A stretch of 64,000 nt of DNA from Aeromicrobium ginsengisoli (GTDB lineage Bacteria > Actinomycetota > Actinomycetes > Propionibacteriales > Nocardioidaceae), in NCBI RefSeq assembly GCF_004134905.2, contig NZ_SDPQ02000004.1:62001-126000 (forward strand), in the 5' to 3' direction. This document shows, piece after piece, positions 1 to 64,000 of this stretch (positions are counted from its first letter, which is position 1; the number at the start of each line of letters is the position of its first letter). The notes below the pieces were generated by a model that did no database searches, was not told the DNA's origin, and was given only the letters and a program-made list of their open reading frames with translations. The position numbers and the translations under genes were made by a program.

Positions 1-1263
1 ACGCTGCTGGTGGTCGAGGGCTTCGGCGCCGCCGCGATCGGACGCTTCTCCAGCCTGCCGCTGACGTACCTCGGCGCAGTGCTGATCCAGATCGGCGTCG
101 CCGTCACGGGCAAGTATTCCGCCGACCATCCGTCGTGGCAGAGCGTCCCGTCGGCCCTGCCGTTCGCGGTGCTGTTCCTCGTGCTGCTGCTGAGCCCCAA
201 GGGCTGGCTGGTCGAGGTCGGTGCGAGCCTGCAGCAGCGGGTCACCACGATCCCCAACCAGAGCCGCAAGATCGGCGCTGCCAAGCTCGTCCCGATGGTG
301 GCCTTCATCATCGCCGTGCCGTACCTGTTCCAGGACCACATGCTGGCCTGGACCAAGGGCATGGTCTTCGTGATCCTCATGCTCTCGCTGAGCCTGCTGG
401 TGCGCCTGTCCAACCAGGTCTCGCTGTGCCAGATGACGTTCGCAGCCGTCGGCGCCGCAGCGTCGTACCACCTGATCGACCACGGTATGCCGTGGTCGGT
501 CGCCCTACTCGGCGCGGGCCTCGTCGCGATCCCGATCGGTGCATTCGTCGCCATCCCGGCGGTCCGCCTGTCGGGCGTGTACCTCGCGCTCGCCACCCTC
601 TCGTTCGGCCTGTTCATGCAGACCTTCATGTTCGAGATGCCGTTCATGTTCGGCGACAATCCGCTGCCGCTCATCACGTCGCGCCCCAGTTTCGCTGAGT
701 CCGACAAGGCGTACTTCTACATGATCCCCATCGTCGGCGCACTGTGTTACGGGCTCGTCCGCCTCATCGAGCGCGGCAGGCTTGGCCAGTTGCTGCGCAG
801 CAAGGCCGACTCCCCAATCGCCCTCGAGTCGCTCGGTGTCAACATCGCCCTGCTGCCGCTCGTGGCCTTCTGTGCCGCCGCGTTCCTCGCCGGCATCGCC
901 GGTGCGCTGCTCGGTCCCAACATCGGCGTGGTCAGCAAGGGCGACTTCCATACCATCCCGACGTCGCTGCTGCTTGTCGCGCTGCTGGTGCTCAACGGCC
1001 GCGAGCGCCGGATCGGCTCGCTCGGCGCGTCGCTCGGCGCGGCCATCGGCCTGGTCGTCCTGCCGGAGTACATCACCTCGTACGACTGGTTGCAGGGCCT
1101 CAACCTCTTGTTCGGCGTCCTCGCCGTCGAGGCGGCGCTCGCGTCGACCCGCAGCTCGAAGACCAAGGCAGTTCCGCCCGGCGAGCCCGCCCCGATCGAG
1201 ACCGTGCCCGGGAGCTCAGACCCCGTCGCCGCTACGCCCGTGGGAGGCAGCCATGTCCAGTGA
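1..1263 (+). CDS. livM: Branched-chain-type ABC transporter permease, 5'-truncated by window edge (LivM-like, possibly LivH-LivM fusion)
   Basis: The frame is open from base 1, so the gene begins outside the window; 420 codons are visible. The first ~60 residues look like the end of a LivH-type permease (two hydrophobic segments). From about residue 90 the sequence becomes LivM-like, with the segment SLCQMTFAAVGA matching the LivM S-L-x-x-x-x-F-x-x-x-G-A region, followed by about eight membrane segments. A single polypeptide carrying both permease halves is a known actinobacterial arrangement, but only the junction is visible here. The C-terminal ~35 residues are Pro/Ala-rich and cytoplasmic. 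It overlaps the next ATPase gene by 11 bases, so the two are co-transcribed. Role: inner-membrane channel for hydrophobic amino acids or small carboxylates. Confidence 0.9.
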   Translation, partial: TLLVVEGFGAAAIGRFSSLPLTYLGAVLIQIGVAVTGKYSADHPSWQSVPSALPFAVLFLVLLLSPKGWLVEVGASLQQRVTTIPNQSRKIGAAKLVPMVAFIIAVPYLFQDHMLAWTKGMVFVILMLSLSLLVRLSNQVSLCQMTFAAVGAAASYHLIDHGMPWSVALLGAGLVAIPIGAFVAIPAVRLSGVYLALATLSFGLFMQTFMFEMPFMFGDNPLPLITSRPSFAESDKAYFYMIPIVGALCYGLVRLIERGRLGQLLRSKADSPIALESLGVNIALLPLVAFCAAAFLAGIAGALLGPNIGVVSKGDFHTIPTSLLLVALLVLNGRERRIGSLGASLGAAIGLVVLPEYITSYDWLQGLNLLFGVLAVEAALASTRSSKTKAVPPGEPAPIETVPGSSDPVAATPVGGSHVQ

Positions 1264-2068
1264 CACCTTCAGCGGCCTGCGCACGCGCGGCCTGACCGTC
1301 CGCTACGGCGGCGTCCTCGCGGTCGACAGCGTCGACCTCGACGTCTCCGGCACGGGCATCACGGGCCTCATTGGCCCCAACGGCGCCGGCAAGACGAGCC
1401 TGTTCAACGCGTGTGCCGGGCTGGTGCGCGCGTCGGAGGGCACGGTCGAGCTGTTCGGCAAGGACGTCACGCGCCAGAAGACGCACAAGCGTGCCCGCAA
1501 CGGCTTCGGCCGCACGTTCCAGCGCGTCGAGCTGTTCAAGACGTTGACCGTCCGCGACAACGTGGAGATGGGGCACGAGGCCGCGTACGTGTGGCGTCAC
1601 CCCTATTCGCTGCTGCGGGCCCTGCCATCGGAGAGGCGCGAAACGCGGCGCGTGGCCGAGGAGGTCATGGAACTGTGTCAGATCACCGACCTCGCCGACC
1701 GGGTCGCCGGCTCGCTCTCCACGGGTGAGCAGCGCATGGTCGAGCTGGCCCGCGTGCTGGCCGGTCCGGCCCGCCTGCTGCTGCTCGACGAGCCCTCGTC
1801 GGGTCTGACTTCGCTCGAGCGCGGCCGGTTCGCCGAGATCCTGCTCGACGCCACCAACGCCTTGGGTCGTGGGGTCTTCGTCGTCGAGCACGACATGGAC
1901 CTCGTCGCCCGCATCTGCACCAACGTCTACGTCCTCAACTTCGGGAAGTTGATCTTTGCCGGCTCGATGAAGGATGCGCTCGCCAGCGAGACCGTCCAGC
2001 GCTCGTACCTGGGGGAGTCGGTCCCGACCGTGGACGAGGCCGCTTCCGAAGGAGCTGTCAATGCTTGA
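1253..2068 (+). CDS. livG: Branched-chain-type ABC transporter ATP-binding protein, LivG-like
   Basis: 271 residues. The Walker A motif GPNGAGKTS is at residues 41-49, the ABC signature LSTGEQR near 155, and Walker B LLLLDEPSSGL follows, then the H-loop in VVEHDMDLV. The first start after the permease is ATG 1253, preceded by GGGAGG 6-11 bases upstream; it overlaps the permease stop. LivG normally pairs with LivF, which follows with an 8-base overlap. The signature has T in place of the usual G (LSTGEQ), a common LivG variation. It energises the permease from the cytoplasmic face. Confidence 0.93.
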   Translation: MSSDTFSGLRTRGLTVRYGGVLAVDSVDLDVSGTGITGLIGPNGAGKTSLFNACAGLVRASEGTVELFGKDVTRQKTHKRARNGFGRTFQRVELFKTLTVRDNVEMGHEAAYVWRHPYSLLRALPSERRETRRVAEEVMELCQITDLADRVAGSLSTGEQRMVELARVLAGPARLLLLDEPSSGLTSLERGRFAEILLDATNALGRGVFVVEHDMDLVARICTNVYVLNFGKLIFAGSMKDALASETVQRSYLGESVPTVDEAASEGAVNA

Positions 2069-2768
2069 GCTCGAGAACGTGACGGTGGGCTACACCAGTG
2101 CCAGCAAGACCCTTGACGGCCTGTCGCTGTCCGTCCCGGACGGCTCGGTCGTCGCCCTGCTGGGCCCCAACGGCGCAGGCAAGACCACGACCCTCCGCAC
2201 CGCGTCGCGCATGATCCCGCTGCAGAGCGGCCGCATCACGTTCGAGGGCAAGGACGTGTCGAAGCTCGCCCCGCACCAGATGAGCAAGCTCGGCCTGTGC
2301 CACGTGCCCGAGGGCCGCGGGATCTTCCCGGCACTGTCGGTGCGCGACAACATCGCGCTGTTCGGTCGCGGCATGCCGCCGTCGGAGGCCGTCGACAAGG
2401 CGATCGACGCCTTCGCGTTCATCGAGCACCGCATCGACCTCCCAGCCGGCAGCCTCTCCGGCGGTGAGCGCCAGATGCTCGCGCTGGTCCGCGCATGGCT
2501 GACGCGCCCCAAGATCGTCCTTCTCGACGAGGTGTCGATGGGCCTTGCGCCCCTGATCGTCGACGAGGTCTACGCCTTCATCCGAAGGCTGGCCGAGGAG
2601 GGCATCTCCCTCCTCATGGTCGAGCAGTACGTGGATCGCGTGCGGAGGTTCGCGGACCACATCTATCTCATGCGAAGCGGCGAGATCCGGTTCTCCGGGA
2701 CACCGCACGAGCTGGGCTCCGAGGAAGACATCCTCGGGCACTATCTCGGGGCGGCTTTGCAGGAGTGA
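2061..2768 (+). CDS. livF: Branched-chain-type ABC transporter ATP-binding protein, LivF-like
   Basis: 235 residues, the usual LivF length. Walker A GPNGAGKTT is at residues 35-43, signature LSGGERQ near 132, and Walker B VLLDEVSMGLAP carries the LivF-typical S-x-G-L-A-P. The ATG at 2061 lies eight bases before the end of livG and is preceded by GAAGGAG. In-frame codons upstream would run deep into livG and are not needed. It is the second ATPase of the transporter; translational coupling suggests equal amounts of LivG and LivF. Confidence 0.94.
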   Translation: MLELENVTVGYTSASKTLDGLSLSVPDGSVVALLGPNGAGKTTTLRTASRMIPLQSGRITFEGKDVSKLAPHQMSKLGLCHVPEGRGIFPALSVRDNIALFGRGMPPSEAVDKAIDAFAFIEHRIDLPAGSLSGGERQMLALVRAWLTRPKIVLLDEVSMGLAPLIVDEVYAFIRRLAEEGISLLMVEQYVDRVRRFADHIYLMRSGEIRFSGTPHELGSEEDILGHYLGAALQE

Positions 2769-2827
2769 CATCCCGGGCACAGCACCCGCTGTGCGTCCGG
2801 CGGCAACATCTCACGATAGGAATCGGT

Positions 2828-4072
2828 ATGCAGCGCAAGTTCAATCGCACCAGCGCCATCGTCGCGTCGGTTGCGGCGATGGGACTCGTCCTGGCCGCAT
2901 GTAGTGACAGCGGAGGCGGGGACTCCGAGTCGAAGTCACCCATCTCCATCGGCCAGGTCGGCAACTACTCGGGACCCGTGCCCGGACTCGCCGACCAGGG
3001 CAAGGGCCTCGAGGCTTGGGTCAAGACCGTCAACGCCGAAGGCGGCGTCGACGGCCACAAGATCGAGCTGCACACCGCAGACGCCAAGGGTGACCCGGCA
3101 TCCGAGGTCTCGCAGGTCACGCAGATGGTGTCCAAGGACAAGGTCGTCGCGTTCGCCGGCATGGGCCTGACGACGCTGTCGGGCTCGGCTCCGTTCCTTG
3201 AGAAGCAGGGCATCCCGGTCATCGGTGGCAACACGAGCGACGTCACGTGGGCCGTCAAGCCCGACTTGTACGTGCCCGGCTCGGGTCTCATCGGCACCTA
3301 CCTCCAAGGCTTCGCGGCCGTGCCGGAGGGCAAGGAGAAGATCGGCCTCATCTACTGCAAGGAGTCGGCAGGCTGCACTGCGGTCAAGACCGTCATGATT
3401 GACCTGGGCCTGACCAAGGCCAACGGCGGCGACCCGGTCTACAACGCCGAAGTCTCATTGGCGGCCCCGAGCTTCACGGCTCCGTGCCTCGCGGCCAAGC
3501 AGGCCGGCGTCCAGACCTTGGCTGTGGCCTTCGACGGTGCCAACCTGATCCGCCTGGCCAAGGACTGCGCCAAGCAGGGCTTCAAGCCCACGTACGCCTT
3601 CGGCGGCACCGTGGCGACCGACGAGGTCGCGGCCTCGGGCGTCGTGGAGGGTGCCGTCTCCGGTCAGTCGCAGGCTGCCTGGTTCAAGACAGACGGTGAG
3701 ATCGGCAAGCACCGCGCCGCCATGGCGAAGTACTTCCCGAAGGATCCGGTGACCAGCAACACCGTCGCAGGCTGGGTCTCCGGTCTCGCGCTGCAGAAGG
3801 CGATCGAGAACGCGCTGGCGGACGACCCGGACTCCAAGCTGACCAGCGAGGACATCCGCAACGGCCTGGGCAAGATCAAGGACGAGACGTTCGGTGGCAC
3901 CACCCCGCCCGTCACGTTCACTGCCGACGGCGTGCAGGAGCAGAGCTTGTGCGGCTTCTCGATCACCGTCAAGGACGGCAAGTGGGTCGAGAACGGCACC
4001 GACGCCATCTGCCCGCCCGATACGGTCAAGACCGTGGCCGACAAGGCGATCGCGACGCTCTCAAAGGGCTGA
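2828..4072 (+). CDS. livK: Branched-chain-type ABC transporter substrate-binding lipoprotein
   Basis: 414 residues. The N-terminus MQRKFNRTSAIVASVAAMG leads into the lipobox LVLAAC, placing the lipidated Cys at residue 25; a Ser/Gly linker follows, then a periplasmic-binding-protein type 1 domain (ISIGQVGNYSG). It is therefore anchored outside the membrane and delivers ligand to the permease. The 59-base gap after livF is short, so it belongs to the same operon, as the last gene. The ligand is not predictable: actinobacterial Liv-type systems in catabolic loci often take up aromatic, steroid or short carboxylic acids. A decayed relative of its 3' end lies at 7936-8135. Confidence 0.92.
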   Translation: MQRKFNRTSAIVASVAAMGLVLAACSDSGGGDSESKSPISIGQVGNYSGPVPGLADQGKGLEAWVKTVNAEGGVDGHKIELHTADAKGDPASEVSQVTQMVSKDKVVAFAGMGLTTLSGSAPFLEKQGIPVIGGNTSDVTWAVKPDLYVPGSGLIGTYLQGFAAVPEGKEKIGLIYCKESAGCTAVKTVMIDLGLTKANGGDPVYNAEVSLAAPSFTAPCLAAKQAGVQTLAVAFDGANLIRLAKDCAKQGFKPTYAFGGTVATDEVAASGVVEGAVSGQSQAAWFKTDGEIGKHRAAMAKYFPKDPVTSNTVAGWVSGLALQKAIENALADDPDSKLTSEDIRNGLGKIKDETFGGTTPPVTFTADGVQEQSLCGFSITVKDGKWVENGTDAICPPDTVKTVADKAIATLSKG

Positions 4073-4093
4073 TCGCAGTGAGCAACGGTAGTT

Positions 4094-4115
4094 GGCCGGG
4101 CCGTCAGGCCCGGTC
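4094..4115 (+). terminator. Hairpin after the Liv transporter operon
   Basis: CCGGGCC, loop GTCA, GGCCCGG; the stem extends outward by a G-U and a G-C pair. It begins 22 bases after the binding-protein stop. There is no U tract, as is usual for actinomycete terminators. Confidence 0.6.
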
Positions 4116-4223
4116 GGCTGCCCTCGGTGTCCGGCGTCCCCCTCCAGTGGCGCCGGGCACCGTGCTTGCATGACATGAGCAGCAGACATCCACGAACACC
4201 CTCGAAGCGACCAGGAGCCAAGC

Positions 4224-5681
4224 ATGACGACGATGGAAGACCGCGCGAAGACCCTCCCCAACCAGCTGATCATCGGCAATGAGTTCATCGGGTCGGCGTC
4301 GGGCGGCTCCTACGACCATGTCAACCCGTCGACGGGTCGCGCCCAGCAGACGATCCCCATGGCCGGCCTCGACGAGGTCGACCGCGCCGTCGCGGCCGCC
4401 CGCGCGGCGCTGCCCGAGTGGAGCCGCTGGAACCCCGTCGACCGCAAACGGGTGCTGCAGCGCTTCGCTGACCTGATCCGCGAGAATGTCGACGAGCTCG
4501 CGATGTTCGCCTCGCTCGAGATGGGCGGCCCCATCAGCGTCACCCCCTACGTCGTGCACTGGGGCGCCGACTGGGTCGAGGAGGCAGCGGGCTGGGCCGA
4601 CCGTCTCGCCGGTGAGACCCGTCCGCTGTCGTCCCGTGGCGTCCTGGAGTACACGGCCGTGGAGCCCTTCGGCGTCGTCGCGGCGCTCTCGACCTGGAAC
4701 GGGTCGACGGGCGCGTTTGCGATGTCGATCGGCGCCCCGCTGGCCGCGGGCTGCACCGTCGTCGCCAAGCCGTCCGAGCTGGCTCCGTTCGGTGCCATGC
4801 GCACCAGCGCGATCGCGCTCGAGGCCGGCCTTCCGCCGGGTGTCCTCAACCTGATCACCGCCGGCCCCGAGGCGTCCGAGGCCCTCGTGTCGCACCCCGG
4901 CATCAACAAGATCACCTTCACCGGTAGCCCGCAGACCGCCCGCAAGATCGCGGCGGCCGCAGCGCAGCGCCTGACTCCCGCAGTGTTCGAGCTCGGTGGC
5001 AAGTCCGCCAGCTTGATCTTCGGCGACGCCGACGTCGACCGCGCCGTCGCGAGCGCGATGCAGCTCGTCCAGAACTCAGGCCAGGTGTGCACGCTCGGCT
5101 CGCGCTTGCTGGTGCACAGCTCGGTGCGCGACCAGTTCGTCGAGAAGCTCGCGGCCGCCGCGGCCGCCACGCCACAGGGCGATCCGTTCGCCGACGGCAC
5201 CGTCATGGGTCCGGTCATCAACGAGGCAGCCGCCGACCGCATCGTCGGCATGATCGATCGCTCCCGCGAGTACGGCACGATCGTCACCGGCGGCGAGCGT
5301 CTGGGCGGTGACCTTGCCGAGGGTTTCTTCATCGCACCTACCGTGGTCGAGCTGCCCGACAACTCCGGTGAGCTGGCGCAGGAGGAGGTCTTTGGGCCCG
5401 TCGTCGGCGTCATGACCTTCGAGGACGAGGACGAGGCGGTCGCAATCGCCAACGACTCCGAGTACGGCCTCGCAGGGTTCGTGTTCACCGGAGACGTGGG
5501 CCGCGCCCACCGGGTCGCTGCTGCGCTCGACACCGGCAACGTCGGCGTCAACGGTGGCACCACGCCGGCCGGCGCGCACATCGGCTTCGGCGGACGCAAG
5601 CAGAGCGGCTACGGCAAGCAGGGCGGCCTCGCTGGCGTCACCGAGTTCGTCAACCACAAGACCGTTCAGGTCCTGCTCTAG
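4224..5681 (+). CDS. NAD(P)-dependent aldehyde dehydrogenase
   Basis: 485 residues, full length for the ALDH superfamily. The general-base region FELGGKSAS is near residue 256 and the catalytic Cys sits in NSGQVCTLGSR near 288; the cofactor-binding segment FTGSPQTA and the C-terminal EEVFGPV are present. ATG 4224 has AGGAG eight bases upstream. It oxidises an aldehyde to the acid in the cytoplasm; the substrate is unknown. It stands alone after the Liv operon terminator and is separated by 213 bases from the next gene. Its neighbours suggest the aldehyde is an intermediate of a transported carboxylic or terpenoid compound. Confidence 0.92.
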   Translation: MTTMEDRAKTLPNQLIIGNEFIGSASGGSYDHVNPSTGRAQQTIPMAGLDEVDRAVAAARAALPEWSRWNPVDRKRVLQRFADLIRENVDELAMFASLEMGGPISVTPYVVHWGADWVEEAAGWADRLAGETRPLSSRGVLEYTAVEPFGVVAALSTWNGSTGAFAMSIGAPLAAGCTVVAKPSELAPFGAMRTSAIALEAGLPPGVLNLITAGPEASEALVSHPGINKITFTGSPQTARKIAAAAAQRLTPAVFELGGKSASLIFGDADVDRAVASAMQLVQNSGQVCTLGSRLLVHSSVRDQFVEKLAAAAAATPQGDPFADGTVMGPVINEAAADRIVGMIDRSREYGTIVTGGERLGGDLAEGFFIAPTVVELPDNSGELAQEEVFGPVVGVMTFEDEDEAVAIANDSEYGLAGFVFTGDVGRAHRVAAALDTGNVGVNGGTTPAGAHIGFGGRKQSGYGKQGGLAGVTEFVNHKTVQVLL

Positions 5682-5883
5682 GTGACTTGGGACATCGAGG
5701 AGGACAGGCTGCTGCGGGAGGTCGTGCCGTCGATGCGAGGCCGTGGCCGCGGAGCGGTCGTGAACCTGGTCAGCCCCGCGAACTCCGGGTGGTCGAAGGA
5801 CCCGGTGTCGACGGAGGGCGTGTCGCACACTCCTGAGCGCGGCGCGAGCCCAGTCAACATGCATTCCAAGACCCAACGAACCA

Positions 5884-5897
5884 TAGAATCTAAGGTG
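5884..5897 (+). promoter_or_regulatory. Putative -10 element TAGAAT and leaderless GTG start
   Basis: TAGAAT at 5884-5889 fits the actinobacterial TANNNT -10 box and ends five bases before GTG 5895. Transcription would start at or within a base or two of the GTG, giving a leaderless mRNA; no ribosome-binding site precedes this GTG. There is no convincing -35 box. Confidence 0.45.
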
Positions 5898-6815
5898 ACC
5901 GTGTTTCGTACCGCGTTCGACGAGAGCGACCTGCACAGCCACGTGGCTGACGAGGGCGACCAGATGTGGCAGGAGAGCTTCTGCATCGTCTGGCACGACC
6001 CGATCACGCAGAGCGGCGGCAACCACCACTTCAGCCTGTGGCGCAACCAGGGCATCGCCGACATCTGGAGCTGGGTCGTCGTCGAGGGCAAGGAGGTCGC
6101 CCGCGAGCAGGTGCACGACATCCCGATCCCCGACGAGGACTACGCCGACACCACGGTCGGCGGCATGCACGCGATCTGCGGCAACGACTTCCAGCACTAC
6201 ACGCTGGTGCACACCTTCGAGGGCTGCACCGTCACGATCAGGTACTCGGCCTACCTGCCGCCGGTCGAGCTCGACTACGCGAGCGGCGGGGCGTCCCTCG
6301 GCAAGCGGCACTTCGAGACGCTCGGCACGGTCGAGGTCACGGTGGAGCTCGGCGACCGCGTGCTCGACCTGACCGGCGTCGCGTTCCACGACCACTCCTG
6401 GGGCCACCGCGAGCTGGAGCGCAACCCCGCCGGCCAATGGATGTTCGGGGTGTTCGGACCCGACCTGATGGCGTCGGTCTACCTGCGCCAGACCGTCGAC
6501 GGGCCCAGCCAGGACGGCTGGGTCTACGACCACGGCGACCTCAAGCGGGTGCAGTCGGCGTCGGTGCAGGCGACGATCGCCGGCGACGGCCTCTACCCGC
6601 GTCGCGCGATCTTCGACGTGTGGACCGAGGGCGGCGGGCACCGGTTCACCGGCGAGCTCCAGGCTGGGGCCGTCGAGGGAGGCATCGGCCTGCTGGCCGG
6701 CGACGGCCTCATGACCTTCGAGTGCGGGGGACGCCTCGGTGGCGGCCTCGTCGAGCTCAAGCCGCTGCGCTTCGCCCTGCCCGAGCACCGAGCCGTCCTG
6801 CGGCTCCCGGATTGA
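5895..6815 (+). CDS. DUF7064/DUF7065-like protein (lipocalin/CrtC-type fold suspected)
   Basis: 306 residues from GTG 5895 (ATG 5859 in the same frame would add 12 residues; GTG is preferred because homologous-looking sequence starts at VTVFRTAFDESDLHSH and a -10 box lies just upstream). The N-terminal half has SFCIVWHDP and GGNHHFSLWRNQG; the C-terminal half has GVAFHDHSWGHRE, typical of a family of uncharacterised actinobacterial proteins related to hydroxyneurosporene synthase/AttH-like beta-barrels. There is no signal peptide. It is followed after 20 bases by a phosphotransferase gene, a pairing that suggests a shared small hydrophobic substrate. The enzymatic function is not known. Confidence 0.75.
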   Translation: MTVFRTAFDESDLHSHVADEGDQMWQESFCIVWHDPITQSGGNHHFSLWRNQGIADIWSWVVVEGKEVAREQVHDIPIPDEDYADTTVGGMHAICGNDFQHYTLVHTFEGCTVTIRYSAYLPPVELDYASGGASLGKRHFETLGTVEVTVELGDRVLDLTGVAFHDHSWGHRELERNPAGQWMFGVFGPDLMASVYLRQTVDGPSQDGWVYDHGDLKRVQSASVQATIAGDGLYPRRAIFDVWTEGGGHRFTGELQAGAVEGGIGLLAGDGLMTFECGGRLGGGLVELKPLRFALPEHRAVLRLPD

Positions 6816-6835
6816 CCCGACCGCGAGGAGACACC

Positions 6836-7909
6836 ATGACCAGCCCCACCGACGCCGTCGCGACGATCGACTTGCCCCGGTCGCTCGAGGACGTCACCGT
6901 CCCCTGGATGTCCGAGGCCCTCTCGGCCCGGTTCCCCGGCACCGTGGTCGCGTCGATGACCGAGGGATCGACCATCCGCGGCATGGCCACCAAGATCCAG
7001 CTGCACCTGACGTACGCCGACAACCCGCACGGCCTGCCGCCGTCGATGTGGCTCAAGACCGGCTTCGAGAAGCACAGCGAGCGGTCGGCCGAGCTCTATG
7101 CCGCCGAGGTCAACTTCTTCCGCGTCGTCGCTCCGGCCGTGCCCACCAACTCGCCACTGACGTTCTTCGAGGCGATCGACGGCGAGACCGGCAACGGCGT
7201 TCTGCTGATGGAGGACCTCACGCTGCGCGGCGTACGCTTCGGCGACCAGACCCAGCCGCTGACGCCCGACGTCGCCGCGTCGCTGCTCGACGTCCAGGCC
7301 CGCTACCACTCCTTCCTCGCCGAGTCAGCCGACGACCTCGACCTGTCATGGCTGACCGTCGGTGGCGCCATCCACTCCGTCGACGTCGCGGGCGAGTACC
7401 TCGAGTTCTGGGAGACCGCCTCGCAGGCGCCTCGGTTCCGGTTCGTGCCCGAGGAGCTCGGCGACCCCGTGCGCATCAAGGCCGGCCTAGACCGGATGAT
7501 CGCGAACGATCGGCAGGAGTCGCAGTGGCTCGTCCACGGCGACGTGCACCTGGGCAACGTCTTCTTCGACGACCAGGGCAACGGCGGCTTCCTCGACTGG
7601 CAGACCGTCATGCGGGGCACGTGGGCATTCGACGTCGCGTACTTCATCGTCGTGTCGCTCAGCGTCGAGGACCGGCGTGCCCACGAGCAGGACCTGCTGC
7701 GCACGTACCTCGCCCGCCTCGAGGAGTACGGCGGCCACGCGCCCAGCTTCGAGGACGCCTGGCTTGCCTACCGGCAGCACGTCATGTGGACGTTCCTCAT
7801 GGTGCTGTGCCCGGTCGAGCGGCAGGCCGAGGAGATCTGCACCGCGCACGCCGAGCGCATCTGCGCGGCCCTGGTCGACCTGCAGGTGCTGGAGTCACTG
7901 GGCGTCTAG
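6836..7909 (+). CDS. Phosphotransferase family protein (APH/choline-kinase fold)
   Basis: 357 residues. The kinase catalytic loop WLVHGDVHLGNVFFD lies near residues 232-246 and the metal-binding FLDWQ near 255, both as in APH/ecdysteroid-kinase-like enzymes. It probably phosphorylates a hydroxyl group of a small metabolite using ATP. ATG 6836 is preceded by GCGAGGAG. It is in one transcription unit with the DUF7064-like gene. Directly after its stop comes a relic of an unrelated transporter gene, so its original downstream neighbours may have been lost. Antibiotic resistance is not implied by the fold. Confidence 0.82.
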   Translation: MTSPTDAVATIDLPRSLEDVTVPWMSEALSARFPGTVVASMTEGSTIRGMATKIQLHLTYADNPHGLPPSMWLKTGFEKHSERSAELYAAEVNFFRVVAPAVPTNSPLTFFEAIDGETGNGVLLMEDLTLRGVRFGDQTQPLTPDVAASLLDVQARYHSFLAESADDLDLSWLTVGGAIHSVDVAGEYLEFWETASQAPRFRFVPEELGDPVRIKAGLDRMIANDRQESQWLVHGDVHLGNVFFDDQGNGGFLDWQTVMRGTWAFDVAYFIVVSLSVEDRRAHEQDLLRTYLARLEEYGGHAPSFEDAWLAYRQHVMWTFLMVLCPVERQAEEICTAHAERICAALVDLQVLESLGV

Positions 7910-7935
7910 TTCACCCCCCGGTCCGGGTCTGTGCC

Positions 7936-8135
7936 GTTGCTAAGGACGAGATCTTCAACGGCACAACTCCGCCAGTCTCGTTCACGGCTGACGGGGTCAG
8001 TAGCAGAGCCTGCGTGCGTTCTCGATCGTCGTCAAGGGCGGCAAGTGGGCCGAGAACGGCTCGGAGCCGATCTGCCCTCCGGCGGCTGTCGGCGAGAGCG
8101 CCGACAAGATCGTGAAGGAGCTGGCGAAGGGCTGA
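7936..8135 (+). pseudogene. Relic of a Liv-type substrate-binding protein gene (3' end only)
   Basis: Reading from 7936 gives AKDEIFNGTTPPVSFTADGV, almost the same as the region KDETFGGTTPPVTFTADGV near the end of the intact binding protein at 2828-4072. After this the frame breaks. In the next frame one reads SLRAFSIVVKGGKWAENG and then ICPPAAVGESADKIVKELAKG and a stop, again matching the intact C-terminus. At the break, the intact GTG CAG GAG CAG corresponds to GTC AG TAG CAG: one base is missing and a Glu codon has become TAG. Only ~65 codons of some 414 remain. It is non-functional. Confidence 0.88.
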
Positions 8136-8150
8136 GCCCTGCCGATACAG

Positions 8151-8185
8151 CAGTGGCGGGCGGGTCCAGGTGGCGCCCACCACTG
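8151..8185. terminator. Hairpin between convergent units
   Basis: CAGTGGCGGGCG at 8151-8162 pairs with CGCCCACCACTG at 8174-8185 with one mismatch and an 11-base loop. It lies 15 bases after the relic's stop and 30 bases beyond the end of the aldo/keto reductase gene on the other strand, so it can serve both. Confidence 0.6.
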
Positions 8186-8215
8186 TTGGTCCCTTTCCTG
8201 CCGTCGACCCGCGCC

Positions 8216-9196
8216 TCAGAACCCCTCAGGGAGGCGCGGCGTGTACGGCTCCTCGAGGCGCCGCAGCTCGTCCGCGGTGAGCTCGAGGTCGAGCGACGCG
8301 ATCGCGTCGTCGAGCTGGGCCATCGAGGTCGTGCCGACGATCGGTGCGGTGACGACCGGCTGCTGGCGCACCCAGGCGAGCGCCACCTGGGCCCGTGAGG
8401 CACCCCGCTCGGCGGCGACCGCCGCGACGGTCTCGGTGATCGCCCGGTTGGAGTCGTCCGACTGGCGGTAGAACCCCTGGGCGATGGTGTCGTGGTCGCT
8501 GCGCGTGGTGGACGTGTCATCCCACGCGCGGGCGAGGCGTCCGCGGGCGAGCGGGCTCCACGGGATGACGCCCATGCCGAAGTGGTTGCACAGGGGATGC
8601 ATCTCGCGCTCCTCCTCGCGCTGCAGCAGGTTGTACTGGTCCTGCATCGCGACGAATCGCGTCCACCCGTGGGACTCCGCGGTGTGCTGGGCGTCGGCGA
8701 GCTGCCACGCCGGCATCGACGAGGCGCCGAGGTAGCGCACCTTTCCGGCCTTGACGACGTCGTGCAGCGCCTCCATGGTCTCCTCGATCGGGACGGTAGG
8801 GTCCCACCGGTGGATCTGGTACAGGTCGACGTAGTCGGTGCCGAGGCGACGCAGGCTGTGGTCGATCTCCGACAGAATCGCGGTGCGCGACAGCCCGGCG
8901 CCGTGCGGGCCGGGACGGGTGCGGGCGAACAGCTTGGTCGCGATGACGACGTCCTCGCGGGGTGCGAGGTCGGCGAGCGCCCGGCCGAGGATCTCCTCGC
9001 CCGTGCCCCCGGAGTAGACGTTGGCGGTGTCGAACGTCGTGATGCCCGACTCGAGGGCGCGCTCGATGAAGGGCCGGCTCGCGGCCTCCGAGAGCGTCCA
9101 CCCGTGGCCGCCGGCCGACGAGTCGCCGAAGCTCATGCACCCGAGCACGAGGGGCGAGACCTCGAGCCCGCTGCTGCCGACCTTGATGTGCTCCAT
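8216..9196 (-). CDS. Aldo/keto reductase
   Basis: 326 residues. The AKR catalytic tetrad is visible as D56, Y61 (FDTANVYSGGTGEEIL), K88 (VIATKLFA) and H129 (LYQIHRWD). The C-terminal NADPH-binding portion includes APIVGTTSMAQLDDAI. It reduces aldehydes or ketones with NAD(P)H in the cytoplasm, resembling the YajO/Tas-like class. It is the last gene of a three-gene minus-strand unit with an isochorismatase-type hydrolase (24-base gap) and a TIM-barrel isomerase. The substrate is unknown. Confidence 0.93.
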   Translation of the reverse strand: MEHIKVGSSGLEVSPLVLGCMSFGDSSAGGHGWTLSEAASRPFIERALESGITTFDTANVYSGGTGEEILGRALADLAPREDVVIATKLFARTRPGPHGAGLSRTAILSEIDHSLRRLGTDYVDLYQIHRWDPTVPIEETMEALHDVVKAGKVRYLGASSMPAWQLADAQHTAESHGWTRFVAMQDQYNLLQREEEREMHPLCNHFGMGVIPWSPLARGRLARAWDDTSTTRSDHDTIAQGFYRQSDDSNRAITETVAAVAAERGASRAQVALAWVRQQPVVTAPIVGTTSMAQLDDAIASLDLELTADELRRLEEPYTPRLPEGF

Positions 9197-9220
9197 GGTT
9201 CCTCCGGTGGGGTGGTGGTG

Positions 9221-9946
9221 TCAGACGAGCGCGTCGAGCACCTGGACGGCGGTGACGAGCTGGGCCGGGTACGCGCCGATGAAGTGCTTGGCCGCGGCCT
9301 GGTCGGCGTCGCTCAGCGCCGCGGTGCAGTCGGTGACGAGGTACTGGCGGTAACCGAGGTCGAAGCCGGTCGAGACCGACAGCAGCACGCACGCGTTGGT
9401 GACGGCGCCCGCCCAGAGCAGGGTGTCGATGCCGCGGGAGCGTAGCTCGCGGTCGAGGTCGGAGCCCGTGAACGCGCCCGAGCCGGACTTCACGACCGAC
9501 AGGTCGCGCGGGTCGGGGCCGAGCGCCGGCAGCGGATCGGCGCCCCAGGTGCCTTCGCGCGCGCCGGCGGCGTGCACGTAGGGCGCGAGCGCTGGCACCA
9601 CGTCGGACGCGTCGTAGGTGCGGGTCGCGAGTCGCGCGTGGACGACGAGCACCCCTGCGTTGCGGGCGGCAGCCAGCACCTCGACCAGGCGGGGGAGCAG
9701 GGTCGAGGCGAGCCGGCGCTCGAGGTGGTCGGCCTGGGTGGTCGACCCGGCGGCGCGGAGGATCTGCAGGTTCGTGCCGGCGGGGTCGGACTGCCAGTTG
9801 ATCAGGTCGACCAGCACGATCGCGGTGCGGTCTGCGCGCAGGGATGCCCACGGGTCGTCTGCGTCGAAGGCGGAGTCGTTGTACCAGTGGCCGCGCATGC
9901 CCTCGGGCAGGACGGCAGAGGAGGTCGACTCGTCGAACCTGGTCAC
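9221..9946 (-). CDS. Isochorismatase-family cysteine hydrolase
   Basis: 241 residues. The catalytic triad of the family is present: D47 in LVDLINWQSD, K153 in VVKSGSGAF, and C186 in AVTNACVLL with the usual cis-peptide context. Such enzymes hydrolyse amides such as N-carbamoyl compounds, nicotinamide or biuret, or the vinyl ether of isochorismate; nothing here distinguishes these. The start GTG 9946 overlaps the upstream isomerase stop by four bases (GTGA), so translation is coupled. Confidence 0.9.
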   Translation of the reverse strand: MTRFDESTSSAVLPEGMRGHWYNDSAFDADDPWASLRADRTAIVLVDLINWQSDPAGTNLQILRAAGSTTQADHLERRLASTLLPRLVEVLAAARNAGVLVVHARLATRTYDASDVVPALAPYVHAAGAREGTWGADPLPALGPDPRDLSVVKSGSGAFTGSDLDRELRSRGIDTLLWAGAVTNACVLLSVSTGFDLGYRQYLVTDCTAALSDADQAAAKHFIGAYPAQLVTAVQVLDALV

Positions 9947-10611
9947 GCCGTGGCCTCCCGCCCCGCAGCGAGGTCGGCCAGCATCGGTCGTACGACCTCG
10001 GCGAGCTCGGCCGCGTGCCGCGGTGGGTCGTCGAGGGGCCAGCCCATGTGCGGCAGATCGAAGTACTCGATCGACAGCAAGCCGGAGTAGTCGAGGCTGT
10101 CGAGCGCGCCGAGGACGCCTCTGACGTCAACCTCGCCTTGGGCGGCCGGCAGCTGCCCGACGCCCAGCGCGGCCTGGCGCAGCTGCACGTGGTCGGCGTG
10201 CGGCAAAAACGCCAGCACGTCGCCGCCCCACTGGGTGACGTGCCCCGTGTCTACAACGAGGCGCACGCCGGGCACCTCGTCGAGCAGCCGGTGGATCGCG
10301 GCGTCGGAGCCCAGCAGCGACCCGGCCCACGGCTCGACCCGGGGCTCGTCGACGGTGCGCAGGCGCGCGACCATCTCGTCCCAGTCCCTGTGGGGTGCGG
10401 GTGCCGGCCACGCCCAGCCGCGTCCGGGACCCGGGCCCATGCGGATGCCGACGGGCAGGGCGAGCCCCTCGGGGTCGTCGTCACCGACCAGGTCGAGGTG
10501 GTCGAAGCCGAGTCGCTGCGCCGCGACCGAGGCGGTCGCCGCGTCCGACGTCCACGCGAGGCGGCACACGCCGAGCGGCCACCGCTGGGGCGGTGGGGTG
10601 GGGTCGGTCAT
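9943..10611 (-). CDS. Sugar phosphate isomerase/epimerase-like TIM-barrel protein
   Basis: 222 residues from ATG 10611. The frame is open far upstream, but the preceding part crosses an AT-rich promoter and the small-protein gene on the other strand, so it is not coding. Visible xylose-isomerase-like features are CRLAWTS at the N-terminus, VRLVVDTGHVTQWGGD with the metal-binding Asp-x-x-His, DHVQLRQAA, and a C-terminal YSGLLSIEYFDLPHMGWPLDDP. At 222 residues it is shorter than typical family members (~270). It is first gene of the unit with the isochorismatase and aldo/keto reductase; probably an isomerase or dehydratase of a small polyol or keto acid. Confidence 0.82.
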   Translation of the reverse strand: MTDPTPPPQRWPLGVCRLAWTSDAATASVAAQRLGFDHLDLVGDDDPEGLALPVGIRMGPGPGRGWAWPAPAPHRDWDEMVARLRTVDEPRVEPWAGSLLGSDAAIHRLLDEVPGVRLVVDTGHVTQWGGDVLAFLPHADHVQLRQAALGVGQLPAAQGEVDVRGVLGALDSLDYSGLLSIEYFDLPHMGWPLDDPPRHAAELAEVVRPMLADLAAGREATA

Positions 10612-10679
10612 GATGGGCTCCTGACTGCCGGAACGCGTGACGCACCGCACGCTCCGGTGATTCTTTTGATACATTAACT

Positions 10680-10697
10680 TACAATCCTTTTGAAGAT
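10680..10697. promoter_or_regulatory. Divergent promoter with weak copy of the ATCYTTGCAARGAT palindrome
   Basis: ATCCTTTTGAAGAT at 10684-10697 matches 11 of 14 positions of the palindrome found repeatedly in this window, with the centre changed. A -10-like TACAAT at 10680-10685 overlaps it. It lies 23 bases before the small-protein start and 73 bases before the divergent isomerase start. Confidence 0.45.
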
Positions 10698-10719
10698 AGA
10701 AGACCGGGAGCACACAACG

Positions 10720-11016
10720 ATGAAGCCTCAGGTGGGACAGCGGCTCGGCAGCGTCACGAGCGAGATCGAGGTCATCGTTGTGCGACCGCCCGCGGACGAC
10801 GTCGACCTGACCTGCGGCGGCGCGCCGATGGCCCCCGCCCCCGCCGAGCGCAGCGGCGAGCCCGACGCGGGTGGCGGCGCCCTGCTCGGCAAGCGCTACC
10901 ACCACGTCGCCTCCGGCATGGAGCTGCTGTGCACGAAGGCTGGCGCGGGAACCCTCGCCGTCGACGGCGAGCCCCTCGGCGTCAAGGAAGCCAAGAACCT
11001 CCCGTCGTCCGACTGA
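10720..11016 (+). CDS. Small conserved-looking protein of unknown function
   Basis: 98 residues from ATG 10720 (an in-frame ATG at 10690 lies inside the operator/promoter and is unlikely). The sequence has a beta-rich N-terminus (IEVIVVRPPADDVDLTC), a Gly/Pro/Ala linker and a C-terminus LGKRYHHVASGMELLCTKAGAG ending in AKNLPSSD. No signal peptide or membrane segment is seen; two Cys residues are far apart. It precedes the aldehyde dehydrogenase by 25 bases in one transcription unit, so a helper or binding role for that enzyme or its substrate is possible. I do not recognise a named family with certainty. Confidence 0.7.
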   Translation: MKPQVGQRLGSVTSEIEVIVVRPPADDVDLTCGGAPMAPAPAERSGEPDAGGGALLGKRYHHVASGMELLCTKAGAGTLAVDGEPLGVKEAKNLPSSD

Positions 11017-11041
11017 CCACACTCCGCGAGCAAGGACGCCC

Positions 11042-12484
11042 ATGACGACCCTCGAGCACCTCTGGATCGACAACGCACCCCACCGACCGCACGGCTCGGG
11101 CCTGGTGCACCTTGTCAACCCCGCGACGGAGCAGGAGATCGGCACGGCGCCCGAGGCCGACGCGGCCGACGTCGACGCCGCCGTGCAGGCCGCCAACCGC
11201 GCACTGCATGACCCCGCGTGGCATGGCCTCACGCCGGCCGGACGCGCCGAGCTGCTCCGCGCCCTGGCCGACGCGATCGACAAGCGTGCTGCCGAGCTGG
11301 CCGAGCTGATCACGACCCAGAACGGCATGCCGATCAAGATGGTGCGCTGGGGCAACGTCGCCGGCACCTCGGCCTCGTACCGCTACTTCGCCGACCTCGC
11401 CGAGGCCACACCGATCGAGCAGGAGCGCGTCACGCCTTACAGCCGCACCCGCGTGCGCCGCGACCCCATCGGCGCCGTCGGCATCATCGCGCCGTGGAAT
11501 GGGCCGCAGATCCTCGTGGCCTGGAAGCTCGGTCCCGCGCTGGCGTCCGGATGCACCGTGGTGCTCAAGCCGGCTCCCGAGACGAGCCTCGACGCCCACC
11601 TGCTGGCCGAGGCCGCGGCCGATGCGGGCTTCCCGCCCGGCGTGTTCAACGTCGTCACGGGCGGACGCGAGACCGGTGCCGCGCTTGTGGCACACCCCGG
11701 CATCGCCAAGATCGCGTTCACGGGCTCGACCGCCGCCGGCCGCGAGATCGCCAAGGTCTGCGGCAGCCAGCTCAAGCCGGCGACTCTCGAGCTCGGCGGC
11801 AAGAGCGCCGCGATCCTGCTTGACGACGCCGACCTGTCGCTCATCAACGCCCAGGTCACCCGCATCTTCTCGCCCAACTCCGGGCAGGTCTGCTACTCCT
11901 GCACCCGGGTGCTGGCGCCCCGCTCGCGCTACGACGAGTCGGTCGAGGCCGTCGTCGAAGGCATGGGGCTCGCGCGCCTCGGCGACCCGCTGCTCGACAC
12001 CACGAACTTCGGCCCCCTCGTCAGCTCGCGCCAGCGCGACCGTGTCGAGGACTACATCGGCATCGGCAAGAACGAGGGTGCCGACGTCGCGCTGGGCGGC
12101 GGACGTCCGGCCGACCTCGACCGCGGTTTCTTCGTGTCGCCCACGGTATTCCGCGGCGTCGACAACTCGATGCGCATAGCCCGCGAGGAGATCTTCGGGC
12201 CCGTGCTCGTCGTCATCCCCTATGACGATGACGACGACGCCGTCCGCATCGCCAACGACTCCGACTACGGCTTGGGCGGCACGGTGTTCACGTCCGACCC
12301 CGAGCGCGGCCTGGCAATCGCACGACGGGTCGAGACCGGCACGGTGGGCATCAACGGCTACGAGCCGACGCTCGACTCGCCGTTCGGCGGGGTCAAGGGC
12401 AGCGGTATGGGACGCGAGCTGGGCCCCGAGAGCCTCGATGGGTACGTCGAGCTCAAGTCGATCTACAATGCTCCGCCGCTGTAG
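11042..12484 (+). CDS. NAD(P)-dependent aldehyde dehydrogenase
   Basis: 480 residues from ATG 11042. The ALDH catalytic Cys is in NSGQVCYSCTR (near residue 286) and the general base in LELGGKSAA (near 252); IAPWNGPQ and FTGSTAAG form the cofactor site; EEIFGPV is near the C-terminus. Upstream in-frame codons overlap the small-protein gene and are not used. It is a paralogue of the 4224-5681 enzyme but clearly distinct in sequence. It is likely induced together with the small upstream protein through the promoter at 10680. Confidence 0.93.
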   Translation: MTTLEHLWIDNAPHRPHGSGLVHLVNPATEQEIGTAPEADAADVDAAVQAANRALHDPAWHGLTPAGRAELLRALADAIDKRAAELAELITTQNGMPIKMVRWGNVAGTSASYRYFADLAEATPIEQERVTPYSRTRVRRDPIGAVGIIAPWNGPQILVAWKLGPALASGCTVVLKPAPETSLDAHLLAEAAADAGFPPGVFNVVTGGRETGAALVAHPGIAKIAFTGSTAAGREIAKVCGSQLKPATLELGGKSAAILLDDADLSLINAQVTRIFSPNSGQVCYSCTRVLAPRSRYDESVEAVVEGMGLARLGDPLLDTTNFGPLVSSRQRDRVEDYIGIGKNEGADVALGGGRPADLDRGFFVSPTVFRGVDNSMRIAREEIFGPVLVVIPYDDDDDAVRIANDSDYGLGGTVFTSDPERGLAIARRVETGTVGINGYEPTLDSPFGGVKGSGMGRELGPESLDGYVELKSIYNAPPL

Positions 12485-12496
12485 CGGGTCGGTCGC

Positions 12497-12979
12497 TCAG
12501 TCGGCCGGCAGGAAGATCGCGAGCGGCGAGAACGGCTCATCGACCTGGTAGACGTCGTTGAACAGTGCGACGCCCTCGACCGTCAGCGCGACGTCGGTGG
12601 CCAGCCAGATGCGCAGGTCCTCGTTGGTGGGACGCGGCTCGAGGGTGAACCTGACGAGCGGTAGTCGGGTGTCGCCCTCGACGTCGCGCGGCTCGACGAC
12701 GGTCATTTCGCCGCGCCCGTCGGTGACCTTGACGAGCGGGTGCGCGATGCGGACGAACATCATGCCGGCGTGCGCCGCGAACCGCAGGTCGCCTCGGAAC
12801 GCGAACGTGCCGGCGTCGACGTCGGAGGCCTCGGGATCGGGCTCGAACACCATGACGTTGCCTTCGGTGGCGGTGACTCCGTCGTGCAGGCTGGCCCGGC
12901 CGTCGGGGGTACGTCCGACGTAGTCGAGGAAGCTCGACTTGATGCCCCAGTGCAGGCCGAGGTGCTGCTCGTCGCTCAC
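12497..12979 (-). CDS. HtaA-domain-like protein, cytoplasmic
   Basis: 160 residues. The N-terminal LGLHWGIKSSFLDYV matches the opening of HtaA (haem-transport-associated) domains, typically L-x-W-G-x-K-x-S-F-x-x-Y, followed by a beta-rich region (FAFRGDLRFAAHAGMMFV). Known HtaA proteins of corynebacteria are secreted and bind haem, but this one has no signal peptide or membrane anchor. It is convergent with the aldehyde dehydrogenase and 81 bases downstream of an SDR on the same strand. Haem binding is only suggested; a small-ligand-binding role beside dehydrogenases and P450s is the alternative. Confidence 0.7.
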   Translation of the reverse strand: MSDEQHLGLHWGIKSSFLDYVGRTPDGRASLHDGVTATEGNVMVFEPDPEASDVDAGTFAFRGDLRFAAHAGMMFVRIAHPLVKVTDGRGEMTVVEPRDVEGDTRLPLVRFTLEPRPTNEDLRIWLATDVALTVEGVALFNDVYQVDEPFSPLAIFLPAD

Positions 12980-13060
12980 GATGTCTCCTTGGTGCAGGAC
13001 GCTAAGGGTCTGTCCAGAACTTTAGGCCCGTCCTCGGAGACCGCCCGGCGCGGCGTCACG

Positions 13061-13810
13061 TCAGTACAACCCGCCGTCGACCCGGATGAACGCCGCGGTC
13101 GTGAAGGACGAGTGTGGGCTGGCGAGGTACAGCGCCGTGGTGACCACCTCGTCGGGACGCCCCGGGCGTCCGACGCTGCTCTGCGTCGTGGTGCGAGCCT
13201 CCTCGCTCCAGTGCTCGGCGACGTCGGTGAGAAACGGCCCGGCCGACAGCGTGTTGACCCGCACGTTCGGCCCGTACTCGCGGGCGAACACGTGGGTCGA
13301 TGCGTTGAGGGCGGCCTTCGCGGCGGCGTAGGGACCGAACTCGGGCTTGGGCCGGATGCCTGCGAACGACGAGACGTTGATGATCGAGCCGCCGTCGCCG
13401 GCCGCCATGCGTGCCCCGATCAGCGCCGACAGGCGGAACGGCCCCTTGAAGTTGACGTCCATGACCTTGTCGATGAGCTCGGCCGTGGTGTCGACCGACG
13501 ACGGCGACAGCGGCGACATGCCGGCGTTGTTGACCAGCACGTCGACGTGGCCCATCTCGGCGTACGCGCGCTCGACCAGCGCGTCGATCTCGTCCCACCG
13601 GCCCACGTGGCACGCGACAGGCAGGGCGCGGCGACCCAGCGCCTCGATCTCGGCGGCGACCTCCTCGCACGCGTCGAGCTTGCGGCTCGTCACCACGACG
13701 TCGGCGCCGTGCTGGGCGTAGGCCAGCGCGATCTCGCGCCCCAGCCCGCGGCTGCCACCGGTGACCAGGGCGACCTTGCCCTCCAGCGAGAACAGGTCGG
13801 GACCGCTCAC
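13061..13810 (-). CDS. Short-chain dehydrogenase/reductase (SDR)
   Basis: 249 residues from GTG 13810. Classical SDR motifs in order: cofactor loop TGGSRGLG, VNNAG, catalytic Ser in NVSSFAG and Tyr/Lys in YAAAKAAL, and a C-terminal VDGGLY. GTG 13810 overlaps the stop of the upstream acyl-CoA dehydrogenase by four bases (GTGA), which decides the start over longer open frames. It likely oxidises a hydroxyacyl-CoA or alcohol produced in the same pathway as the dehydrogenase. Confidence 0.92.
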   Translation of the reverse strand: MSGPDLFSLEGKVALVTGGSRGLGREIALAYAQHGADVVVTSRKLDACEEVAAEIEALGRRALPVACHVGRWDEIDALVERAYAEMGHVDVLVNNAGMSPLSPSSVDTTAELIDKVMDVNFKGPFRLSALIGARMAAGDGGSIINVSSFAGIRPKPEFGPYAAAKAALNASTHVFAREYGPNVRVNTLSAGPFLTDVAEHWSEEARTTTQSSVGRPGRPDEVVTTALYLASPHSSFTTAAFIRVDGGLY

Positions 13811-15111
13811 AGATCCACCCCGGCCGCGGCGAGCGCGGCGGCGTGGTGCTCGCGGGCGGCGGCGAGGCGGGTCGGCACGTGCTCGCTCGGGAACAGGCCC
13901 GCGGCGGGCTGCTGGCCGCGGAGGACGCCCTTGGCGATCGTCGTACGGTGCACCTCGGTCGGGCCGTCGACGAGCCCGATGTGCGGGGCGCTGGACCACC
14001 AGCCGGCGAGCGGGGTCTCACGTGTCGTGCCCAGCGAGCCGTGTAGGTGGACGGCGCGCTGCAGGATGTCGTGCAGCACCTTGGCCATCTGCACCTTGCA
14101 CATCGCGATACCGGTGCGGGCCGCCCCGTGCGGCTGGGTGTCGATCGTCCAGGCGGTGTGCAGCACCAGCAGGCGCAGTTGTTGCAGCTCGATCCACGAC
14201 TCCGCGAGCATCGTCTGCACTGACTGCTTCTGGGCGAGCGTCGAGCCCTGCGTCGTGCGGGACACTGCCCGCTCCGTCATCATGTCGAAGATCCGGTGGC
14301 ACTTGCCGACCGTGCGCATCGCGTGGTGGATGCGGCCGCCCCCGAGACGGGCCTGGGCGACCTTGAAGCCCTCGCCGGGGCCGCCGAGCATATGGTCGGC
14401 CGGCACCCGGACGCCGGTGTAGCGGACGTACGCGTGGGTGCCCTCATCCTCGCGCGACTCGACGAACGTCGCGACGTTGCGGACGATCTCGACCCCGGGC
14501 GTCTCGGCCGGGACGATGAACATCGACATGCGCTGGTGCGGTCCCGCTTCGTCGTCGGTGACGGCCATGACGATGAGGAACGAGGCGTATCGGGCGTTCG
14601 ACGTGAACCACTTCTCGCCGTCGATGACCCACGAGTCGCCGTCCTGCCGGGCCCGGCACGTGAACTCCTTGGGGTCGGCGCCCGCGTGTGGTTCGGTCAT
14701 GGAGAACGCTGAGACGATATCGCCGTCGAGCAGCGGCTGCAGGTAGCGGTCCTTCTGCTCCTGCGTGCCGAACATCGCCAGGATCTCGGCGTTGCCGGTG
14801 TCGGGAGCGGCGGTGCCGAACACTGTCGGGGCCCAGTGCGACCGACCGAGCACCTCGTTGAGCAGGCCGAGCTTGAGCTGGCCGTAGCCGGGGCCGCCAA
14901 GGTCGGGGCCGAGGTGGCAGGCCCACAGGCGCTGCTCCTTGACCTTCTCGCGCAACGGGGCGATCACGGCTCGCGACACTTTGTTGCGGACGTCGTATGG
15001 CGCACCGCCGTCGGGAAAGACGAGGTCGAGGGTTTCGCACTCCTCACGCACGAACGTGTCGGCCCAGTCGAGCTTGGCTTGGAACTCGGGATCGGTGGAA
15101 AAGTCCCACAT
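13807..15111 (-). CDS. Acyl-CoA dehydrogenase
   Basis: 434 residues from ATG 15111. FAD/substrate-loop motifs FSMTEPHAGADP and WFTSNARYASF are present, and the C-terminal domain includes VHLHGSLGTTRETPLAGWW. It begins MWDFSTDPEFQAKLDWADTF, the usual alpha-helical N-terminus. A longer frame to 15249 would include the operator at 15194 and is rejected. It introduces an alpha-beta double bond into an acyl-CoA. Length is longer than the ~380 residues common in short/medium-chain members, resembling the FadE class acting on bulky substrates. Confidence 0.9.
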   Translation of the reverse strand: MWDFSTDPEFQAKLDWADTFVREECETLDLVFPDGGAPYDVRNKVSRAVIAPLREKVKEQRLWACHLGPDLGGPGYGQLKLGLLNEVLGRSHWAPTVFGTAAPDTGNAEILAMFGTQEQKDRYLQPLLDGDIVSAFSMTEPHAGADPKEFTCRARQDGDSWVIDGEKWFTSNARYASFLIVMAVTDDEAGPHQRMSMFIVPAETPGVEIVRNVATFVESREDEGTHAYVRYTGVRVPADHMLGGPGEGFKVAQARLGGGRIHHAMRTVGKCHRIFDMMTERAVSRTTQGSTLAQKQSVQTMLAESWIELQQLRLLVLHTAWTIDTQPHGAARTGIAMCKVQMAKVLHDILQRAVHLHGSLGTTRETPLAGWWSSAPHIGLVDGPTEVHRTTIAKGVLRGQQPAAGLFPSEHVPTRLAAAREHHAAALAAAGVDL

Positions 15112-15193
15112 GCGAGCGGACCCTTTCGTCGGGCTCCCCCAGGCTGTCGAGCGGGGGGAAGCGATCTTCTCGCACCCTAGCCATAAACATTTA

Positions 15194-15207
15194 ATGCTTG
15201 CAAGGAT
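15194..15207. promoter_or_regulatory. Palindromic operator copy (ATGCTTGCAAGGAT)
   Basis: Matches 13 of 14 positions of ATCYTTGCAARGAT. It lies in the AT-rich part of the divergent region between the acyl-CoA dehydrogenase (start 15111) and the SDR (start 15343). Confidence 0.75.
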
Positions 15208-15342
15208 AACTACGATGTGTGAGACTTGGCGAAGAGTGACTGGCGCCACATCGCCGGGCCTGTGACAGGTCGCGGCGGCTCAGGGCCAGAGCTTCCCCAG
15301 ACACGAGATTTCACAGGCCCAGAGGGGTCGAGGAGGAGAACC

Positions 15343-16230
15343 ATGCGTCTCAAGGACAAGGTCGTCGTCATCACCGGTGCGGGTTCGGGTCTGGGACGCG
15401 TCTCGTCCCGGCTGTTCGCACAGGAGGGGGCGAGGGTCGTCATCACCGACATCTCCGAGGCGCGCGCCAAGGAGACGCTCGAGCAGGTGTTGGGCGACGG
15501 CAACGAAGCGATCGCCGTCAAGGCCGATGTCACGATCGAGTCCGAAGTCGAGGCCGCCGTGCAGGCGGCCGTCGACACCTACGGACGCCTCGACGTCATG
15601 TTCGCCAATGCGGGCATCCCGGCCAAAGGATTCGGTTCCGCGGCGCTGGAAAACATCACCGAGGAGGAGTGGGACGAGACCAACGACGTGGTCCTTAAGG
15701 GCGTCTTCTTCTCCGTCAAGCACGCAGTCCGGGCGATGAAGAACAACCCCGGCGGTCCTGCCGGCAGCTCGATCATCTGCACCTCATCGGCCGCCTCGAT
15801 GGCCGGCTACCCCGGCTTCCCGCAGTACGGCGCGGCCAAGGGTGGTATCAACGCGTTCGTCCGCCTGTGCGCCGCGTGGGAGATCGGCAAGTACGGCATC
15901 CGCATCAACGCGATCTGCCCCACGCACGGCATGTCGGCCAACTTCATCCTGCCAGGCGATGCGCCGGTGCTCGGCAAGTCGCACGAAGAGATGCAGGGCG
16001 AATGGATCAAAGAGCACTCGCCGATCCCGCTCAAGCTCGACCGCGCCCCGAACTTGCTCGACAACGCCTACCCGGCGCTATTCCTCGCCTCCGACGAGTC
16101 GATGTACATGTCGGGCGTCTCGATCCCGATCACCGACGGAGGCACACTGGCCACAGTGGCCATCCCGTTCGGTGACAACTGGCGCGAGGACCTCTACGGG
16201 AACGCCTCGGGGGAGGCGCAGCAGGCATGA
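15343..16230 (+). CDS. Short-chain dehydrogenase/reductase (SDR)
   Basis: 295 residues. ATG 15343 has a strong AGGAGGAG site five bases upstream, preferred over in-frame codons from 15226. The cofactor loop is TGAGSGLG near residue 11, with MFANAG, the catalytic Ser in CTSSAAS, and YGAAKGG. A ~25-residue insertion around AICPTHGMSANFILPGDAP and an extended C-terminus make it longer than a classical SDR. It overlaps the ferredoxin gene by four bases (ATGA) and is co-transcribed with a P450, so it probably oxidises the alcohol produced by that P450. Confidence 0.93.
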   Translation: MRLKDKVVVITGAGSGLGRVSSRLFAQEGARVVITDISEARAKETLEQVLGDGNEAIAVKADVTIESEVEAAVQAAVDTYGRLDVMFANAGIPAKGFGSAALENITEEEWDETNDVVLKGVFFSVKHAVRAMKNNPGGPAGSSIICTSSAASMAGYPGFPQYGAAKGGINAFVRLCAAWEIGKYGIRINAICPTHGMSANFILPGDAPVLGKSHEEMQGEWIKEHSPIPLKLDRAPNLLDNAYPALFLASDESMYMSGVSIPITDGGTLATVAIPFGDNWREDLYGNASGEAQQA

Positions 16231-16439
16231 GACAGCAGCGCCCGCCAGTCGAGATCGATCGCGATCTGTGCGTCGGTCACGGCCGCTGCTACAACAAGGC
16301 GCCGGGACTGTTCTACGCAGACGACATGGGTCTCGGGCATGTCAAGGACGTCATCGATGACAACGCCACCCCGCCTGACCTGGCGCGCATCATCCGGGCT
16401 TGTCCCGAAAGCGCCATCCACCTGACCGCGACGAGCTAG
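16227..16439 (+). CDS. Small [3Fe-4S]-type ferredoxin with CxxHxxC motif
   Basis: 70 residues. Cluster ligands are C15 and C21 in LCVGHGRCYNKAPGLF and C59 in ACPESAI; the position that is Cys in [4Fe-4S] proteins is His18, the actinobacterial P450-ferredoxin variant. It passes electrons from a reductase to the P450 encoded ten bases downstream. Translation is coupled to the SDR by an ATGA overlap. The reductase partner is not adjacent. Confidence 0.93.
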   Translation: MRQQRPPVEIDRDLCVGHGRCYNKAPGLFYADDMGLGHVKDVIDDNATPPDLARIIRACPESAIHLTATS

Positions 16440-16449
16440 GAGACCACGC

Positions 16450-17682
16450 ATGACCGACACCGCCATCGACATCGAGGCACTGCGTGCGTCGCACGCGCGC
16501 CAGTACGACCCCTACAGCACGGCGACGATCCAGGAGCACCTCGACGACATCGCCGACCGCCGCGAGAACCTGCCGATGTCCTTCTCGGAGAAAGGCGGCT
16601 TCTGGCTCGCCACGACGTACGACGACATCGCCGGCATGCTGCGGCGCAACAACAAGGGCTTCATCAGCTTCCCGAACATCCCCGACGGGGTCCTCGCCTT
16701 CGGCCAGAAGCGGCAGATCCCGATCGAGCTCGACGGCCCGATTCACGCGCAGTATCGCAAGCTGCTCGACCCCCTGTTCTCGCCGTCGAAGGTCAAGGGC
16801 ATGGAGGAGCAGGTCCGCCAGATCGCGATCGACCTCATCGCCGGCTTCGCCGACAAGGGCGAGGTGGACCTCGTCCCCGAGTTCGCGTTCCCGTTCCCGG
16901 GGACGGTGTTCCTGTCGGTCATGGGGTGGCCCGTCGAGGACGCCGACATGATGAACAAGTGGGTCGGCGCCTTCCTGCACGGCGTGCCCGGTGGCACCGA
17001 GGAGGAGACCCTCGCGGCGCGCGTCGACGCGAGTGAGAAGTCGCGCGCGTACATCCAGGCGATTGTCGACGACCGACGCGCCAACCCGCGCGACGACATC
17101 ACGACCGCGATCGTGCAGGCGGAGTTCGACGGCGAGCCGATCCCGGACGAGGACCTTTCTGACCTGTTCATCCTGCTGATGATGGCCGGCCTCGACACGA
17201 CGGCCAGCGTCATCGCCCAGAGCATGGCGTACTTCGCCAAGAACCCCGCCAAGTGGGATGAGATGTTCGCCGACCCTGACGACATCGACGCCGCGGTCGA
17301 GGAGCTGCTGCGCTGGACGTCGCCAGCTGTGCCGACGCGCAACGTCGCCGACGAGTCGGCCGAGGTCGGTGGCCTCGAACTGCCTAAGGGCGAGCGCATC
17401 CACTGCCCGCTGGCCGCCGCGAATCGCGATCCGAAGTACTACCCGGACCCCGACGAGATCCAGTTCGACCGCGACCCGCATCCGCACCTGACCTTCAGCC
17501 TGGGCACGCACCGGTGCATCGGCGTCCACCTGGCCCGCCAGGAGCTCCGCATCGCATTCGAGGAGCTGCGCCGCGTCATGCCGACGTTCCGGCTCGCCGA
17601 CGGCGTCGAGCCCAAGGAGCACCTGTCGCTTACCTGGGGCGTCGAGGACGTACGCCTGGTCTTCACGCCGCAGGATTCGTAG
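16450..17682 (+). CDS. Cytochrome P450
   Basis: 410 residues. I-helix oxygen-activation motif AGLDTT is near residue 246, ExxR as EELLR near 287, and the haem loop FSLGTHRCIGVHLAR carries the thiolate ligand C356. It has no membrane anchor, as expected for a soluble bacterial class I P450. With its own ferredoxin and an SDR in one operon, it probably hydroxylates a hydrophobic substrate, whose product is then oxidised by the SDR. The substrate (terpenoid, steroid or fatty acid) cannot be assigned from sequence alone. Confidence 0.95.
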   Translation: MTDTAIDIEALRASHARQYDPYSTATIQEHLDDIADRRENLPMSFSEKGGFWLATTYDDIAGMLRRNNKGFISFPNIPDGVLAFGQKRQIPIELDGPIHAQYRKLLDPLFSPSKVKGMEEQVRQIAIDLIAGFADKGEVDLVPEFAFPFPGTVFLSVMGWPVEDADMMNKWVGAFLHGVPGGTEEETLAARVDASEKSRAYIQAIVDDRRANPRDDITTAIVQAEFDGEPIPDEDLSDLFILLMMAGLDTTASVIAQSMAYFAKNPAKWDEMFADPDDIDAAVEELLRWTSPAVPTRNVADESAEVGGLELPKGERIHCPLAAANRDPKYYPDPDEIQFDRDPHPHLTFSLGTHRCIGVHLARQELRIAFEELRRVMPTFRLADGVEPKEHLSLTWGVEDVRLVFTPQDS

Positions 17683-17688
17683 GAACCC

Positions 17689-17726
17689 CGAGGTGTGAGA
17701 CGTGACCCGTCACGTCTCACACCTCG
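17689..17726. terminator. Perfect 18-bp hairpin with 2-base loop
   Basis: CGAGGTGTGAGACGTGAC at 17689-17706 and its exact complement at 17709-17726 flank CC. It starts six bases after the P450 stop and ends 37 bases before the acyl-CoA ligase start. There is no U tract; it may terminate, attenuate or protect the P450 transcript, or bind a protein as a palindrome. Confidence 0.7.
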
Positions 17727-17763
17727 TCATGTTGACCAGCCCGACCAGCACAGGAGCACCGAG

Positions 17764-19413
17764 ATGACGCCCCCCGTCGAGACCCTCGTCGACGAGCCGA
17801 GGAGCTACGGCTTCCTCCAGCTCTGGGACGCGGTCGCCACGTCGATCCCCGACCGTGAGTGCATCGTGCAGGGTGAGCGCCGGCTCACGTGGTCGCAGGT
17901 CGCAGACCGTACGACGCGGCTGGGCTGGTGGCTGACCGGGCTGGGCATCGGCGCCCGTCCGGGGCCCATCGACGACTGGCAGTCGCCCAACGACCTCGTG
18001 GGCCTGCTGATGCGCAACAGCTCCGAGTACCTCGAGGCGAGCCTTGCCGGGTATCGGTCGCGCTGCGCACCGTTCAACGTCAACCACCGCTACCAGGCCG
18101 AAGAGCTCGCGTACCTGCTGACCGACGCGCGCCCGTCGGCCATCGTCTACCACCTCGAGTTCGCCCCCGTACTCGCCGAGGCGGCCCGGGTCGCGGGCGT
18201 CGACCTGCCGCACCTGATTCACGTGCCCGACGCGTCTGGGGAGCAGCCGCTGCCCGGCTCGGTGGCGTACGACGACGCCCTCGCGCAGGCGGTGGAGCCG
18301 ACCGAGCCCGTCGAGCCGAGCCCCGACGACGTCCACGTCCTCTATACCGGTGGCACCACAGGGATGCCCAAGGGCGTCATCTGGCGCCAGCGCGAGCTCG
18401 CCGGACGCACGTGCGGCATCACGGTCAAGTCGCTCGAGGCGGCACACGCCGACGCCCCGCGCCGGGCGTGGCTGCGGGCGTACCCGGCCCCGCCGCTGAT
18501 GCACGGCACCTCGTCGTGGTTCTCTTACGGCGCGTGGTCGCGCGGCGGCACGATCGTCCTGTCGGAGGACCACAGCTTCGATGCCGTGCGGGCGCTCGAG
18601 CTCATGCGCGACGAGAGCGTGGCCCACCTGGCCATCGTGGGCGACGCGTTCGCACAGCCGCTGCTGCGGGCGCTGGCCGACGGTGAGGAGCCGCCGTCGA
18701 CTCTGAAGTACGTCTTCTCCAGCGGTGCCGCACTCGCGTCGACAGCGTGGGCCGAGCTCGACCGATACTTCCCGGGCCTACAGCTCGTCAACGCCCTCGG
18801 GTCGTCCGAGACGGGACCTCAGGCGGTCAAGACCAGCAGCGGTCAGAGCCAGTTCTCGGCCGGGCCCGACACGATCGTGGTCAGCGAGGACTACTCGACC
18901 CTGCTGTCGGCGGACAACCCCGGCACGGGCTGGCTTTCCAACGGCGGCGACATGCCGCGCGGCTACCTCAATGACGAGACCCGCACCGCCGGGACGTTCC
19001 GCGTGATCGAAGGACGTCGCCTGTCGGTGTCGGGCGACCGGGCCGCGGTCGACGAGACCGGCGCCATCACGTTCCTCGGCCGCGAGTCGGGCGTCATCAA
19101 CTCCGGCGGCGAGAAGATCTACGGCGAGGAGGTCGAGCAGGTGCTGCTCTCCCTGCCCGAGGTCGACGAGGCCTTGGTCTTCGGCCGGCCCAGCGAGAAG
19201 TGGGGCCAGGAGGTCGTCGCGCTGCTCGTGTCGAACACCGGCCAGCGCCTCGGTCGTGACGACTTGCGTGCTGCGTGCGGTGACCGGCTCGCCGGCTACA
19301 AGGTGCCCAAGCAGGTGGCGTGGGTCGACGCGATCCGCCGCCACAACAACGGCAAGGCCGACTACGCGTGGGCGCGCGAGACGATCGAGGGGCTGCTCGA
19401 GGTCTCAGCATGA
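17764..19413 (+). CDS. AMP-forming acyl-CoA synthetase (FadD-like)
   Basis: 549 residues from ATG 17764 (GGAG just upstream). AMP-binding P-loop YTGGTTGMPKG is near residue 195; adenylate-site segments NALGSSETG and SVSGDRAAV and the C-terminal hinge/lysine region NNGKADY follow. It activates a carboxylic acid with ATP and CoA. The kinase gene follows with a 4-base overlap and an SDR after that, so the three act on related intermediates. The long N-terminal half and the SSGAALA motif resemble ligases for bulky (terpenoid/steroid side-chain) acids, which is inference. Confidence 0.93.
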   Translation: MTPPVETLVDEPRSYGFLQLWDAVATSIPDRECIVQGERRLTWSQVADRTTRLGWWLTGLGIGARPGPIDDWQSPNDLVGLLMRNSSEYLEASLAGYRSRCAPFNVNHRYQAEELAYLLTDARPSAIVYHLEFAPVLAEAARVAGVDLPHLIHVPDASGEQPLPGSVAYDDALAQAVEPTEPVEPSPDDVHVLYTGGTTGMPKGVIWRQRELAGRTCGITVKSLEAAHADAPRRAWLRAYPAPPLMHGTSSWFSYGAWSRGGTIVLSEDHSFDAVRALELMRDESVAHLAIVGDAFAQPLLRALADGEEPPSTLKYVFSSGAALASTAWAELDRYFPGLQLVNALGSSETGPQAVKTSSGQSQFSAGPDTIVVSEDYSTLLSADNPGTGWLSNGGDMPRGYLNDETRTAGTFRVIEGRRLSVSGDRAAVDETGAITFLGRESGVINSGGEKIYGEEVEQVLLSLPEVDEALVFGRPSEKWGQEVVALLVSNTGQRLGRDDLRAACGDRLAGYKVPKQVAWVDAIRRHNNGKADYAWARETIEGLLEVSA

Positions 19414-20465
19414 CGGCTGAGGCGTCCGCGCCGTCGATCGACGTCACGGCCCTCGGGCCCTGGCTGGACGAGGCGGGTCTGCCCGGTGCGGGCGACGAGC
19501 TGACGATCACGCCGCTCACCGGCGGCGCGTCCAACGAGGTCTACCGGCTCGAGCGCGGGGGCGCTGCGGTGGTGCTGCGCCGCCCGCCCGCCCACGCGGT
19601 CGAGGAGCGCTCGGCGACTATGATGCGCGAGGCACGCGTGCTTGGTGCGCTGGCCGACACCGCGGTGCCGCACGCCCGGCTGCTCGGGTCGTGCGAGGAC
19701 GCCTCGGTGATCGGCTCGGCGTTCTACGTGATGGAGCTCGTCGACGGCTGGTCGCCGATGTCGGCAGGTTCGCGCGGGCCGGTCCCGTTCGACACCGACC
19801 ATGAGGCGCGGGCCGGGCTGGGACGCGAGATCGTCCGTGGCATAGCCGAGCTGGCGTCGGTCGACTGGCGCGCGGCGGGACTCGAGGGCTTTGGACGTCC
19901 CGATGGCTTCCACGACCGGCAGGTGCCGCGGTGGACGTCGTTCCTCGACAAGGTCGCGTTCCGGGACATCCCGGGCCTCGACGCGGCCGGGCGGTGGCTG
20001 ACCACGCACCGTCCCCGCACGTGGGAGCCGGGCATCATTCACGGCGACTACTCGTTCGCCAACGTCATGTTCGGGCACGGCACCCCGCCGCGGCTTGCCG
20101 CGATCGTCGACTGGGAGATGGCCACGATCGGCGACCCGCTGCTCGACCTGGGCTGGCTGCTCATGCGCTGGCCCAGCCCCGACGGACCCCGGCCGACCGG
20201 CTCGTTCGACATGGACGGCATGCCCACGCCTGCCGAGGTGCTCGACCTGTACTCCACGGTGTCGGGGCGTCCCGTCGACGAGATTGACTACTACCTGACC
20301 TTGGCCTGCTTCAAGAACGCGATCGTGCTCGAGGCAGGCTTCGCCCAGTACATGAAGGGCGACGCCGACAACCCCAAGATGGCCCTGTTCGGCGACATGG
20401 TGCTCGAGATGGCCGAGCTGGCCGCCCGGGTCAGTGCTGGGTCGTCGCTGCCCAGCGCGGGCTGA
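19410..20465 (+). CDS. Phosphotransferase family protein, ACAD10/LvaA-like acyl-CoA kinase candidate
   Basis: 351 residues. N-terminal PLTGGASNEVYRL is the nucleotide-binding loop, IIHGDYSFANVMF the catalytic loop near residue 212, and AIVDWEMATIGDPLLDLGW the metal site. This DWEMATIGDP form is typical of the kinase family that includes the N-terminal domain of human ACAD10/11 and bacterial LvaA, which phosphorylate hydroxyacyl-CoAs. Coupling to an acyl-CoA synthetase (ATGA overlap) and closeness to acyl-CoA dehydrogenases support such a role, but it is not proven. Confidence 0.87.
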   Translation: MTAEASAPSIDVTALGPWLDEAGLPGAGDELTITPLTGGASNEVYRLERGGAAVVLRRPPAHAVEERSATMMREARVLGALADTAVPHARLLGSCEDASVIGSAFYVMELVDGWSPMSAGSRGPVPFDTDHEARAGLGREIVRGIAELASVDWRAAGLEGFGRPDGFHDRQVPRWTSFLDKVAFRDIPGLDAAGRWLTTHRPRTWEPGIIHGDYSFANVMFGHGTPPRLAAIVDWEMATIGDPLLDLGWLLMRWPSPDGPRPTGSFDMDGMPTPAEVLDLYSTVSGRPVDEIDYYLTLACFKNAIVLEAGFAQYMKGDADNPKMALFGDMVLEMAELAARVSAGSSLPSAG

Positions 20466-20477
20466 ACGGACCGGTCG

Positions 20478-21281
20478 ATGGCTAACGACGAGGTCCCGTT
20501 CCGGGTGGGTGACGCCCCGGTCATCGACCTCGCCGGGCACGTCTCGGTCGTCACGGGGGGCAACAGCGGCATCGGCCTGGGCATCGCTCGAGGCCTGGTG
20601 CGCGCCGGCGCCGACGTCGCCGTCGTGGGCAGGGACGAGGAGCGCAACACCACAGCCGTGGCCGAGCTCGCCGCCGTGGGCGGAGGCACGGCCTGGGCCT
20701 ACCACTGTGACGTGTCGGACGAGGCCGAGGTGGTGCGGACCATGGCGCAGACGAGGTACGACCTCGGGCCGATCCGGTCGCTGTTCGCCTCGGCCGGCGT
20801 GCCGAGCTCCGGGTCCGCGTTCGTCGACCTGACGCTCGACGACTTCCGTCGCGTCCTCGCGGTCAACCTCGAAGGCGCGTTCCTGTGCTTCCGCGAGGCG
20901 GCGCGGCACATGGTGCACGACGAGGTGTCGGGAAGCCTGGTCGCGATCGCGAGCCTGTCGGCCGTGCACGGGCAGTCCCGCGGCCAGAGCTACTCGGCCA
21001 GCAAGGGCGGTCTCGTGGCGATGGTGCGCGCGTGCGCGGTCGAGCTGGCCCGCGATGGTATCCGCGCCAACGTGATCCTGCCTGGAGCATTCGACACGCC
21101 CATGGCCGCACCGTTCCAGCGCACCGAGGCGTGGGACGCGAAGATCAGGCCGCGCATCCCGCAACGGCGCCCCGGCCACGCCGACGAGGTGGCGGGTGCC
21201 GCGGTGTACCTGGCGTCACAGGCTTCGGCGTACCACACAGGCGACACTCTGGTGATCGATGGCGGCTACTCGGTCTACTGA
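20478..21281 (+). CDS. Short-chain dehydrogenase/reductase (SDR)
   Basis: 267 residues. TGGNSGIGLG, catalytic Ser in IASLSAVHG, YSASKGG and the terminal IDGGYSVY are all present. It begins 12 bases after the kinase and ends the three-gene ligase-kinase-SDR unit. Likely a 3-hydroxyacyl-CoA or alcohol dehydrogenase using NAD(P)H. Its end overlaps by seven bases the end of a decayed MFS gene on the opposite strand. Confidence 0.92.
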   Translation: MANDEVPFRVGDAPVIDLAGHVSVVTGGNSGIGLGIARGLVRAGADVAVVGRDEERNTTAVAELAAVGGGTAWAYHCDVSDEAEVVRTMAQTRYDLGPIRSLFASAGVPSSGSAFVDLTLDDFRRVLAVNLEGAFLCFREAARHMVHDEVSGSLVAIASLSAVHGQSRGQSYSASKGGLVAMVRACAVELARDGIRANVILPGAFDTPMAAPFQRTEAWDAKIRPRIPQRRPGHADEVAGAAVYLASQASAYHTGDTLVIDGGYSVY

Positions 21282-21831
21282 CCCGGCGGGGTCGTGATCG
21301 CAGATGACGCATCCGCGGCGGGTGCCGGGCGTCGGCGGGGGATTGCCACGGCGCACAGCACGACCATCGAGAGCCGATGCCCATCGCGGCGGTCGCCCAC
21401 CCGACGGCGGCGGGCAGGCGACGGATGACCAGCTGGTGGCGCATGATGCTGAGGGAGATCGACATCATCGGCAGCGACATACCATGCAGCACCCGACCGA
21501 CCAGCAGCACCGCGAGGTTCGGGGCGAGGGCGCAGACGACCGAGCCGACGATCAGGAGCCAGATGCAGATGACGAACACGCGACGGTTGCCGAACATGTC
21601 GGCGAGCCGGCCGGCCACGGGGTTGGCGACGGCTCCGGTCAGGAAGAAGCCGGTCGCGACCCACGACGTGCTCGACGGGCTCGTGCCCAGCTCGCCCGGC
21701 AGCACGGGGATGAGGGGGATGACCACGTTGAAGATCATGCACACCAGCAGGCTCGCGCTGGCGGGGGCGGCCACGAGCGCGTGGCGGGGCCGGTCCTCCG
21801 GCGGAGCCGACACGGGCGCGACGGCAGCCAT
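21275..21831 (-). pseudogene. MFS transporter gene with large internal deletion and frameshift
   Basis: From ATG 21831 the frame encodes a clear MFS N-terminus: TM1 (SASLLVCMIFNVVIPLIPVLP), the loop 2-3 signature GRLADMFGNRR, TM3-TM4, and RVLHGMSLPMMS, up to about WATAAMGIGS at ~21370. After this the frame turns into Arg/Pro-rich nonsense. In another frame the remaining bases read LSMVVLCAVAIPRRRPAPA and a short tail with a stop at 21275, which looks like the last membrane segment and tail of an MFS protein. So about two thirds of a ~450-residue transporter is missing and the ends are joined out of frame. Confidence 0.75.
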
Positions 21832-21885
21832 GACATCCTCGCAGCGGGCTGGGCTCACTGTGCCAGCGAACTGCTCTTGCTGTAA

Positions 21886-21899
21886 ATCCTTGCAAAGAT
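21886..21899. promoter_or_regulatory. Palindromic operator copy, perfect consensus (ATCCTTGCAAAGAT)
   Basis: 14 of 14 match to ATCYTTGCAARGAT. It lies between the start of the MFS relic (21831, minus) and the CoA-transferase start (21981, plus), in an AT-rich patch. Confidence 0.8.
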
Positions 21900-21980
21900 G
21901 ACTAGGTTCTGCGAGAGTTGGTGAGTGGTGACGGCGGTATTCCGCGACCACGCTATGACGACATTTGGGAGTGATCGCAC

Positions 21981-24290
21981 GTGAGTGACGCAGCGTCGCG
22001 CGACGACGAGGTCCGCGAGGCCGCACTGGCAGGTGTGAGGGTCGTCGAGATCGCCACCGGGCTGGCTGCGCCAGCCGCCACTCGCCTCCTCGCGGAGGCC
22101 GGGGCCGACGTCGTGAAGGTCGAGTCGCTCGACGGCGACCCCACGCGTGAGCGTCACCCCGCGGCCTTCGCGTCGTGGAACCGCAGCAAACGGTCCGTCG
22201 TCCTGGACGTCGACTCCGCCGACGGACTCGAGGGCGTCCACACCCTGATCGACCTCGCCGACGTGGTCGTGCACGACCTTCCGGCCGCCCGCGCCACGGC
22301 GCTCAGCCTCGACACCGCGTCGGTCACCGAGCGTCATCCGGGCGTCGTCGTGGCGTCCGTCCCCGCCTACCCCGTGGGCCATCCCCGCGCCGACGACGAC
22401 GTTTCCGACTCACTCGTGCAGGCCGCCGAGGGTCTGATGGACGAGCAGCAAGGTCACCGCGAGGGGCCCGTGTTCGTGCGCATCCCGTACTCCAGCTGGT
22501 CGGCTGCCTACCTCCTCGCCGCCGGCACCGTGGCGCGCCTGGTGCAGCGCGAGCGCACCGGTTTGGCGTTGCCCATCTCGACGAGCCTGTTCCAGGGCGC
22601 GCTGTCGGCTGCGGCCCTCTACTGGCAGCGCTGGGAGCGGCTGCCGGAGACGCTGACCCGCCACACGCTGCCCAAGATCGACCCCGACGCCGCACTCAGC
22701 ATCTTCGAGTGCTCCGACCACCGCTGGGTGCAGCTCGCCGGAGCTGTCGGCGGCTGGATCGAGTCGCCGCCGGTGCTCGAGGCCCTGGCGCTGATGGATC
22801 GGGTCGAGCTGTCCGAGATCGGTGTCACCCGCGCCAACCAGGAGCAGTGGAACGAGGTGTTCCGCCAGCACGACAGCGAGTGGTGGAGCGCCGTGCTCGC
22901 CGAGGCCGACGTGCCGTGCATGATCGTTCGCGAGCTGGGGGAGTGCTTCACGTCCGACCAGGCCGCGGTCAACGACTACGTGGTCGAGGTCGACGACGCT
23001 GTCGTGGGCAAGGCCCTGCAGGCCGGCCCGACGGTGCACACCACGCCCCGCAGCGTCGTTCGCTCCGCGGCCCCCGCGCTCGGAGCGTCCACGCTCGACG
23101 ACGTCCGCGCCAGCTGGGCCGTCGCCCCGACGCGTCCGGTCGCACCCACCGCGCTGCCGGCCGACACGCGCCCACTTGCCGGGCTGCGTGGGCTCGACTT
23201 CGGCACGGCGATCGCCGGGCCGTTCGGGGCCCAGTGCCTGTCCGACCTCGGCGTCGACGTCGTCAAGGTCGAGCCACTGCGCGGCGACCGCGGCCGGGTG
23301 CTGACGCAGTTCGCCGGCAGCCACCGCGGCAAGCGCGCCATCGCACTCGATCTCAAGAACCCCGCCTCGCGTCCGATCCTCGACGGCCTGCTCGAGCGCT
23401 GCGACGTCGTGCTGCACAACATGCGCCTCGCCCCGGCCTCGCGCCTCGGCCTCGACGGTCCAGGCCTTCGGGCCACCAACCCGCGCATCGCGTTCAGCCA
23501 CGTCAGCGCCTACGGCCCGGCCGGCAACATGGCCGCGCTGCCCGGGTACGACCCTACCGCCCAGGCGTTCACGGGCTGGGAGCACGCGATCGCTGGCGAG
23601 GGCAACCCGCCCGTGTGGCTGCGCAGCTCGGTGTTCGACGTCCAGGCCGGCCTCGCCAGCGCGTTCGGTGCCGTCGTCTCCCTGTTCCAGCGCGAGCGCA
23701 CCGGGCTGCCCGGCGACGCCGCCACGTCACTGCTCGCCGTCGGCATCACCGCGTCGTCCGAGCTGGTCGTCGACCCCGTGACAGGGCAGGCCAGCGAGAT
23801 CGAGGTGCTCGATGCCGGCCAGCACGGCCTGTCCGACACCCACCGCATCTACCAGCTGGCCGACGGCTGGATCGCCGTCGCCGCCCTGGCGGCCGACGAA
23901 CAGGCCGCGTTTCGCGACGTCGTCGGAGCGGGCGACCCGGCCGACGCGCTGGCAGGACGTTCCGTCGCCGCGACGCTGGCCGCGATGGCCGAGGCGGGCG
24001 TGCCCGCGAGCCCTGTGCGCCTCGACCAGCTCGACGCGTTCCACGACAACCCGGTGCACCACACGCTCGGCGTCAGCCGCACGCTGCAGACCCCTGGCTT
24101 CGGCCAGATCGACCTCGTCGGCGGCTGGTGGGACTTCGGGCCCGCCCCGGCCGACGAGTCGGTGCCGGCTCTCGGCCAGCACACCCACGAGGTCCTGCGC
24201 GAGCTGGGCCTCGACACCGACGCCGTCGAGTCGCTGCTCGCGGACGGCGTCATCGGCGTGGCGCCCCGCGTCCCCACCCTGTCGGACTGA
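21981..24290 (+). CDS. Two-domain family III CoA transferase (CaiB/BaiF type)
   Basis: 769 residues, about twice the usual ~400. Two CaiB-like domains are seen: residues ~15-370 (VRVVEIATGLAAPAATRLLAE, ADVVKVES) and ~395-760 (LRGLDFGTAIAGPFGAQCLSD, VDVVKVEPLRGDRGR). The second contains PGYDPTAQAFTGW, where the family's catalytic Asp lies; in the first the equivalent region reads DSLVQAAEGL, also with an Asp. The start is GTG 21981. It transfers CoA between acyl-CoA and a free acid. A P450 gene follows after 14 bases. Confidence 0.9.
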   Translation: MSDAASRDDEVREAALAGVRVVEIATGLAAPAATRLLAEAGADVVKVESLDGDPTRERHPAAFASWNRSKRSVVLDVDSADGLEGVHTLIDLADVVVHDLPAARATALSLDTASVTERHPGVVVASVPAYPVGHPRADDDVSDSLVQAAEGLMDEQQGHREGPVFVRIPYSSWSAAYLLAAGTVARLVQRERTGLALPISTSLFQGALSAAALYWQRWERLPETLTRHTLPKIDPDAALSIFECSDHRWVQLAGAVGGWIESPPVLEALALMDRVELSEIGVTRANQEQWNEVFRQHDSEWWSAVLAEADVPCMIVRELGECFTSDQAAVNDYVVEVDDAVVGKALQAGPTVHTTPRSVVRSAAPALGASTLDDVRASWAVAPTRPVAPTALPADTRPLAGLRGLDFGTAIAGPFGAQCLSDLGVDVVKVEPLRGDRGRVLTQFAGSHRGKRAIALDLKNPASRPILDGLLERCDVVLHNMRLAPASRLGLDGPGLRATNPRIAFSHVSAYGPAGNMAALPGYDPTAQAFTGWEHAIAGEGNPPVWLRSSVFDVQAGLASAFGAVVSLFQRERTGLPGDAATSLLAVGITASSELVVDPVTGQASEIEVLDAGQHGLSDTHRIYQLADGWIAVAALAADEQAAFRDVVGAGDPADALAGRSVAATLAAMAEAGVPASPVRLDQLDAFHDNPVHHTLGVSRTLQTPGFGQIDLVGGWWDFGPAPADESVPALGQHTHEVLRELGLDTDAVESLLADGVIGVAPRVPTLSD

Positions 24291-24304
24291 AGAGGAGATC
24301 CATC

Positions 24305-25525
24305 GTGTCCAAAGAACCGGTCATCACGTTCGACCACCACTCTGCCGAGTTCGCCCACGACTCGGTGCAGCGCTTCGCCGAGCTGCGGTCGCGGGACGTC
24401 CCGCTGGGCTTCACCGAGAGCCACGAGGGCTTCTGGGTCGCATCGAGCTACGAGCTGGTGCGCGAGATCCTCAGCGACAACGACACGTACACGGTCGAGC
24501 GCAGCGCGGACGGCACCAAGGGCGGGAAGCTCATCCCCACTTCGGCCAAGGCGCCGGCGATCATCCCCGGCATCCTCGACGGCGAGCCGCACGACCGCCT
24601 GCGTCGTCCGCTGCGCTCGCTGTTCGCCAAGCCCAACATCGAGCGCACCGTCGCCCCCGTCGCCAAGCAGCTCGTCAGCGACCTTCTCGACCAGGTCGTG
24701 CCGCTCGAGGAGTTCGACTTCGCGACCGGCTTCAGCTTCAGCCTCACGGTCAACACGATCTTCGAGTTCGTGGGCCTGGCCGAGGTGGAGGACCGGGAGA
24801 AGTTCATCCTGATGCTCGAGGACGCCTTCGCGATCGACCCTGAGATCGGCGCCGATCGTGACGCGCTCGCGGGGTCGACCTCGGTGCAGTTCGCCGCGGC
24901 GTCCGACCTGGTGCGCGACGTCGTGCGGGCGCGCGTGGCCGACCCCACCGAGGACCTCATCTCCAAGATGGCGGCACCCGGCACCGACCTCACCGAGGAC
25001 GACGTCGTGGCGCTGACGCTGTCGATCATCCTCGGTGGTGTCCGTACGACCGCCGCCTCGCTCGACAACATGGTCGAGCACCTCGCGAGCCACCCCGACC
25101 TGCGCGACGAGCTGCGTGAGGACCCGTCGCTCATTCCGTCGGCCGTTGAGGAGATGCTTCGCCTGTTCACAGTGACCCCGCTGGTGGCGCGCACCGTCAC
25201 CACCGAGACGGAGCTCGGCGGCGTCACCCTCCACGTGGGCGACCGCGTCGCCGCGGTGCTGGCGCTCGCCAACCTCGACGAGGACCAGTTCCCCGACCCG
25301 CTCGAGGTCGACACCGACCGCAGCGACGGCATGCACGTGACATTCGGCCTGGCCACGCACTACTGCCTCGGTCTGTGGCTTGCGCGTATGGAGCTGCGCA
25401 TCGCCCTTGAGGGCATCCTCGAGCGTATGCCGTCGTATGAGGTGGTCACCGAGCGGGCGCAGCGGTTCAGCCGGCTCGGGGTCAACAACGGATACGCGCA
25501 CCTGCCGGTCCGCCCCAACGTCTGA
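24305..25525 (+). CDS. Cytochrome P450 with unusual haem-loop residue
   Basis: 406 residues from GTG 24305 with GAGGAG upstream; the much longer open frame from 22175 is a shadow of the CoA transferase gene. ExxR is EEMLR. The I-helix motif is LGGVRTTAA, keeping the Thr pair but with Arg where an acidic residue is usual. The haem loop reads FGLATHYCLGLWLAR with ligand C354; the Gly four residues before Cys in the family pattern F-x-x-G-x-x-x-C-x-G is Ala here. No ferredoxin is adjacent. It probably acts on the same substrate family as the CoA transferase. Confidence 0.93.
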   Translation: MSKEPVITFDHHSAEFAHDSVQRFAELRSRDVPLGFTESHEGFWVASSYELVREILSDNDTYTVERSADGTKGGKLIPTSAKAPAIIPGILDGEPHDRLRRPLRSLFAKPNIERTVAPVAKQLVSDLLDQVVPLEEFDFATGFSFSLTVNTIFEFVGLAEVEDREKFILMLEDAFAIDPEIGADRDALAGSTSVQFAAASDLVRDVVRARVADPTEDLISKMAAPGTDLTEDDVVALTLSIILGGVRTTAASLDNMVEHLASHPDLRDELREDPSLIPSAVEEMLRLFTVTPLVARTVTTETELGGVTLHVGDRVAAVLALANLDEDQFPDPLEVDTDRSDGMHVTFGLATHYCLGLWLARMELRIALEGILERMPSYEVVTERAQRFSRLGVNNGYAHLPVRPNV

Positions 25526-25543
25526 ACCCGGCCCGCGAGGGCG

Positions 25544-26374
25544 TCACGACGAGTTCTTTGCCATCATCCCCGCGCTGACTGTCAGCACGTCGCCCGTGAC
25601 GTAGCGGGCCGCGTCGGACGCGAGGTGCATGATGGTACGGGAGATGTCGACGGGCTCGACCCACGGGACCCGTTGGGGATGGAACTTCGCCATCTCGACC
25701 CGGAACTCCTCCATCGTCGGGTTGCTCGACGCCGGCAGGAATGCCTTGACGAGCTTGTCGTTGACCGCCATGGGCGTGTCAACGCTGCCGGGGCAGACGA
25801 CATTGGCGGTGATGCCGGTTGGGGCCAGGTCGAGGGCAATGTCCTTGATCATGCCGATGATGCCCCACTTGGACGCCGCATAGTGCGCTGCCCGTCCGTA
25901 CGCACGACGGCCGGCCATCGAGGAGATCGCAATGATGCGGCCCGATCCTTGGTTGAGCATGACGGGAAGGACGGCCTTCACCGCGTTGAAGACGCCGCCG
26001 AGGTTGGTGGCGACTACTCTCTCGAAGTCGTCCACGGCGAGCTCGGCGATGGGAGCGTTGTGCAGGATGCCGGCGTTTGCGATCAAGATGTCGATGCGGC
26101 CGAGCTCGGCAACGGTCCTGCTGACGAGGTTCTCGAGATCGGCCGGCACGCGGACGTCACCCTGCACCGCGATGCACTGACGGCCCTGCTCCGTCACGAG
26201 GCGGCGGGTCTCCTCCAGGTCGGCCAGCGTTGACGACGGATAGGGCACGTCGAGGGGAGCGCACAGATCCACCAGCACGATGTCGGCGCCCTCCCGGGAG
26301 AACTCGACGGCGTGGGAACGACCCTGCCCGCGAGCCCCGCCAGTGATGAGCACGACCTGATCGGTGAATCTCAT
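25544..26374 (-). CDS. Mycofactocin-coupled SDR
   Basis: 276 residues. The N-terminus has TGGARGQGRSHAVEFSREGADIVLVD followed by a ~20-residue insertion (PYPSSTLADLEETRRLV) and the segment GRQCIAVQGDVR; this arrangement is the hallmark of the mycofactocin-coupled SDR subfamily (TIGR03971-like), whose NAD is thought not to exchange and which pass electrons to mycofactocin. Catalytic residues are in ISSMAGRRA and HYAASKWG. It is convergent with the P450 (18-base gap). It probably oxidises a secondary alcohol. No mycofactocin biosynthesis genes are in the window. Confidence 0.92.
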   Translation of the reverse strand: MRFTDQVVLITGGARGQGRSHAVEFSREGADIVLVDLCAPLDVPYPSSTLADLEETRRLVTEQGRQCIAVQGDVRVPADLENLVSRTVAELGRIDILIANAGILHNAPIAELAVDDFERVVATNLGGVFNAVKAVLPVMLNQGSGRIIAISSMAGRRAYGRAAHYAASKWGIIGMIKDIALDLAPTGITANVVCPGSVDTPMAVNDKLVKAFLPASSNPTMEEFRVEMAKFHPQRVPWVEPVDISRTIMHLASDAARYVTGDVLTVSAGMMAKNSS

Positions 26375-26533
26375 CTCTGCTCCTTGTCCGGCCCGCTGGC
26401 GAGAGTCCTGCCTGTGCTGTCGGTGGCCCAGCCATCGTCGAGCCCGACCCGCTCGACGACCGTGGACGCGCGGCAGTCGAGCGAGCCGGTGAGGGGCATG
26501 GACAGGCCTATCCTCATGCCCGGCCCCGCACGA

Positions 26534-28039
26534 TCACTCCGCGCCAAGAGTGAAGAGGCGCCGCTCGCCGGCCGTCACGACGCGTCCGGCGAGGCCGATC
26601 GGGTCGCCCTCGGGGTCGACGAGCGTGTTCATCGTCGCGGTGTCGTCCTTCGACACCCGGATGCCTACCCGTGCGCCGTCGGGGTTGAGGCCGATGACGT
26701 AGCCGCGTGCCGGAACGCCCTCGCGGTCGAACTCGACCGTGAACGTCTCGATCTCCAGCGGGCCGACCCAGGTGTCGTCGACCGTGAAGGGCGGGTTCTC
26801 GTCCTCGGTGACGATCGACCACGAGAAGCCGTGCTCGGGCTTCTCGGTGCGCAGGATCGTCGTGGCGTGCTTCGTGAGGTACTCGCCGTTGGCGAACACC
26901 AGTCCGGTGCCGCCCGTCGCGCGCAACTTCTGCACGGCCGACACGAGCGCGTGCGACGAGTAGTTGTTGTGCGGGCCGCCGAACGACGTCAGCCCGCCCG
27001 TCGTCGTCAGCTCCGCGTCACGGTCGAGGCCGAGGTGCAGGGCACCGAGCTTCGGGACGATCGGGAAGCAGCTGTAGAGGTCGACGACGTCGAGGTCGGC
27101 GGCAGTGGCCCCCGCCAGCTCGAGCGCCGTGTCGAGCGACCGCTCGAGCCCGGGTGCCCGGCCGTACGTCTGGCGCTCCAGCACGTCCTCACTGTCGGTG
27201 TCGACCGCTCCGGCGTCGACGTAGACGCGCTTCTCCTCGGGGATGCCGAGGGCGTCGGCACGCTCCACGCTGGCCAGCAGCACGGCCGCGGCCTGGTCGA
27301 CGCGGTTGAGGGCGTTCATCAACAACGGGTACGGGTAGCAGATCATGCGGTTGCGACCCTCGGTCGTCGTGATCTCCTCGGCCGACACTGCCTCCTGGTT
27401 CCATGCGGCTTCCCGCGTCGCCGCGACCTCGCTGAACCGGGAGTACATCTGGCCCGACCACGCCTGCGACTCCGCGAACGACATCCCGAGATCGTGGCGC
27501 AGCCGGTTCTCCCACAGGGGGTAGATGCGGATGGGGGCCACGAGGCCGAGGTCCCACATGCGCTCGGTGCCGCCGGTGGCGCGCGAGAACTTTCCGGGGC
27601 CACCGGGGGAGTGCGACCAGTCGGCCGCCGCGGCCGGGTCCTTGGCGGCACCCAGCAGTTCCAACGAGGCCTGGGCCTCGCCGCCGCACAGCACGGCAAG
27701 GTCGGCTTCGCCCGTGGCGATCTTGGCCGCGAGCTCGGTCAGCACCGCGACGGGCTGATGCCCGCCGACCTCGCTGACCGTGCTCTTGGCCGCGAGGGCA
27801 CCGATGCGTCCGGCGACCGAGGCCGACACGTCGTCGTACGCCCACGAGACGACCTGCACGACGCCGACCGCGTCGACGTCGGCCAGCGCGGCCCGGTCAA
27901 TGCCGGCGTCGTCGGTGGCCAGGACGATGGCGCGGTCGATCAGGTCGAGTGGCTCGACGGCCTGCTCGGGCGTGCGCTCACGGTTGTTGCGGAGGTCGCC
28001 GACGCCGATGACGACGACCTGACGGTCGCCGCGGGTCAC
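26534..28039 (-). CDS. Atypical thiolase-superfamily protein (thiolase-like type 1 with extra C-terminal domain)
   Basis: 501 residues from GTG 28039, which overlaps the hydratase stop by four bases (an ATG at 28051 would give a 16-base overlap). Where classical thiolases carry the nucleophilic Cys, this protein reads STVSEVGGHQPVAVL, so that Cys is absent; ADLAVLCGGE follows as in thiolases. The C-terminal half has GGLTSFGGPHNNYS in place of the G-H-P-x-G motif and a ~90-residue additional C-terminal domain. This is a distinct actinobacterial family often called acetyl-CoA acetyltransferase. Carbon-carbon bond cleavage by it would need a different mechanism or partner. Confidence 0.85.
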   Translation of the reverse strand: MTRGDRQVVVIGVGDLRNNRERTPEQAVEPLDLIDRAIVLATDDAGIDRAALADVDAVGVVQVVSWAYDDVSASVAGRIGALAAKSTVSEVGGHQPVAVLTELAAKIATGEADLAVLCGGEAQASLELLGAAKDPAAAADWSHSPGGPGKFSRATGGTERMWDLGLVAPIRIYPLWENRLRHDLGMSFAESQAWSGQMYSRFSEVAATREAAWNQEAVSAEEITTTEGRNRMICYPYPLLMNALNRVDQAAAVLLASVERADALGIPEEKRVYVDAGAVDTDSEDVLERQTYGRAPGLERSLDTALELAGATAADLDVVDLYSCFPIVPKLGALHLGLDRDAELTTTGGLTSFGGPHNNYSSHALVSAVQKLRATGGTGLVFANGEYLTKHATTILRTEKPEHGFSWSIVTEDENPPFTVDDTWVGPLEIETFTVEFDREGVPARGYVIGLNPDGARVGIRVSKDDTATMNTLVDPEGDPIGLAGRVVTAGERRLFTLGAE

Positions 28040-28806
28040 GAGGCGCTCCACTCCGGCGGACGCTTCTCGATGAAGGCCTTCACGCCCTCATGGAAGTCTT
28101 TGGTCGCGGCGACGTTGGCGACGGCAGACTTCGAGCTCGCCCAGCCTTCCTGCTCGTCGAGGTAGGTGGCCTCGATCATGACCTTGCGGGACAGCTGCAC
28201 TGCGATGGGTGCGTTGGCCGTGATGCGTGCCGCGAGCACCTTGGCGCGCTCCAGGGCTTGGCCGGGCTCGGAGACCTCGTTGATGAGGCCACGTTCGAAG
28301 GCGACCTGGGCCGGGTACCCGTCGCCCGTCAGGGCCCACTCCATAGCGATCGCGTAGGGGATACGGCGCCCGAGGCGGAACAGTCCGCCGCCGCCGGCGA
28401 CGATCGAGCGCTTGACCTCGGGCAGCCCGAATGACGCCGTCGAGCCGGCGACCACGAGGTCGCAGGCCAGGATGATCTCGGTGCCGCCCGCGAGGGCAGG
28501 CCCCTCGACCGCGGCGATGATCGGCTTGGTGCGGTGACGTCGGACGATGCCGCCGAAGCCCCCGCGCTTGGTGTTGAGCGCTCGGGCGTTGCCCGAGCCG
28601 ACCTCCTTCAGGTCTGCGCCGGCGCAGAACACCGGGGGAGTGCCCGTGATGATCGAGACCCAGATGGAGTCGTCGGCCTCGATCTGGTCGATCGCGTCCT
28701 CGATGCCTTGGGCGACCTCGCCATTGACCGCGTTGCGGGCCTCCGGCCGGTCGATCGTGATGACCGCGAGGTGACGGTCCGGGTCGGGCTGGTACAGAAC
28801 TCCCAC
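28036..28806 (-). CDS. Enoyl-CoA hydratase/isomerase family protein
   Basis: 256 residues from GTG 28806 (AGGAC upstream; an ATG at 28857 in frame would add an Arg-rich 17-residue stretch unlike the family). Crotonase features: DRPEARNAVNG, oxyanion-hole segments FCAGADLKEV and PALAGGTEIILACD, and SFGLPEVKRSIVAGGGGLFRL. It hydrates an enoyl-CoA or isomerises it. It is first gene of a unit with the atypical thiolase and is divergent from a related hydratase at 28925. Confidence 0.88.
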   Translation of the reverse strand: MGVLYQPDPDRHLAVITIDRPEARNAVNGEVAQGIEDAIDQIEADDSIWVSIITGTPPVFCAGADLKEVGSGNARALNTKRGGFGGIVRRHRTKPIIAAVEGPALAGGTEIILACDLVVAGSTASFGLPEVKRSIVAGGGGLFRLGRRIPYAIAMEWALTGDGYPAQVAFERGLINEVSEPGQALERAKVLAARITANAPIAVQLSRKVMIEATYLDEQEGWASSKSAVANVAATKDFHEGVKAFIEKRPPEWSAS

Positions 28807-28875
28807 AGTGCGTCCTATCGTCAGGGCGCGATGTCGTGTACGACACCGGCATGTCATTATTTCACATACATTTCC

Positions 28876-28889
28876 ATCTTAACAAGGAT
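28876..28889. promoter_or_regulatory. Palindromic operator copy (ATCTTAACAAGGAT)
   Basis: 12 of 14 match to ATCYTTGCAARGAT, both differing positions being in the centre. It lies between divergent hydratase genes starting at 28806 and 28925. Confidence 0.65.
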
Positions 28890-28924
28890 TAGAGAGCCGC
28901 GACTCTCGCCCCTAGGAGGTCAGC

Positions 28925-29689
28925 ATGCCGGTCACGACGATCGAGAAGGCCGACGGCGTCGCCGTCCTGACGATGAACCGCCCCGAGTCGCGCAACGCGA
29001 TCAACGTCGAGCTGAGCCAGGCCATCGCGGACGCGCTCGACGACATCGAGGCCGATGCGTCGGTCACGGTGACGGTGCTGGCCGGCGCGGGTGGGACCTT
29101 CTGCGCGGGACTCGACCTCAAGGCGTTCGCCGAGGGCGAGTGGCCCGAGATCCCCGGACGCGGCCTCGCCGGTCTGACAGAGTGGGAGGAACGCACCAAG
29201 CCGATCATCGCCGCGGTCGAGGGCTGGGCCCTGGCCGGCGGGTTCGAGCTGGCCCTGTCGTGCGACCTGATCGTCGCCGCGAGTGACTCCCGGTTCGGGT
29301 TGCCCGAGGTCAAACGCGGGCTCGTCGCCGCCGGTGGCGGGCTGCTGCGCCTGCCGCGCACCCTGCCATACCAACTGGCGATGGAGCTCGCCCTGACCGG
29401 CAACCCGCTCACCGCCGACCGCGCCTACCACCACGGCATGGTCAACGCCGTGGCGGAGCCAGGCGGCGCGACCGCAGCGGCCGTCGAGCTGGCCCGGGTC
29501 ATCGCGGCCAACGGTCCGTTGGGGCTGGCCGCGAGCCGCACGATCATCAACCACGTGACGGGCTGGACCGACGCCGAGGAGTTCGCTTGGCAGCTCGCGA
29601 TCACCCAGCCGGTGTTCGACTCCGCCGACGCGATCGAGGGCGCCACGGCGTTTGCCGAGAAGCGAGCCCCGCGCTGGACCGGCGCCTGA
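28925..29689 (+). CDS. Enoyl-CoA hydratase/isomerase family protein
   Basis: 254 residues; ATG 28925 has the strong site AGGAGG seven bases upstream. Crotonase motifs: MNRPESRNAINVEL, FCAGLDLKAF, WALAGGFELALSCD, RFGLPEVKRGLVAAGGGLLRL. It is closely similar in layout to the divergent hydratase at 28036-28806, so the two are probably paralogues acting on related enoyl-CoAs. It is convergent, with three bases between stops, with the reductase gene. Confidence 0.92.
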   Translation: MPVTTIEKADGVAVLTMNRPESRNAINVELSQAIADALDDIEADASVTVTVLAGAGGTFCAGLDLKAFAEGEWPEIPGRGLAGLTEWEERTKPIIAAVEGWALAGGFELALSCDLIVAASDSRFGLPEVKRGLVAAGGGLLRLPRTLPYQLAMELALTGNPLTADRAYHHGMVNAVAEPGGATAAAVELARVIAANGPLGLAASRTIINHVTGWTDAEEFAWQLAITQPVFDSADAIEGATAFAEKRAPRWTGA

Positions 29690-29692
29690 CGG

Positions 29693-30646
29693 CTACAGCT
29701 CGAGCGTCAGCTTCGGGCAGGCGGCACGCGAGACGCAGATCATCATGGTCTCGTTCGACGCCTGCTCGTCGGGGCTGAGCACCGAGTCGCGGTGGTCGGG
29801 CTCGCCGGCCAGCACGACGGTCTCGCAGGTGCCGCACGTGCCCTCCTCGCAGGACGACCAGGCCTCAACCCCGGACGCGCGGACTGCCTCGAGGATCGAT
29901 TGGTCGGGGGTGACCGTGATGGTCAAGCCCGACTCGGCGAGCTCCACCTCGAACGCGTCGGCCGAGGCCGGCTCATTGAACCCCTTGGGTGCGAAGCGCT
30001 CCACGTGCAGGGCGCCCGACGGCCACGCGGCTGTGGCAGCCTCGACCGCGTACAGCAGCGGCTCGGGGCCGCAGCAGTAGACGAGGGCGTCGGCGCGGGG
30101 CGTGCCGAGGATGCCCTGCAGGTCGAGCAGGCCGCGCTCGTCCTGCGGGTGCAGCTCGACCTCGCCGCCTCCCAGCATCTCGAGCTCGTCGCGGAAAGCC
30201 ATCGACGACCGCGAGCGTCCACCGTAGTGCAGCTCCCACGTGGCGCCGCGGCGCTGGGCCTCGCGCACCATCGGGAGGATCGGCGTGATGCCGATGCCGC
30301 CGGCGATGAACACGTAGTGGTCGGACGGCTCGAGCGCGAAGTGGTTGCGGGGCCCGCGGGCCGTGACGTCGGTGCCGGGAAACAGCCGGTCGTGGACATG
30401 CGACGACCCGCCGCGGCTCGACGGTTCGCGCAGCACGCCGATGCGCCACCGCGCCCGGTTGTCGGGGTCGCCGCAGAGCGAGTACTGCCTTGTCAGGTCC
30501 GGTGCGAGGTCAAGATCGATGTGCGCGCCGGGCGACCACGCGGGCAGATCTGTGCCGTCGGTCGAGCCCAGCTCGATCGTGAGGACGCCGTCGGCGGCCT
30601 CCGTCCGCGTGACGACGCGGGTCGCGATCTTCGACTCTTCGTGCAT
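29693..30646 (-). CDS. PDR-family flavin/[2Fe-2S] oxidoreductase
   Basis: 317 residues from ATG 30646 (GGGGAC upstream; GTG 30652 is possible). Domain order: FMN-binding barrel with RQYSLCGDP, NAD-binding domain with GGIGITPILPM and CCGPEPLL, then a C-terminal plant-type [2Fe-2S] domain with cysteines in SSCEEGTCGTCETVVL and MICVSRAAC. This is the phthalate-dioxygenase-reductase layout. It carries electrons from NADH to an oxygenase; the P450s or a Rieske enzyme elsewhere are possible partners. It is divergent from the thiolase with an operator copy between them. Confidence 0.93.
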   Translation of the reverse strand: MHEESKIATRVVTRTEAADGVLTIELGSTDGTDLPAWSPGAHIDLDLAPDLTRQYSLCGDPDNRARWRIGVLREPSSRGGSSHVHDRLFPGTDVTARGPRNHFALEPSDHYVFIAGGIGITPILPMVREAQRRGATWELHYGGRSRSSMAFRDELEMLGGGEVELHPQDERGLLDLQGILGTPRADALVYCCGPEPLLYAVEAATAAWPSGALHVERFAPKGFNEPASADAFEVELAESGLTITVTPDQSILEAVRASGVEAWSSCEEGTCGTCETVVLAGEPDHRDSVLSPDEQASNETMMICVSRAACPKLTLEL

Positions 30647-30736
30647 TCTCACCGTCCCCGGGCACGTACGCCCATTGTTCTTCTCGAGGCCCGGGCTTGT
30701 TGACGCAACCCGTTCCGCGAGCCTATCATCCCTCTA

Positions 30737-30750
30737 ATCTTTGTAAACAT
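30737..30750. promoter_or_regulatory. Palindromic operator copy (ATCTTTGTAAACAT)
   Basis: 12 of 14 match to ATCYTTGCAARGAT. It ends 18 bases before the thiolase start codon and lies 91 bases from the divergent reductase start. A -10-like TAATCT at 30735-30740 overlaps it. Confidence 0.65.
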
Positions 30751-30768
30751 TATGAATTGGAGATCTCG

Positions 30769-31947
30769 ATGCGCCAGGCCGTCATCGTCGACGCTGTCAG
30801 AACCGCCAGCGGAAAGGGCAAGCCGGGGGGCGCGCTCTCGGGCGTGCATCCTGCGGATCTCTTCGCAACGGTCCTCGAGTCACTCGTCGAGCGCACGGGT
30901 ATCGATCCAGCAACGATCGACGACGTCATCGCCGGTTGCGTCAGCCAAGCCGGCGACCAGGCCATGAACATCGCGCGCACCGCTGCGCTCTCGGCGGGCT
31001 ACCCCGAGTCCGTCGCTGCCACCACGATCGACCGCCAGTGCGGCTCGAGCCAGCAGGCGGCGCACTTCGCGGCGCAGGGTGTCATGGCCGGTGCGTACGA
31101 CATCGTGGTCGCGGGCGGCGTGGAGTCGATGAGCCGGGTGCCGATCGGGACGCCCGCCATCGGTCGCGACCCGTTCGGCGAGAAGATGCACGCCCGCTAC
31201 AGCGAGGGGCTGGTCAACCAGGGCGTCTCCGCTGAGCTCGTGGCCGAGCGCTGGAAGATCGACCGCGAGACGCTCGACGAGTACTCGGCGCGCTCGCACC
31301 GCCTGGCGTCCGAGACCGGCGCGGCCGGCGGGTTCGACCAGGAGATCGTTCCGGTGACGGTGGAGGGCGGCACGCACCTCATCGACGAGACGGTCCGCTC
31401 GACCACAACCGCCGAGGGCCTCGCGGGTCTCAAACCGTCGTTCCGCACGGACGGCACCGCGGCCCGCTTCCCCGAGGTGGCGTGGAGCATCACACCCGGC
31501 AACTCCTCGCCGCTCACCGACGGCGCATCGGCGATGCTGATCATGAGCGAGGAGAAGGCCAACGCCCTCGGGCTCAGGCCCCGCGCGCGCTTCCACTCGT
31601 TCTCGGTGTCAGGCGACGACCCGCTGATGATGCTGACCGGCCCCATCCCGGCCACTCGCAAGGTGCTCGAGCGCTCGGGGCTGACCCTCGACCAGATCGA
31701 CACGTACGAGGTCAACGAGGCCTTCGCGTCGGTGCCGCTGGCCTGGGCGCGCGAGCTCGGTGCCGATCTCGATCGCCTGAACCCTCGCGGCGGCGCAATC
31801 TCGCTGGGGCACGCGCTCGGCGCCTCCGGCACTCGCCTGATGACCACGATGCTGCACCACCTCGAGGCGACGGGCGGTCGCTACGGGCTGCAGACGATGT
31901 GCGAGGGCGGCGGCATGGCCAACGCCACGATCATCGAGCGCTTGTGA
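30769..31947 (+). CDS. Acetyl-CoA acetyltransferase (classical thiolase)
   Basis: 392 residues from ATG 30769; upstream in-frame codons would cross the operator. Catalytic residues are all present: nucleophile C91 in IDRQCGSSQQA, H348 in ISLGHALGASG and C378 in TMCEGGGMANA. The family's usual length and motif spacing are kept, unlike the atypical thiolase at 26534. It cleaves a 3-ketoacyl-CoA to release acetyl-CoA (or propionyl-CoA). A mycofactocin-coupled SDR follows after 40 bases. Confidence 0.95.
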   Translation: MRQAVIVDAVRTASGKGKPGGALSGVHPADLFATVLESLVERTGIDPATIDDVIAGCVSQAGDQAMNIARTAALSAGYPESVAATTIDRQCGSSQQAAHFAAQGVMAGAYDIVVAGGVESMSRVPIGTPAIGRDPFGEKMHARYSEGLVNQGVSAELVAERWKIDRETLDEYSARSHRLASETGAAGGFDQEIVPVTVEGGTHLIDETVRSTTTAEGLAGLKPSFRTDGTAARFPEVAWSITPGNSSPLTDGASAMLIMSEEKANALGLRPRARFHSFSVSGDDPLMMLTGPIPATRKVLERSGLTLDQIDTYEVNEAFASVPLAWARELGADLDRLNPRGGAISLGHALGASGTRLMTTMLHHLEATGGRYGLQTMCEGGGMANATIIERL

Positions 31948-31987
31948 CCTGCACACCTCCTACCCACCCCGACGAGAGGCGCCCCGC

Positions 31988-32818
31988 ATGACGACAGGAC
32001 TCGACGGCAAGGTCGCGCTGATCACCGGCGCAGCCCGCGGCCAGGGACGGTCGCACGCGATCGCGCTGGCCCAGGAGGGCGTCGCGATCATCGCGACCGA
32101 CATCTGCCACCCGATCGACACCGTGCCGTACGACCTGGCGACCGACGCCGACCTGGCCGAAACGGCCAAGCTGGTCGAGGAGGCGGGTGGCCGGTGCATC
32201 ACGGCGGTCGCAGACGTGCGCAGCCGCCTGGACCTGGTGGCCGCGGTCGAGGCGGGAGTCGAGGCGTTCGGTCGTCTCGACGTCGTCGTGGCCAACGCGG
32301 GCGTCGCCCAGGGCTTGCCGCCGCAGGAGACCACAACGGTCGACGAGCAGTGGGCCGACTACATCGCGATCAACCTGACGGGCGCGTGGAACACGATCAA
32401 GGCCGCGCAGGAGGCCATGGTGTCGGCCGGCAATGGCGGGTCGATCATCATCACAAGCTCCACCTCGGGCCTCAAGGGCATGTCGCGTGGCGACGCACGC
32501 GCCGACGCGTACACCGCGGCAAAACACGGGCTTGTCGGCCTGATGCGGGCCTACGCGATCGAGCTCGGCCCCGCCGGCATCCGCGTCAACACGGTCCACC
32601 CCACGGCCATGAGCACGCCGATGGTCGACAACCCCGCGATGGCCGCGTGGGTCGAGGCCAACGTGTCGCGCGTGGCTGGGGGCTTTGGCGACGCGATGCA
32701 CAGGGGACGCATCGAGGTGCAGGAGATCTCCGACGCCGTGGTGTTCCTCGCGTCGGACCGTGCGCGGTCGATCACGGGCGTCGCATTGCCGGTGGATGCC
32801 GGCTTCTCGATTGTCTGA
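31988..32818 (+). CDS. Mycofactocin-coupled SDR
   Basis: 276 residues. TGAARGQGRSHAIALAQEG, the insertion with HPIDTVPYDLATDADLAETA, and GGRCITAVADVR show the mycofactocin-coupled subfamily; catalytic residues are in TSSTSGLKG and YTAAKHG. It is a paralogue of the 25544-26374 enzyme. Located between a thiolase and acyl-CoA dehydrogenases, it probably oxidises a secondary alcohol of the catabolised compound rather than a soluble 3-hydroxyacyl-CoA. Confidence 0.93.
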   Translation: MTTGLDGKVALITGAARGQGRSHAIALAQEGVAIIATDICHPIDTVPYDLATDADLAETAKLVEEAGGRCITAVADVRSRLDLVAAVEAGVEAFGRLDVVVANAGVAQGLPPQETTTVDEQWADYIAINLTGAWNTIKAAQEAMVSAGNGGSIIITSSTSGLKGMSRGDARADAYTAAKHGLVGLMRAYAIELGPAGIRVNTVHPTAMSTPMVDNPAMAAWVEANVSRVAGGFGDAMHRGRIEVQEISDAVVFLASDRARSITGVALPVDAGFSIV

Positions 32819-32833
32819 TCACTTAAGGTTCTA

Positions 32834-32847
32834 AACCTTGCAAAGAT
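32834..32847. promoter_or_regulatory. Palindromic operator copy (AACCTTGCAAAGAT)
   Basis: 13 of 14 match to ATCYTTGCAARGAT. It lies in the 79-base gap between the SDR stop and the acyl-CoA dehydrogenase start, so it marks a separate promoter for the genes from 32898. Confidence 0.75.
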
Positions 32848-32897
32848 AAACAGTTTATGAAACGCTGAACTCCCGCGGTACGTGCCGCGGGAGATGA

Positions 32898-34064
32898 ATG
32901 ATGGAGGATGCGGTGGACTTCAAGGACTCCGAGCGCAGCGCAGCGTTGCGCCAGGACCTCAGGGGGCTTGTCTCCGATGCCGTGCCTGAGACGTTCCTCG
33001 GGGCGTTCACCAGCGACCCGAAGGACCTTGAGCTCGCGCAGTCGTTCTGCCGGCTCCTGGCCAAGAAGGGTCAGCTGACGCCGGCCTGGCCCGTCGAGTA
33101 CGGCGGATCGGCCTCGAGCCAGTGGGAGCAGACCGTCGTCCGCGAGGAGATGTGGGCGCACTTCGAGCCCCGCGGCGCGCAGTACATGGGCGTCAACTGG
33201 GTCGGCCCGGCCATCATGCGCTTCGGCACCGACATCCAGAAGGCCGAGCACCTCGGCCGCATCGCCTCCGGCGATGTCATCTGGTGCCAGGGCTTCTCCG
33301 AGCCCGAGTCAGGTTCCGACCTCGCCTCGCTGCGCACGGCCGCGATCGCCGATGGTGGCGGCTGGCGGATTGAGGGCCAGAAGGTCTGGACGTCGTACGC
33401 GACCATGGCGGACTGGTGCTTCCTGCTGGCCCGCACGACCCGCGGCGAGAAGAAGCACCACGGCATCACGGTCTTTCTCGTGCCCATGGACCGCCCCGGC
33501 ATCCGCGTCGTCCCGATCAAGGCCATGGTCGGTCCCCACCACCTCAACGAGGTGTTCTTCGAGGGCGTCAAGGTCGGCCCTGAGGACGTCCTCGGCGAGG
33601 TCGACGGTGGCTGGAACATCGTCCGCGAGGCCCTCGCCTTTGAGCGCGTGGGCATCGCCCGCTACGCCCGCTGCGACCGCCTGCTCAACCTCGCGCCGTC
33701 CGCGCTCGGCGACCGCTGGGATGGCCTGCCGATCGAGCTGAAGCAGCGCTGGGCTGCGGCGCTCCTCCACGTCCGTCAGGCTCGCTTGCTGGCGTACCGA
33801 GTCATCGAGATGCAGGAGACCGGGGCGGTGGACCCGGCCGACGCCGCGGCGTACCGCATCGCGGCGACGACGGCCGACCAGGAAGCCGCCGAGGTGCTGA
33901 TGGACATGCTCGAAGAGCGCGCCGTCGGGGCCGAGAAGCCCACCGACCTGTTCGACCGCGCCGTTGACGACCACTGGCGCTATGCCCAGGCGGCGACCGT
34001 CGCGTCGGGAAGCATCGAGGTGCAGCGGATGCTGCTCTCGCGATCACTGCTGAGGACGTCATGA
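32898..34064 (+). CDS. Acyl-CoA dehydrogenase, full-length subunit of a probable heteromeric pair
   Basis: 388 residues. Motifs WCQGFSEPESGSDLASL and VWTSYATMADWCFLLAR form the flavin/substrate core, with DVLGEVDGGWNIVREALAFER at the start of the C-terminal domain and SGSIEVQRMLLSRSLLR at the end. Start is ATG 32898 or the adjacent ATG 32901 (GGGAG upstream). It overlaps by four bases a shorter ACAD gene. Such adjacent pairs in mycobacteria form alpha2-beta2 enzymes (ChsE-type) that act on bulky CoA esters such as steroid side chains. Confidence 0.92.
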   Translation: MMEDAVDFKDSERSAALRQDLRGLVSDAVPETFLGAFTSDPKDLELAQSFCRLLAKKGQLTPAWPVEYGGSASSQWEQTVVREEMWAHFEPRGAQYMGVNWVGPAIMRFGTDIQKAEHLGRIASGDVIWCQGFSEPESGSDLASLRTAAIADGGGWRIEGQKVWTSYATMADWCFLLARTTRGEKKHHGITVFLVPMDRPGIRVVPIKAMVGPHHLNEVFFEGVKVGPEDVLGEVDGGWNIVREALAFERVGIARYARCDRLLNLAPSALGDRWDGLPIELKQRWAAALLHVRQARLLAYRVIEMQETGAVDPADAAAYRIAATTADQEAAEVLMDMLEERAVGAEKPTDLFDRAVDDHWRYAQAATVASGSIEVQRMLLSRSLLRTS

Positions 34065-35020
34065 ACACCGAGCTGACCGAAGAGGCCCTCGAGATCGGAC
34101 GCGTCGTGCACGCGGCCCTCACCAAGGCAGGCGGGGTCGACATCGCCCGCGCCGTCGAGGGCGGCACCGCGGGCCCCGACGCGACGGACATTCTGGCGCG
34201 CATCGGTGTTTGGGAGCTCCGACCGCGCGAATCCGTCGATGACGCGGAGGCCGCGGCCGCGGTGTGCCGCGCCGCCGGACGAGTCGCCCTGCCTGTGCCG
34301 GTTGCCGAGCGTCTGTCGTCGGCTCCCGAATCAGGCTACGACGCGCTCGCCGTGGTGGGTGCCGTGCCGCGCGTGAACCTCGCCGCTGCCTCGTCGGACC
34401 TGCGCTGGGCGGTCATCGACGGTGCGGGTGTCCGCTCGCCTGTCACCTCGATCGGCCCCATGCTCAACACCCAGCTCGGAGGCCTCGTGTCGCCGGTCGA
34501 GATCGGCGCCGGCGAGGATGACCTCGCGGCGCTGCCGCTCGCGCTCACGCTCCCGTGCTGGACGCTGCTCGGCATGATGGACAGCGCCATGGCGATGACC
34601 CGCCAACACCTGCTCGACCGCAAGCAGTTCGGCCAGCCCCTGGCGTCGTTCCAGGCGCTGCAGTTCCGCCTGGCCGACACCGCTACGGCGCTGCTGGGCT
34701 TCGACGAGCTCGCCAAGTACACGCTCTGGTCGGTCGTCACGGGCCAGCCCGGTGCGCTGGTCGATGCGATCGCGTGTCGCCTCGCGGCGATCGAGACCGC
34801 CGAGATCCTGTTCCGTACGGGCCATCAGATGCACGGCGCGATGGGCTTCTGCGATGAGGTCGACCTGTCGTGGCTCTCGCGCCACAGCCAGCCGGCCCGC
34901 CGCCTGCCGTGGGGCAAGTCGCAGACCCAGGCCCGTCTCCTCGACGCCATGACCGAGCTGCCGTTCGACGGCCTCTACGGACAGGGTCTGGTCGGGATCG
35001 TCCCGACCGCCACGGGGTGA
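34061..35020 (+). CDS. Acyl-CoA dehydrogenase, short partner subunit
   Basis: 319 residues, shorter than a normal ACAD (~380-400). The N-terminal and middle domains are reduced and divergent, while the C-terminal domain is recognisable: MTRQHLLDRKQFGQPLASFQALQFRLAD and QMHGAMGFCDEVDLSWLSRHSQ. ATG 34061 overlaps the preceding gene by ATGA. A short, diverged partner next to a full-length one is typical of heteromeric ACADs in which the pair shares FAD sites. Confidence 0.9.
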   Translation: MNTELTEEALEIGRVVHAALTKAGGVDIARAVEGGTAGPDATDILARIGVWELRPRESVDDAEAAAAVCRAAGRVALPVPVAERLSSAPESGYDALAVVGAVPRVNLAAASSDLRWAVIDGAGVRSPVTSIGPMLNTQLGGLVSPVEIGAGEDDLAALPLALTLPCWTLLGMMDSAMAMTRQHLLDRKQFGQPLASFQALQFRLADTATALLGFDELAKYTLWSVVTGQPGALVDAIACRLAAIETAEILFRTGHQMHGAMGFCDEVDLSWLSRHSQPARRLPWGKSQTQARLLDAMTELPFDGLYGQGLVGIVPTATG

Positions 35021-35838
35021 TGGCACGCGTCGCGGTCGTCACGGGCGCCAGTCGTGGGGTGGGCGCCGCCGTGGCGCTCGGCCTCGCGCAGGACGGCCAC
35101 GATGTCGTGGTGGCCTACCGCCGCGACCACGACGCGGCCCGCGAGGTCGTGGCGGCCATCGAGGCCATCGGACGCCGGGCGGTCGCCGTTGCGGCGTCGC
35201 TCGCGGACCCCGACGGGCCCGCCACGATCGCGTCGACGGCGATCGACACGTTCGGCCGGGTCGACACCCTCGCGCACTGCGCTGGCGTCGCATGCCCTGG
35301 CGCCGACGTCGTGGACACACCGGTCGCCGAGTTCGAGCGCCAGCTGGCCGTCCATCTGTACGGGCCGCTGCGTCTGACCCAGGCGCTCGTCCCGCACCTG
35401 CGCGAGCAGGAGCGCTCGGCCGTCGTGTTCGTCTCGTCTGCTGTCACCGACCACATGCGCGGCCTCGGCTCGCCGTACAACGTTGGCAAGGCCGCGATGG
35501 AGGCCCTGGCCCGCACCCTCGCCAACGAGGAGCGGTATCACGGTGTGCGCGTCAACATCGTCGCGCCGGGTCTGGTCGACACCGAGCTCGGGCGGCGTTT
35601 CATCCGCGCGGCCCACGGCCGAGACATCCATGACCTCGCACCCCTGCTGCCTTTCGGCAGCGTCTGCGCCCCCGAGGACGTCGCGGCCGTTGTGCGGTTC
35701 CTCGCCTCTGAGGGAGCCGCCCACCTCAGCGGCGTCCGGCTGCCCGTGAACGGCGGGGACGATGACGTGTCGTCGAACGTAGCGGCCACCCGAGTCGCAC
35801 TCGACGAGCTCGCCGACGGCCCAAGGGTGGGACCATGA
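35020..35838 (+). CDS. Short-chain dehydrogenase/reductase (SDR)
   Basis: 272 residues; start ATG 35020 overlaps the previous stop by one base (TGATG). TGASRGVG is near residue 8, HCAGVA replaces the usual N-N-A-G, FVSSAVTD holds the Ser, and YNVGKAAM the Tyr/Lys. It acts after the acyl-CoA dehydrogenase pair, probably as a 3-hydroxyacyl-CoA dehydrogenase. The C-terminal ~20 residues extend beyond the usual end (NGGDDDVSSNVAATR). Confidence 0.9.
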   Translation: MARVAVVTGASRGVGAAVALGLAQDGHDVVVAYRRDHDAAREVVAAIEAIGRRAVAVAASLADPDGPATIASTAIDTFGRVDTLAHCAGVACPGADVVDTPVAEFERQLAVHLYGPLRLTQALVPHLREQERSAVVFVSSAVTDHMRGLGSPYNVGKAAMEALARTLANEERYHGVRVNIVAPGLVDTELGRRFIRAAHGRDIHDLAPLLPFGSVCAPEDVAAVVRFLASEGAAHLSGVRLPVNGGDDDVSSNVAATRVALDELADGPRVGP

Positions 35839-35869
35839 CCACATCAGTGCACAGAAACGGAACGTCCAC

Positions 35870-37363
35870 GTGAACATCTCCATGCTCCTCGAGATGGCAG
35901 CAGACGGCTACGGCGACCGCATCGCGGTGGGCTCGCTGGCCGGCGGCGTCTCCTACACCCGACTCCGCGACGAGTCCCGGGCCGTGGCGTCCGAGCTGAC
36001 CCGCCGCGAGGCCGACCGCCTGGTGCTGGCCAGCGTCAACATCGACGAGATTCCGTCTCTGCTGTTCGGCAGCGCGATGGCGTCCAAGACCTTCACGGCC
36101 GTCAATTACCGTCTCGCCGACGACCGCCTCCGCGACGCCGTCGCGCGCTGCGCCCCCGCGGTGGTCGTGGCCGACCAGAGCACGGGTGCGCGCATCGCTG
36201 GAGTGCCGGGCCTGGACGACGTCCCCGCATCCGCGCTCGTCGGCGCCGTGCCCGGCGACGCGGCCGACCTGGCCGAGCCCGACCCCGACGGCGTCGCGAT
36301 CTCACTGTTCACGAGCGGCACCAGCGGTGCGCCCAAGACCGTGCTGCTGCGCCACCGCAACCTCGTCTCATACATCATCTCCACGACCGAGTTCATGGGC
36401 GCTGAGGAGGGCGAGGCCGCGCTGGTCAGCGTCCCGCCGTACCACGTGGCTGGCATGGCGTCGGTGCTGTCGAACGTCTACCTGGGCCGCCGGGTCGTCT
36501 ACATGGCGCAGTTCGACGCCCACGAGTGGACCGCGACGGTCGATCGCGAGGGCGTCACCCATGCGATGATCGTGCCCACGATGCTCTCGCGCATCCTCGA
36601 CGTCATCGAGGAGACCGGCACGACGCTGTCGTCGCTGCGCCACCTGTCGTACGGCGGCGGCCGCATGCCGACCCCCGTCGTCCAACGCGCGCTGACGCTG
36701 TTGCCTGAAGTCGCGTTCGTCAACGCGTATGGCCTCACGGAGACCAGCTCGACGATCGCCCTGCTCGGCCCCGCCGACCATCGGGTGTCCTTCGGCCACG
36801 CCGATCCCGCCGTGGCCGCGCGCCTCGGCTCCGTCGGGCGCGCCGTGCCCGGCATCGAGTTGCAGGTCTGGGGCTTCGACGGCCGGCCGGTGGCACCGGG
36901 CGTCAAGGGCGAGATCGTCGTGCGCGGCGAGCAGGTGTCGGGCGAGTACGACGGCAACGACGCCAAGGACGCCGACGGCTGGTTCCACACCAATGACAAC
37001 GGCTGGCTCGACGACGAGGGCTACCTGTTCATCGAAGGCCGTGCCGACGACGTCATCGTCCGCGGCGGCGAGAACATGTCGCCCGGCGAGATCGAGGACG
37101 TCCTGCTCCAGCACCCGAGCGTCGCGGAGGTTGCGGTCGTCGGCATGCCCGACGAGGAGTGGGGCGAGGCCGTCGCGGCGTTCATCGTGCCGGCGGACGG
37201 TGCCGCGGTCGACGCCGACGAGCTGCGCAGCTGGGTGCGCGAGCGCCTGCGGTCGTCCCGCATGCCGAGCGTCGTCGAGTTCCGCGAGGCCCTGCCCTAC
37301 AGCGAGACCGGCAAGCTGCTGCGGCGCGAACTGCGCGCGCAGCTCGCCGAGACGGGGAGGTAG
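35870..37363 (+). CDS. AMP-forming acyl-CoA synthetase
   Basis: 497 residues from GTG 35870. The P-loop-like segment is SLFTSGTSGAPKTVLL near residue 145, with NAYGLTETSS, a hinge region DDVIVRGGENMSPGEIE and the C-terminal catalytic Lys in SETGKLLRREL. It activates a carboxylic acid to its CoA ester. It ends the operon of the first ACAD pair and is convergent with an SDR gene 13 bases away. Confidence 0.93.
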   Translation: MNISMLLEMAADGYGDRIAVGSLAGGVSYTRLRDESRAVASELTRREADRLVLASVNIDEIPSLLFGSAMASKTFTAVNYRLADDRLRDAVARCAPAVVVADQSTGARIAGVPGLDDVPASALVGAVPGDAADLAEPDPDGVAISLFTSGTSGAPKTVLLRHRNLVSYIISTTEFMGAEEGEAALVSVPPYHVAGMASVLSNVYLGRRVVYMAQFDAHEWTATVDREGVTHAMIVPTMLSRILDVIEETGTTLSSLRHLSYGGGRMPTPVVQRALTLLPEVAFVNAYGLTETSSTIALLGPADHRVSFGHADPAVAARLGSVGRAVPGIELQVWGFDGRPVAPGVKGEIVVRGEQVSGEYDGNDAKDADGWFHTNDNGWLDDEGYLFIEGRADDVIVRGGENMSPGEIEDVLLQHPSVAEVAVVGMPDEEWGEAVAAFIVPADGAAVDADELRSWVRERLRSSRMPSVVEFREALPYSETGKLLRRELRAQLAETGR

Positions 37364-37376
37364 CTCGCGCGACGGG

Positions 37377-38144
37377 TCAGCGGGCGGTCCAGCCCCCGTC
37401 GACCATGATCGTGTGGCCCGTGACGTACGAGCTGGCGTCGCTGGCCAGGTAGAGCAGTGCACCGTCGAAGTCGGCGGTCTGGCCGTGGCGCGGCAGCATC
37501 GTGTTGTCGAGGATCCAGCTCTGCACCTTGTCGTGGTGGATGACGCCGCCGGTCATCTCGCTCTCGAAGAAGCCCGGTGCGATCGCGTTGACCCGGATGC
37601 CGTGCTTGCCCCACTGGATAGCCCAATGGCGCGTGATGGCCTCGAGTCCGCCCTTCGAGGCGCCGTAGGCTGCCTGCGGGAAGAAGTCGAGTCCCACCAG
37701 GCCGGCCATGGAGGTCACGTTGACGATGACTCCGCCGCCGCGCTCCTTCATCGACGGGAACACCGCCTGCGCGAGCGCGATGGGCGACAGGAGGTTGACG
37801 TCGAGCGTCGTCTGGATCTGCTCGGCGGTCTCGTCCTCGGCCCTGACGCCGCCGGCGATGTACGCCGCGTTGTTGACCAGCACGTCGATCGGGCCCATCA
37901 GCTCGACCGCGCTCTCGACGAGGGCCGGCACGCCGGCGACGTCGGACAGGTCGTGCGGCAGGGGGACGCATCCCGGGTGCTCGGCGACGATCTCGTCGAG
38001 CAGCTCGGCTCGACGACCGATGATGCCGACCGTGGCGCCCGCTTCGGCGAGCGTCGACGCGAACCGGCGGCCGAGGCCTGCGGTGGCGCCGGTGAGGAGG
38101 ACCACCTTGCCCTCGAGGCTGAACAGGTCACTGGCACGCGGCAT
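37377..38144 (-). CDS. Short-chain dehydrogenase/reductase (SDR)
   Basis: 255 residues from ATG 38144, which has GGAG nine bases upstream; the in-frame ATG 38162 has no such site. TGATAGLG, VNNAAY, catalytic Ser in NVTSMAG, YGASKGG and VDGGWTAR are visible. It stands alone on the minus strand, divergent from the hydratase/second ACAD pair with an operator copy between, so it is likely co-induced with them. Confidence 0.92.
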   Translation of the reverse strand: MPRASDLFSLEGKVVLLTGATAGLGRRFASTLAEAGATVGIIGRRAELLDEIVAEHPGCVPLPHDLSDVAGVPALVESAVELMGPIDVLVNNAAYIAGGVRAEDETAEQIQTTLDVNLLSPIALAQAVFPSMKERGGGVIVNVTSMAGLVGLDFFPQAAYGASKGGLEAITRHWAIQWGKHGIRVNAIAPGFFESEMTGGVIHHDKVQSWILDNTMLPRHGQTADFDGALLYLASDASSYVTGHTIMVDGGWTAR

Positions 38145-38188
38145 GGGTCGAGCTCCGATCATGGGCGGTCGAGGGCGGTATCATCGTA

Positions 38189-38202
38189 TACCTTGCAAAG
38201 AT
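38189..38202. promoter_or_regulatory. Palindromic operator copy (TACCTTGCAAAGAT)
   Basis: 12 of 14 match to ATCYTTGCAARGAT with the central ten positions intact. It lies between divergent starts at 38144 (SDR) and 38247 (hydratase). Confidence 0.75.
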
Positions 38203-38246
38203 AATAGACTAAAGTGCTGCCACACCCTGTCGACGGAAGGCTACTC

Positions 38247-39056
38247 ATGACGACCCCGGCTTACGAGACGATCGAGCTGACGCGACCCGCCGAGGGCGTC
38301 GCCCAGGTCATGATCAACCGCCCGGAGGTGCTGAACTCCTTCAACGAGCAGATGCGCCGCGAGTTTGCTCAGGTCTGGGCCGAGCTGCGCGGCGACGACT
38401 CGGTCCACGCGATCGTGCTGACCGCGGCCGGCGACCGCGCCTTCTCGACCGGCCTCGACGTCACCGAGCGCATCGGCGACAACGACAGCCCGTGGGTCGA
38501 CACGGCCGACCCGTGGCGCGAGTCCGAGGACCCCGGACGCCAGCTCGGCCCCAAGACCAACGAGGTCTGGAAGCCCGTCATCGCCGCCGTCAAGGGCATG
38601 TGCGCGGGCGGAGCGTTCTACTGGATCGGGGAGTGCGACATCGTGCTCGGCACGCCCGAATCGACGTACTTCGACCCGCACGTCACGTACGGCATGGTGG
38701 CGGCCCTCGAGCCCATCAGCCTCACCTACAAGATGAGTTACGGCGAGGTCGTCCGTATGGCCATCATGGGCCTGCACGAGCGCGTGACGGCCGAGACGGC
38801 CCGCCAGACCGGTCTCGTCAGCGAGATCGTCGAGGGCGACCAGATCGTCGAGCGGGCCGTGTCGCTGGCCGCCACGATCGCCAGCCAGCCGGCTGCCGCG
38901 GTACAGGGCACGATCAAGGCGCTGTGGCAGTCGCGCGACCTCGGCCGTTCGCAGGCCATGGCGACGGCCCTGATGTATACCCAGGTCGGCAACCCGATCG
39001 CCGCCGCCGGGCTCGACCGCGCGGCCTCCAAGCCGTCCGGCTGGTCGCCCCGATGA
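38247..39056 (+). CDS. Enoyl-CoA hydratase/isomerase family protein
   Basis: 269 residues; ATG 38247 has GGAAGG six bases upstream. Crotonase features INRPEVLNSFNEQM, FSTGLDVTER and GMCAGGAFYWIGECD are present, but the region is divergent (FSTG in place of F-C-A-G, and ESTYFDPHVTYGMV). It begins the operon of the second ACAD pair. Probably acts on an unusual enoyl-CoA produced by that pair. Confidence 0.9.
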   Translation: MTTPAYETIELTRPAEGVAQVMINRPEVLNSFNEQMRREFAQVWAELRGDDSVHAIVLTAAGDRAFSTGLDVTERIGDNDSPWVDTADPWRESEDPGRQLGPKTNEVWKPVIAAVKGMCAGGAFYWIGECDIVLGTPESTYFDPHVTYGMVAALEPISLTYKMSYGEVVRMAIMGLHERVTAETARQTGLVSEIVEGDQIVERAVSLAATIASQPAAAVQGTIKALWQSRDLGRSQAMATALMYTQVGNPIAAAGLDRAASKPSGWSPR

Positions 39057-40045
39057 CCGCGACGCTGCACGAGTCGGAGGAGGACGTCGCGCTGCGGCGC
39101 ACCGTCGCCGACATCGCCGAGCGGTGCCGCTCCACCCGCGCCGCCGAGGTGGACGACCACACGAGCTGCTGGGGTGCCCTCGTCCGGTCGGGTCTCACGG
39201 AGCTGCGTGGTGCCGACGACGACGGTGCGCCGCTGGCAACCGTCGGCCAGGTCGTGATCGTCGTCGAGGAGATGGCGCGCGCGGTCTGCGGCGCTCCGCT
39301 GGTCGGCACGCTACTGGCAACCGAGCTGCAGCGCCTCGCCGACGTCGACCACGTGGTGCCCGACGAGGCCCTGACCGTGCTGCTCGACCAGGAACTGCGC
39401 GGGCTGGCGGCCGACGACGCCCTCGCGTGGGACGCCGGTGTGCCAGTGACCCACGCCGTCGGGCTCGACGGCGAGAACCTCGTGGTGAGGGCGCTCGAAG
39501 GCGCCACCGGCAGCCAGGATCTCTCCCGTCCCGTGGCCGTCCCGGCCGGCGATGCCGAGCTCGTCGGCGGCACGCTCGACGCCGATGCCCGCACGGCCTT
39601 CGAGGCGTTCGCGCACGTCGTCCTCGCGGCCGACCTCCTCGGCGCCTCGGGCGCGGTGCTTGAATCAGCCATTGAATACGCTGGCCAGCGCGTGCAGTTC
39701 GGGCAGCCGATCGGCACGTTCCAGGCCGTCCAGCACCTGTGCGCCCGCGCGCACGTGCAGGTCGAGGCCCAGCGCAGCGCTGTGCTGTTCGCGGCCTGGT
39801 CGCTCGACTCCGGCCAGGGCGACGTCGTCCCCGCCATCGTGGCCAAGGCTTACGGCGCCTCCGCAGCCGTCGAGGTCGTCGAGAAGGCTGTGCAGGTCTT
39901 CGGCGGAGTCGCGATCACCTGGGAGTTCCCGGCGCACCGCCACCTGCGGCGCGTCCTGCTAGACGCCGAGGTGCTCGGCAACGGCTCGGCCCTGAGCGGC
40001 CACCTGTTTGACGTCGTGGAAGGTCGGTCCGATGGACTTCAGTGA
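39053..40045 (+). CDS. Acyl-CoA dehydrogenase, short partner subunit
   Basis: 330 residues from ATG 39053 (ATGA overlap with the hydratase). The C-terminal ACAD domain is clear (EYAGQRVQFGQPIGTFQAVQHLCA, VQVFGGVAITWEFPAHRHLRR) while the N-terminal and middle parts are shortened. It precedes a full-length ACAD with a 14-base overlap, mirroring the pair at 32898-35020 but in the reverse order. This supports a second heteromeric acyl-CoA dehydrogenase. Confidence 0.9.
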   Translation: MTATLHESEEDVALRRTVADIAERCRSTRAAEVDDHTSCWGALVRSGLTELRGADDDGAPLATVGQVVIVVEEMARAVCGAPLVGTLLATELQRLADVDHVVPDEALTVLLDQELRGLAADDALAWDAGVPVTHAVGLDGENLVVRALEGATGSQDLSRPVAVPAGDAELVGGTLDADARTAFEAFAHVVLAADLLGASGAVLESAIEYAGQRVQFGQPIGTFQAVQHLCARAHVQVEAQRSAVLFAAWSLDSGQGDVVPAIVAKAYGASAAVEVVEKAVQVFGGVAITWEFPAHRHLRRVLLDAEVLGNGSALSGHLFDVVEGRSDGLQ

Positions 40046-41153
40046 CAGCAGCGAGATCGCGGAGTTCCGATCGGGGCTGCGCACCTGGCTCGTCGACCAC
40101 ACCATAACGCCGGAAGCCGAAGAGTCCGAGGCGATGTTCCTCAAGCGGTGGCACCAGGTGCTGTTCCGCGGAGGCTGGGTCGGCTTGTCATGGCCCACGG
40201 AGTACGGCGGCAAGGGCCTCAGCAACGCGTATGACGTGGTGCTCAACGAGGAGATCGGTGCCAGCGGCGCCCCCGACGCGCCCCGCATTGGCTACATGGG
40301 TCGGGCCTTCCTTCAGTGGGGCACCGAGGAGCAGCGGGAGCGCTTTCTGCCCGGCTTGCTGAGCGGCGACGACTACTGGTGCCAGGGCTTCAGCGAGCCC
40401 AACGCGGGGTCTGACCTCGCCAACCTGTCGACGCGCGCGGTCAAGGACGGTGACCGGTATCGGATCACGGGCCAGAAAGTCTGGACGAGCTACGCCGAGT
40501 ATGCCGACTACTGCATCCTGCTGGCCCGCACGGGCGAGCCGGGCGGGCGCCACAAGGGCGTGTCGGCATTCGTCGTGCCGATGAAGTCCGCGGGCATCGA
40601 CGTACGGCCGATCGTGGCTGCGACCGGCGAGTCGGAGTTCTGCGAGATGTTCTTCGAGGACGTCGAGGTGGCCGAGGAGAACCGCATCGGGGCCGAGGGC
40701 GACGGCTGGGCCATCGCCATGATGACCGTTGCGTACGAGCGCGGCGCCGCCGATGTCGGCTACCTGTCGAAGTTCGGTGCAGCGCTGGGCGAGTTGCGCA
40801 CGCTTGTGAGCAGTGACGGGCACGTGCCGCCCCTCGCGCGGCAGCGCCTCGGTGAGCTCGAAGTGCGGTTTCGTGTGCTGACTGAGCACGTCCGACGCCG
40901 GCTTACCGAGCGTGAGCAGAACGACTCGCTGCCGGGACCGGAGATGTCGGTCGACAAGATCCTCATGACAGACGTCGACCAGACACTGCATCGTGCCGCT
41001 CTGGAGTTGCTCGGGCCCTCAGTGCTGACGACCGGACCGGGGTCGCGCTGGCTCGAGAAATACATCTACTCGAGGGCGGCGTCCATCTACGGCGGATCGG
41101 AGCAGGTGCAGCTCAACATCATCGCGCAGCGACTGCTCGGAATGCCGCGTTGA
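40032..41153 (+). CDS. Acyl-CoA dehydrogenase, full-length subunit of a probable heteromeric pair
   Basis: 373 residues from ATG 40032 (GAAGGTC upstream). MDFSDSSEIAEFRSGLRTW opens the alpha domain; WCQGFSEPNAGSDLANL and VWTSYAEYADYCILLAR are almost identical to the equivalents in the ACAD at 32898, so the two full-length subunits are paralogues. The end YGGSEQVQLNIIAQRLLGMPR is the ACAD C-terminus. It ends the plus-strand operon; the convergent GntR gene lies 18 bases away. Confidence 0.93.
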   Translation: MDFSDSSEIAEFRSGLRTWLVDHTITPEAEESEAMFLKRWHQVLFRGGWVGLSWPTEYGGKGLSNAYDVVLNEEIGASGAPDAPRIGYMGRAFLQWGTEEQRERFLPGLLSGDDYWCQGFSEPNAGSDLANLSTRAVKDGDRYRITGQKVWTSYAEYADYCILLARTGEPGGRHKGVSAFVVPMKSAGIDVRPIVAATGESEFCEMFFEDVEVAEENRIGAEGDGWAIAMMTVAYERGAADVGYLSKFGAALGELRTLVSSDGHVPPLARQRLGELEVRFRVLTEHVRRRLTEREQNDSLPGPEMSVDKILMTDVDQTLHRAALELLGPSVLTTGPGSRWLEKYIYSRAASIYGGSEQVQLNIIAQRLLGMPR

Positions 41154-41171
41154 GACTAGTGCCTGCATTCA

Positions 41172-42056
41172 TCAAAGTGAGCTGACCCAGGCGCGTCCGC
41201 TCGGCAGGTCGACGCCGGCATACAGGCGGGAGCTGTCGGACTGGCGCGCTGTCTCATCGCGCAGGCCGCGTACGGCGCGAGCCGAGGACGCGTCGACAAC
41301 ACGGTCGCCGAACAGGCTGAGCATGCTCTGTTGGGAGGCCGCCAGGTGAGTACGGGCAGAGCGCTCGGCGCCGGAACCATCGCCATTCAAGATCTTCTCG
41401 GCGATGCGGGTGTGTGCCTCGAGGACCGAACGCTGCGCCTCCTCGGTCGGGTACTGACCCAGCTCGCTGGCCTCGTGTGCCCAGATCTCCTCCTGGGCCG
41501 ACCAAATCGCCACCAGGCTTCGCACCAGCAGACGTGTTGTCCGCGAGGGTGTCTGAGCGACGACGAGATCATGGAACTGGCGGGCGCGATGTGTGAACAC
41601 CGGGCCGTCGCCCATGGCTTCGGCCGTCTGCTGCAGGTTGAGTTCGAGGATCGGCCGCAGAACTTCTCGTACATCGACGTCGTCTGCGCACGCCTGTGCG
41701 CAGACCGGTTCGAATGACAGGATCGACCCGCCGAGGTCCCGCAAACGAATCTGGTCTCCTTGAAGAGCCATGCCAACGGCGTGCGACACGGATCCGCCGT
41801 CGGGGCGATGGATGACGGCACCGCCGACCTTGCCGCGCCGTACGGTGATGAGTCCTTCACCCTCGAGAATGCGAAGGGCTTCACGAAGTGGAGGCGCACT
41901 CACGCCGAACATCGCCACCAGATCGTCCTGCTTGGGGAGCAGACCTGACGTGTGAACACTGTTGAGGATCTGCTCGCGGAGCTCAGATGCGATCAGCTCG
42001 GCCAGGCGCGGCTGGACGCGGGCGCGGCGCGGCGAATCTGAGATCGGATCTAACAT
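41172..42056 (-). CDS. GntR-family transcriptional regulator (FadR/FCD subfamily)
   Basis: 294 residues. A winged-helix domain occupies residues ~17-85 (LPKQDDLVAMFGVSAPPLREALRILEGEGLI, where the usual S-x-x-x-L-R-E-A-L is recognised). An all-helical FCD effector domain follows (FEPVCAQACADDVD, FHDLVVAQTPSRTTRLL, EAHTRIAEKILNGDG). It probably binds an acyl-CoA or acid and controls the neighbouring cluster from 42.1 kb. Codon choice here and downstream is less uniformly G/C-ending than to the left. Confidence 0.92.
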   Translation of the reverse strand: MLDPISDSPRRARVQPRLAELIASELREQILNSVHTSGLLPKQDDLVAMFGVSAPPLREALRILEGEGLITVRRGKVGGAVIHRPDGGSVSHAVGMALQGDQIRLRDLGGSILSFEPVCAQACADDVDVREVLRPILELNLQQTAEAMGDGPVFTHRARQFHDLVVAQTPSRTTRLLVRSLVAIWSAQEEIWAHEASELGQYPTEEAQRSVLEAHTRIAEKILNGDGSGAERSARTHLAASQQSMLSLFGDRVVDASSARAVRGLRDETARQSDSSRLYAGVDLPSGRAWVSSL

Positions 42057-42112
42057 CGCACGTCCCCTGTATTGTCGGTGGCGTCCATTCTAGGAACCCA
42101 GTTTGGACATTC

Positions 42113-43348
42113 TTATTTAAGTTTACACTGATTGTGGCCGGAATCGGGTATTCCCGCCGCGTGGGCGGCGACACCACTCATGGCCAGGTCGACCACCCAC
42201 GACCCGCCTTCGCTCAGGCACGCCAGCGCCGCGAGAGCCGCCCTCAGGCCGGTCAGCGGGTCGGCGATGGCGTCGCCGACGAACACAGGTCCGTTCGCGT
42301 CGTGTGCAACAAGCCCGCCAGCGACTGCCGCGTCATCCCCGTACGCGATTCGCTCCGCCGGCCGTGGATAACCCGTCAGGCGCAGCCATACGCGAGGTCG
42401 CTTGTCCGGCATGATGCTCTCGGCATCGACGCCGAGCTGGCGCAGCGCTCGTGGCCGGCTTGCCTCGATCACGACGTCGGCCTCGGTGACAAGCTCGCGC
42501 AGGTGGTTGCGCCCGTCTGGACTCGTCAGATCCACATGCTCTGTTTGATGTCCGTCGTGAAGGCGATCTCGCCAACGGTCGTTCACGTCTTCGCCCCGTC
42601 CCGTACGCACATCCACGACAGTCGCTCCACTGCGGTGGAGCACGTGGGCGGCGAGTGGCGCGGCCCAGAGTGCGCCGAGGTTGACGACAACCGGTCGTTC
42701 TTGCCGCCTTGGCCGCGATGTCTTCGGCCATGGAGTGATGCTCCAAGGACGGGCATGCATCTGCTCCCCGAGGCCGGCCGCCGCGAGGCCGAGTGTCGCA
42801 GCGCGGTCAACCGCTGAGGCGGTCTCGACCCGGGAGGCCCACATGGCGATCTCCGACCAAGGATCTGATGCTTCGCCGCTCACGAGGGCGGGCACGAGCT
42901 CGAAGTCGGACGAGCGAGCCAGGCTGATCGCGAGCCAACCGTCGCGGGTCGGCAACAGTCGCGCCGTTCCATTCGCCGACTTCGTGCCGCCGCGGCTCAG
43001 AGGCAGGATGTCGCGACGCATGCCGAGCAGGGCGGCGCCGTCGTCGGCAACTCCGCCAAGCGCGCGAATAGCGAGAGTGAGACCGCGCGCCGCAGTGCCC
43101 GGGGCTCCGACGGGCACAAGTAACGGACCACTCGGCCGCCCGGTGAGCGCAGCCAGTCCTGTCGCCGCCCAGTCCTCGTCCGAGCTCGTCTCTGGACAAT
43201 CGACCACGCAACCGTTGAACACGACGGCGGCTGCCGGCGGGCGGGTGTCGGGCTCGGCGCCGAGCTCTCGCAGCAGCGAAGCCGCCACTGTCGCTGCCGG
43301 CCAAGACTGCGCAGCCAGAGGCTTCCCAGCGAGAGGGAGGGTTCTCAT
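42113..43348 (-). CDS. Family III CoA transferase-like protein (CaiB/BaiF)
   Basis: 411 residues from ATG 43348. CaiB-like features are mostly in the C-terminal half: PVVVNLGALWAAPLAAHVLHRSGATVVDV, then the DVVIEASRPRALRQLG region and WLRLTGYP. The N-terminal half is degenerate compared with normal members. The gene sits upstream of gntR on the same strand (56 bases) and is divergent from the hydratase at 43366 with only 17 bases between the starts. Catalytic Asp not confidently placed; activity uncertain. Confidence 0.82.
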   Translation of the reverse strand: MRTLPLAGKPLAAQSWPAATVAASLLRELGAEPDTRPPAAAVVFNGCVVDCPETSSDEDWAATGLAALTGRPSGPLLVPVGAPGTAARGLTLAIRALGGVADDGAALLGMRRDILPLSRGGTKSANGTARLLPTRDGWLAISLARSSDFELVPALVSGEASDPWSEIAMWASRVETASAVDRAATLGLAAAGLGEQMHARPWSITPWPKTSRPRRQERPVVVNLGALWAAPLAAHVLHRSGATVVDVRTGRGEDVNDRWRDRLHDGHQTEHVDLTSPDGRNHLRELVTEADVVIEASRPRALRQLGVDAESIMPDKRPRVWLRLTGYPRPAERIAYGDDAAVAGGLVAHDANGPVFVGDAIADPLTGLRAALAALACLSEGGSWVVDLAMSGVAAHAAGIPDSGHNQCKLK

Positions 43349-43359
43349 GCTGCAAGGAT
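43346..43359. promoter_or_regulatory. Half-site of the recurrent palindrome between divergent starts
   Basis: The half TGCAAGGAT is intact at 43351-43359 but the other half is not (9 of 14 overall). It fills the 17-base gap between the CoA-transferase and hydratase start codons. Confidence 0.3.
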
Positions 43360-43365
43360 GGCAGC

Positions 43366-44382
43366 ATGTCGTGGGTCGAGGTCGGATCGCAGCTGTGGTC
43401 GCCGCGTGGCGCCGAACTGGGCATCGGGCCGGACGGTAGGCCAACGACGCCCGTCGTGATTCTCACCGACGGACTATCGGCTCCGTCGAACGACGCGTAT
43501 ACCGAAGAACCTGGCCCGGTCGTGGTCGTCCTCGCGAGCTCGTCCGCCGAGGTGGCTCCGGCACTCGCGGAGCGAGCCGATGTCGTGCTGGTCGAGCGTG
43601 ACCCGGATCGTCGGGCGGTCGCAGTGGCCGATCCCCTGGCATCCGCACGAGCGTTGGCGACCATCGTGTGCGAGCGGCCTACCAGTTCCTTGAGCCTGGT
43701 CTGGTTGCTTCGTTCCGAGTCGTATCGAGACCTTCGTCGCGGACTGGTGGCGGAGTCGGCCACGTACTCGATGCTGCTCGCAGGCGAGGAGTTCCAGCGT
43801 TGGCGCGAGGACCGCCCCCGTCGCTCCCGGGAGCAGGCGGCCACACCCCGCACCCGGGTGTCTCGTGACGGGGACGTGCTGCGCGTGACGCTGACGCATC
43901 CCAGCAGGCGCAATGCTATGGACGCACAGATGCGGGACGAACTGCTGGAGGCGTTGGAGCTCGCTCGCTGGGACGAGTCACTGTCGGTCGTGCTCGACGC
44001 CGACGGGCCCTGTTTCAGCTCAGGCGGTGATCTCGACGAGTTCGCGACCACGCCTGATCCATCGAGAGCTCACCTGATTCGAAGCACAGCCTCGGTGGGC
44101 GGAGTGCTGGCCGAGTTGAGCGGGCGGGTGCTGGTCCGGGTTCATGGCGACTGCTTCGGCGCGGGCGTCGAGTTGCCAGCCTTCGCGGGCCGGGTCGTCG
44201 CTCGTCCCGGGACGACCTTCACGCTGCCGGAGATCTCGATGGGCCTCGTGCCGGGGGCCGGTGGCACGACGAGCATCCCCCGACGGATCGGGCGCCATCG
44301 CACCACTTGGTGGGCGTTGTCAGGCCGAACCCTGGACGCTTCGACAGCACTCACGTGGGGTTTGATCGATGCCACCGAATGA
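43366..44382 (+). CDS. Enoyl-CoA hydratase/isomerase family protein with ~160-residue N-terminal extension
   Basis: 338 residues. The C-terminal ~180 residues have crotonase features: THPSRRNAMDAQM, FSSGGDLDEFATT, RVHGDCFGAGVELPAFAG and FTLPEISMGLVPGAGGTTSIPRRIG. The N-terminal ~155 residues are not similar in an obvious way to known domains, though VVVVLASSSAEVAPALAERADVVLVE looks like a Rossmann-like or degenerate crotonase half. It overlaps the amidohydrolase by 14 bases and is divergent from a CoA transferase. Confidence 0.85.
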   Translation: MSWVEVGSQLWSPRGAELGIGPDGRPTTPVVILTDGLSAPSNDAYTEEPGPVVVVLASSSAEVAPALAERADVVLVERDPDRRAVAVADPLASARALATIVCERPTSSLSLVWLLRSESYRDLRRGLVAESATYSMLLAGEEFQRWREDRPRRSREQAATPRTRVSRDGDVLRVTLTHPSRRNAMDAQMRDELLEALELARWDESLSVVLDADGPCFSSGGDLDEFATTPDPSRAHLIRSTASVGGVLAELSGRVLVRVHGDCFGAGVELPAFAGRVVARPGTTFTLPEISMGLVPGAGGTTSIPRRIGRHRTTWWALSGRTLDASTALTWGLIDATE

Positions 44383-45679
44383 ACCCTGGCTGCTCCGTTC
44401 GGTCGAGGTCGGCACGGATCTTGTGGATTGCCGGATCGCCGAGGGACGGGTTGTCGACGTCGCGGCGGGGCTCGACCCCTTGCCGGGGGAGGGTGTCGTC
44501 GACGGCGCCGGGGGAGCGCTCCTGCCCGGCCTGGCTGACCACCACGTACACGTGCTTGCCATGGCCGCTGCGCGCGCGTCGATCGACCTCGCCGGCGCAA
44601 CCGACCTGGATCATGCGCCGGCTCCTGAAGGATCCGGCTGGTTGCGAGTCGTCGGCGCGGGCAGCGAGCTGACCCGGCACGATATCGATCGCCATTGGGG
44701 CGATCGTCCCGTCAGAGTGCAACACCGCAGCGGAGCGCTCTGGACGCTCTCCACGGCGGCGGTCGAGGTGCTGGCCAAGGGACTCGCGGAGACCGAGCGG
44801 GAATCGGGCCAGCTGTGGCGCGCAGACCGGCGGCTGGGCCATCTGCTGGCCGAGGTCGACGACGGGCTGGATGCACACCTGGCGGACGTCGGTCGCGACT
44901 TGGCGGCGCGTGGTGTCACGCACCTCACCGATGCCACCCCTGACCTGGACGCGAGAGGTCTGGAACGCATCGTGTCCGCGGTCCCACAGCACGTGCTTTC
45001 GATGGCGGAGTCTGGAGGGGGTCCACGCAAGATCGTGCTGCCGGATCACACGGCGATCGATTTCGATGAGTTCCGTGCGACCGTGCGGGCCTGCCATGGT
45101 CAGGGTCGACCCGTAGCAGTGCATGCGGTCACCGCGACCGCCCTGGCTGTCGCCATCGCAGCCTTCGACGAGGTGGGCACGCTGTCCGGCGACCGGATCG
45201 AGCACGCCGCGATCTGTGAGGACGCCGCCGCCGAGCGGCTCGCCGAGCTTGGTCTGACGGTCGTCACCCAGCCCACAGTCTTCGCTCGGCACGGTGCGAA
45301 GTTTCGCCAGGAGAGCGCGCCAGCCGAGCGGCCAGCGCTGTGGCGGCACGCGGGTCTGCTGGCTCGCGGTATCCGAGTAGTCGTGAGCAGCGATGCTCCG
45401 TACGGCGACCCGGATCCCGCCCGGACGCTTCATGCCTGTGCCACCCGACCTGACGAGGGCGTACGAGCGGACGTGGTGCTGGAGTCGTACTTGTTGGAAC
45501 CCAATCGACTCGAGGCTGCCGTGCGCACGGTGGCCCCGGGCGCCGAGGCCAGCCTTTGCCTGCTCGAGGTGCCGATCCGCCACGCGCTGGCGGCTGTCGA
45601 GACCGGCGGCTCGTTGGGTGTTCGCGCCACCTTCATCTCAGGTAAATGTGTGTACGCACGGGATTTCAAATCCTTATAA
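44369..45679 (+). CDS. Amidohydrolase family protein (YtcJ-like)
   Basis: 436 residues. The metal-binding His-x-His is in GLADHHVHVLAMA near residue 58; AVHAVTATALAVAIAAFDEV, RIEHAAICED and VVVSSDAPYGDPDP provide the later His and Asp ligands typical of amidohydrolases with an exo-acting (YtcJ) layout. It hydrolyses an amide, lactam or similar bond in the cytoplasm. It is coupled to the upstream hydratase by overlap, so a ring-opening step in the same pathway is likely. Confidence 0.88.
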   Translation: MPPNEPWLLRSVEVGTDLVDCRIAEGRVVDVAAGLDPLPGEGVVDGAGGALLPGLADHHVHVLAMAAARASIDLAGATDLDHAPAPEGSGWLRVVGAGSELTRHDIDRHWGDRPVRVQHRSGALWTLSTAAVEVLAKGLAETERESGQLWRADRRLGHLLAEVDDGLDAHLADVGRDLAARGVTHLTDATPDLDARGLERIVSAVPQHVLSMAESGGGPRKIVLPDHTAIDFDEFRATVRACHGQGRPVAVHAVTATALAVAIAAFDEVGTLSGDRIEHAAICEDAAAERLAELGLTVVTQPTVFARHGAKFRQESAPAERPALWRHAGLLARGIRVVVSSDAPYGDPDPARTLHACATRPDEGVRADVVLESYLLEPNRLEAAVRTVAPGAEASLCLLEVPIRHALAAVETGGSLGVRATFISGKCVYARDFKSL

Positions 45680-45691
45680 GGACTATATACT
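45670..45691 (+). promoter_or_regulatory. Promoter region with weak operator palindrome (TCCTTATAAGGA)
   Basis: TCCTTATAAGGA is a perfect 12-base palindrome and the 14-mer starting at 45670 matches 11 of 14 positions of ATCYTTGCAARGAT. A -10-like TATACT lies at 45686-45691. It overlaps the end of the amidohydrolase gene and precedes the thioesterase gene. Confidence 0.5.
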
Positions 45692-45853
45692 TTTAAAAGT
45701 CAAATTGGTATGCTTGCGACTTCGAGAGTGCATGTCGACGGGCGAGGAGTTAGTCGTGGGGAGACCGACCGGCACTGGACCCGTCAGGACGAGAGCGCTC
45801 CACCTCTCGTGAGCGCGACTTTCGAGGCATCATCTTCTGCCGAGCCGGAAGCC

Positions 45854-46696
45854 ATGAGGAGCTTGTCGGGCATCCTCCGGCTGGATCAACTCGAACCGAC
45901 CACGTTCCGCGCCGATGCCCGACACGGCGTGGCCGGGAGGGTTTTCGGCGGGGAGGTCGCGGCGCAAGCCGTGATGGCCGCGACGGCCACCGTGGCACCT
46001 GGCCGGCTGCTTCATTCGGTTCACACGTACTTCTTGCTGCCTGGTGACTCGTCGGTCCCGGTGATCTATTTCGTTCGTACCGAGCGCGACGGCGGCACGT
46101 TCAGCAACCGCTCGGTCGCGGCCCACCAGCATGGCCGTGTCATCTTCACGATGACGGCCTCGTTCCAAGTGCCCCGCCACGGAGTGGCACATCAGGTGCC
46201 CAGCCTCCGCGCCCCATCGCCCGATGTCGTGCCGGTGCCCGCGGTGACCTTCGCCCAAGACAAGGCGACGACCGACTGGCTCGACGGGCTGATGAGCCGC
46301 ATCCCGGTCGAGCTCCGGTTTCCTGAGGACTTCGAGCGCAACGCGCAGCCGGTGCGCTCCCAGCCGTTCACGCGGGCATGGATGCGCTCCGCCGAGCGGT
46401 TGGCCGACGACCCTTCGGTGCAGGCGGCCGCCGTCGTGTACCTGTCTGACCTCCTGATGCTCTCGACAGCGCTCGTACCTCACGGGATCGCGATCGATGA
46501 CCCCGGCGTCCTGTTCGCCACGGTCGACCACACGGTGTGGTTCCACGCGCCTTGCCGCGCCGACGACTGGTTCATGTACGAGGTCGAAAGCGACTGGGCC
46601 GGAAGCGGTCGCGCGCTGTGCCGCGGTCGAGTCTTCGACCAGAACGGTCAGCTGTGCGCCACCACCATGCAAGAAGGAGCCATCCGCGTTTCATAG
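45854..46696 (+). CDS. tesB: Acyl-CoA thioesterase II (TesB-like)
   Basis: 280 residues from ATG 45854, the usual TesB length; longer frames from GTG 45809 or ATG 45710 are possible but add sequence not seen in the family. Both hotdog domains are recognised: VFGGEVAAQAVMAATATV with HTYFLLPGD, and the second with LSDLLMLSTALVPHG, DHTVWFHAPCRADDWFMYE and GRVFDQNGQLCATTMQEGAIR. It hydrolyses acyl-CoA, possibly to release CoA from dead-end products. The 174-base upstream gap holds its promoter. Confidence 0.9.
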   Translation: MRSLSGILRLDQLEPTTFRADARHGVAGRVFGGEVAAQAVMAATATVAPGRLLHSVHTYFLLPGDSSVPVIYFVRTERDGGTFSNRSVAAHQHGRVIFTMTASFQVPRHGVAHQVPSLRAPSPDVVPVPAVTFAQDKATTDWLDGLMSRIPVELRFPEDFERNAQPVRSQPFTRAWMRSAERLADDPSVQAAAVVYLSDLLMLSTALVPHGIAIDDPGVLFATVDHTVWFHAPCRADDWFMYEVESDWAGSGRALCRGRVFDQNGQLCATTMQEGAIRVS

Positions 46697-46753
46697 TCCC
46701 GTAGCCACAGCGTCGGGATCCTCGTCATGTGCACACCCAGAAAGGTATTTCGT

Positions 46754-48504
<1,751 letters not shown>

Positions 48505-48532
48505 CATTCGAGCACGGAGCTCGAGGTCGCCG

Positions 48533-49654
48533 ATGAAGACGCGTGGCGCCGTGGTTGTTGCTCCAGGGCGACCTTATGAGGTCGTTGACCTGGTGCTGGA
48601 TGAGCCGCGGGCCCGCGAGGTTGTGGTCAAGATGTCAGCATCGGGCATCTGCCATTCGGATGACCATCTCGCCACGGGAGACCTGCAGGTCCAGACCTAT
48701 CCGTTCTGTGGTGGGCACGAGGGATCCGGCGTCGTGGTGGCCCTTGGAACAGACGTCACCGAGGTCGAGGTGGACGACCACGTCGTGTTCTCGTTCGTCC
48801 CGGCGTGCGGCAGGTGCAGGTGGTGCGCGGCCGGCCAGCAGAATCTCTGCGACCTTGGGGCGCACGCTCTGAGTGGGTGCCGTCCAGATGATCCCTCGAC
48901 GTGGCGGGTGCATACGCCGGATGGCCGACCGGTGGGGCAGATGAGCTCGATCGGTACGTTCTCCGAGCACACAGTTGTCAACGTCGCGTCGGTCATCAAG
49001 GTTGACCGGGACCTGCCGCTACACGTCATCTGCCTACTCGGTTGCTGTGTCAGCACCGGCTGGGGTAGCTCCGTCAACGATGCTCGGGTCGAGCCGGGCG
49101 ACACGATCATCGTCATGGGTCTCGGTGGCATCGGGATGAACGCCGTTCAGGGCGCTCGGCATGCCGGAGCTGGGTGTGTGATCGGCGTCGATCCTGTGGC
49201 GATGAAGCGGACGTTGGCGAGCGATTTCGGCGCGACTCACGCAGTCGCCTCGATGCAAGAAGCTGGCCGACTGGCGCGCTCGCGTACTGATGGTCAAGGC
49301 GCCGACAAGGCCGTCATCGCAGTCGGCGTCCTCGCTGGAGATCACTTGGCAGAGGCATTGTCGACCGTGCGCAAAGGGGGCACCGTGGTCATCACGAGTG
49401 TCGCTCCGATGACCGATCTCGGCGCCCCCATCAGCCTCTTCCAGGTGGCCATGCTGCACCAACGGATTCAAGGATCCATCTACGGAGGTTGCAATCCGAG
49501 GCGCGACATTCCACGCCAGGTACAGATGTATCGCGACGGCCAACTGATCCTTGACGAGCTCGTGACCAAGACGTACTCCCTTGACGACATCGGTCAGGGA
49601 TTCGCCGATCTTCGTTCTGGGCTCAACTTGCGTGGTGTGGTCACGTTCAACTGA
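48533..49654 (+). CDS. NDMA-dependent, mycofactocin-associated zinc alcohol dehydrogenase
   Basis: 373 residues. Catalytic zinc ligands are C40 (ASGICHSDDH), H62-E63 (GGHEGSG) and a Cys near 172 (LLGCCVSTGWG); structural zinc cysteines are C92, C95, C98, C106. The cofactor motif is VMGLGGIGMNAVQGA. The opening MKTRGAVVVAPGRPYEV and the ACGRCRWCAAGQQNLCDLGA block are typical of the NDMA-dependent Rxyl_3153-like subfamily, which keeps its nicotinamide bound and re-oxidises through mycofactocin. It oxidises a primary alcohol of the catabolised compound. Confidence 0.92.
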   Translation: MKTRGAVVVAPGRPYEVVDLVLDEPRAREVVVKMSASGICHSDDHLATGDLQVQTYPFCGGHEGSGVVVALGTDVTEVEVDDHVVFSFVPACGRCRWCAAGQQNLCDLGAHALSGCRPDDPSTWRVHTPDGRPVGQMSSIGTFSEHTVVNVASVIKVDRDLPLHVICLLGCCVSTGWGSSVNDARVEPGDTIIVMGLGGIGMNAVQGARHAGAGCVIGVDPVAMKRTLASDFGATHAVASMQEAGRLARSRTDGQGADKAVIAVGVLAGDHLAEALSTVRKGGTVVITSVAPMTDLGAPISLFQVAMLHQRIQGSIYGGCNPRRDIPRQVQMYRDGQLILDELVTKTYSLDDIGQGFADLRSGLNLRGVVTFN

Positions 49655-49726
49655 CGATGCCGCCGGACGGCGCCATCAGATCACGGCTTGGCCCCGGCCC
49701 GACTCGACAGCCAATTGGAGGATGAA

Positions 49727-50053
49727 ATGGAGCCGTACGAGGTCATCGACATGTCCGTCGTGTCGTGCGCACACGGTGGTCACGTGAGAGCGGTGACAGT
49801 CTCCGATGGTGCAGCGCGAAGTGTCCGTGAGTGGACCGTTCCAGAGATCTGGACCGCGATCTACCAAGGGCAGGTGTTCCTCGTCCGTGATCCATCGCAG
49901 CAGGGAGCGCGGGTGGTTGCCACGGAGTACTGCCGTTGTGGATGGGGGACTCTCCGCACCATCGACTCCGAGGCCACCGAAGGTGACCTCATCCCGTCGC
50001 GATCCAGGATGAACGCCCAAGGTCTACAGCACACTCAGTCGCGGGGTCACTGA
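49727..50053 (+). CDS. DUF3892-like small protein
   Basis: 108 residues from ATG 49727, which has GGAGG eight bases upstream (an earlier in-frame ATG 49688 lacks a site). The central part, CAHGGHVRAVTVSDG followed by WTVPEIWTAIYQG and QVFLVRDP, resembles DUF3892 proteins, small beta-rich proteins of unknown function. YCRCGWGTLRTI has a Cys pair that could bind metal. It precedes the next hydratase by two bases and so is co-transcribed with it. Confidence 0.75.
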   Translation: MEPYEVIDMSVVSCAHGGHVRAVTVSDGAARSVREWTVPEIWTAIYQGQVFLVRDPSQQGARVVATEYCRCGWGTLRTIDSEATEGDLIPSRSRMNAQGLQHTQSRGH

Positions 50054-50055
50054 CG

Positions 50056-50811
50056 GTGATGGAGTCGCTCAGCCTTTCGATTCACGATGGCATCGCCCAT
50101 CTTCGGTTGACCCGTCCCGACCGTTCGAACGCGTTCGATCTGGCGGGCGCTCACGCGTTCGACGCTGCGGTTCGCAGGATCGAGCGGGACGACGATGCGC
50201 GAGTCGTCCTGCTCAGTGGGGCTGGATCAAGGTTCTGTGCCGGAGGGGATGTCTCAAGTATGATCGCCGCCGAGAACAGAGGGGCGTACGTCCGGGATCT
50301 CGCGGATACCCTCGACGCGGCCTTGCAGCGCTTGGACTCCATGACCAAGCCGACAGTCGTGGCGGTGCAGGGTGCGGTTGCGGGTGCTGGGATCGGCGTG
50401 ATGCTTGCGGGCGACCTGATCGTGGCTGAGCGGGCAACGAAGTTCGTCACGGCCTACGCCGGAATCGGGCTCACGCCCGACTGCGGAGTTTCGTGGTTGC
50501 TTCCGCGGGCCGTTGGGCAAATGCGAGCCTTGCAGATGATCCTGACACCGACCGTGGTCGATGGCGAGACTGCGTTGTCATGGGGCCTGGTCAGCGAAGT
50601 CGTGGGCACAGATGCACTGGCCCGCGCTGAGGAACTTGCGCGCTCGCTCGCAGCCGGCCCCGCGGAGGCACTGGGACACGCACGTCGTTTGTTGCGGACG
50701 TCATGGTCTGTCGATCGCGCGACGGGCGGCGCGGAAGAGACGCGAACCATCGAGCGGGCCATCCTCTCTCCCGAAGCAGCGGCGTTGATCGATGCCTTCG
50801 GTAGAGGTTGA
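50056..50811 (+). CDS. Enoyl-CoA hydratase/isomerase family protein
   Basis: 251 residues from GTG 50056 (or the adjacent ATG 50059). Crotonase motifs: TRPDRSNAFDLAGAH, FCAGGDVSSMIAAENRG, AVAGAGIGVMLAGDLIVAE and GIGLTPDCGVSWLLPRAVG, resembling PaaG-like 1,2-epoxyphenylacetyl-CoA isomerases/enoyl-CoA isomerases (Asp in TPDCG). It ends the plus-strand cluster that started at 43366. Confidence 0.9.
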   Translation: MMESLSLSIHDGIAHLRLTRPDRSNAFDLAGAHAFDAAVRRIERDDDARVVLLSGAGSRFCAGGDVSSMIAAENRGAYVRDLADTLDAALQRLDSMTKPTVVAVQGAVAGAGIGVMLAGDLIVAERATKFVTAYAGIGLTPDCGVSWLLPRAVGQMRALQMILTPTVVDGETALSWGLVSEVVGTDALARAEELARSLAAGPAEALGHARRLLRTSWSVDRATGGAEETRTIERAILSPEAAALIDAFGRG

Positions 50812-51060
50812 ATCCTGAACGCGGAGGGCGCAAGCACATCGTGAATACACACGTTCGTAGGTCATAAGTCTCCTGCTGAGGTTCGCCTGCGCTCATGCAT
50901 CGACTCCGGAAGGTCGTCGATCAGCCAGGCGGTCGCGGTGAGAGCTGGGTTCCAGCTTTGGGCCGGGCGCTCTACGTGTGCCCCCGGCGCACCCCCGCGG
51001 CGCAATCGCGGGCACCGTTGCCACAGATACGACTGAAATCACAGGCAGAAACTCCATCCT

Positions 51061-51130
51061 GCGTCACTTGTAATGAGGATGTCGCGGGTTCGAATCGTGT
51101 CGGAGGCTCAGGGAATTTCGGGTCCGGACT
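51061..51130 (+). repeat. tRNA-Thr(TGT)-3'-half-like sequence, copy 1
   Basis: GTCACTTGTAATGAGG at 51063-51078 resembles an anticodon arm with anticodon TGT; GGGTTCGAATC at 51086-51096 is a T-loop; CGGAGGC at 51101-51107 is an acceptor-like 3' strand. The 5' half (D-arm, 5' acceptor strand) is missing and the T-stem is mispaired, so this is a fragment, not a working tRNA. A 32-base block (51076-51107) is 29/32 identical to 54508-54539. It lies in the 352-base gene-free stretch 50812-51163, where nothing else was recognised. Confidence 0.7.
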
Positions 51131-51163
51131 GCGCAATCAGGTGATGGCTGCCGCATTCTGAAG

Positions 51164-51571
51164 TCATTCTTGTTCCGCGAAGACTTCCGCCGCGATCTGG
51201 TAGCACTCGAAGGCTCGCGCAACGCCGCCGTACACGGCGATCTGGATGAAGACTTCAACGATCTCTTCTTTTGTTGCGCCGGAGTTCAGTGCGATACGCA
51301 GCTGTCCCCGCAACGGCTCCAACGTGCCTAGCGTTGCGGCTACCGTCACGGAGACAAGTGCTCGGGTCCGGACATCGAGATGCTCATCTCGCGGCCACAC
51401 GTCGCCGAACGCGTGGACCGTGGCGATCCGCTTGAAGTCCTCGGAATTGGCAGGTTCGCTCGGTGTGCTCTGGAGGAACCGCTCCAGGCGGAAGCCGAGA
51501 AGCGCCTCAGCATTGTCGAGAGCTTGTGCGAAGGGTGCGTGAGAGTCGTTCTGATCAGGTTGATCGGACAT
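51164..51571 (-). CDS. Carboxymuconolactone decarboxylase/AhpD-like family protein
   Basis: 135 residues. The CMD-type helical core is recognisable: DEHLDVRTRALVSVTVAATLG followed by GQLRIALNSGATKEEIVEVFIQIAVYGGVARAFE, matching the 4-carboxymuconolactone decarboxylase family pattern, without the AhpD C-x-x-C. The role is probably a lyase or isomerase on a small acid. It lies 51 bases after the TetR gene on the same strand, so it is under the same operators at 52.26-52.33 kb. Confidence 0.9.
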   Translation of the reverse strand: MSDQPDQNDSHAPFAQALDNAEALLGFRLERFLQSTPSEPANSEDFKRIATVHAFGDVWPRDEHLDVRTRALVSVTVAATLGTLEPLRGQLRIALNSGATKEEIVEVFIQIAVYGGVARAFECYQIAAEVFAEQE

Positions 51572-51622
51572 GGCTGTCTACCTCCGTTGCGAGCAGTGAT
51601 GTGCGAGTCGACTGAAGAAATC

Positions 51623-52252
51623 TCATTGGCCTGTCTCCATCCTTGTGCTGGTTCCGCCGATTCCCTCGATCAGACTCGTCGCCACATTCTGGGCGTCCTC
51701 GAAAGGTTGGGTGTCATTGAGTGAGGCGGACATGGCGCGAGCGCCTTCGAAGAGCACGGCGAGTTGCCGGCCCACGGCCTCGGGGTCGTGAGCACCCGCT
51801 TCGGCGGCGGTTTCGATCAAGCGAGCGATGAAGGACCTCTTGTGGTGTTCGACCAGTGCTGCGACGTCGGGCATGGTTCCGGCTGTCTCCACGGCGGCGT
51901 TGTGCATGGGACAGCCGCGTAGGACGGTGTTCGGCTTGGGGTCATCCGGCCGCACGGAGAACAGGGCAAGAAGGCGTTCGCGGGCGCTGATGTCGCGACG
52001 CTCCAGCATGGTTTCGACGTGCAGCGGGCCATCAGGTTCCGATTCGAGCCGTCGCAGGTACGCGCTGACGAGCGCCTCCTTGCTCGAAAAGTGCTGGTAG
52101 AGAGTGCGGGTCGACACGTGGGCGGCATTCGTCAGTCCTGCGATGCCGGTCGCGTGGATTCCGTCGCGCGCGAAGAGCTCGACTGTGGTGCGCAGGATCC
52201 GCTCCTGCGCACCACGGCCTCCCTTGGAGGCGCCTTCTGGTGGGTGCGGCAT
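51623..52252 (-). CDS. TetR-family transcriptional regulator
   Basis: 209 residues. The N-terminal TetR domain reads ILRTTVELFARDGIHATGI and VSTRTLYQHFSSKEALVSAYL, with the recognition helix in STRTLYQHF. The remainder is an all-helical effector domain with GCPMHNAAVE, as in the TetR_C class near CMD proteins. A -10-like TATACT lies six bases upstream of ATG 52252, implying a leaderless transcript, and an operator overlaps that box, indicating autoregulation. Confidence 0.92.
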   Translation of the reverse strand: MPHPPEGASKGGRGAQERILRTTVELFARDGIHATGIAGLTNAAHVSTRTLYQHFSSKEALVSAYLRRLESEPDGPLHVETMLERRDISARERLLALFSVRPDDPKPNTVLRGCPMHNAAVETAGTMPDVAALVEHHKRSFIARLIETAAEAGAHDPEAVGRQLAVLFEGARAMSASLNDTQPFEDAQNVATSLIEGIGGTSTRMETGQ

Positions 52253-52257
52253 GCGTT

Positions 52258-52277
52258 AAGTATAGCGATCGTTTTAC
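52258..52277. promoter_or_regulatory. TetR operator, copy 1 (overlaps tetR -10 box)
   Basis: The complement reads GTAAAACGATCGCTATACTT. It matches 17 of 20 bases of the second site, in inverted orientation. It covers the tetR -10 box (52259-52264). Confidence 0.75.
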
Positions 52278-52310
52278 CTCGGACGAATTGGCTGCTACCC
52301 TCGAGTCAAG

Positions 52311-52330
52311 GTAAAGCGATCACTGTACTT
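52311..52330. promoter_or_regulatory. TetR operator, copy 2 (in front of divergent operon)
   Basis: GTAAAGCGATCACTGTACTT, 17/20 identical to the complement of copy 1; the centres are 53 bases apart. A -10-like TGTACT at 52324-52329 drives the DUF302/amidase genes. Confidence 0.75.
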
Positions 52331-52382
52331 TGAACCTTGACGAGCGCGCTTCCGCCTCGCAACAAGGAAGGAATCGAGATCC

Positions 52383-52928
52383 ATGTCCACTCAGAACGCT
52401 GTCTCAACACCCCATGAGGTCATCCGGTGGTCGATTGATACAGAAGCGTCCTTTGCCGACTTCCGGGACCGGTACGAGGCAGCTGTGCCGGTCGTGGATC
52501 TCCAACGGATGGCTCAACTGCGCGCCGAGCACGCTAGCTGGGACATCGTGATGGCTGCTGCCGCGGAGAACGCGCCACACGGCTTCATGCGGTTCTGGGG
52601 CAGCGATGTCAGTGAGCTCATGCAGCTCGCGGGTGATTCTGGCGCCTGCGTCACCTACCTGATGGGAAATCACACGATTGCCGAACGTATGTATCGGCAT
52701 GATCCGGCAGTGATGCTGTACGCCCCGTTGCGGACGACGATTCACCTCGACGAGCAGGGTCTGACCCGGTTCTCGATCGATCAACCCAGCACCCGATTTG
52801 GCAGCTTCGACGCCCCGGAGATCGCTGCTGTCGGAGCAGAGCTGGATCGCAAGGTCGCCGATCTCCTCGAGCTCCTGAACGTTCGGGTTCCAGCTGCCTT
52901 GACTGCCGCTCCCGGTTCCCAGATGTGA
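52383..52928 (+). CDS. DUF302-domain protein
   Basis: 181 residues. The C-terminal half (ERMYRHDPAVMLYAPLRTTIHLDEQGLTRF-type region; key residues M-Y-R-H-D-P and D-Q-P-S at SIDQPSTRFGSF, then GAELDRKVADLLELL) fits the DUF302/TTHA1732-like fold, small alpha/beta proteins of unknown function. There is no signal peptide or membrane segment. It is expressed from the divergent promoter regulated by TetR and precedes an amidase by 31 bases. Confidence 0.8.
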   Translation: MSTQNAVSTPHEVIRWSIDTEASFADFRDRYEAAVPVVDLQRMAQLRAEHASWDIVMAAAAENAPHGFMRFWGSDVSELMQLAGDSGACVTYLMGNHTIAERMYRHDPAVMLYAPLRTTIHLDEQGLTRFSIDQPSTRFGSFDAPEIAAVGAELDRKVADLLELLNVRVPAALTAAPGSQM

Positions 52929-52959
52929 TCCCGAGACGACCAAGCCCAGAGAGGTACTC

Positions 52960-54426
52960 ATGAACGACCAGGAAGCATTCACTGACATCGAGCCCACGTC
53001 TGACGAGGATTCTCTCGCCGAGCTCGGCGTAGCAGCGGCTGCTGCTGCAATCCGCGACGGTGGCATCACGTCTGAGGCCTACACCTCCGCCATGCTGAGC
53101 CGCGCTCGACGATTGTCCGGCCTCAACTCGTTCATCACGATTGACGAATCCGCCGTGCTGGCGGCAGCGGTAGAGGCAGACAATGCTCGCGCCGCAGGAA
53201 TCGTGGCGCCGCTGCTCGGAGTCCCGGTCGGGGTGAAGGACAGCTACCAGACGCGTGGCCTGCGTACGACCCTCGGCGTGAAGACATTGGCACAATTCGT
53301 GCCGGAGACGGACGCCGACGTCGTGGCCGCCATCAAGGCGGCCGGCGGGCTCGTGTTCGGCAAGAACAACCTCGTGGAGATGTCTTTCGGGCTGACTGGC
53401 CACAACCAACACCACGGACAGGTCAAGAACCCTCACGCCCCCGATCATGTCTCGGGTGGATCATCGAGTGGCTCCGCGGCCGCCGTGGCTGCAGGCATCG
53501 TGCCTGCGGCGTTGGGCGGCGACACGGTCGGCTCCATCAGGGTGCCGGCTTCCCTGTGTGGGGTGGTCGGTTTCAAGCCCACCACGGGACGATGGCCGCG
53601 CGATGGCGTCGCACCGATCTCGCACACGCTCGACACGACGGGCGTGTTTGCGCGTACGGTCGAGGACTGCATGGTGGTCGACCAGGTCGTCACGAACGAA
53701 GCTGGCTCTCAGCCTCACCGATCCGATCTGAAGGGCGCCAGACTCGCCTACGCGCCCAGGCAGTACCTGGATCTCGTCGACGCCGAGACCATGGCGCAAT
53801 TCGAGGACGCGTTGCTCCGTCTGAGGGACGCCGGAGCCGAAGTTGAGGAGGTCGACCTTGGCGACGACTTCTCCGAGATGGCGGGCCGGGTGACGTGGGA
53901 CATCTTCTTCCGCGAGACGAAGGAAGGTGTTTCGGAGTTCCTCCGCCGCAATGAGTTCCCGGCCTCGTTCGAGGAGATCTACCGCGACCTGAAGCCGCAG
54001 CTCAAGGACGTGTGGGGCCACCTGGTCCTGCCGAGCGGACCGGGCCACCTCACCGAGGACGCCTACAGATCAGCAATGTCTGTCGACCGTCCGGAGATTC
54101 AACGTCGCCTCGGCGACGTGTTCACCTTGGGTGGATTCGACGCTCTGGTGTTTCCCACCACGCCCTCCGCAGCCCCCTCAATTGACCAGCAGTGGAAGTT
54201 CACGATCTCAGGAGTGGAGGTCGACGACCTGGTCCTGGCCAAGAACACGGTGCCCACCAGTGGCGCCGGGATACCGGGTGTCAGCATCCCCACTGGGTTG
54301 AACCGTTCGGGCCTGCCCATCGGGATCGAGTTCGACGGCGCACACGGTCATGACAGGAAACTCCTCGACCTGGCGCGTCAAGCGGAGTCCGTGTTCGAAC
54401 CTCTGCCGGCTCTCCTGTCGCACTAG
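52960..54426 (+). CDS. Amidase-signature-family amidase
   Basis: 488 residues. The Ser-cisSer-Lys triad is visible as K93 (VGVKDSYQ), S168 (SGGSSSGSAAAVAAG) and the nucleophile S192 (GDTVGSIRVPASLCGVVGFKPT); spacing fits well-studied amidases. It hydrolyses an aliphatic or aryl amide to the carboxylic acid and ammonia. With the CMD protein, DUF302 protein and TetR it forms a small inducible degradation module. Confidence 0.94.
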   Translation: MNDQEAFTDIEPTSDEDSLAELGVAAAAAAIRDGGITSEAYTSAMLSRARRLSGLNSFITIDESAVLAAAVEADNARAAGIVAPLLGVPVGVKDSYQTRGLRTTLGVKTLAQFVPETDADVVAAIKAAGGLVFGKNNLVEMSFGLTGHNQHHGQVKNPHAPDHVSGGSSSGSAAAVAAGIVPAALGGDTVGSIRVPASLCGVVGFKPTTGRWPRDGVAPISHTLDTTGVFARTVEDCMVVDQVVTNEAGSQPHRSDLKGARLAYAPRQYLDLVDAETMAQFEDALLRLRDAGAEVEEVDLGDDFSEMAGRVTWDIFFRETKEGVSEFLRRNEFPASFEEIYRDLKPQLKDVWGHLVLPSGPGHLTEDAYRSAMSVDRPEIQRRLGDVFTLGGFDALVFPTTPSAAPSIDQQWKFTISGVEVDDLVLAKNTVPTSGAGIPGVSIPTGLNRSGLPIGIEFDGAHGHDRKLLDLARQAESVFEPLPALLSH

Positions 54427-54500
54427 TCAGTGGCGCGACACCATTCGCTCAACTGTCGTGCCATCCCGCGGTGCCGCCGCCAGCGAGTCTGCGCCGCTCG

Positions 54501-54565
54501 TGCCCGCAGGATGTCGCGGGTTCGCCTCCTGTCGGAGGCGGGAAGATTCAGGTCTGACCAATCGG
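54501..54565 (+). repeat. tRNA-3'-end-like sequence, copy 2
   Basis: AGGATGTCGCGGGTTCG at 54508-54524 is identical to 51076-51092, followed at the same six-base spacing by GTCGGAGGC (54531-54539). Similarity to copy 1 continues weakly beyond, with GGGAA and TTCAGGTCTGACC-type sequence against TTCGGGTCCGGAC. The T-loop reads TTCGCCT, so this copy is more degraded. It is in the 202-base gap between the amidase and the epimerase-like gene. Confidence 0.65.
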
Positions 54566-54628
54566 ATCGCGCACGAGTCGAGCGGGGTGAGGCGCCGGCG
54601 CCATGGCCTGAGCGCCTAGCCTCGTGAC

Positions 54629-55453
54629 GTGACTCCGGACGTGGTGCTGGTCGGCTGTGGCGACCTTGGTGGTGACGTGGGCCAACGGCTCGCCGCGCGG
54701 GGCCACGCCGTGCTCGCCCTGCGCCGCCGCGCCGAGCTCGTCCCGCAACCTCTGCGGGGTCTGTCAGTGGATCTCACCCGCGAACAACCAGACCTTCCGC
54801 CGCTCGACCTGGCGTACCTGGTCGTGGCGTTGACCGCCAGGCCCCGGACCGAGGAGAACTACCGCGCGACGTATGTCGAGGGCATGACCCGCGCGCTCGA
54901 CGCGCTGGCCGCATCCGGTCAGGTACCGCGGCGTGCAGTGCTCGTGTCGTCGACGGGAGTGTTCGGCGACCTGGACCCGGCCGTGCTGGCCGACGAGTCC
55001 ACGACTCCCCGCCCTGCCGATGGGCCGGCACGGATGCTGCTCGAGGCCGAGCGGGTGTTCTCCGATCGAGTGCCGGGCGGCACGGTCCTGCGCCTCTCAG
55101 GGCTTTACGGCCACGGCAGCACGCGACTGGTCGACCAGGTGCGCGCCGGAACGGTGACCGACCCGAACCGGTGGACCAACCGCATCCACCGCGATGACGC
55201 CGCCGCCGCGGTGGTCCATCTGCTCACTCGGGACACGCCGCCGGAGCCGCTCTATGTCGGGACCGACGACGAGCCCGCGCTCCTGGGCGATGTCGCTGCC
55301 CACCTGGCCGCACAGATGGGCGCGCCCGCCCCTCCTTCAGCCGACGCGGCGCTCGGACACGGCAAGCGGTTCACCAACGCGCGTCTGCGCGCCAGCGGCT
55401 GGGCGCCAAGCTTCCCGACCTACCGCGAGGGCTACGCGGGCCTGTCGGCATAG
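54629..55453 (+). CDS. NAD-dependent epimerase/dehydratase-like protein (YeeZ-like)
   Basis: 274 residues from GTG 54629. A Rossmann opening with VVLVGCGDLGGDVGQRLAARGH is present, then AVLVSSTGVFGDLDP, and the end KRFTNARLRASGWAPSFPTYREGY, typical of extended SDRs of the YeeZ type. The usual Y-x-x-x-K is not obvious (TGVFGD and the EAERVF region), so it may be a non-oxidoreductase member. Convergent with the XRE-cupin gene (nine bases apart). Function unknown. Confidence 0.85.
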   Translation: MTPDVVLVGCGDLGGDVGQRLAARGHAVLALRRRAELVPQPLRGLSVDLTREQPDLPPLDLAYLVVALTARPRTEENYRATYVEGMTRALDALAASGQVPRRAVLVSSTGVFGDLDPAVLADESTTPRPADGPARMLLEAERVFSDRVPGGTVLRLSGLYGHGSTRLVDQVRAGTVTDPNRWTNRIHRDDAAAAVVHLLTRDTPPEPLYVGTDDEPALLGDVAAHLAAQMGAPAPPSADAALGHGKRFTNARLRASGWAPSFPTYREGYAGLSA

Positions 55454-55462
55454 CCGCCAGCG

Positions 55463-56125
55463 TCATCCGACGACGAACCACACGGCGCGGACGAGCTGGT
55501 CGGTCGTGTTGCGCAGCCGGTGGGGCACGTCGCCGCGCAGGTGGATCGCCTCTCCGGCGCTGAGCGTCCGCTGGTCGCCGTTGACCTCGACCGTCAGGCT
55601 GCCTTCGAGGACGTAGCCGTAGTCGTCGCCGGGGTGCTGCTGCGGCGAGTCGCCGGGCGCCGAGTCGGATCCGGGGTCGTACTCCGTCAACAGGAACTGC
55701 ACGTGGTGGTCGGCAGGGGTGTCCGCCAGGCGCTTCCAGCGGACGCCGTTCTGCAGGGTGAGGTACTCCTCGAACTCCGCGGCGTCCTGCTTGTCGAGCA
55801 CCCGGGGACGCGCTGGCGAGGGTCCGCCGTCACGGCCCGTGTCGACGCTGCTGCCGAGCAGCTCGTCGAGCGAGAGGTTGAGCTCCGACGCGATGGCGAA
55901 CAACGTGTTGACCGCAGCCTTGCTCTGGCCGAGCTCGAACTGCGACAGGAACGATGCGGAGACCCCGAGCCGGCGGGCGAGCTCGCGCACGGAGATGCCG
56001 AGCCGTTCACGCTCGGCGCGGACGTTCTGGCCGACCGTGGTCCCCAGGCCGCCGCCGTGCGCCCCGTTGGCCTTGGGCCCGGGACGTCCTGATCCGCGCG
56101 ACGACGTTCCCCCGTTGGCTGTCAT
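55463..56125 (-). CDS. XRE-cupin transcriptional regulator
   Basis: 220 residues. The N-terminal helix-turn-helix is LGISVRELARRLGVSASFLSQFELGQS near residues 45-75, followed by DELLGSSV. The C-terminal cupin has the segment HPGDDYGYVLEGSLTVEVNG and AGEAIHLRGDVPHRLRN. It overlaps the acyl ligase gene by ATGA and is the last gene of that operon, so it probably regulates ligase and E1 expression in response to a small ligand. Confidence 0.93.
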   Translation of the reverse strand: MTANGGTSSRGSGRPGPKANGAHGGGLGTTVGQNVRAERERLGISVRELARRLGVSASFLSQFELGQSKAAVNTLFAIASELNLSLDELLGSSVDTGRDGGPSPARPRVLDKQDAAEFEEYLTLQNGVRWKRLADTPADHHVQFLLTEYDPGSDSAPGDSPQQHPGDDYGYVLEGSLTVEVNGDQRTLSAGEAIHLRGDVPHRLRNTTDQLVRAVWFVVG

Positions 56126-57687
56126 CTCCGCGACTCCACTTCGGTAGGCAACGCGGCCCAGCCTAGACCCTCACGCAGCCGGAACTTCTGGATCTTGCCG
56201 CTGGCGGTGCGGGGTAGCTCCATGACGATCTCCAAACGCTCGGGACTCTTCTGGACGGCAAATCCTGCGTCGACGAGGTGCGCGCGCAGCTCGTCGAGGG
56301 TCGGGGGACCAGCTGAGGCGGGTACGACGAAGGCGCACGCGCGCTCGCCGAGTGTGTCGTCGGGATAGCCGACGATCGCGACCTCGCTGACGAGGGGGTG
56401 GTCGAGGAGCGCCCACTCGACCTCGGCGGCGCTGTACTTCTCGCCGCCGCGATTGATGATGTCCTTGATCCGCCCGGAGATGTGCAGGGTCCCGTCGGGC
56501 TCGATCACGGCCGTGTCGCCCGTGCGGAAGAACCCGTCGGGCGTGAAGCTGGCGTCGTTCAACGACGCGTCGACGTAGCCGAGGAACAGCTCTGGCCCGC
56601 GGGCCAGCAGCTCGGGCACGCCGTCGGCGGCCCGGATGGTCATCTCGTTCTGCCCGATCACGGTGCCCTCGCCGTCGGCCGCCGCGTCCAGGTCGCCGAA
56701 CGGGTCTGCCATGGCGAGCGTCGGCAGCTCGGTCGACCCGTACGTCCGCACGACGGCGGTGCCCATCACGGCGTGTGCGCGCCGCACGAGGTCGGGCGGG
56801 ATGTCCGCGCCGCCACAGATGAACGTACGCAGGGAGGAATGGCTGTCGTACGTCTCGCAGAGGCCGCGCAGGAACGGGGTGGCGCTCACCGTGAACGTGC
56901 AGCGCTCCGCCTCGATCAACGCGACGGCCGGCTCGGGGTCCCACCGATCCAGCAGCACGGCGGCCGCGCCGATGTCTGCCGTCAGCACGACGGCGTACGA
57001 GAGGCCCGTGATGTGGCTGAGTGGCGACGGCATGAAGACCCGGTCGGCCGAAGTCAGCCGGCAGGCGTCCCGGATGCTCGCGCTCTCGGCGAGGAGCGTG
57101 CGATGGCTGTGCAGGGCGCCTTTGGGGGCCGACGTCGTGCCCGAGGTGTAGAGCACCAGGGCGACGTCGTCGGCCGCTGTCGAGACTGCCAGTGTCGCAG
57201 CCGACTGCATGGCCTCGAACGGCGTGATCCCCTCGACCTCGGCCGTCATGCGTACGCCGACGACGAGCCGCCCCGGCGCCAGGTCCCTCAGCTCGACGGC
57301 GTGGTCGTGGCCGCGATACGTCATCGGTGCGACCAGGACCGCGGGATCGACCTGGTCGATGATGAACGCCAGCTCGTGGGCGCGATAGATCGGCACGACC
57401 GGCAGCACCACCCCGCCCGCGAGCCACGTGCCCCACACCGCGACCACGGTCTCCCACCAGTTGGGCAGCTGGATGAGCACGACGTCGCCGGTGACCAGCC
57501 CACCCTCGCGCAGGGCGCCGGCGAAGGCCTCGGCCTGCGCCATGAGCTGGGCGTACGTGAGGCGGGTCGTGCCGTCGACCAGCGCCTCGGCGTCGGGGAA
57601 GGCCGTCGCGGCGACGCGCAGTCGGTCGGGCAGCGTCGCCGCGGGTGTCGCCGCTGCGAGGTGGTGGGGTCGCGTCGCGGTCAGCAT
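56122..57687 (-). CDS. AMP-forming acyl-CoA synthetase
   Basis: 521 residues from ATG 57687; the very long open frame continuing to 59787 is a shadow of the E1 gene. YTSGTTSAPKGALHSH is the P-loop-like segment near residue 185, then RTYGSTELPTLAM, GDTAVIEPDG and IKDIINRGGEKYSAAEVE, with the catalytic Lys in SGKIQKFRLRE. It overlaps the E1 gene by seven bases (ATGCTGA). It activates an acid, and sits with the E1 and XRE-cupin genes in one unit. Confidence 0.93.
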   Translation of the reverse strand: MLTATRPHHLAAATPAATLPDRLRVAATAFPDAEALVDGTTRLTYAQLMAQAEAFAGALREGGLVTGDVVLIQLPNWWETVVAVWGTWLAGGVVLPVVPIYRAHELAFIIDQVDPAVLVAPMTYRGHDHAVELRDLAPGRLVVGVRMTAEVEGITPFEAMQSAATLAVSTAADDVALVLYTSGTTSAPKGALHSHRTLLAESASIRDACRLTSADRVFMPSPLSHITGLSYAVVLTADIGAAAVLLDRWDPEPAVALIEAERCTFTVSATPFLRGLCETYDSHSSLRTFICGGADIPPDLVRRAHAVMGTAVVRTYGSTELPTLAMADPFGDLDAAADGEGTVIGQNEMTIRAADGVPELLARGPELFLGYVDASLNDASFTPDGFFRTGDTAVIEPDGTLHISGRIKDIINRGGEKYSAAEVEWALLDHPLVSEVAIVGYPDDTLGERACAFVVPASAGPPTLDELRAHLVDAGFAVQKSPERLEIVMELPRTASGKIQKFRLREGLGWAALPTEVESRR

Positions 57688-59642
57688 GCCATGACCTCGC
57701 GTGCCGCGGCGACGATGTCGGCCGCCCCCGCCTCCCACACCCGTTCGAGCACCGGGGCGTACGGCGCCGGCGAATAGCTGGCGCCCACCCGGACGACGGG
57801 CGCGTCGAGCGACCAGAAGCCGGGTCCGACGGCCATCGCGGCGAGCTCGGCGCCGACGCCGAAGTCCGTCACGGCCTCCTGGGCGATCACCATGCGGTTG
57901 GTGCGGGCGAACGACTCGAGGACAGTCTCCCGGTCGAGCGGGACGATCGTGCGGAGGTCGATCACCTCGGCGTCGATGCCCTCGGCCGCCAGCGTCTCGG
58001 CCGCGTCGAGGGCGTGCGTCACCATGCGCGACCACGCGACGATCGTGACGTCGGCCCCGGGGCGTACGACATGGGCCTTGCCGAGCGGCAGGCGGTACGA
58101 CGCGTCGGGCAACGCCGACTTCTTCTCGTAGAGCAGCCGGTGCTCGATGAACACGACCGGGTTGTCGTCCTCGATCGCGCTGCGCAGCAGCCCGTACGCA
58201 TCGGTGCCCGAGCTCGGCATCACGACGGTCAGCCCGGGGATGTGGGCGAGGATCGCCTCGAGACTCTGGGAGTGCTGGCTGCCGGACGACCGGCCCGACC
58301 CGAACTGGGTGCGGACGACCATCGGCACGGTGACGGCGCCGCCGGTCATGAAGCGCAGCTTCGCCGCCTGGTTCATCAGCTGGTCGAGGCACACGCCGAG
58401 GAAGTCGAGATACATCAGCTCGACGACCGGCCGCAGCCCGGCCATCGCCGCTCCGACGCCGAGCCCCATGATCGCGGACTCGGAGATCGGGGTGTCGAGG
58501 ACCCGGCCGGGGTGCGCCTCGGCGAGCCCGCGAGTCAGGCCGAACACGTTGCCCCCGGCGACGTCGATGCCGGCGAGGAACACCGAGGGGTCGGCGTCGA
58601 GCGCGTCGCCGAGTGCCTGCCGGATGATCTTGGACTGCGACACGACCGGACGATCGGCGGCAGGGCGAGCGGGCTCGGGCGTGACTGACCGTGGGGCGTA
58701 GACGAAGTCGTGTGCCGACGCGGCCGGTGGCTCCGCCGATGCCCGGGCGAACTCCTCGGCCTCGTCGACGGTCGCCAGGGCCTGCTGCTCGATCGTGGCG
58801 AGCTTGTCCTCGGACACGCCGCGGGCGAGCAGTCGTACGCGCGTGAGGGTGAGGGGGTCGGCGGCCGCGACCTCGGCCGCCATCGTGGCGGCGTCGCGAT
58901 AGCGCTGTTGGTCGCCCTCGTAGTGGCCGTGCACCCGTACGGTCGACGCCTCGACGAGGATCGGGCCCTCGCCGCGGCGGACCCGTTCGAGGACGACCCG
59001 CATGCCGTCGGCCACGGCCTCCACGTCGGCGCCGTCGAGCTGGACGACGTCGATCCCGTACGCGAGTGCGCGCTGGGGGATCGGGACGGGGTGCTGGTCC
59101 TCGGCGCGGGAGAACTCCGAGAACCCGTTGTTCTCGCAGAAGAACACCACGGGCAGGTGCCAGAGCGCGGCGAGGTTGACCGCCTCGTGGAACGCGCCGG
59201 TCGCCACGGCGCCGTCGCCGAAGAAGCTGACCACGGCGTCGCCCGCCGCCTTGGCGCGCTGCGCGTGCGCGGCGCCGACGGCGATCGGCAGGCCAGCACC
59301 GACGATGCCGTTGGCGCCGAAGATGCCGAGGCTCGGGTCGGCGACGTGCATCGAGCCGCCCCGGCCCCGGCAGGCGCCGGTCTCCTTGCCCATGAGCTCG
59401 GCGAGCACGCGTCGGGGCTCGAGGCCCTTGGCGAGCACGTGGCCGTGACCGCGATGGGTCGAGGTGATGATGTCGTCGACGCGGGCGTGGAACAGCGCGC
59501 CGACGGCACACGCCTCCTGCCCGATCGAGGTGTGCACGAAGCCGGGGATCGCGTCCTGGGCGTACAGCGTGGAGATGCGTTCCTCCATGCGCCGGATGAC
59601 CGACATCCGGCCGTACGCGTGCAGCAATTCGTCGCTGTCCAT
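57681..59642 (-). CDS. Fused 2-oxoacid dehydrogenase E1 (alpha and beta in one chain)
   Basis: 653 residues from ATG 59642 (GGAGG upstream). The N-terminal alpha part has the TPP motif GDG at 142-144 through NN at 171-172 and THRGHGHVLAKG. The beta part starts near residue 330 (SQSKIIRQALGDALDADP) and has SESAIMGLGVGAAMAG and PSSGTDAYGLL. This is the layout of single-chain acetoin-dehydrogenase/branched-chain E1 enzymes. It needs an E2 acyltransferase and E3, neither of which is in the window. The neighbouring ligase and regulator suggest a dedicated function. Confidence 0.92.
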   Translation of the reverse strand: MDSDELLHAYGRMSVIRRMEERISTLYAQDAIPGFVHTSIGQEACAVGALFHARVDDIITSTHRGHGHVLAKGLEPRRVLAELMGKETGACRGRGGSMHVADPSLGIFGANGIVGAGLPIAVGAAHAQRAKAAGDAVVSFFGDGAVATGAFHEAVNLAALWHLPVVFFCENNGFSEFSRAEDQHPVPIPQRALAYGIDVVQLDGADVEAVADGMRVVLERVRRGEGPILVEASTVRVHGHYEGDQQRYRDAATMAAEVAAADPLTLTRVRLLARGVSEDKLATIEQQALATVDEAEEFARASAEPPAASAHDFVYAPRSVTPEPARPAADRPVVSQSKIIRQALGDALDADPSVFLAGIDVAGGNVFGLTRGLAEAHPGRVLDTPISESAIMGLGVGAAMAGLRPVVELMYLDFLGVCLDQLMNQAAKLRFMTGGAVTVPMVVRTQFGSGRSSGSQHSQSLEAILAHIPGLTVVMPSSGTDAYGLLRSAIEDDNPVVFIEHRLLYEKKSALPDASYRLPLGKAHVVRPGADVTIVAWSRMVTHALDAAETLAAEGIDAEVIDLRTIVPLDRETVLESFARTNRMVIAQEAVTDFGVGAELAAMAVGPGFWSLDAPVVRVGASYSPAPYAPVLERVWEAGAADIVAAAREVMAC

Positions 59643-59706
59643 GTGGCGTGAGCACCTCCGTCCCGATCGTGCGGCTCTCCGGACAGTAGACCGGCGATCC
59701 CCACGG

Positions 59707-59785
59707 TGTCCAGTGACACTTGACAGAAATTTCTGTCCAGTGACACTTGACGCCGAACGAAATCTGGTGTCCAGTATCACTTGAC
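59707..59785. repeat. Three tandem copies of TGTCCAGTGACACTTGAC
   Basis: Copies at 59707-59724, 59734-59751 (identical) and 59768-59785 (two mismatches, TGTCCAGTATCACTTGAC), with steps of 27 and 34 bases. Between copies 1 and 2 lies a perfect 16-base palindrome, GACAGAAATTTCTGTC (59722-59737). They are in the divergent region between the E1 gene (start 59642) and the hydrolase gene (start 59854), where a regulator could bind. Confidence 0.8.
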
Positions 59786-59853
59786 AACTGATGTGACTGC
59801 CATCACGCCGATGGTGATCACGCCACCCGAACCCACACCCCAAGGGAGCGCAG

Positions 59854-60786
59854 ATGCGCCGAGAAGATGTCGAGTTCCTGAGCGAGGGGACGACTGTCCG
59901 CGGCTGGCTCTACCGTCCGGACGGCGACGCCGGTGACGTGCCGGCGGTCGTCCTGGCCGGTGGCTGGTGCTACGTCCGCGAGCTCGTGATGCCCTACTAC
60001 GCCGAGGCGTTCGCCGCTGCCGGCATCGCCGCGTTGGTCTTCGACTACCGCAACCTCGGGGTCTCCGACGGGGAGCCCCGCCAGCATCTCGACCCGACCG
60101 CCCAGGTCCGCGACTACCAGAACGCGCTGAGCTTCCTCGAGCGCACGCCCGGCATCGACGCCGACCGGCTCGGCGCCTGGGGCATCTCCTACTCGGGAGG
60201 CCACGTCCTGCGCATCGCGGCGACCGATCCGCGGGTCAAGGCGATCGTGAGCCAGATCCCGGTCGTCGACGGCTACCGCAACATGCGCCGGGTCCACGGC
60301 ACGATGGGCTGGCGCCGGCTGTGGCAGGCGATCCTCGAGGACCGCCAGTTGCGCTACGAGGACCCCGCCAAGCGGCTCTACCTCCCGCACGCCACCGAGG
60401 AGCCCGAGAACGAGGTCTCCGCCTGGCCGTTCCCGGAGACCAAGACGACGTTCGCCCAGCTGCAGGCCACCGAGGCTCCGCTCTACCAGAACCTCAGCAC
60501 GATGGAGTCCGTCGACCTGCTGCTCGACTACGACGTCAACTACTTCGTCGACCGCATCTACGACACGCCGACCCTGATGATCGTCGCCGAGGGTGACGAC
60601 CTGACCCTCTGGGACCTCGAGATCGAGAGCTTCAACGCGATCCCGACGCACAAGAAGGAGCTCGTGGTCCTTCCGCACACCTCACACATGACGCTCTACA
60701 GCGATCGCGACAAGCTCGCGGCCGCCGCGGAGCACGCCACCTCCTGGTTCGTCCGGCAGCTGCTGTCGGACCGCACGGAGGACTGA
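59854..60786 (+). CDS. Alpha/beta hydrolase
   Basis: 310 residues. The nucleophile elbow is GISYSGGHV near residue 110 (G-x-S-x-G), VLAGGWCYVRELVMPYYAEAF forms the oxyanion side, and VLPHTSHMTLY holds the His; the Asp is probably in AEGDDLTLWD. It is of the S15/Xaa-Pro-peptidase-like or dienelactone-hydrolase-like group. Divergent from the E1 gene across the tandem repeats. It is followed after 81 bases by the sugar-type ABC transporter, which may bring in its substrate. Confidence 0.9.
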   Translation: MRREDVEFLSEGTTVRGWLYRPDGDAGDVPAVVLAGGWCYVRELVMPYYAEAFAAAGIAALVFDYRNLGVSDGEPRQHLDPTAQVRDYQNALSFLERTPGIDADRLGAWGISYSGGHVLRIAATDPRVKAIVSQIPVVDGYRNMRRVHGTMGWRRLWQAILEDRQLRYEDPAKRLYLPHATEEPENEVSAWPFPETKTTFAQLQATEAPLYQNLSTMESVDLLLDYDVNYFVDRIYDTPTLMIVAEGDDLTLWDLEIESFNAIPTHKKELVVLPHTSHMTLYSDRDKLAAAAEHATSWFVRQLLSDRTED

Positions 60787-60867
60787 AAGCCGCCCACCAC
60801 GGTCGACGCGTACGCGGAGATCCCCCACCACGGCCGTTCGGCCACCTGCACAAAAGGACCCCCCATC

Positions 60868-62160
60868 ATGGCTTCAACCGAATCAAAGATCGTCGAGTAC
60901 GCCAAGAACGGCCACTTCGCGAGCCCGGTCTCACGGCGCTCCTTCCTTGCAGTCGCCGGAGCCGCCGGCATCACCCTCGGCGTCGCCGCGTGCGGCGGGA
61001 GCACGAGTGACGGCTCGAAGTCCTCCGGAGGCGGCGGGGGCAAGGTCAAGGAGAAGGCCTGGATCCAGGTCACGACCCTGTCGAACGACTTCTTCGTCGC
61101 GTTCAACGAAGGCGGCAAGCAGGCCATGAAGGCGCTCGGCGTCCAGGTGGCCTCGCTGGAGGACCAGGGCAACGTCAACACCGCCCTCGGTCAGGTCGGC
61201 AACGTCAAGGCCGCCGGCGGCAAGTCGATCTTCGGCACCCCGGCGACCGAGGCCCAGGCGGCAGCGGTCACCAAGGCGGCACAGGCTGCCGGCATCCTCT
61301 ACGCCAGCTCCTACACCGCACCGGCCTGGTACACGCCTGCGGACGCCGACAAGTGGGTCCGCTTCATCACGCCGATGTCGACCAAGATCGCCGAGGCCAC
61401 GGCTCGGGCGTTGTTCGATGAGGTCGGCAAGAAGGGCACGATCATCCACGTGCCCGGTCAGAAGGGCTCGTCCGCGGACGACCAGCGCACCGCCGGCCTC
61501 AACGCGGCACTCAAGGACTATCCCGACATCACCATCGTCACGGCGTCGCCCGGCAACTGGACGTCGGAGGACGCGCGCAAGTCGTTCACCAACATCCTGC
61601 CCAAGGTCAAGGACTTCGTCGGGGTCTTCGCGCAGAACGACAGCGAGGCCGCAGGTGTCATCGCGGCCCTCGACGCGCAGGGCATCAAGGACAAGGTCGT
61701 GACGGGCTTCGACGGCAACCAGCAGAACGTCCAGTACATCGCGGACGGCAAGCAGTTCCTGACCAGCGCCACGATCGGCGGACTGACGGCAGGCCTGCTC
61801 GGCGTGACGACGTTCGACGCGCTCAACGGCGTGAAGTTCAAGCTGCCCGAGACGTTCCTCGCCCAGGGCGCCCTGCTGGTCAAGCCCGACTCGGCGGACA
61901 AGGTGCTGAAGTCGATCTACCAGAAGCAGCTGCCGTTCGACTGGGCCAAGATGAGCAAGGCGCTGAACCCGGACTCCTGGGACCCGCAGACGGTCCTCAA
62001 CCCGATCGACCCCAAGGAGTACTACGCCGGCGTCAAGCAGGACCAGTACAAGCTGAACTCGGCGTGGGACTCGGCCGACATCGAGGGCGTCCGCAAGGAG
62101 TACGACGCGGCGTTCAAGACCGGCCCCCTGTTCGAGTTCAAGAGCGATCTCGTCGCCTGA
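60868..62160 (+). CDS. Sugar-type ABC transporter substrate-binding lipoprotein (Tat)
   Basis: 430 residues. A twin-arginine signal SRRSFLAVAGAAGIT is followed by the lipobox GVAAC, placing the lipidated Cys at residue 42. The mature domain is a periplasmic-binding protein of the LacI-type (ribose-like) group: VFAQNDSEAAGVIAALDAQG and KVVTGFDGNQQNVQYI are recognisable. It is the first gene of the transporter operon and is anchored outside the membrane. Confidence 0.92.
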   Translation: MASTESKIVEYAKNGHFASPVSRRSFLAVAGAAGITLGVAACGGSTSDGSKSSGGGGGKVKEKAWIQVTTLSNDFFVAFNEGGKQAMKALGVQVASLEDQGNVNTALGQVGNVKAAGGKSIFGTPATEAQAAAVTKAAQAAGILYASSYTAPAWYTPADADKWVRFITPMSTKIAEATARALFDEVGKKGTIIHVPGQKGSSADDQRTAGLNAALKDYPDITIVTASPGNWTSEDARKSFTNILPKVKDFVGVFAQNDSEAAGVIAALDAQGIKDKVVTGFDGNQQNVQYIADGKQFLTSATIGGLTAGLLGVTTFDALNGVKFKLPETFLAQGALLVKPDSADKVLKSIYQKQLPFDWAKMSKALNPDSWDPQTVLNPIDPKEYYAGVKQDQYKLNSAWDSADIEGVRKEYDAAFKTGPLFEFKSDLVA

Positions 62161-62162
62161 CG

Positions 62163-63692
62163 ATGTCCACCACGTCAACCATCGAGCTCACCGGCGTCTC
62201 CAAGACGTACGGTCCGGTCCATGCCCTGCGCGACGTCTCGCTCGAGGTACGGCCGGGGGAGGTCCTCGGCCTCATCGGTGAGAACGGTGCCGGCAAGTCC
62301 ACGCTCATCGGGGTGCTCAGCGGCACCGTCCGGCCCGACGCAGGGACCATGCAGGTCCACGGGCAGGCGGCGCCGCTGGGCGACCCCCGGGCGCTGAGCT
62401 CGCTCGGCATCTCGGTGGTCGTCCAGGAGCAGGCGCTCGTGGAGTCGCTGCGCGTCTACGAGAACATCTACCTCGGCAGGGAGAGCGCCGTCGGCGGCCG
62501 TGGGCCGGGCCGCCGCCGGCGCCTGCGGGCGGCGGCGAGGAAGCTGCTCGAGGACCTGCACATCACGGGCGTCGATGCCGATGCCGTCGTGGTCGAGCTG
62601 TCGTACCCGCAGCGCCAGCTGATCGAGATCGCGAAGGCGTTCTCCCGTACGCGCACCGGCTCGGCGGCTCCGGTGATCCTGCTGGACGAGCCCACCAGCG
62701 CGCTGAGCGAGACCGAGGTCGAGATCCTGTTCTCGCTCGTGGAGCGGTGGAAGGACCGGGTCTCGTTCATCTTCGTCTCGCACATCCTGCAGGACGTCCT
62801 CAAGATCAGCACCCGGTTGCTGGTGCTGCGCGACGGCCGCGCGATCGAGACGCTCCCCAACGTCGGGGTCTCGCCCGAGCACCTGCACGAGCTCATGGTC
62901 GGCAGCGAGCGCAGCGCCGACTACTACCGCGAGGACGAGCAGGGCGGTGCGAGCGCCGAGGAGCCGGTCGTCGAGCTCCGCGGGGCGAGCGTCACGGGCG
63001 AGTTCGAGGACGTCGACCTGGTCATCCGGCCCGGCGAGATCGTCGGCGTCGCCGGCGTCATCGGATCGGGCAAGTCGACGCTCGCGGCAGCCGTCGCGGG
63101 CGCCGAGCGCCTCCACACCGGCGAGCTGCTGCTCGACGGCCGCCCTCGTACGCGATGGAACGTGGCCAAGGCGGTGCAGGAAGGCGTGCTGTACGTGCCG
63201 CCCGAGCGCGCCCACGACTCGCTCTTCACCACGACGTCGATCCGGTCCAACATCTCGATCGGCTTCCTCGACCTGCTCCAGACTCCGTGGAACCGCCTGA
63301 TCCGGCTGCGGGAGGAGCGCACGCGATCCACGGCGCTCGCCAAGCGCCTGCAGATCAAGGCGCCGTCGCTCAGCACGCCGATCGGTGAGCTCAGCGGCGG
63401 CAACCAGCAGAAGGCCGTGTTCGCCCGGTGGCAGGGCCGCCGGTGCCGCGTCCTCGTGCTCAACGACCCGACGCGCGGCATCGACGTCGGGACCCGCGAG
63501 GAGATCTACGGACTCATCCGGGAGATGGCCGCAGACGGCATCGGTGTGCTGCTGTGCGCCGAGTCGCTCGAGGAGGTCATCGGCATGTCCGACCGGATCA
63601 TCGTCATGAAGGACGGTCGGGTCACCGCCGAGCTGTCCTCACCCACAGCCGCCAAGCCGACCGAGGTCGACGTCATCAAACACATGATGTGA
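62163..63692 (+). CDS. Sugar-type ABC transporter ATPase with two ABC domains
   Basis: 509 residues from ATG 62163, two bases after the binding-protein stop. The first ABC domain has Walker A GENGAGKST near residue 39 and Walker B VILLDEPTSAL, with a degenerate signature (VELSYPQRQLIEIAKAF). The second has GSGKST near residue 303 and the signature LSGGNQQKAVFARW, then VLVLNDPTRGIDVGTREEIY. This two-domain layout is that of RbsA/XylG/MglA-type transporters. Confidence 0.94.
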   Translation: MSTTSTIELTGVSKTYGPVHALRDVSLEVRPGEVLGLIGENGAGKSTLIGVLSGTVRPDAGTMQVHGQAAPLGDPRALSSLGISVVVQEQALVESLRVYENIYLGRESAVGGRGPGRRRRLRAAARKLLEDLHITGVDADAVVVELSYPQRQLIEIAKAFSRTRTGSAAPVILLDEPTSALSETEVEILFSLVERWKDRVSFIFVSHILQDVLKISTRLLVLRDGRAIETLPNVGVSPEHLHELMVGSERSADYYREDEQGGASAEEPVVELRGASVTGEFEDVDLVIRPGEIVGVAGVIGSGKSTLAAAVAGAERLHTGELLLDGRPRTRWNVAKAVQEGVLYVPPERAHDSLFTTTSIRSNISIGFLDLLQTPWNRLIRLREERTRSTALAKRLQIKAPSLSTPIGELSGGNQQKAVFARWQGRRCRVLVLNDPTRGIDVGTREEIYGLIREMAADGIGVLLCAESLEEVIGMSDRIIVMKDGRVTAELSSPTAAKPTEVDVIKHMM

Positions 63693-63699
63693 GGAACCC

Positions 63700-64000
63700 A
63701 TGACCAACGTGATAGCCCCGCAGACACCCACGTCGCCCCCTCCGGCTCCCCCCGGCGGAGGGGGGCGTGGGGCCCTGGCCCGCCTCGACCAGTACCGCAA
63801 CGTGCTCGTGCCGACGATCGCCGTGATCGCGCTGGTGATCTACTTCCAGTCGCAGACCTCGTCGTTCGTGTCGGCCGACTCGGCCCAGAACATCCTGCGC
63901 CAGATGGCCTTCCTGACGGTCCTCGCGCTCGCCGGCACGTTCGTGATCCTGATCGGTGGCATCGACCTGTCGGTCGCCGCCAACGCGACGCTCGCCGGCA
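63700..64000 (+). CDS. Sugar-type ABC transporter permease, cut by window edge
   Basis: About 100 residues of a RbsC-like permease from ATG 63700, seven bases after the ATPase. After a Pro-rich N-terminal tail, a membrane segment with VLVPTIAVIALVIYF and the conserved RQMAFLTVLALAGTFVILIGGIDLSV (residues ~70-95) are typical of ribose/xylose permeases. It continues past base 64000. Confidence 0.93.
   Translation, partial: MTNVIAPQTPTSPPPAPPGGGGRGALARLDQYRNVLVPTIAVIALVIYFQSQTSSFVSADSAQNILRQMAFLTVLALAGTFVILIGGIDLSVAANATLAG

Follow-up and report, generated by a model that had tools for sequence, protein, structure and literature searches.

The locus at positions 17764 to 20465, in which the gene of an acyl-CoA ligase runs into that of a phosphotransferase, raises the question of which enzymes would carry out the activation, phosphorylation and loss of phosphate that the preliminary description proposed for a gamma-hydroxy acid, and which neighbouring genes belong with the kinase. 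The locus lies in an island of the window (the whole stretch of 64,000 nucleotides analysed here, from a source genome of 4.0 Mb in 7 contigs) in which the following features were identified, L034 being the homologous locus of Nocardioides mangrovicus:

13061..13810, minus strand: SDR, referred to as SDRa (Pfam adh_short_C2 on a longer frame; sequence)
13807..15111, minus strand: ACAD11/LvaC-type acyl-CoA dehydrogenase (ACAD), 434 aa (phmmer, residues, tree)
15343..16230, plus strand: SDR that opens the operon diverging from the ACAD (NCBIfam SDR models; 84% in L034)
16227..16439, plus strand: small ferredoxin beside the P450 (Pfam Fer4_15)
16450..17682, plus strand: cytochrome P450 (phmmer to PDB; nearest solved relatives include CYP125MRCA, CYP101D, CYP124 and CYP142)
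17764..19413, plus strand: acyl-CoA ligase, AMP-forming, 549 aa (Pfam AMP-binding and AMP-binding_C; NCBIfam PRK07798)
19410..20465, plus strand: ACAD11 (LvaA-like) kinase, 351 aa (phmmer to PDB, residue mapping, fold model)
20478..21281, plus strand: SDR immediately 3' of the kinase (NCBIfam SDR models)
21981..24290, plus strand: CaiB-type CoA-transferase, 769 aa, composed of two CaiB halves (each half matched by NCBIfam CoA-transferase models; 62% in L034)
24305..25525, plus strand: second cytochrome P450, CYP142-like (phmmer to PDB)

The kinase is part of the P450-ligase operon, which is divergent from the pair formed by the ACAD and SDRa (SDRa overlapping the ACAD stop by GTGA), and 4.3 kb separate the kinase from the ACAD, which is encoded on the other strand. 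The island also contains enoyl-CoA hydratase-like and thiolase-like genes, most of them named from reading the translations, as well as further ACADs and the double CaiB transferase. Over the 21 kb compared, the gene order of locus L034 largely follows that of the window, some window genes being absent from it and one SDR placed elsewhere; the best L034 match to the SDR at 20478..21281 adjoins an aldehyde dehydrogenase instead.

Assignment of the kinase

Regarding the kinase, the translation matches Pfam APH with 153 bits, and phmmer against the PDB returned 3dxp (166 bits, E 1.4e-47), 9o56 (160 bits) and the kinase half of mouse ACAD11 (128 and 124 bits, E 5.4e-36), the next match reaching 31 bits and all others bar 9o56 having E-values of 1.2e-6 or worse; ACAD11 is thus the closest relative apart from 3dxp and 9o56, for which no substrate is given. 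Residue mapping places D213, N218 and R170 of the kinase at D220 and N225 (the catalytic Asp and the Asn helper) and R176 (the CoA-contact residue) of ACAD11, respectively, and these three residues are invariant across 22 aligned kinases. The pair R73-E74 of the alphaC helix aligns with the Arg-Glu of ACAD11; the numbering that places D220 correctly puts position 86 on the Phe two after the alphaC Arg, the CoA-contact residue that the pertinent passages of PMC12440821 name there being R86. Sequence comparison places the kinase among the ACAD11 (LvaA-like) kinases, and the family assignment given in the preliminary description is supported by both sequence and catalytic residues, whereas the motif DWEMATIGDP (kinase residues 234-243), which had been taken as the form shared by the family, was rejected as a signature because mouse ACAD11 reads DWELSTFGHP at this position. 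The closest named relative of the kinase is that of N. mangrovicus (71%), and the family genome G028 gave the same 71% over the same residues. The second phosphotransferase mentioned in that description, at 6836-7909, is real and of a different type (EcKL 64 bits, APH 66 bits, DUF1679 40 bits), with no relative in the PDB at E 0.01.

The AlphaFold model of the kinase (pLDDT 90.7) matches the fold of 3dxp best (Z 33.4), followed by the 25-hydroxysteroid kinase of Sterolibacterium (9fsg and 9ft5, Z 26.2 and 25.9) and Rv3168 (3ats, Z 25.5); no ACAD11 chain was found among the best 50 matches of either fold search with the model, while the sequence search finds ACAD11 easily. Rv3168 shares the APH fold with the kinase but reaches an E-value of only 1.2e-6, and its position corresponding to the CoA-contact Arg is not Arg. 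The rank of the 25-hydroxysteroid kinase as second-best fold match, its identity of up to 46% to actinobacterial phosphotransferases (PMC8449060), the CYP125/124/142-like P450s of the island and the presence of KshA in the genome are points in favour of an enzyme of that kind, whose substrate would be a terpenoid or steroid alcohol in free, non-CoA form, to be dehydrated by a lyase after phosphorylation, and to which the ACAD would be incidental. The logic of kinase-driven dehydration would be shared; the substrate of the Sterolibacterium enzyme is, however, described as a free tertiary steroid alcohol (PMC8449060), its sequence similarity to the kinase is far lower (E 5.8e-6 over the partial stretch 136-304, against 5.4e-36 for ACAD11 and 1.4e-47 for 3dxp) and its fold match is clearly below that of 3dxp. 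The linkage of the kinases to ACAD11-type ACADs and the lack of KshA in three of the four genomes with the window kinase, both presented below, likewise argue against this explanation, which is considered unlikely.

The ACAD11-type dehydrogenase and its linkage with the kinase

Regarding the loss of phosphate, the divergent ACAD at 13807-15111 is the predicted decisive partner of the kinase, with 256.7 bits (E 4e-75) to ACAD11 (8v3u) compared with 156.3 bits to the ordinary ACAD 4u83. In the dehydrogenase half of ACAD11, R626, H634 and R637 are reported to hold the phosphate, R631 to have a general role and D753 to be catalytic (PMC12440821), and the alignment columns of these five residues, in the order R626, R631, H634, R637 and D753, are occupied by R255, R260, H263, R266 and D382 of the window ACAD. 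Of the 30 places at which an ACAD was listed in the window's own genome (window included, and with pieces or neighbouring pieces of one gene among them), 27 were aligned, L029, L031 and L032 giving no alignment and L014 and L033 being unreadable at the five columns; all five residues were detected, besides the window, only in L005, and in the ACAD L006, which adjoins the kinase L003, Tyr replaces the His. This genome has three kinases of the ACAD11-like kind at E 0.001 and three ACADs in the ACAD11 clade; since the kinase L002 and the ACAD L005 both group in the trees with an adjacent pair of Nocardioides sp. CER19, they are probably a general pair, though unlinked in this genome.

In the ACAD tree, for which, as for the kinase tree, support is given as SH-aLRT only (a quick method), several rows of the trees being long-branched, a clade of 20 rows including mouse ACAD11 is separate from the ordinary ACADs (SH-aLRT 97), and within it the window ACAD falls into a clade of nine rows (98) while mouse ACAD11 and PDB entry 4hr3 fall into a sister clade of ten rows (98). 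The window ACAD has the motif HAMR where ACAD11 reads HCMR, and Ala occupies this position in 31 of the 34 ACAD relatives; HAMR was ruled out as a marker of the clade, as it is also found in 4hr3, which yet groups with mouse ACAD11, and as the three other relatives have Cys. The Cys of HCMR was treated as non-defining because the pertinent passages of PMC12440821 do not count it among the residues contacting the phosphate.

Comparison of kinase loci from public genomes revealed an ACAD11-type ACAD in the flank of 15 of 37 loci, 13 of these with all five residues and two (L038 and L067) incomplete. The other 22 loci were without such an ACAD in the flank; 21 of them have kinases of 40% identity or less, many on short contigs, and the one exception with a close kinase, L040, is on a contig that breaks off within the kinase gene and comes from the MAG to which L037 also belongs. 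The clade of the window kinase comprises nine rows (SH-aLRT 92, below 95), and an ACAD was present within 5 kb in seven of its eight other loci. In a comparison of ten neighbourhoods, nine share the ACAD cluster and eight the kinase cluster (excluding the kinase of L038, which was dropped by the ORF filter), with no other gene cluster in more than three. The four plasmid loci inspected, out of 290 records matched, also pair a kinase with an ACAD containing all five residues (two from Rhodococcus and one each from Sphingomonas and Streptomyces).

Searches of 245 family genomes, scoring seven or eight candidates per genome such that copies may be missed, detected a relative of the ACAD (E 1e-120 or better) in 30 and an ortholog of the kinase (1e-80) in four. 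The linkage sample consisted of all 34 ACAD places other than those of the window and G028, taken with their flanks as 33 regions. The five diagnostic residues are kept in all 34 ACADs, and a kinase of the superfamily is located at most 6 kb away from 32 of them (at most 300 bases in 25 of these 32), with none found within 6 kb of the remaining two. Among control regions, i.e., relatives of the ordinary ACAD at 40008-41153, a kinase was detected in one of 20 (Fisher 2e-11 against 32 of 34); these controls represent one ordinary ACAD family, came from a genome search limited to the same number of candidates and were chosen by eye, not at random, from the 27 places remaining after G000 and G028 had been set aside, seven being omitted (G060, G063, G113, G165, G184, G193 and G236).

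The conserved unit is therefore the kinase with the ACAD, not the kinase with the ligase. The four-base overlap of ligase and kinase noted at the outset is genuine, the ligase ORF extending from the ATG at 17764 to the stop at 19413 and the kinase ORF from the ATG at 19410 to the stop at 20465, with ATGA at 19410-19413, and the L034 homologues (ligase 68% and kinase 71% identical to those of the window) also overlap by four bases, GTGA with a candidate GTG start. This ligase was seen beside the kinase, however, only in the window and the syntenic island of G028 and N. mangrovicus, and in G184 and G236, where the kinase is 56% identical, there was no match to the window ligase at E 1e-60; the coupling is therefore a trait of the island that lies outside the module. 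In the ten neighbourhoods it is ACAD and kinase that recur, and the ligase does not accompany them consistently. The breadth of the APH fold, for which Pfam indicates only a phosphotransferase, would also allow an ordinary dehydrogenase with a resistance or salvage kinase nearby by chance, but the residue signature, the clade and the linkage statistics all oppose this, making it the most improbable of the explanations considered.

Regarding further partners, a relative of SDRa at 48% identity or higher was detected in 19 of the 33 family regions, making it a recurrent third partner, possibly an LvaD-like 4-oxoacyl-CoA reductase. The nearest relatives of the ACAD after that of G028 (L089 to L091, 71-74%) accompany the same SDR (72-74%), whereas the kinases adjoining them are divergent, being 29-33% identical to any kinase queried. 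The ACAD therefore appears to be the stable part, with the kinase exchanged between lineages, and the window kinase is thus not the sole partner of that ACAD.

Predicted reaction and comparison with known systems

Both ACAD10 and ACAD11 and the LvaA and LvaC proteins are described as phosphorylating the 4-hydroxyl of an acyl-CoA and subsequently eliminating the phosphate, and in ACAD10 and ACAD11 a redox-active FAD is needed despite the lack of net redox change, the product being a 2-enoyl-CoA (PMC12440821; PMC11342911). The two halves of ACAD10 can be replaced by a bacterial kinase and a bacterial ACAD that are separate proteins (PMC11342911), and LvaD is reported to mediate an SDR-type reduction of a gamma-ketone (PMC6692424). 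Because both halves are present and linked in the window, this chemistry is favoured there as well, and it is likely that kinase and ACAD constitute a split, two-gene module of gamma-hydroxyacyl-CoA dehydration wired into an island of P450, ligase and beta-oxidation genes, the reaction and the gamma position being what we infer from the gene content.

A carboxylic acid would be activated by a CoA ligase, probably that at 17764, and its gamma-hydroxyl would be set by a P450 or through reduction of a gamma-ketone by an SDR. The kinase would then phosphorylate the gamma-hydroxyl at the expense of ATP, and the ACAD11-type flavoenzyme would take the alpha and beta hydrogens, expel the phosphate of the gamma carbon and return the hydride, generating a 2-enoyl-CoA that the island's hydratases and thiolases could oxidise further. 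The order of activation, phosphorylation and phosphate loss in the preliminary description is thus supported, at the level of predicted activity, by the LvaC/ACAD11-type ACAD that it requires, 4.3 kb away, and by the family-wide linkage of ACAD and kinase.

Similar to mammalian ACAD10 and ACAD11, the window proteins have the same catalytic residues (128 bits for the kinase and 257 bits for the ACAD to the respective parts of mouse ACAD11); in contrast to them, the window has separate genes on opposite strands, an ACAD of the sister clade and HAMR for HCMR. Regarding the lva system, the comparison with LvaA, LvaC and LvaE was made via ACAD11 and literature descriptions instead of their sequences. 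PF19802, which we take to be LvaB, gave no match in a search of the window's genome. The lva operon of Pseudomonas putida likewise has a separate kinase (LvaA) and ACAD (LvaC) together with ligase and SDR roles, and the ligase, kinase, ACAD and SDRs of the window would fit LvaE, LvaA, LvaC and LvaD (PMC6692424); for P. citronellolis, the same study reports no lvaB within the region that it covered (PMC6692424). That the island is an actinobacterial lva operon proper, for levulinate or 4-hydroxyvalerate, is nevertheless even less likely than the 25-hydroxysteroid kinase-like reading. The lack of PF19802 and the P450-rich island set the window apart from P. putida, the two P450s, the double CaiB transferase and the additional ACADs would be superfluous for a C5 acid, the ligase is nearest to PRK07798, and the CER19-like pair L002 and L005, whose ACAD is in the clade holding ACAD11, are better candidates for the general pathway, though unlinked. 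The ligase scores 531.9 bits against the PRK07798 model (acyl-CoA synthetase), slightly below the cut-off of 543. This family presumably includes steroid-side-chain ligases such as FadD19.

Candidate substrates and meaning of the module

Regarding the substrate, the P450s of the island are nearest to CYP125, CYP101D, CYP124 and CYP142 among solved structures, and one ACAD of the island is related to 4x28 and Tcur3483, which we take to be steroid-pathway enzymes; the CYP125/124/142-like P450s and this ACAD thus make a branched isoprenoid or a sterol side chain tempting. KshA was found, among the four kinase-bearing genomes, only in the window's own and not in G028, G184 or G236, which argues against whole sterols and weakens the idea of a sterol-specific island, as G028 carries the island itself (kinase 71%, ligase 68% and ACAD 79% identical to the window). 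Across the family, genomes with the ACAD clade carry KshA only slightly more often than the others (18 of 30 compared with 76 of 215, Fisher p 0.015). The best guess is branched or cyclic isoprenoid-type acids.

A broader and more tentative proposal, which we regard as possible but somewhat short of an even chance, is that bulky acids, branched or cyclic, are the substrates of a sister clade of the ACAD11/LvaC module whose kinases are exchangeable; a P450 or ketoreductase would set the gamma-hydroxyl and kinase-driven dehydration would let beta-oxidation pass an otherwise blocked position.

The chemistry and the family are already known, and the window pair is a further member. In the titles and abstract starts of the open-licence literature, no assignment of this actinobacterial kinase-ACAD pair was found, nor the pairing of the clade, its separation from ACAD11 proper or its setting in a P450 island. 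If the broader proposal above is correct, the window would, within the open-licence literature searched, be the first assigned case of such a module in isoprenoid-type degradation. The plasmid records inspected annotate the kinases merely as phosphotransferase family proteins and the ACADs merely as acyl-CoA dehydrogenases, and the linkage together with the five diagnostic residues would allow both genes to be renamed in many actinobacterial genomes. Thus, the module provides a testable prediction of how bacteria may pass gamma-hydroxyls during degradation, and suggests that its kinase swaps between lineages while the ACAD stays.

Kinases of the module and its relatives

In three loci of family genomes (L089-L091), the kinase adjoining the close relatives of the ACAD and SDR of the window is non-orthologous, which suggests that the kinase has been replaced within the module. 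The kinases of the Frankia loci L043, L044, L048, L050 and L069 (37-39% identity) have P450, SDR and aldehyde dehydrogenase genes nearby, and an ACAD11-type ACAD was not found in the flanks examined of these five kinases. The Frankia loci possibly represent a different use of the same kinase family.

A further kinase-ACAD pair in the genome

The genome of A. ginsengisoli itself contains a further kinase-ACAD pair, L003 and L006 (contig C2, 607785-609947), and in the alignment columns of the L006 ACAD, Tyr replaces the phosphate-binding His. This pair may act on a different substrate, or may be altered.

Additional genes of the window

Four further features were detected:
5682-7909, DUF7065/DUF7064 protein, then an EcKL-type (ecdysteroid-kinase-like) kinase
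12497-12979, stand-alone HtaA-domain protein (160 aa), adjoining an aldehyde dehydrogenase
21981-24290, CoA-transferase with two CaiB-type halves in a single 769-aa chain
32898-35020, neighbouring ACAD genes, one of them short; relative of 4x28

The EcKL-type kinase, for which no PDB relatives were detected at E 0.01, is a second small-molecule kinase in the island, and its family differs from that of the first. The neighbouring ACAD genes resemble the alpha/beta pairs of steroid degradation.
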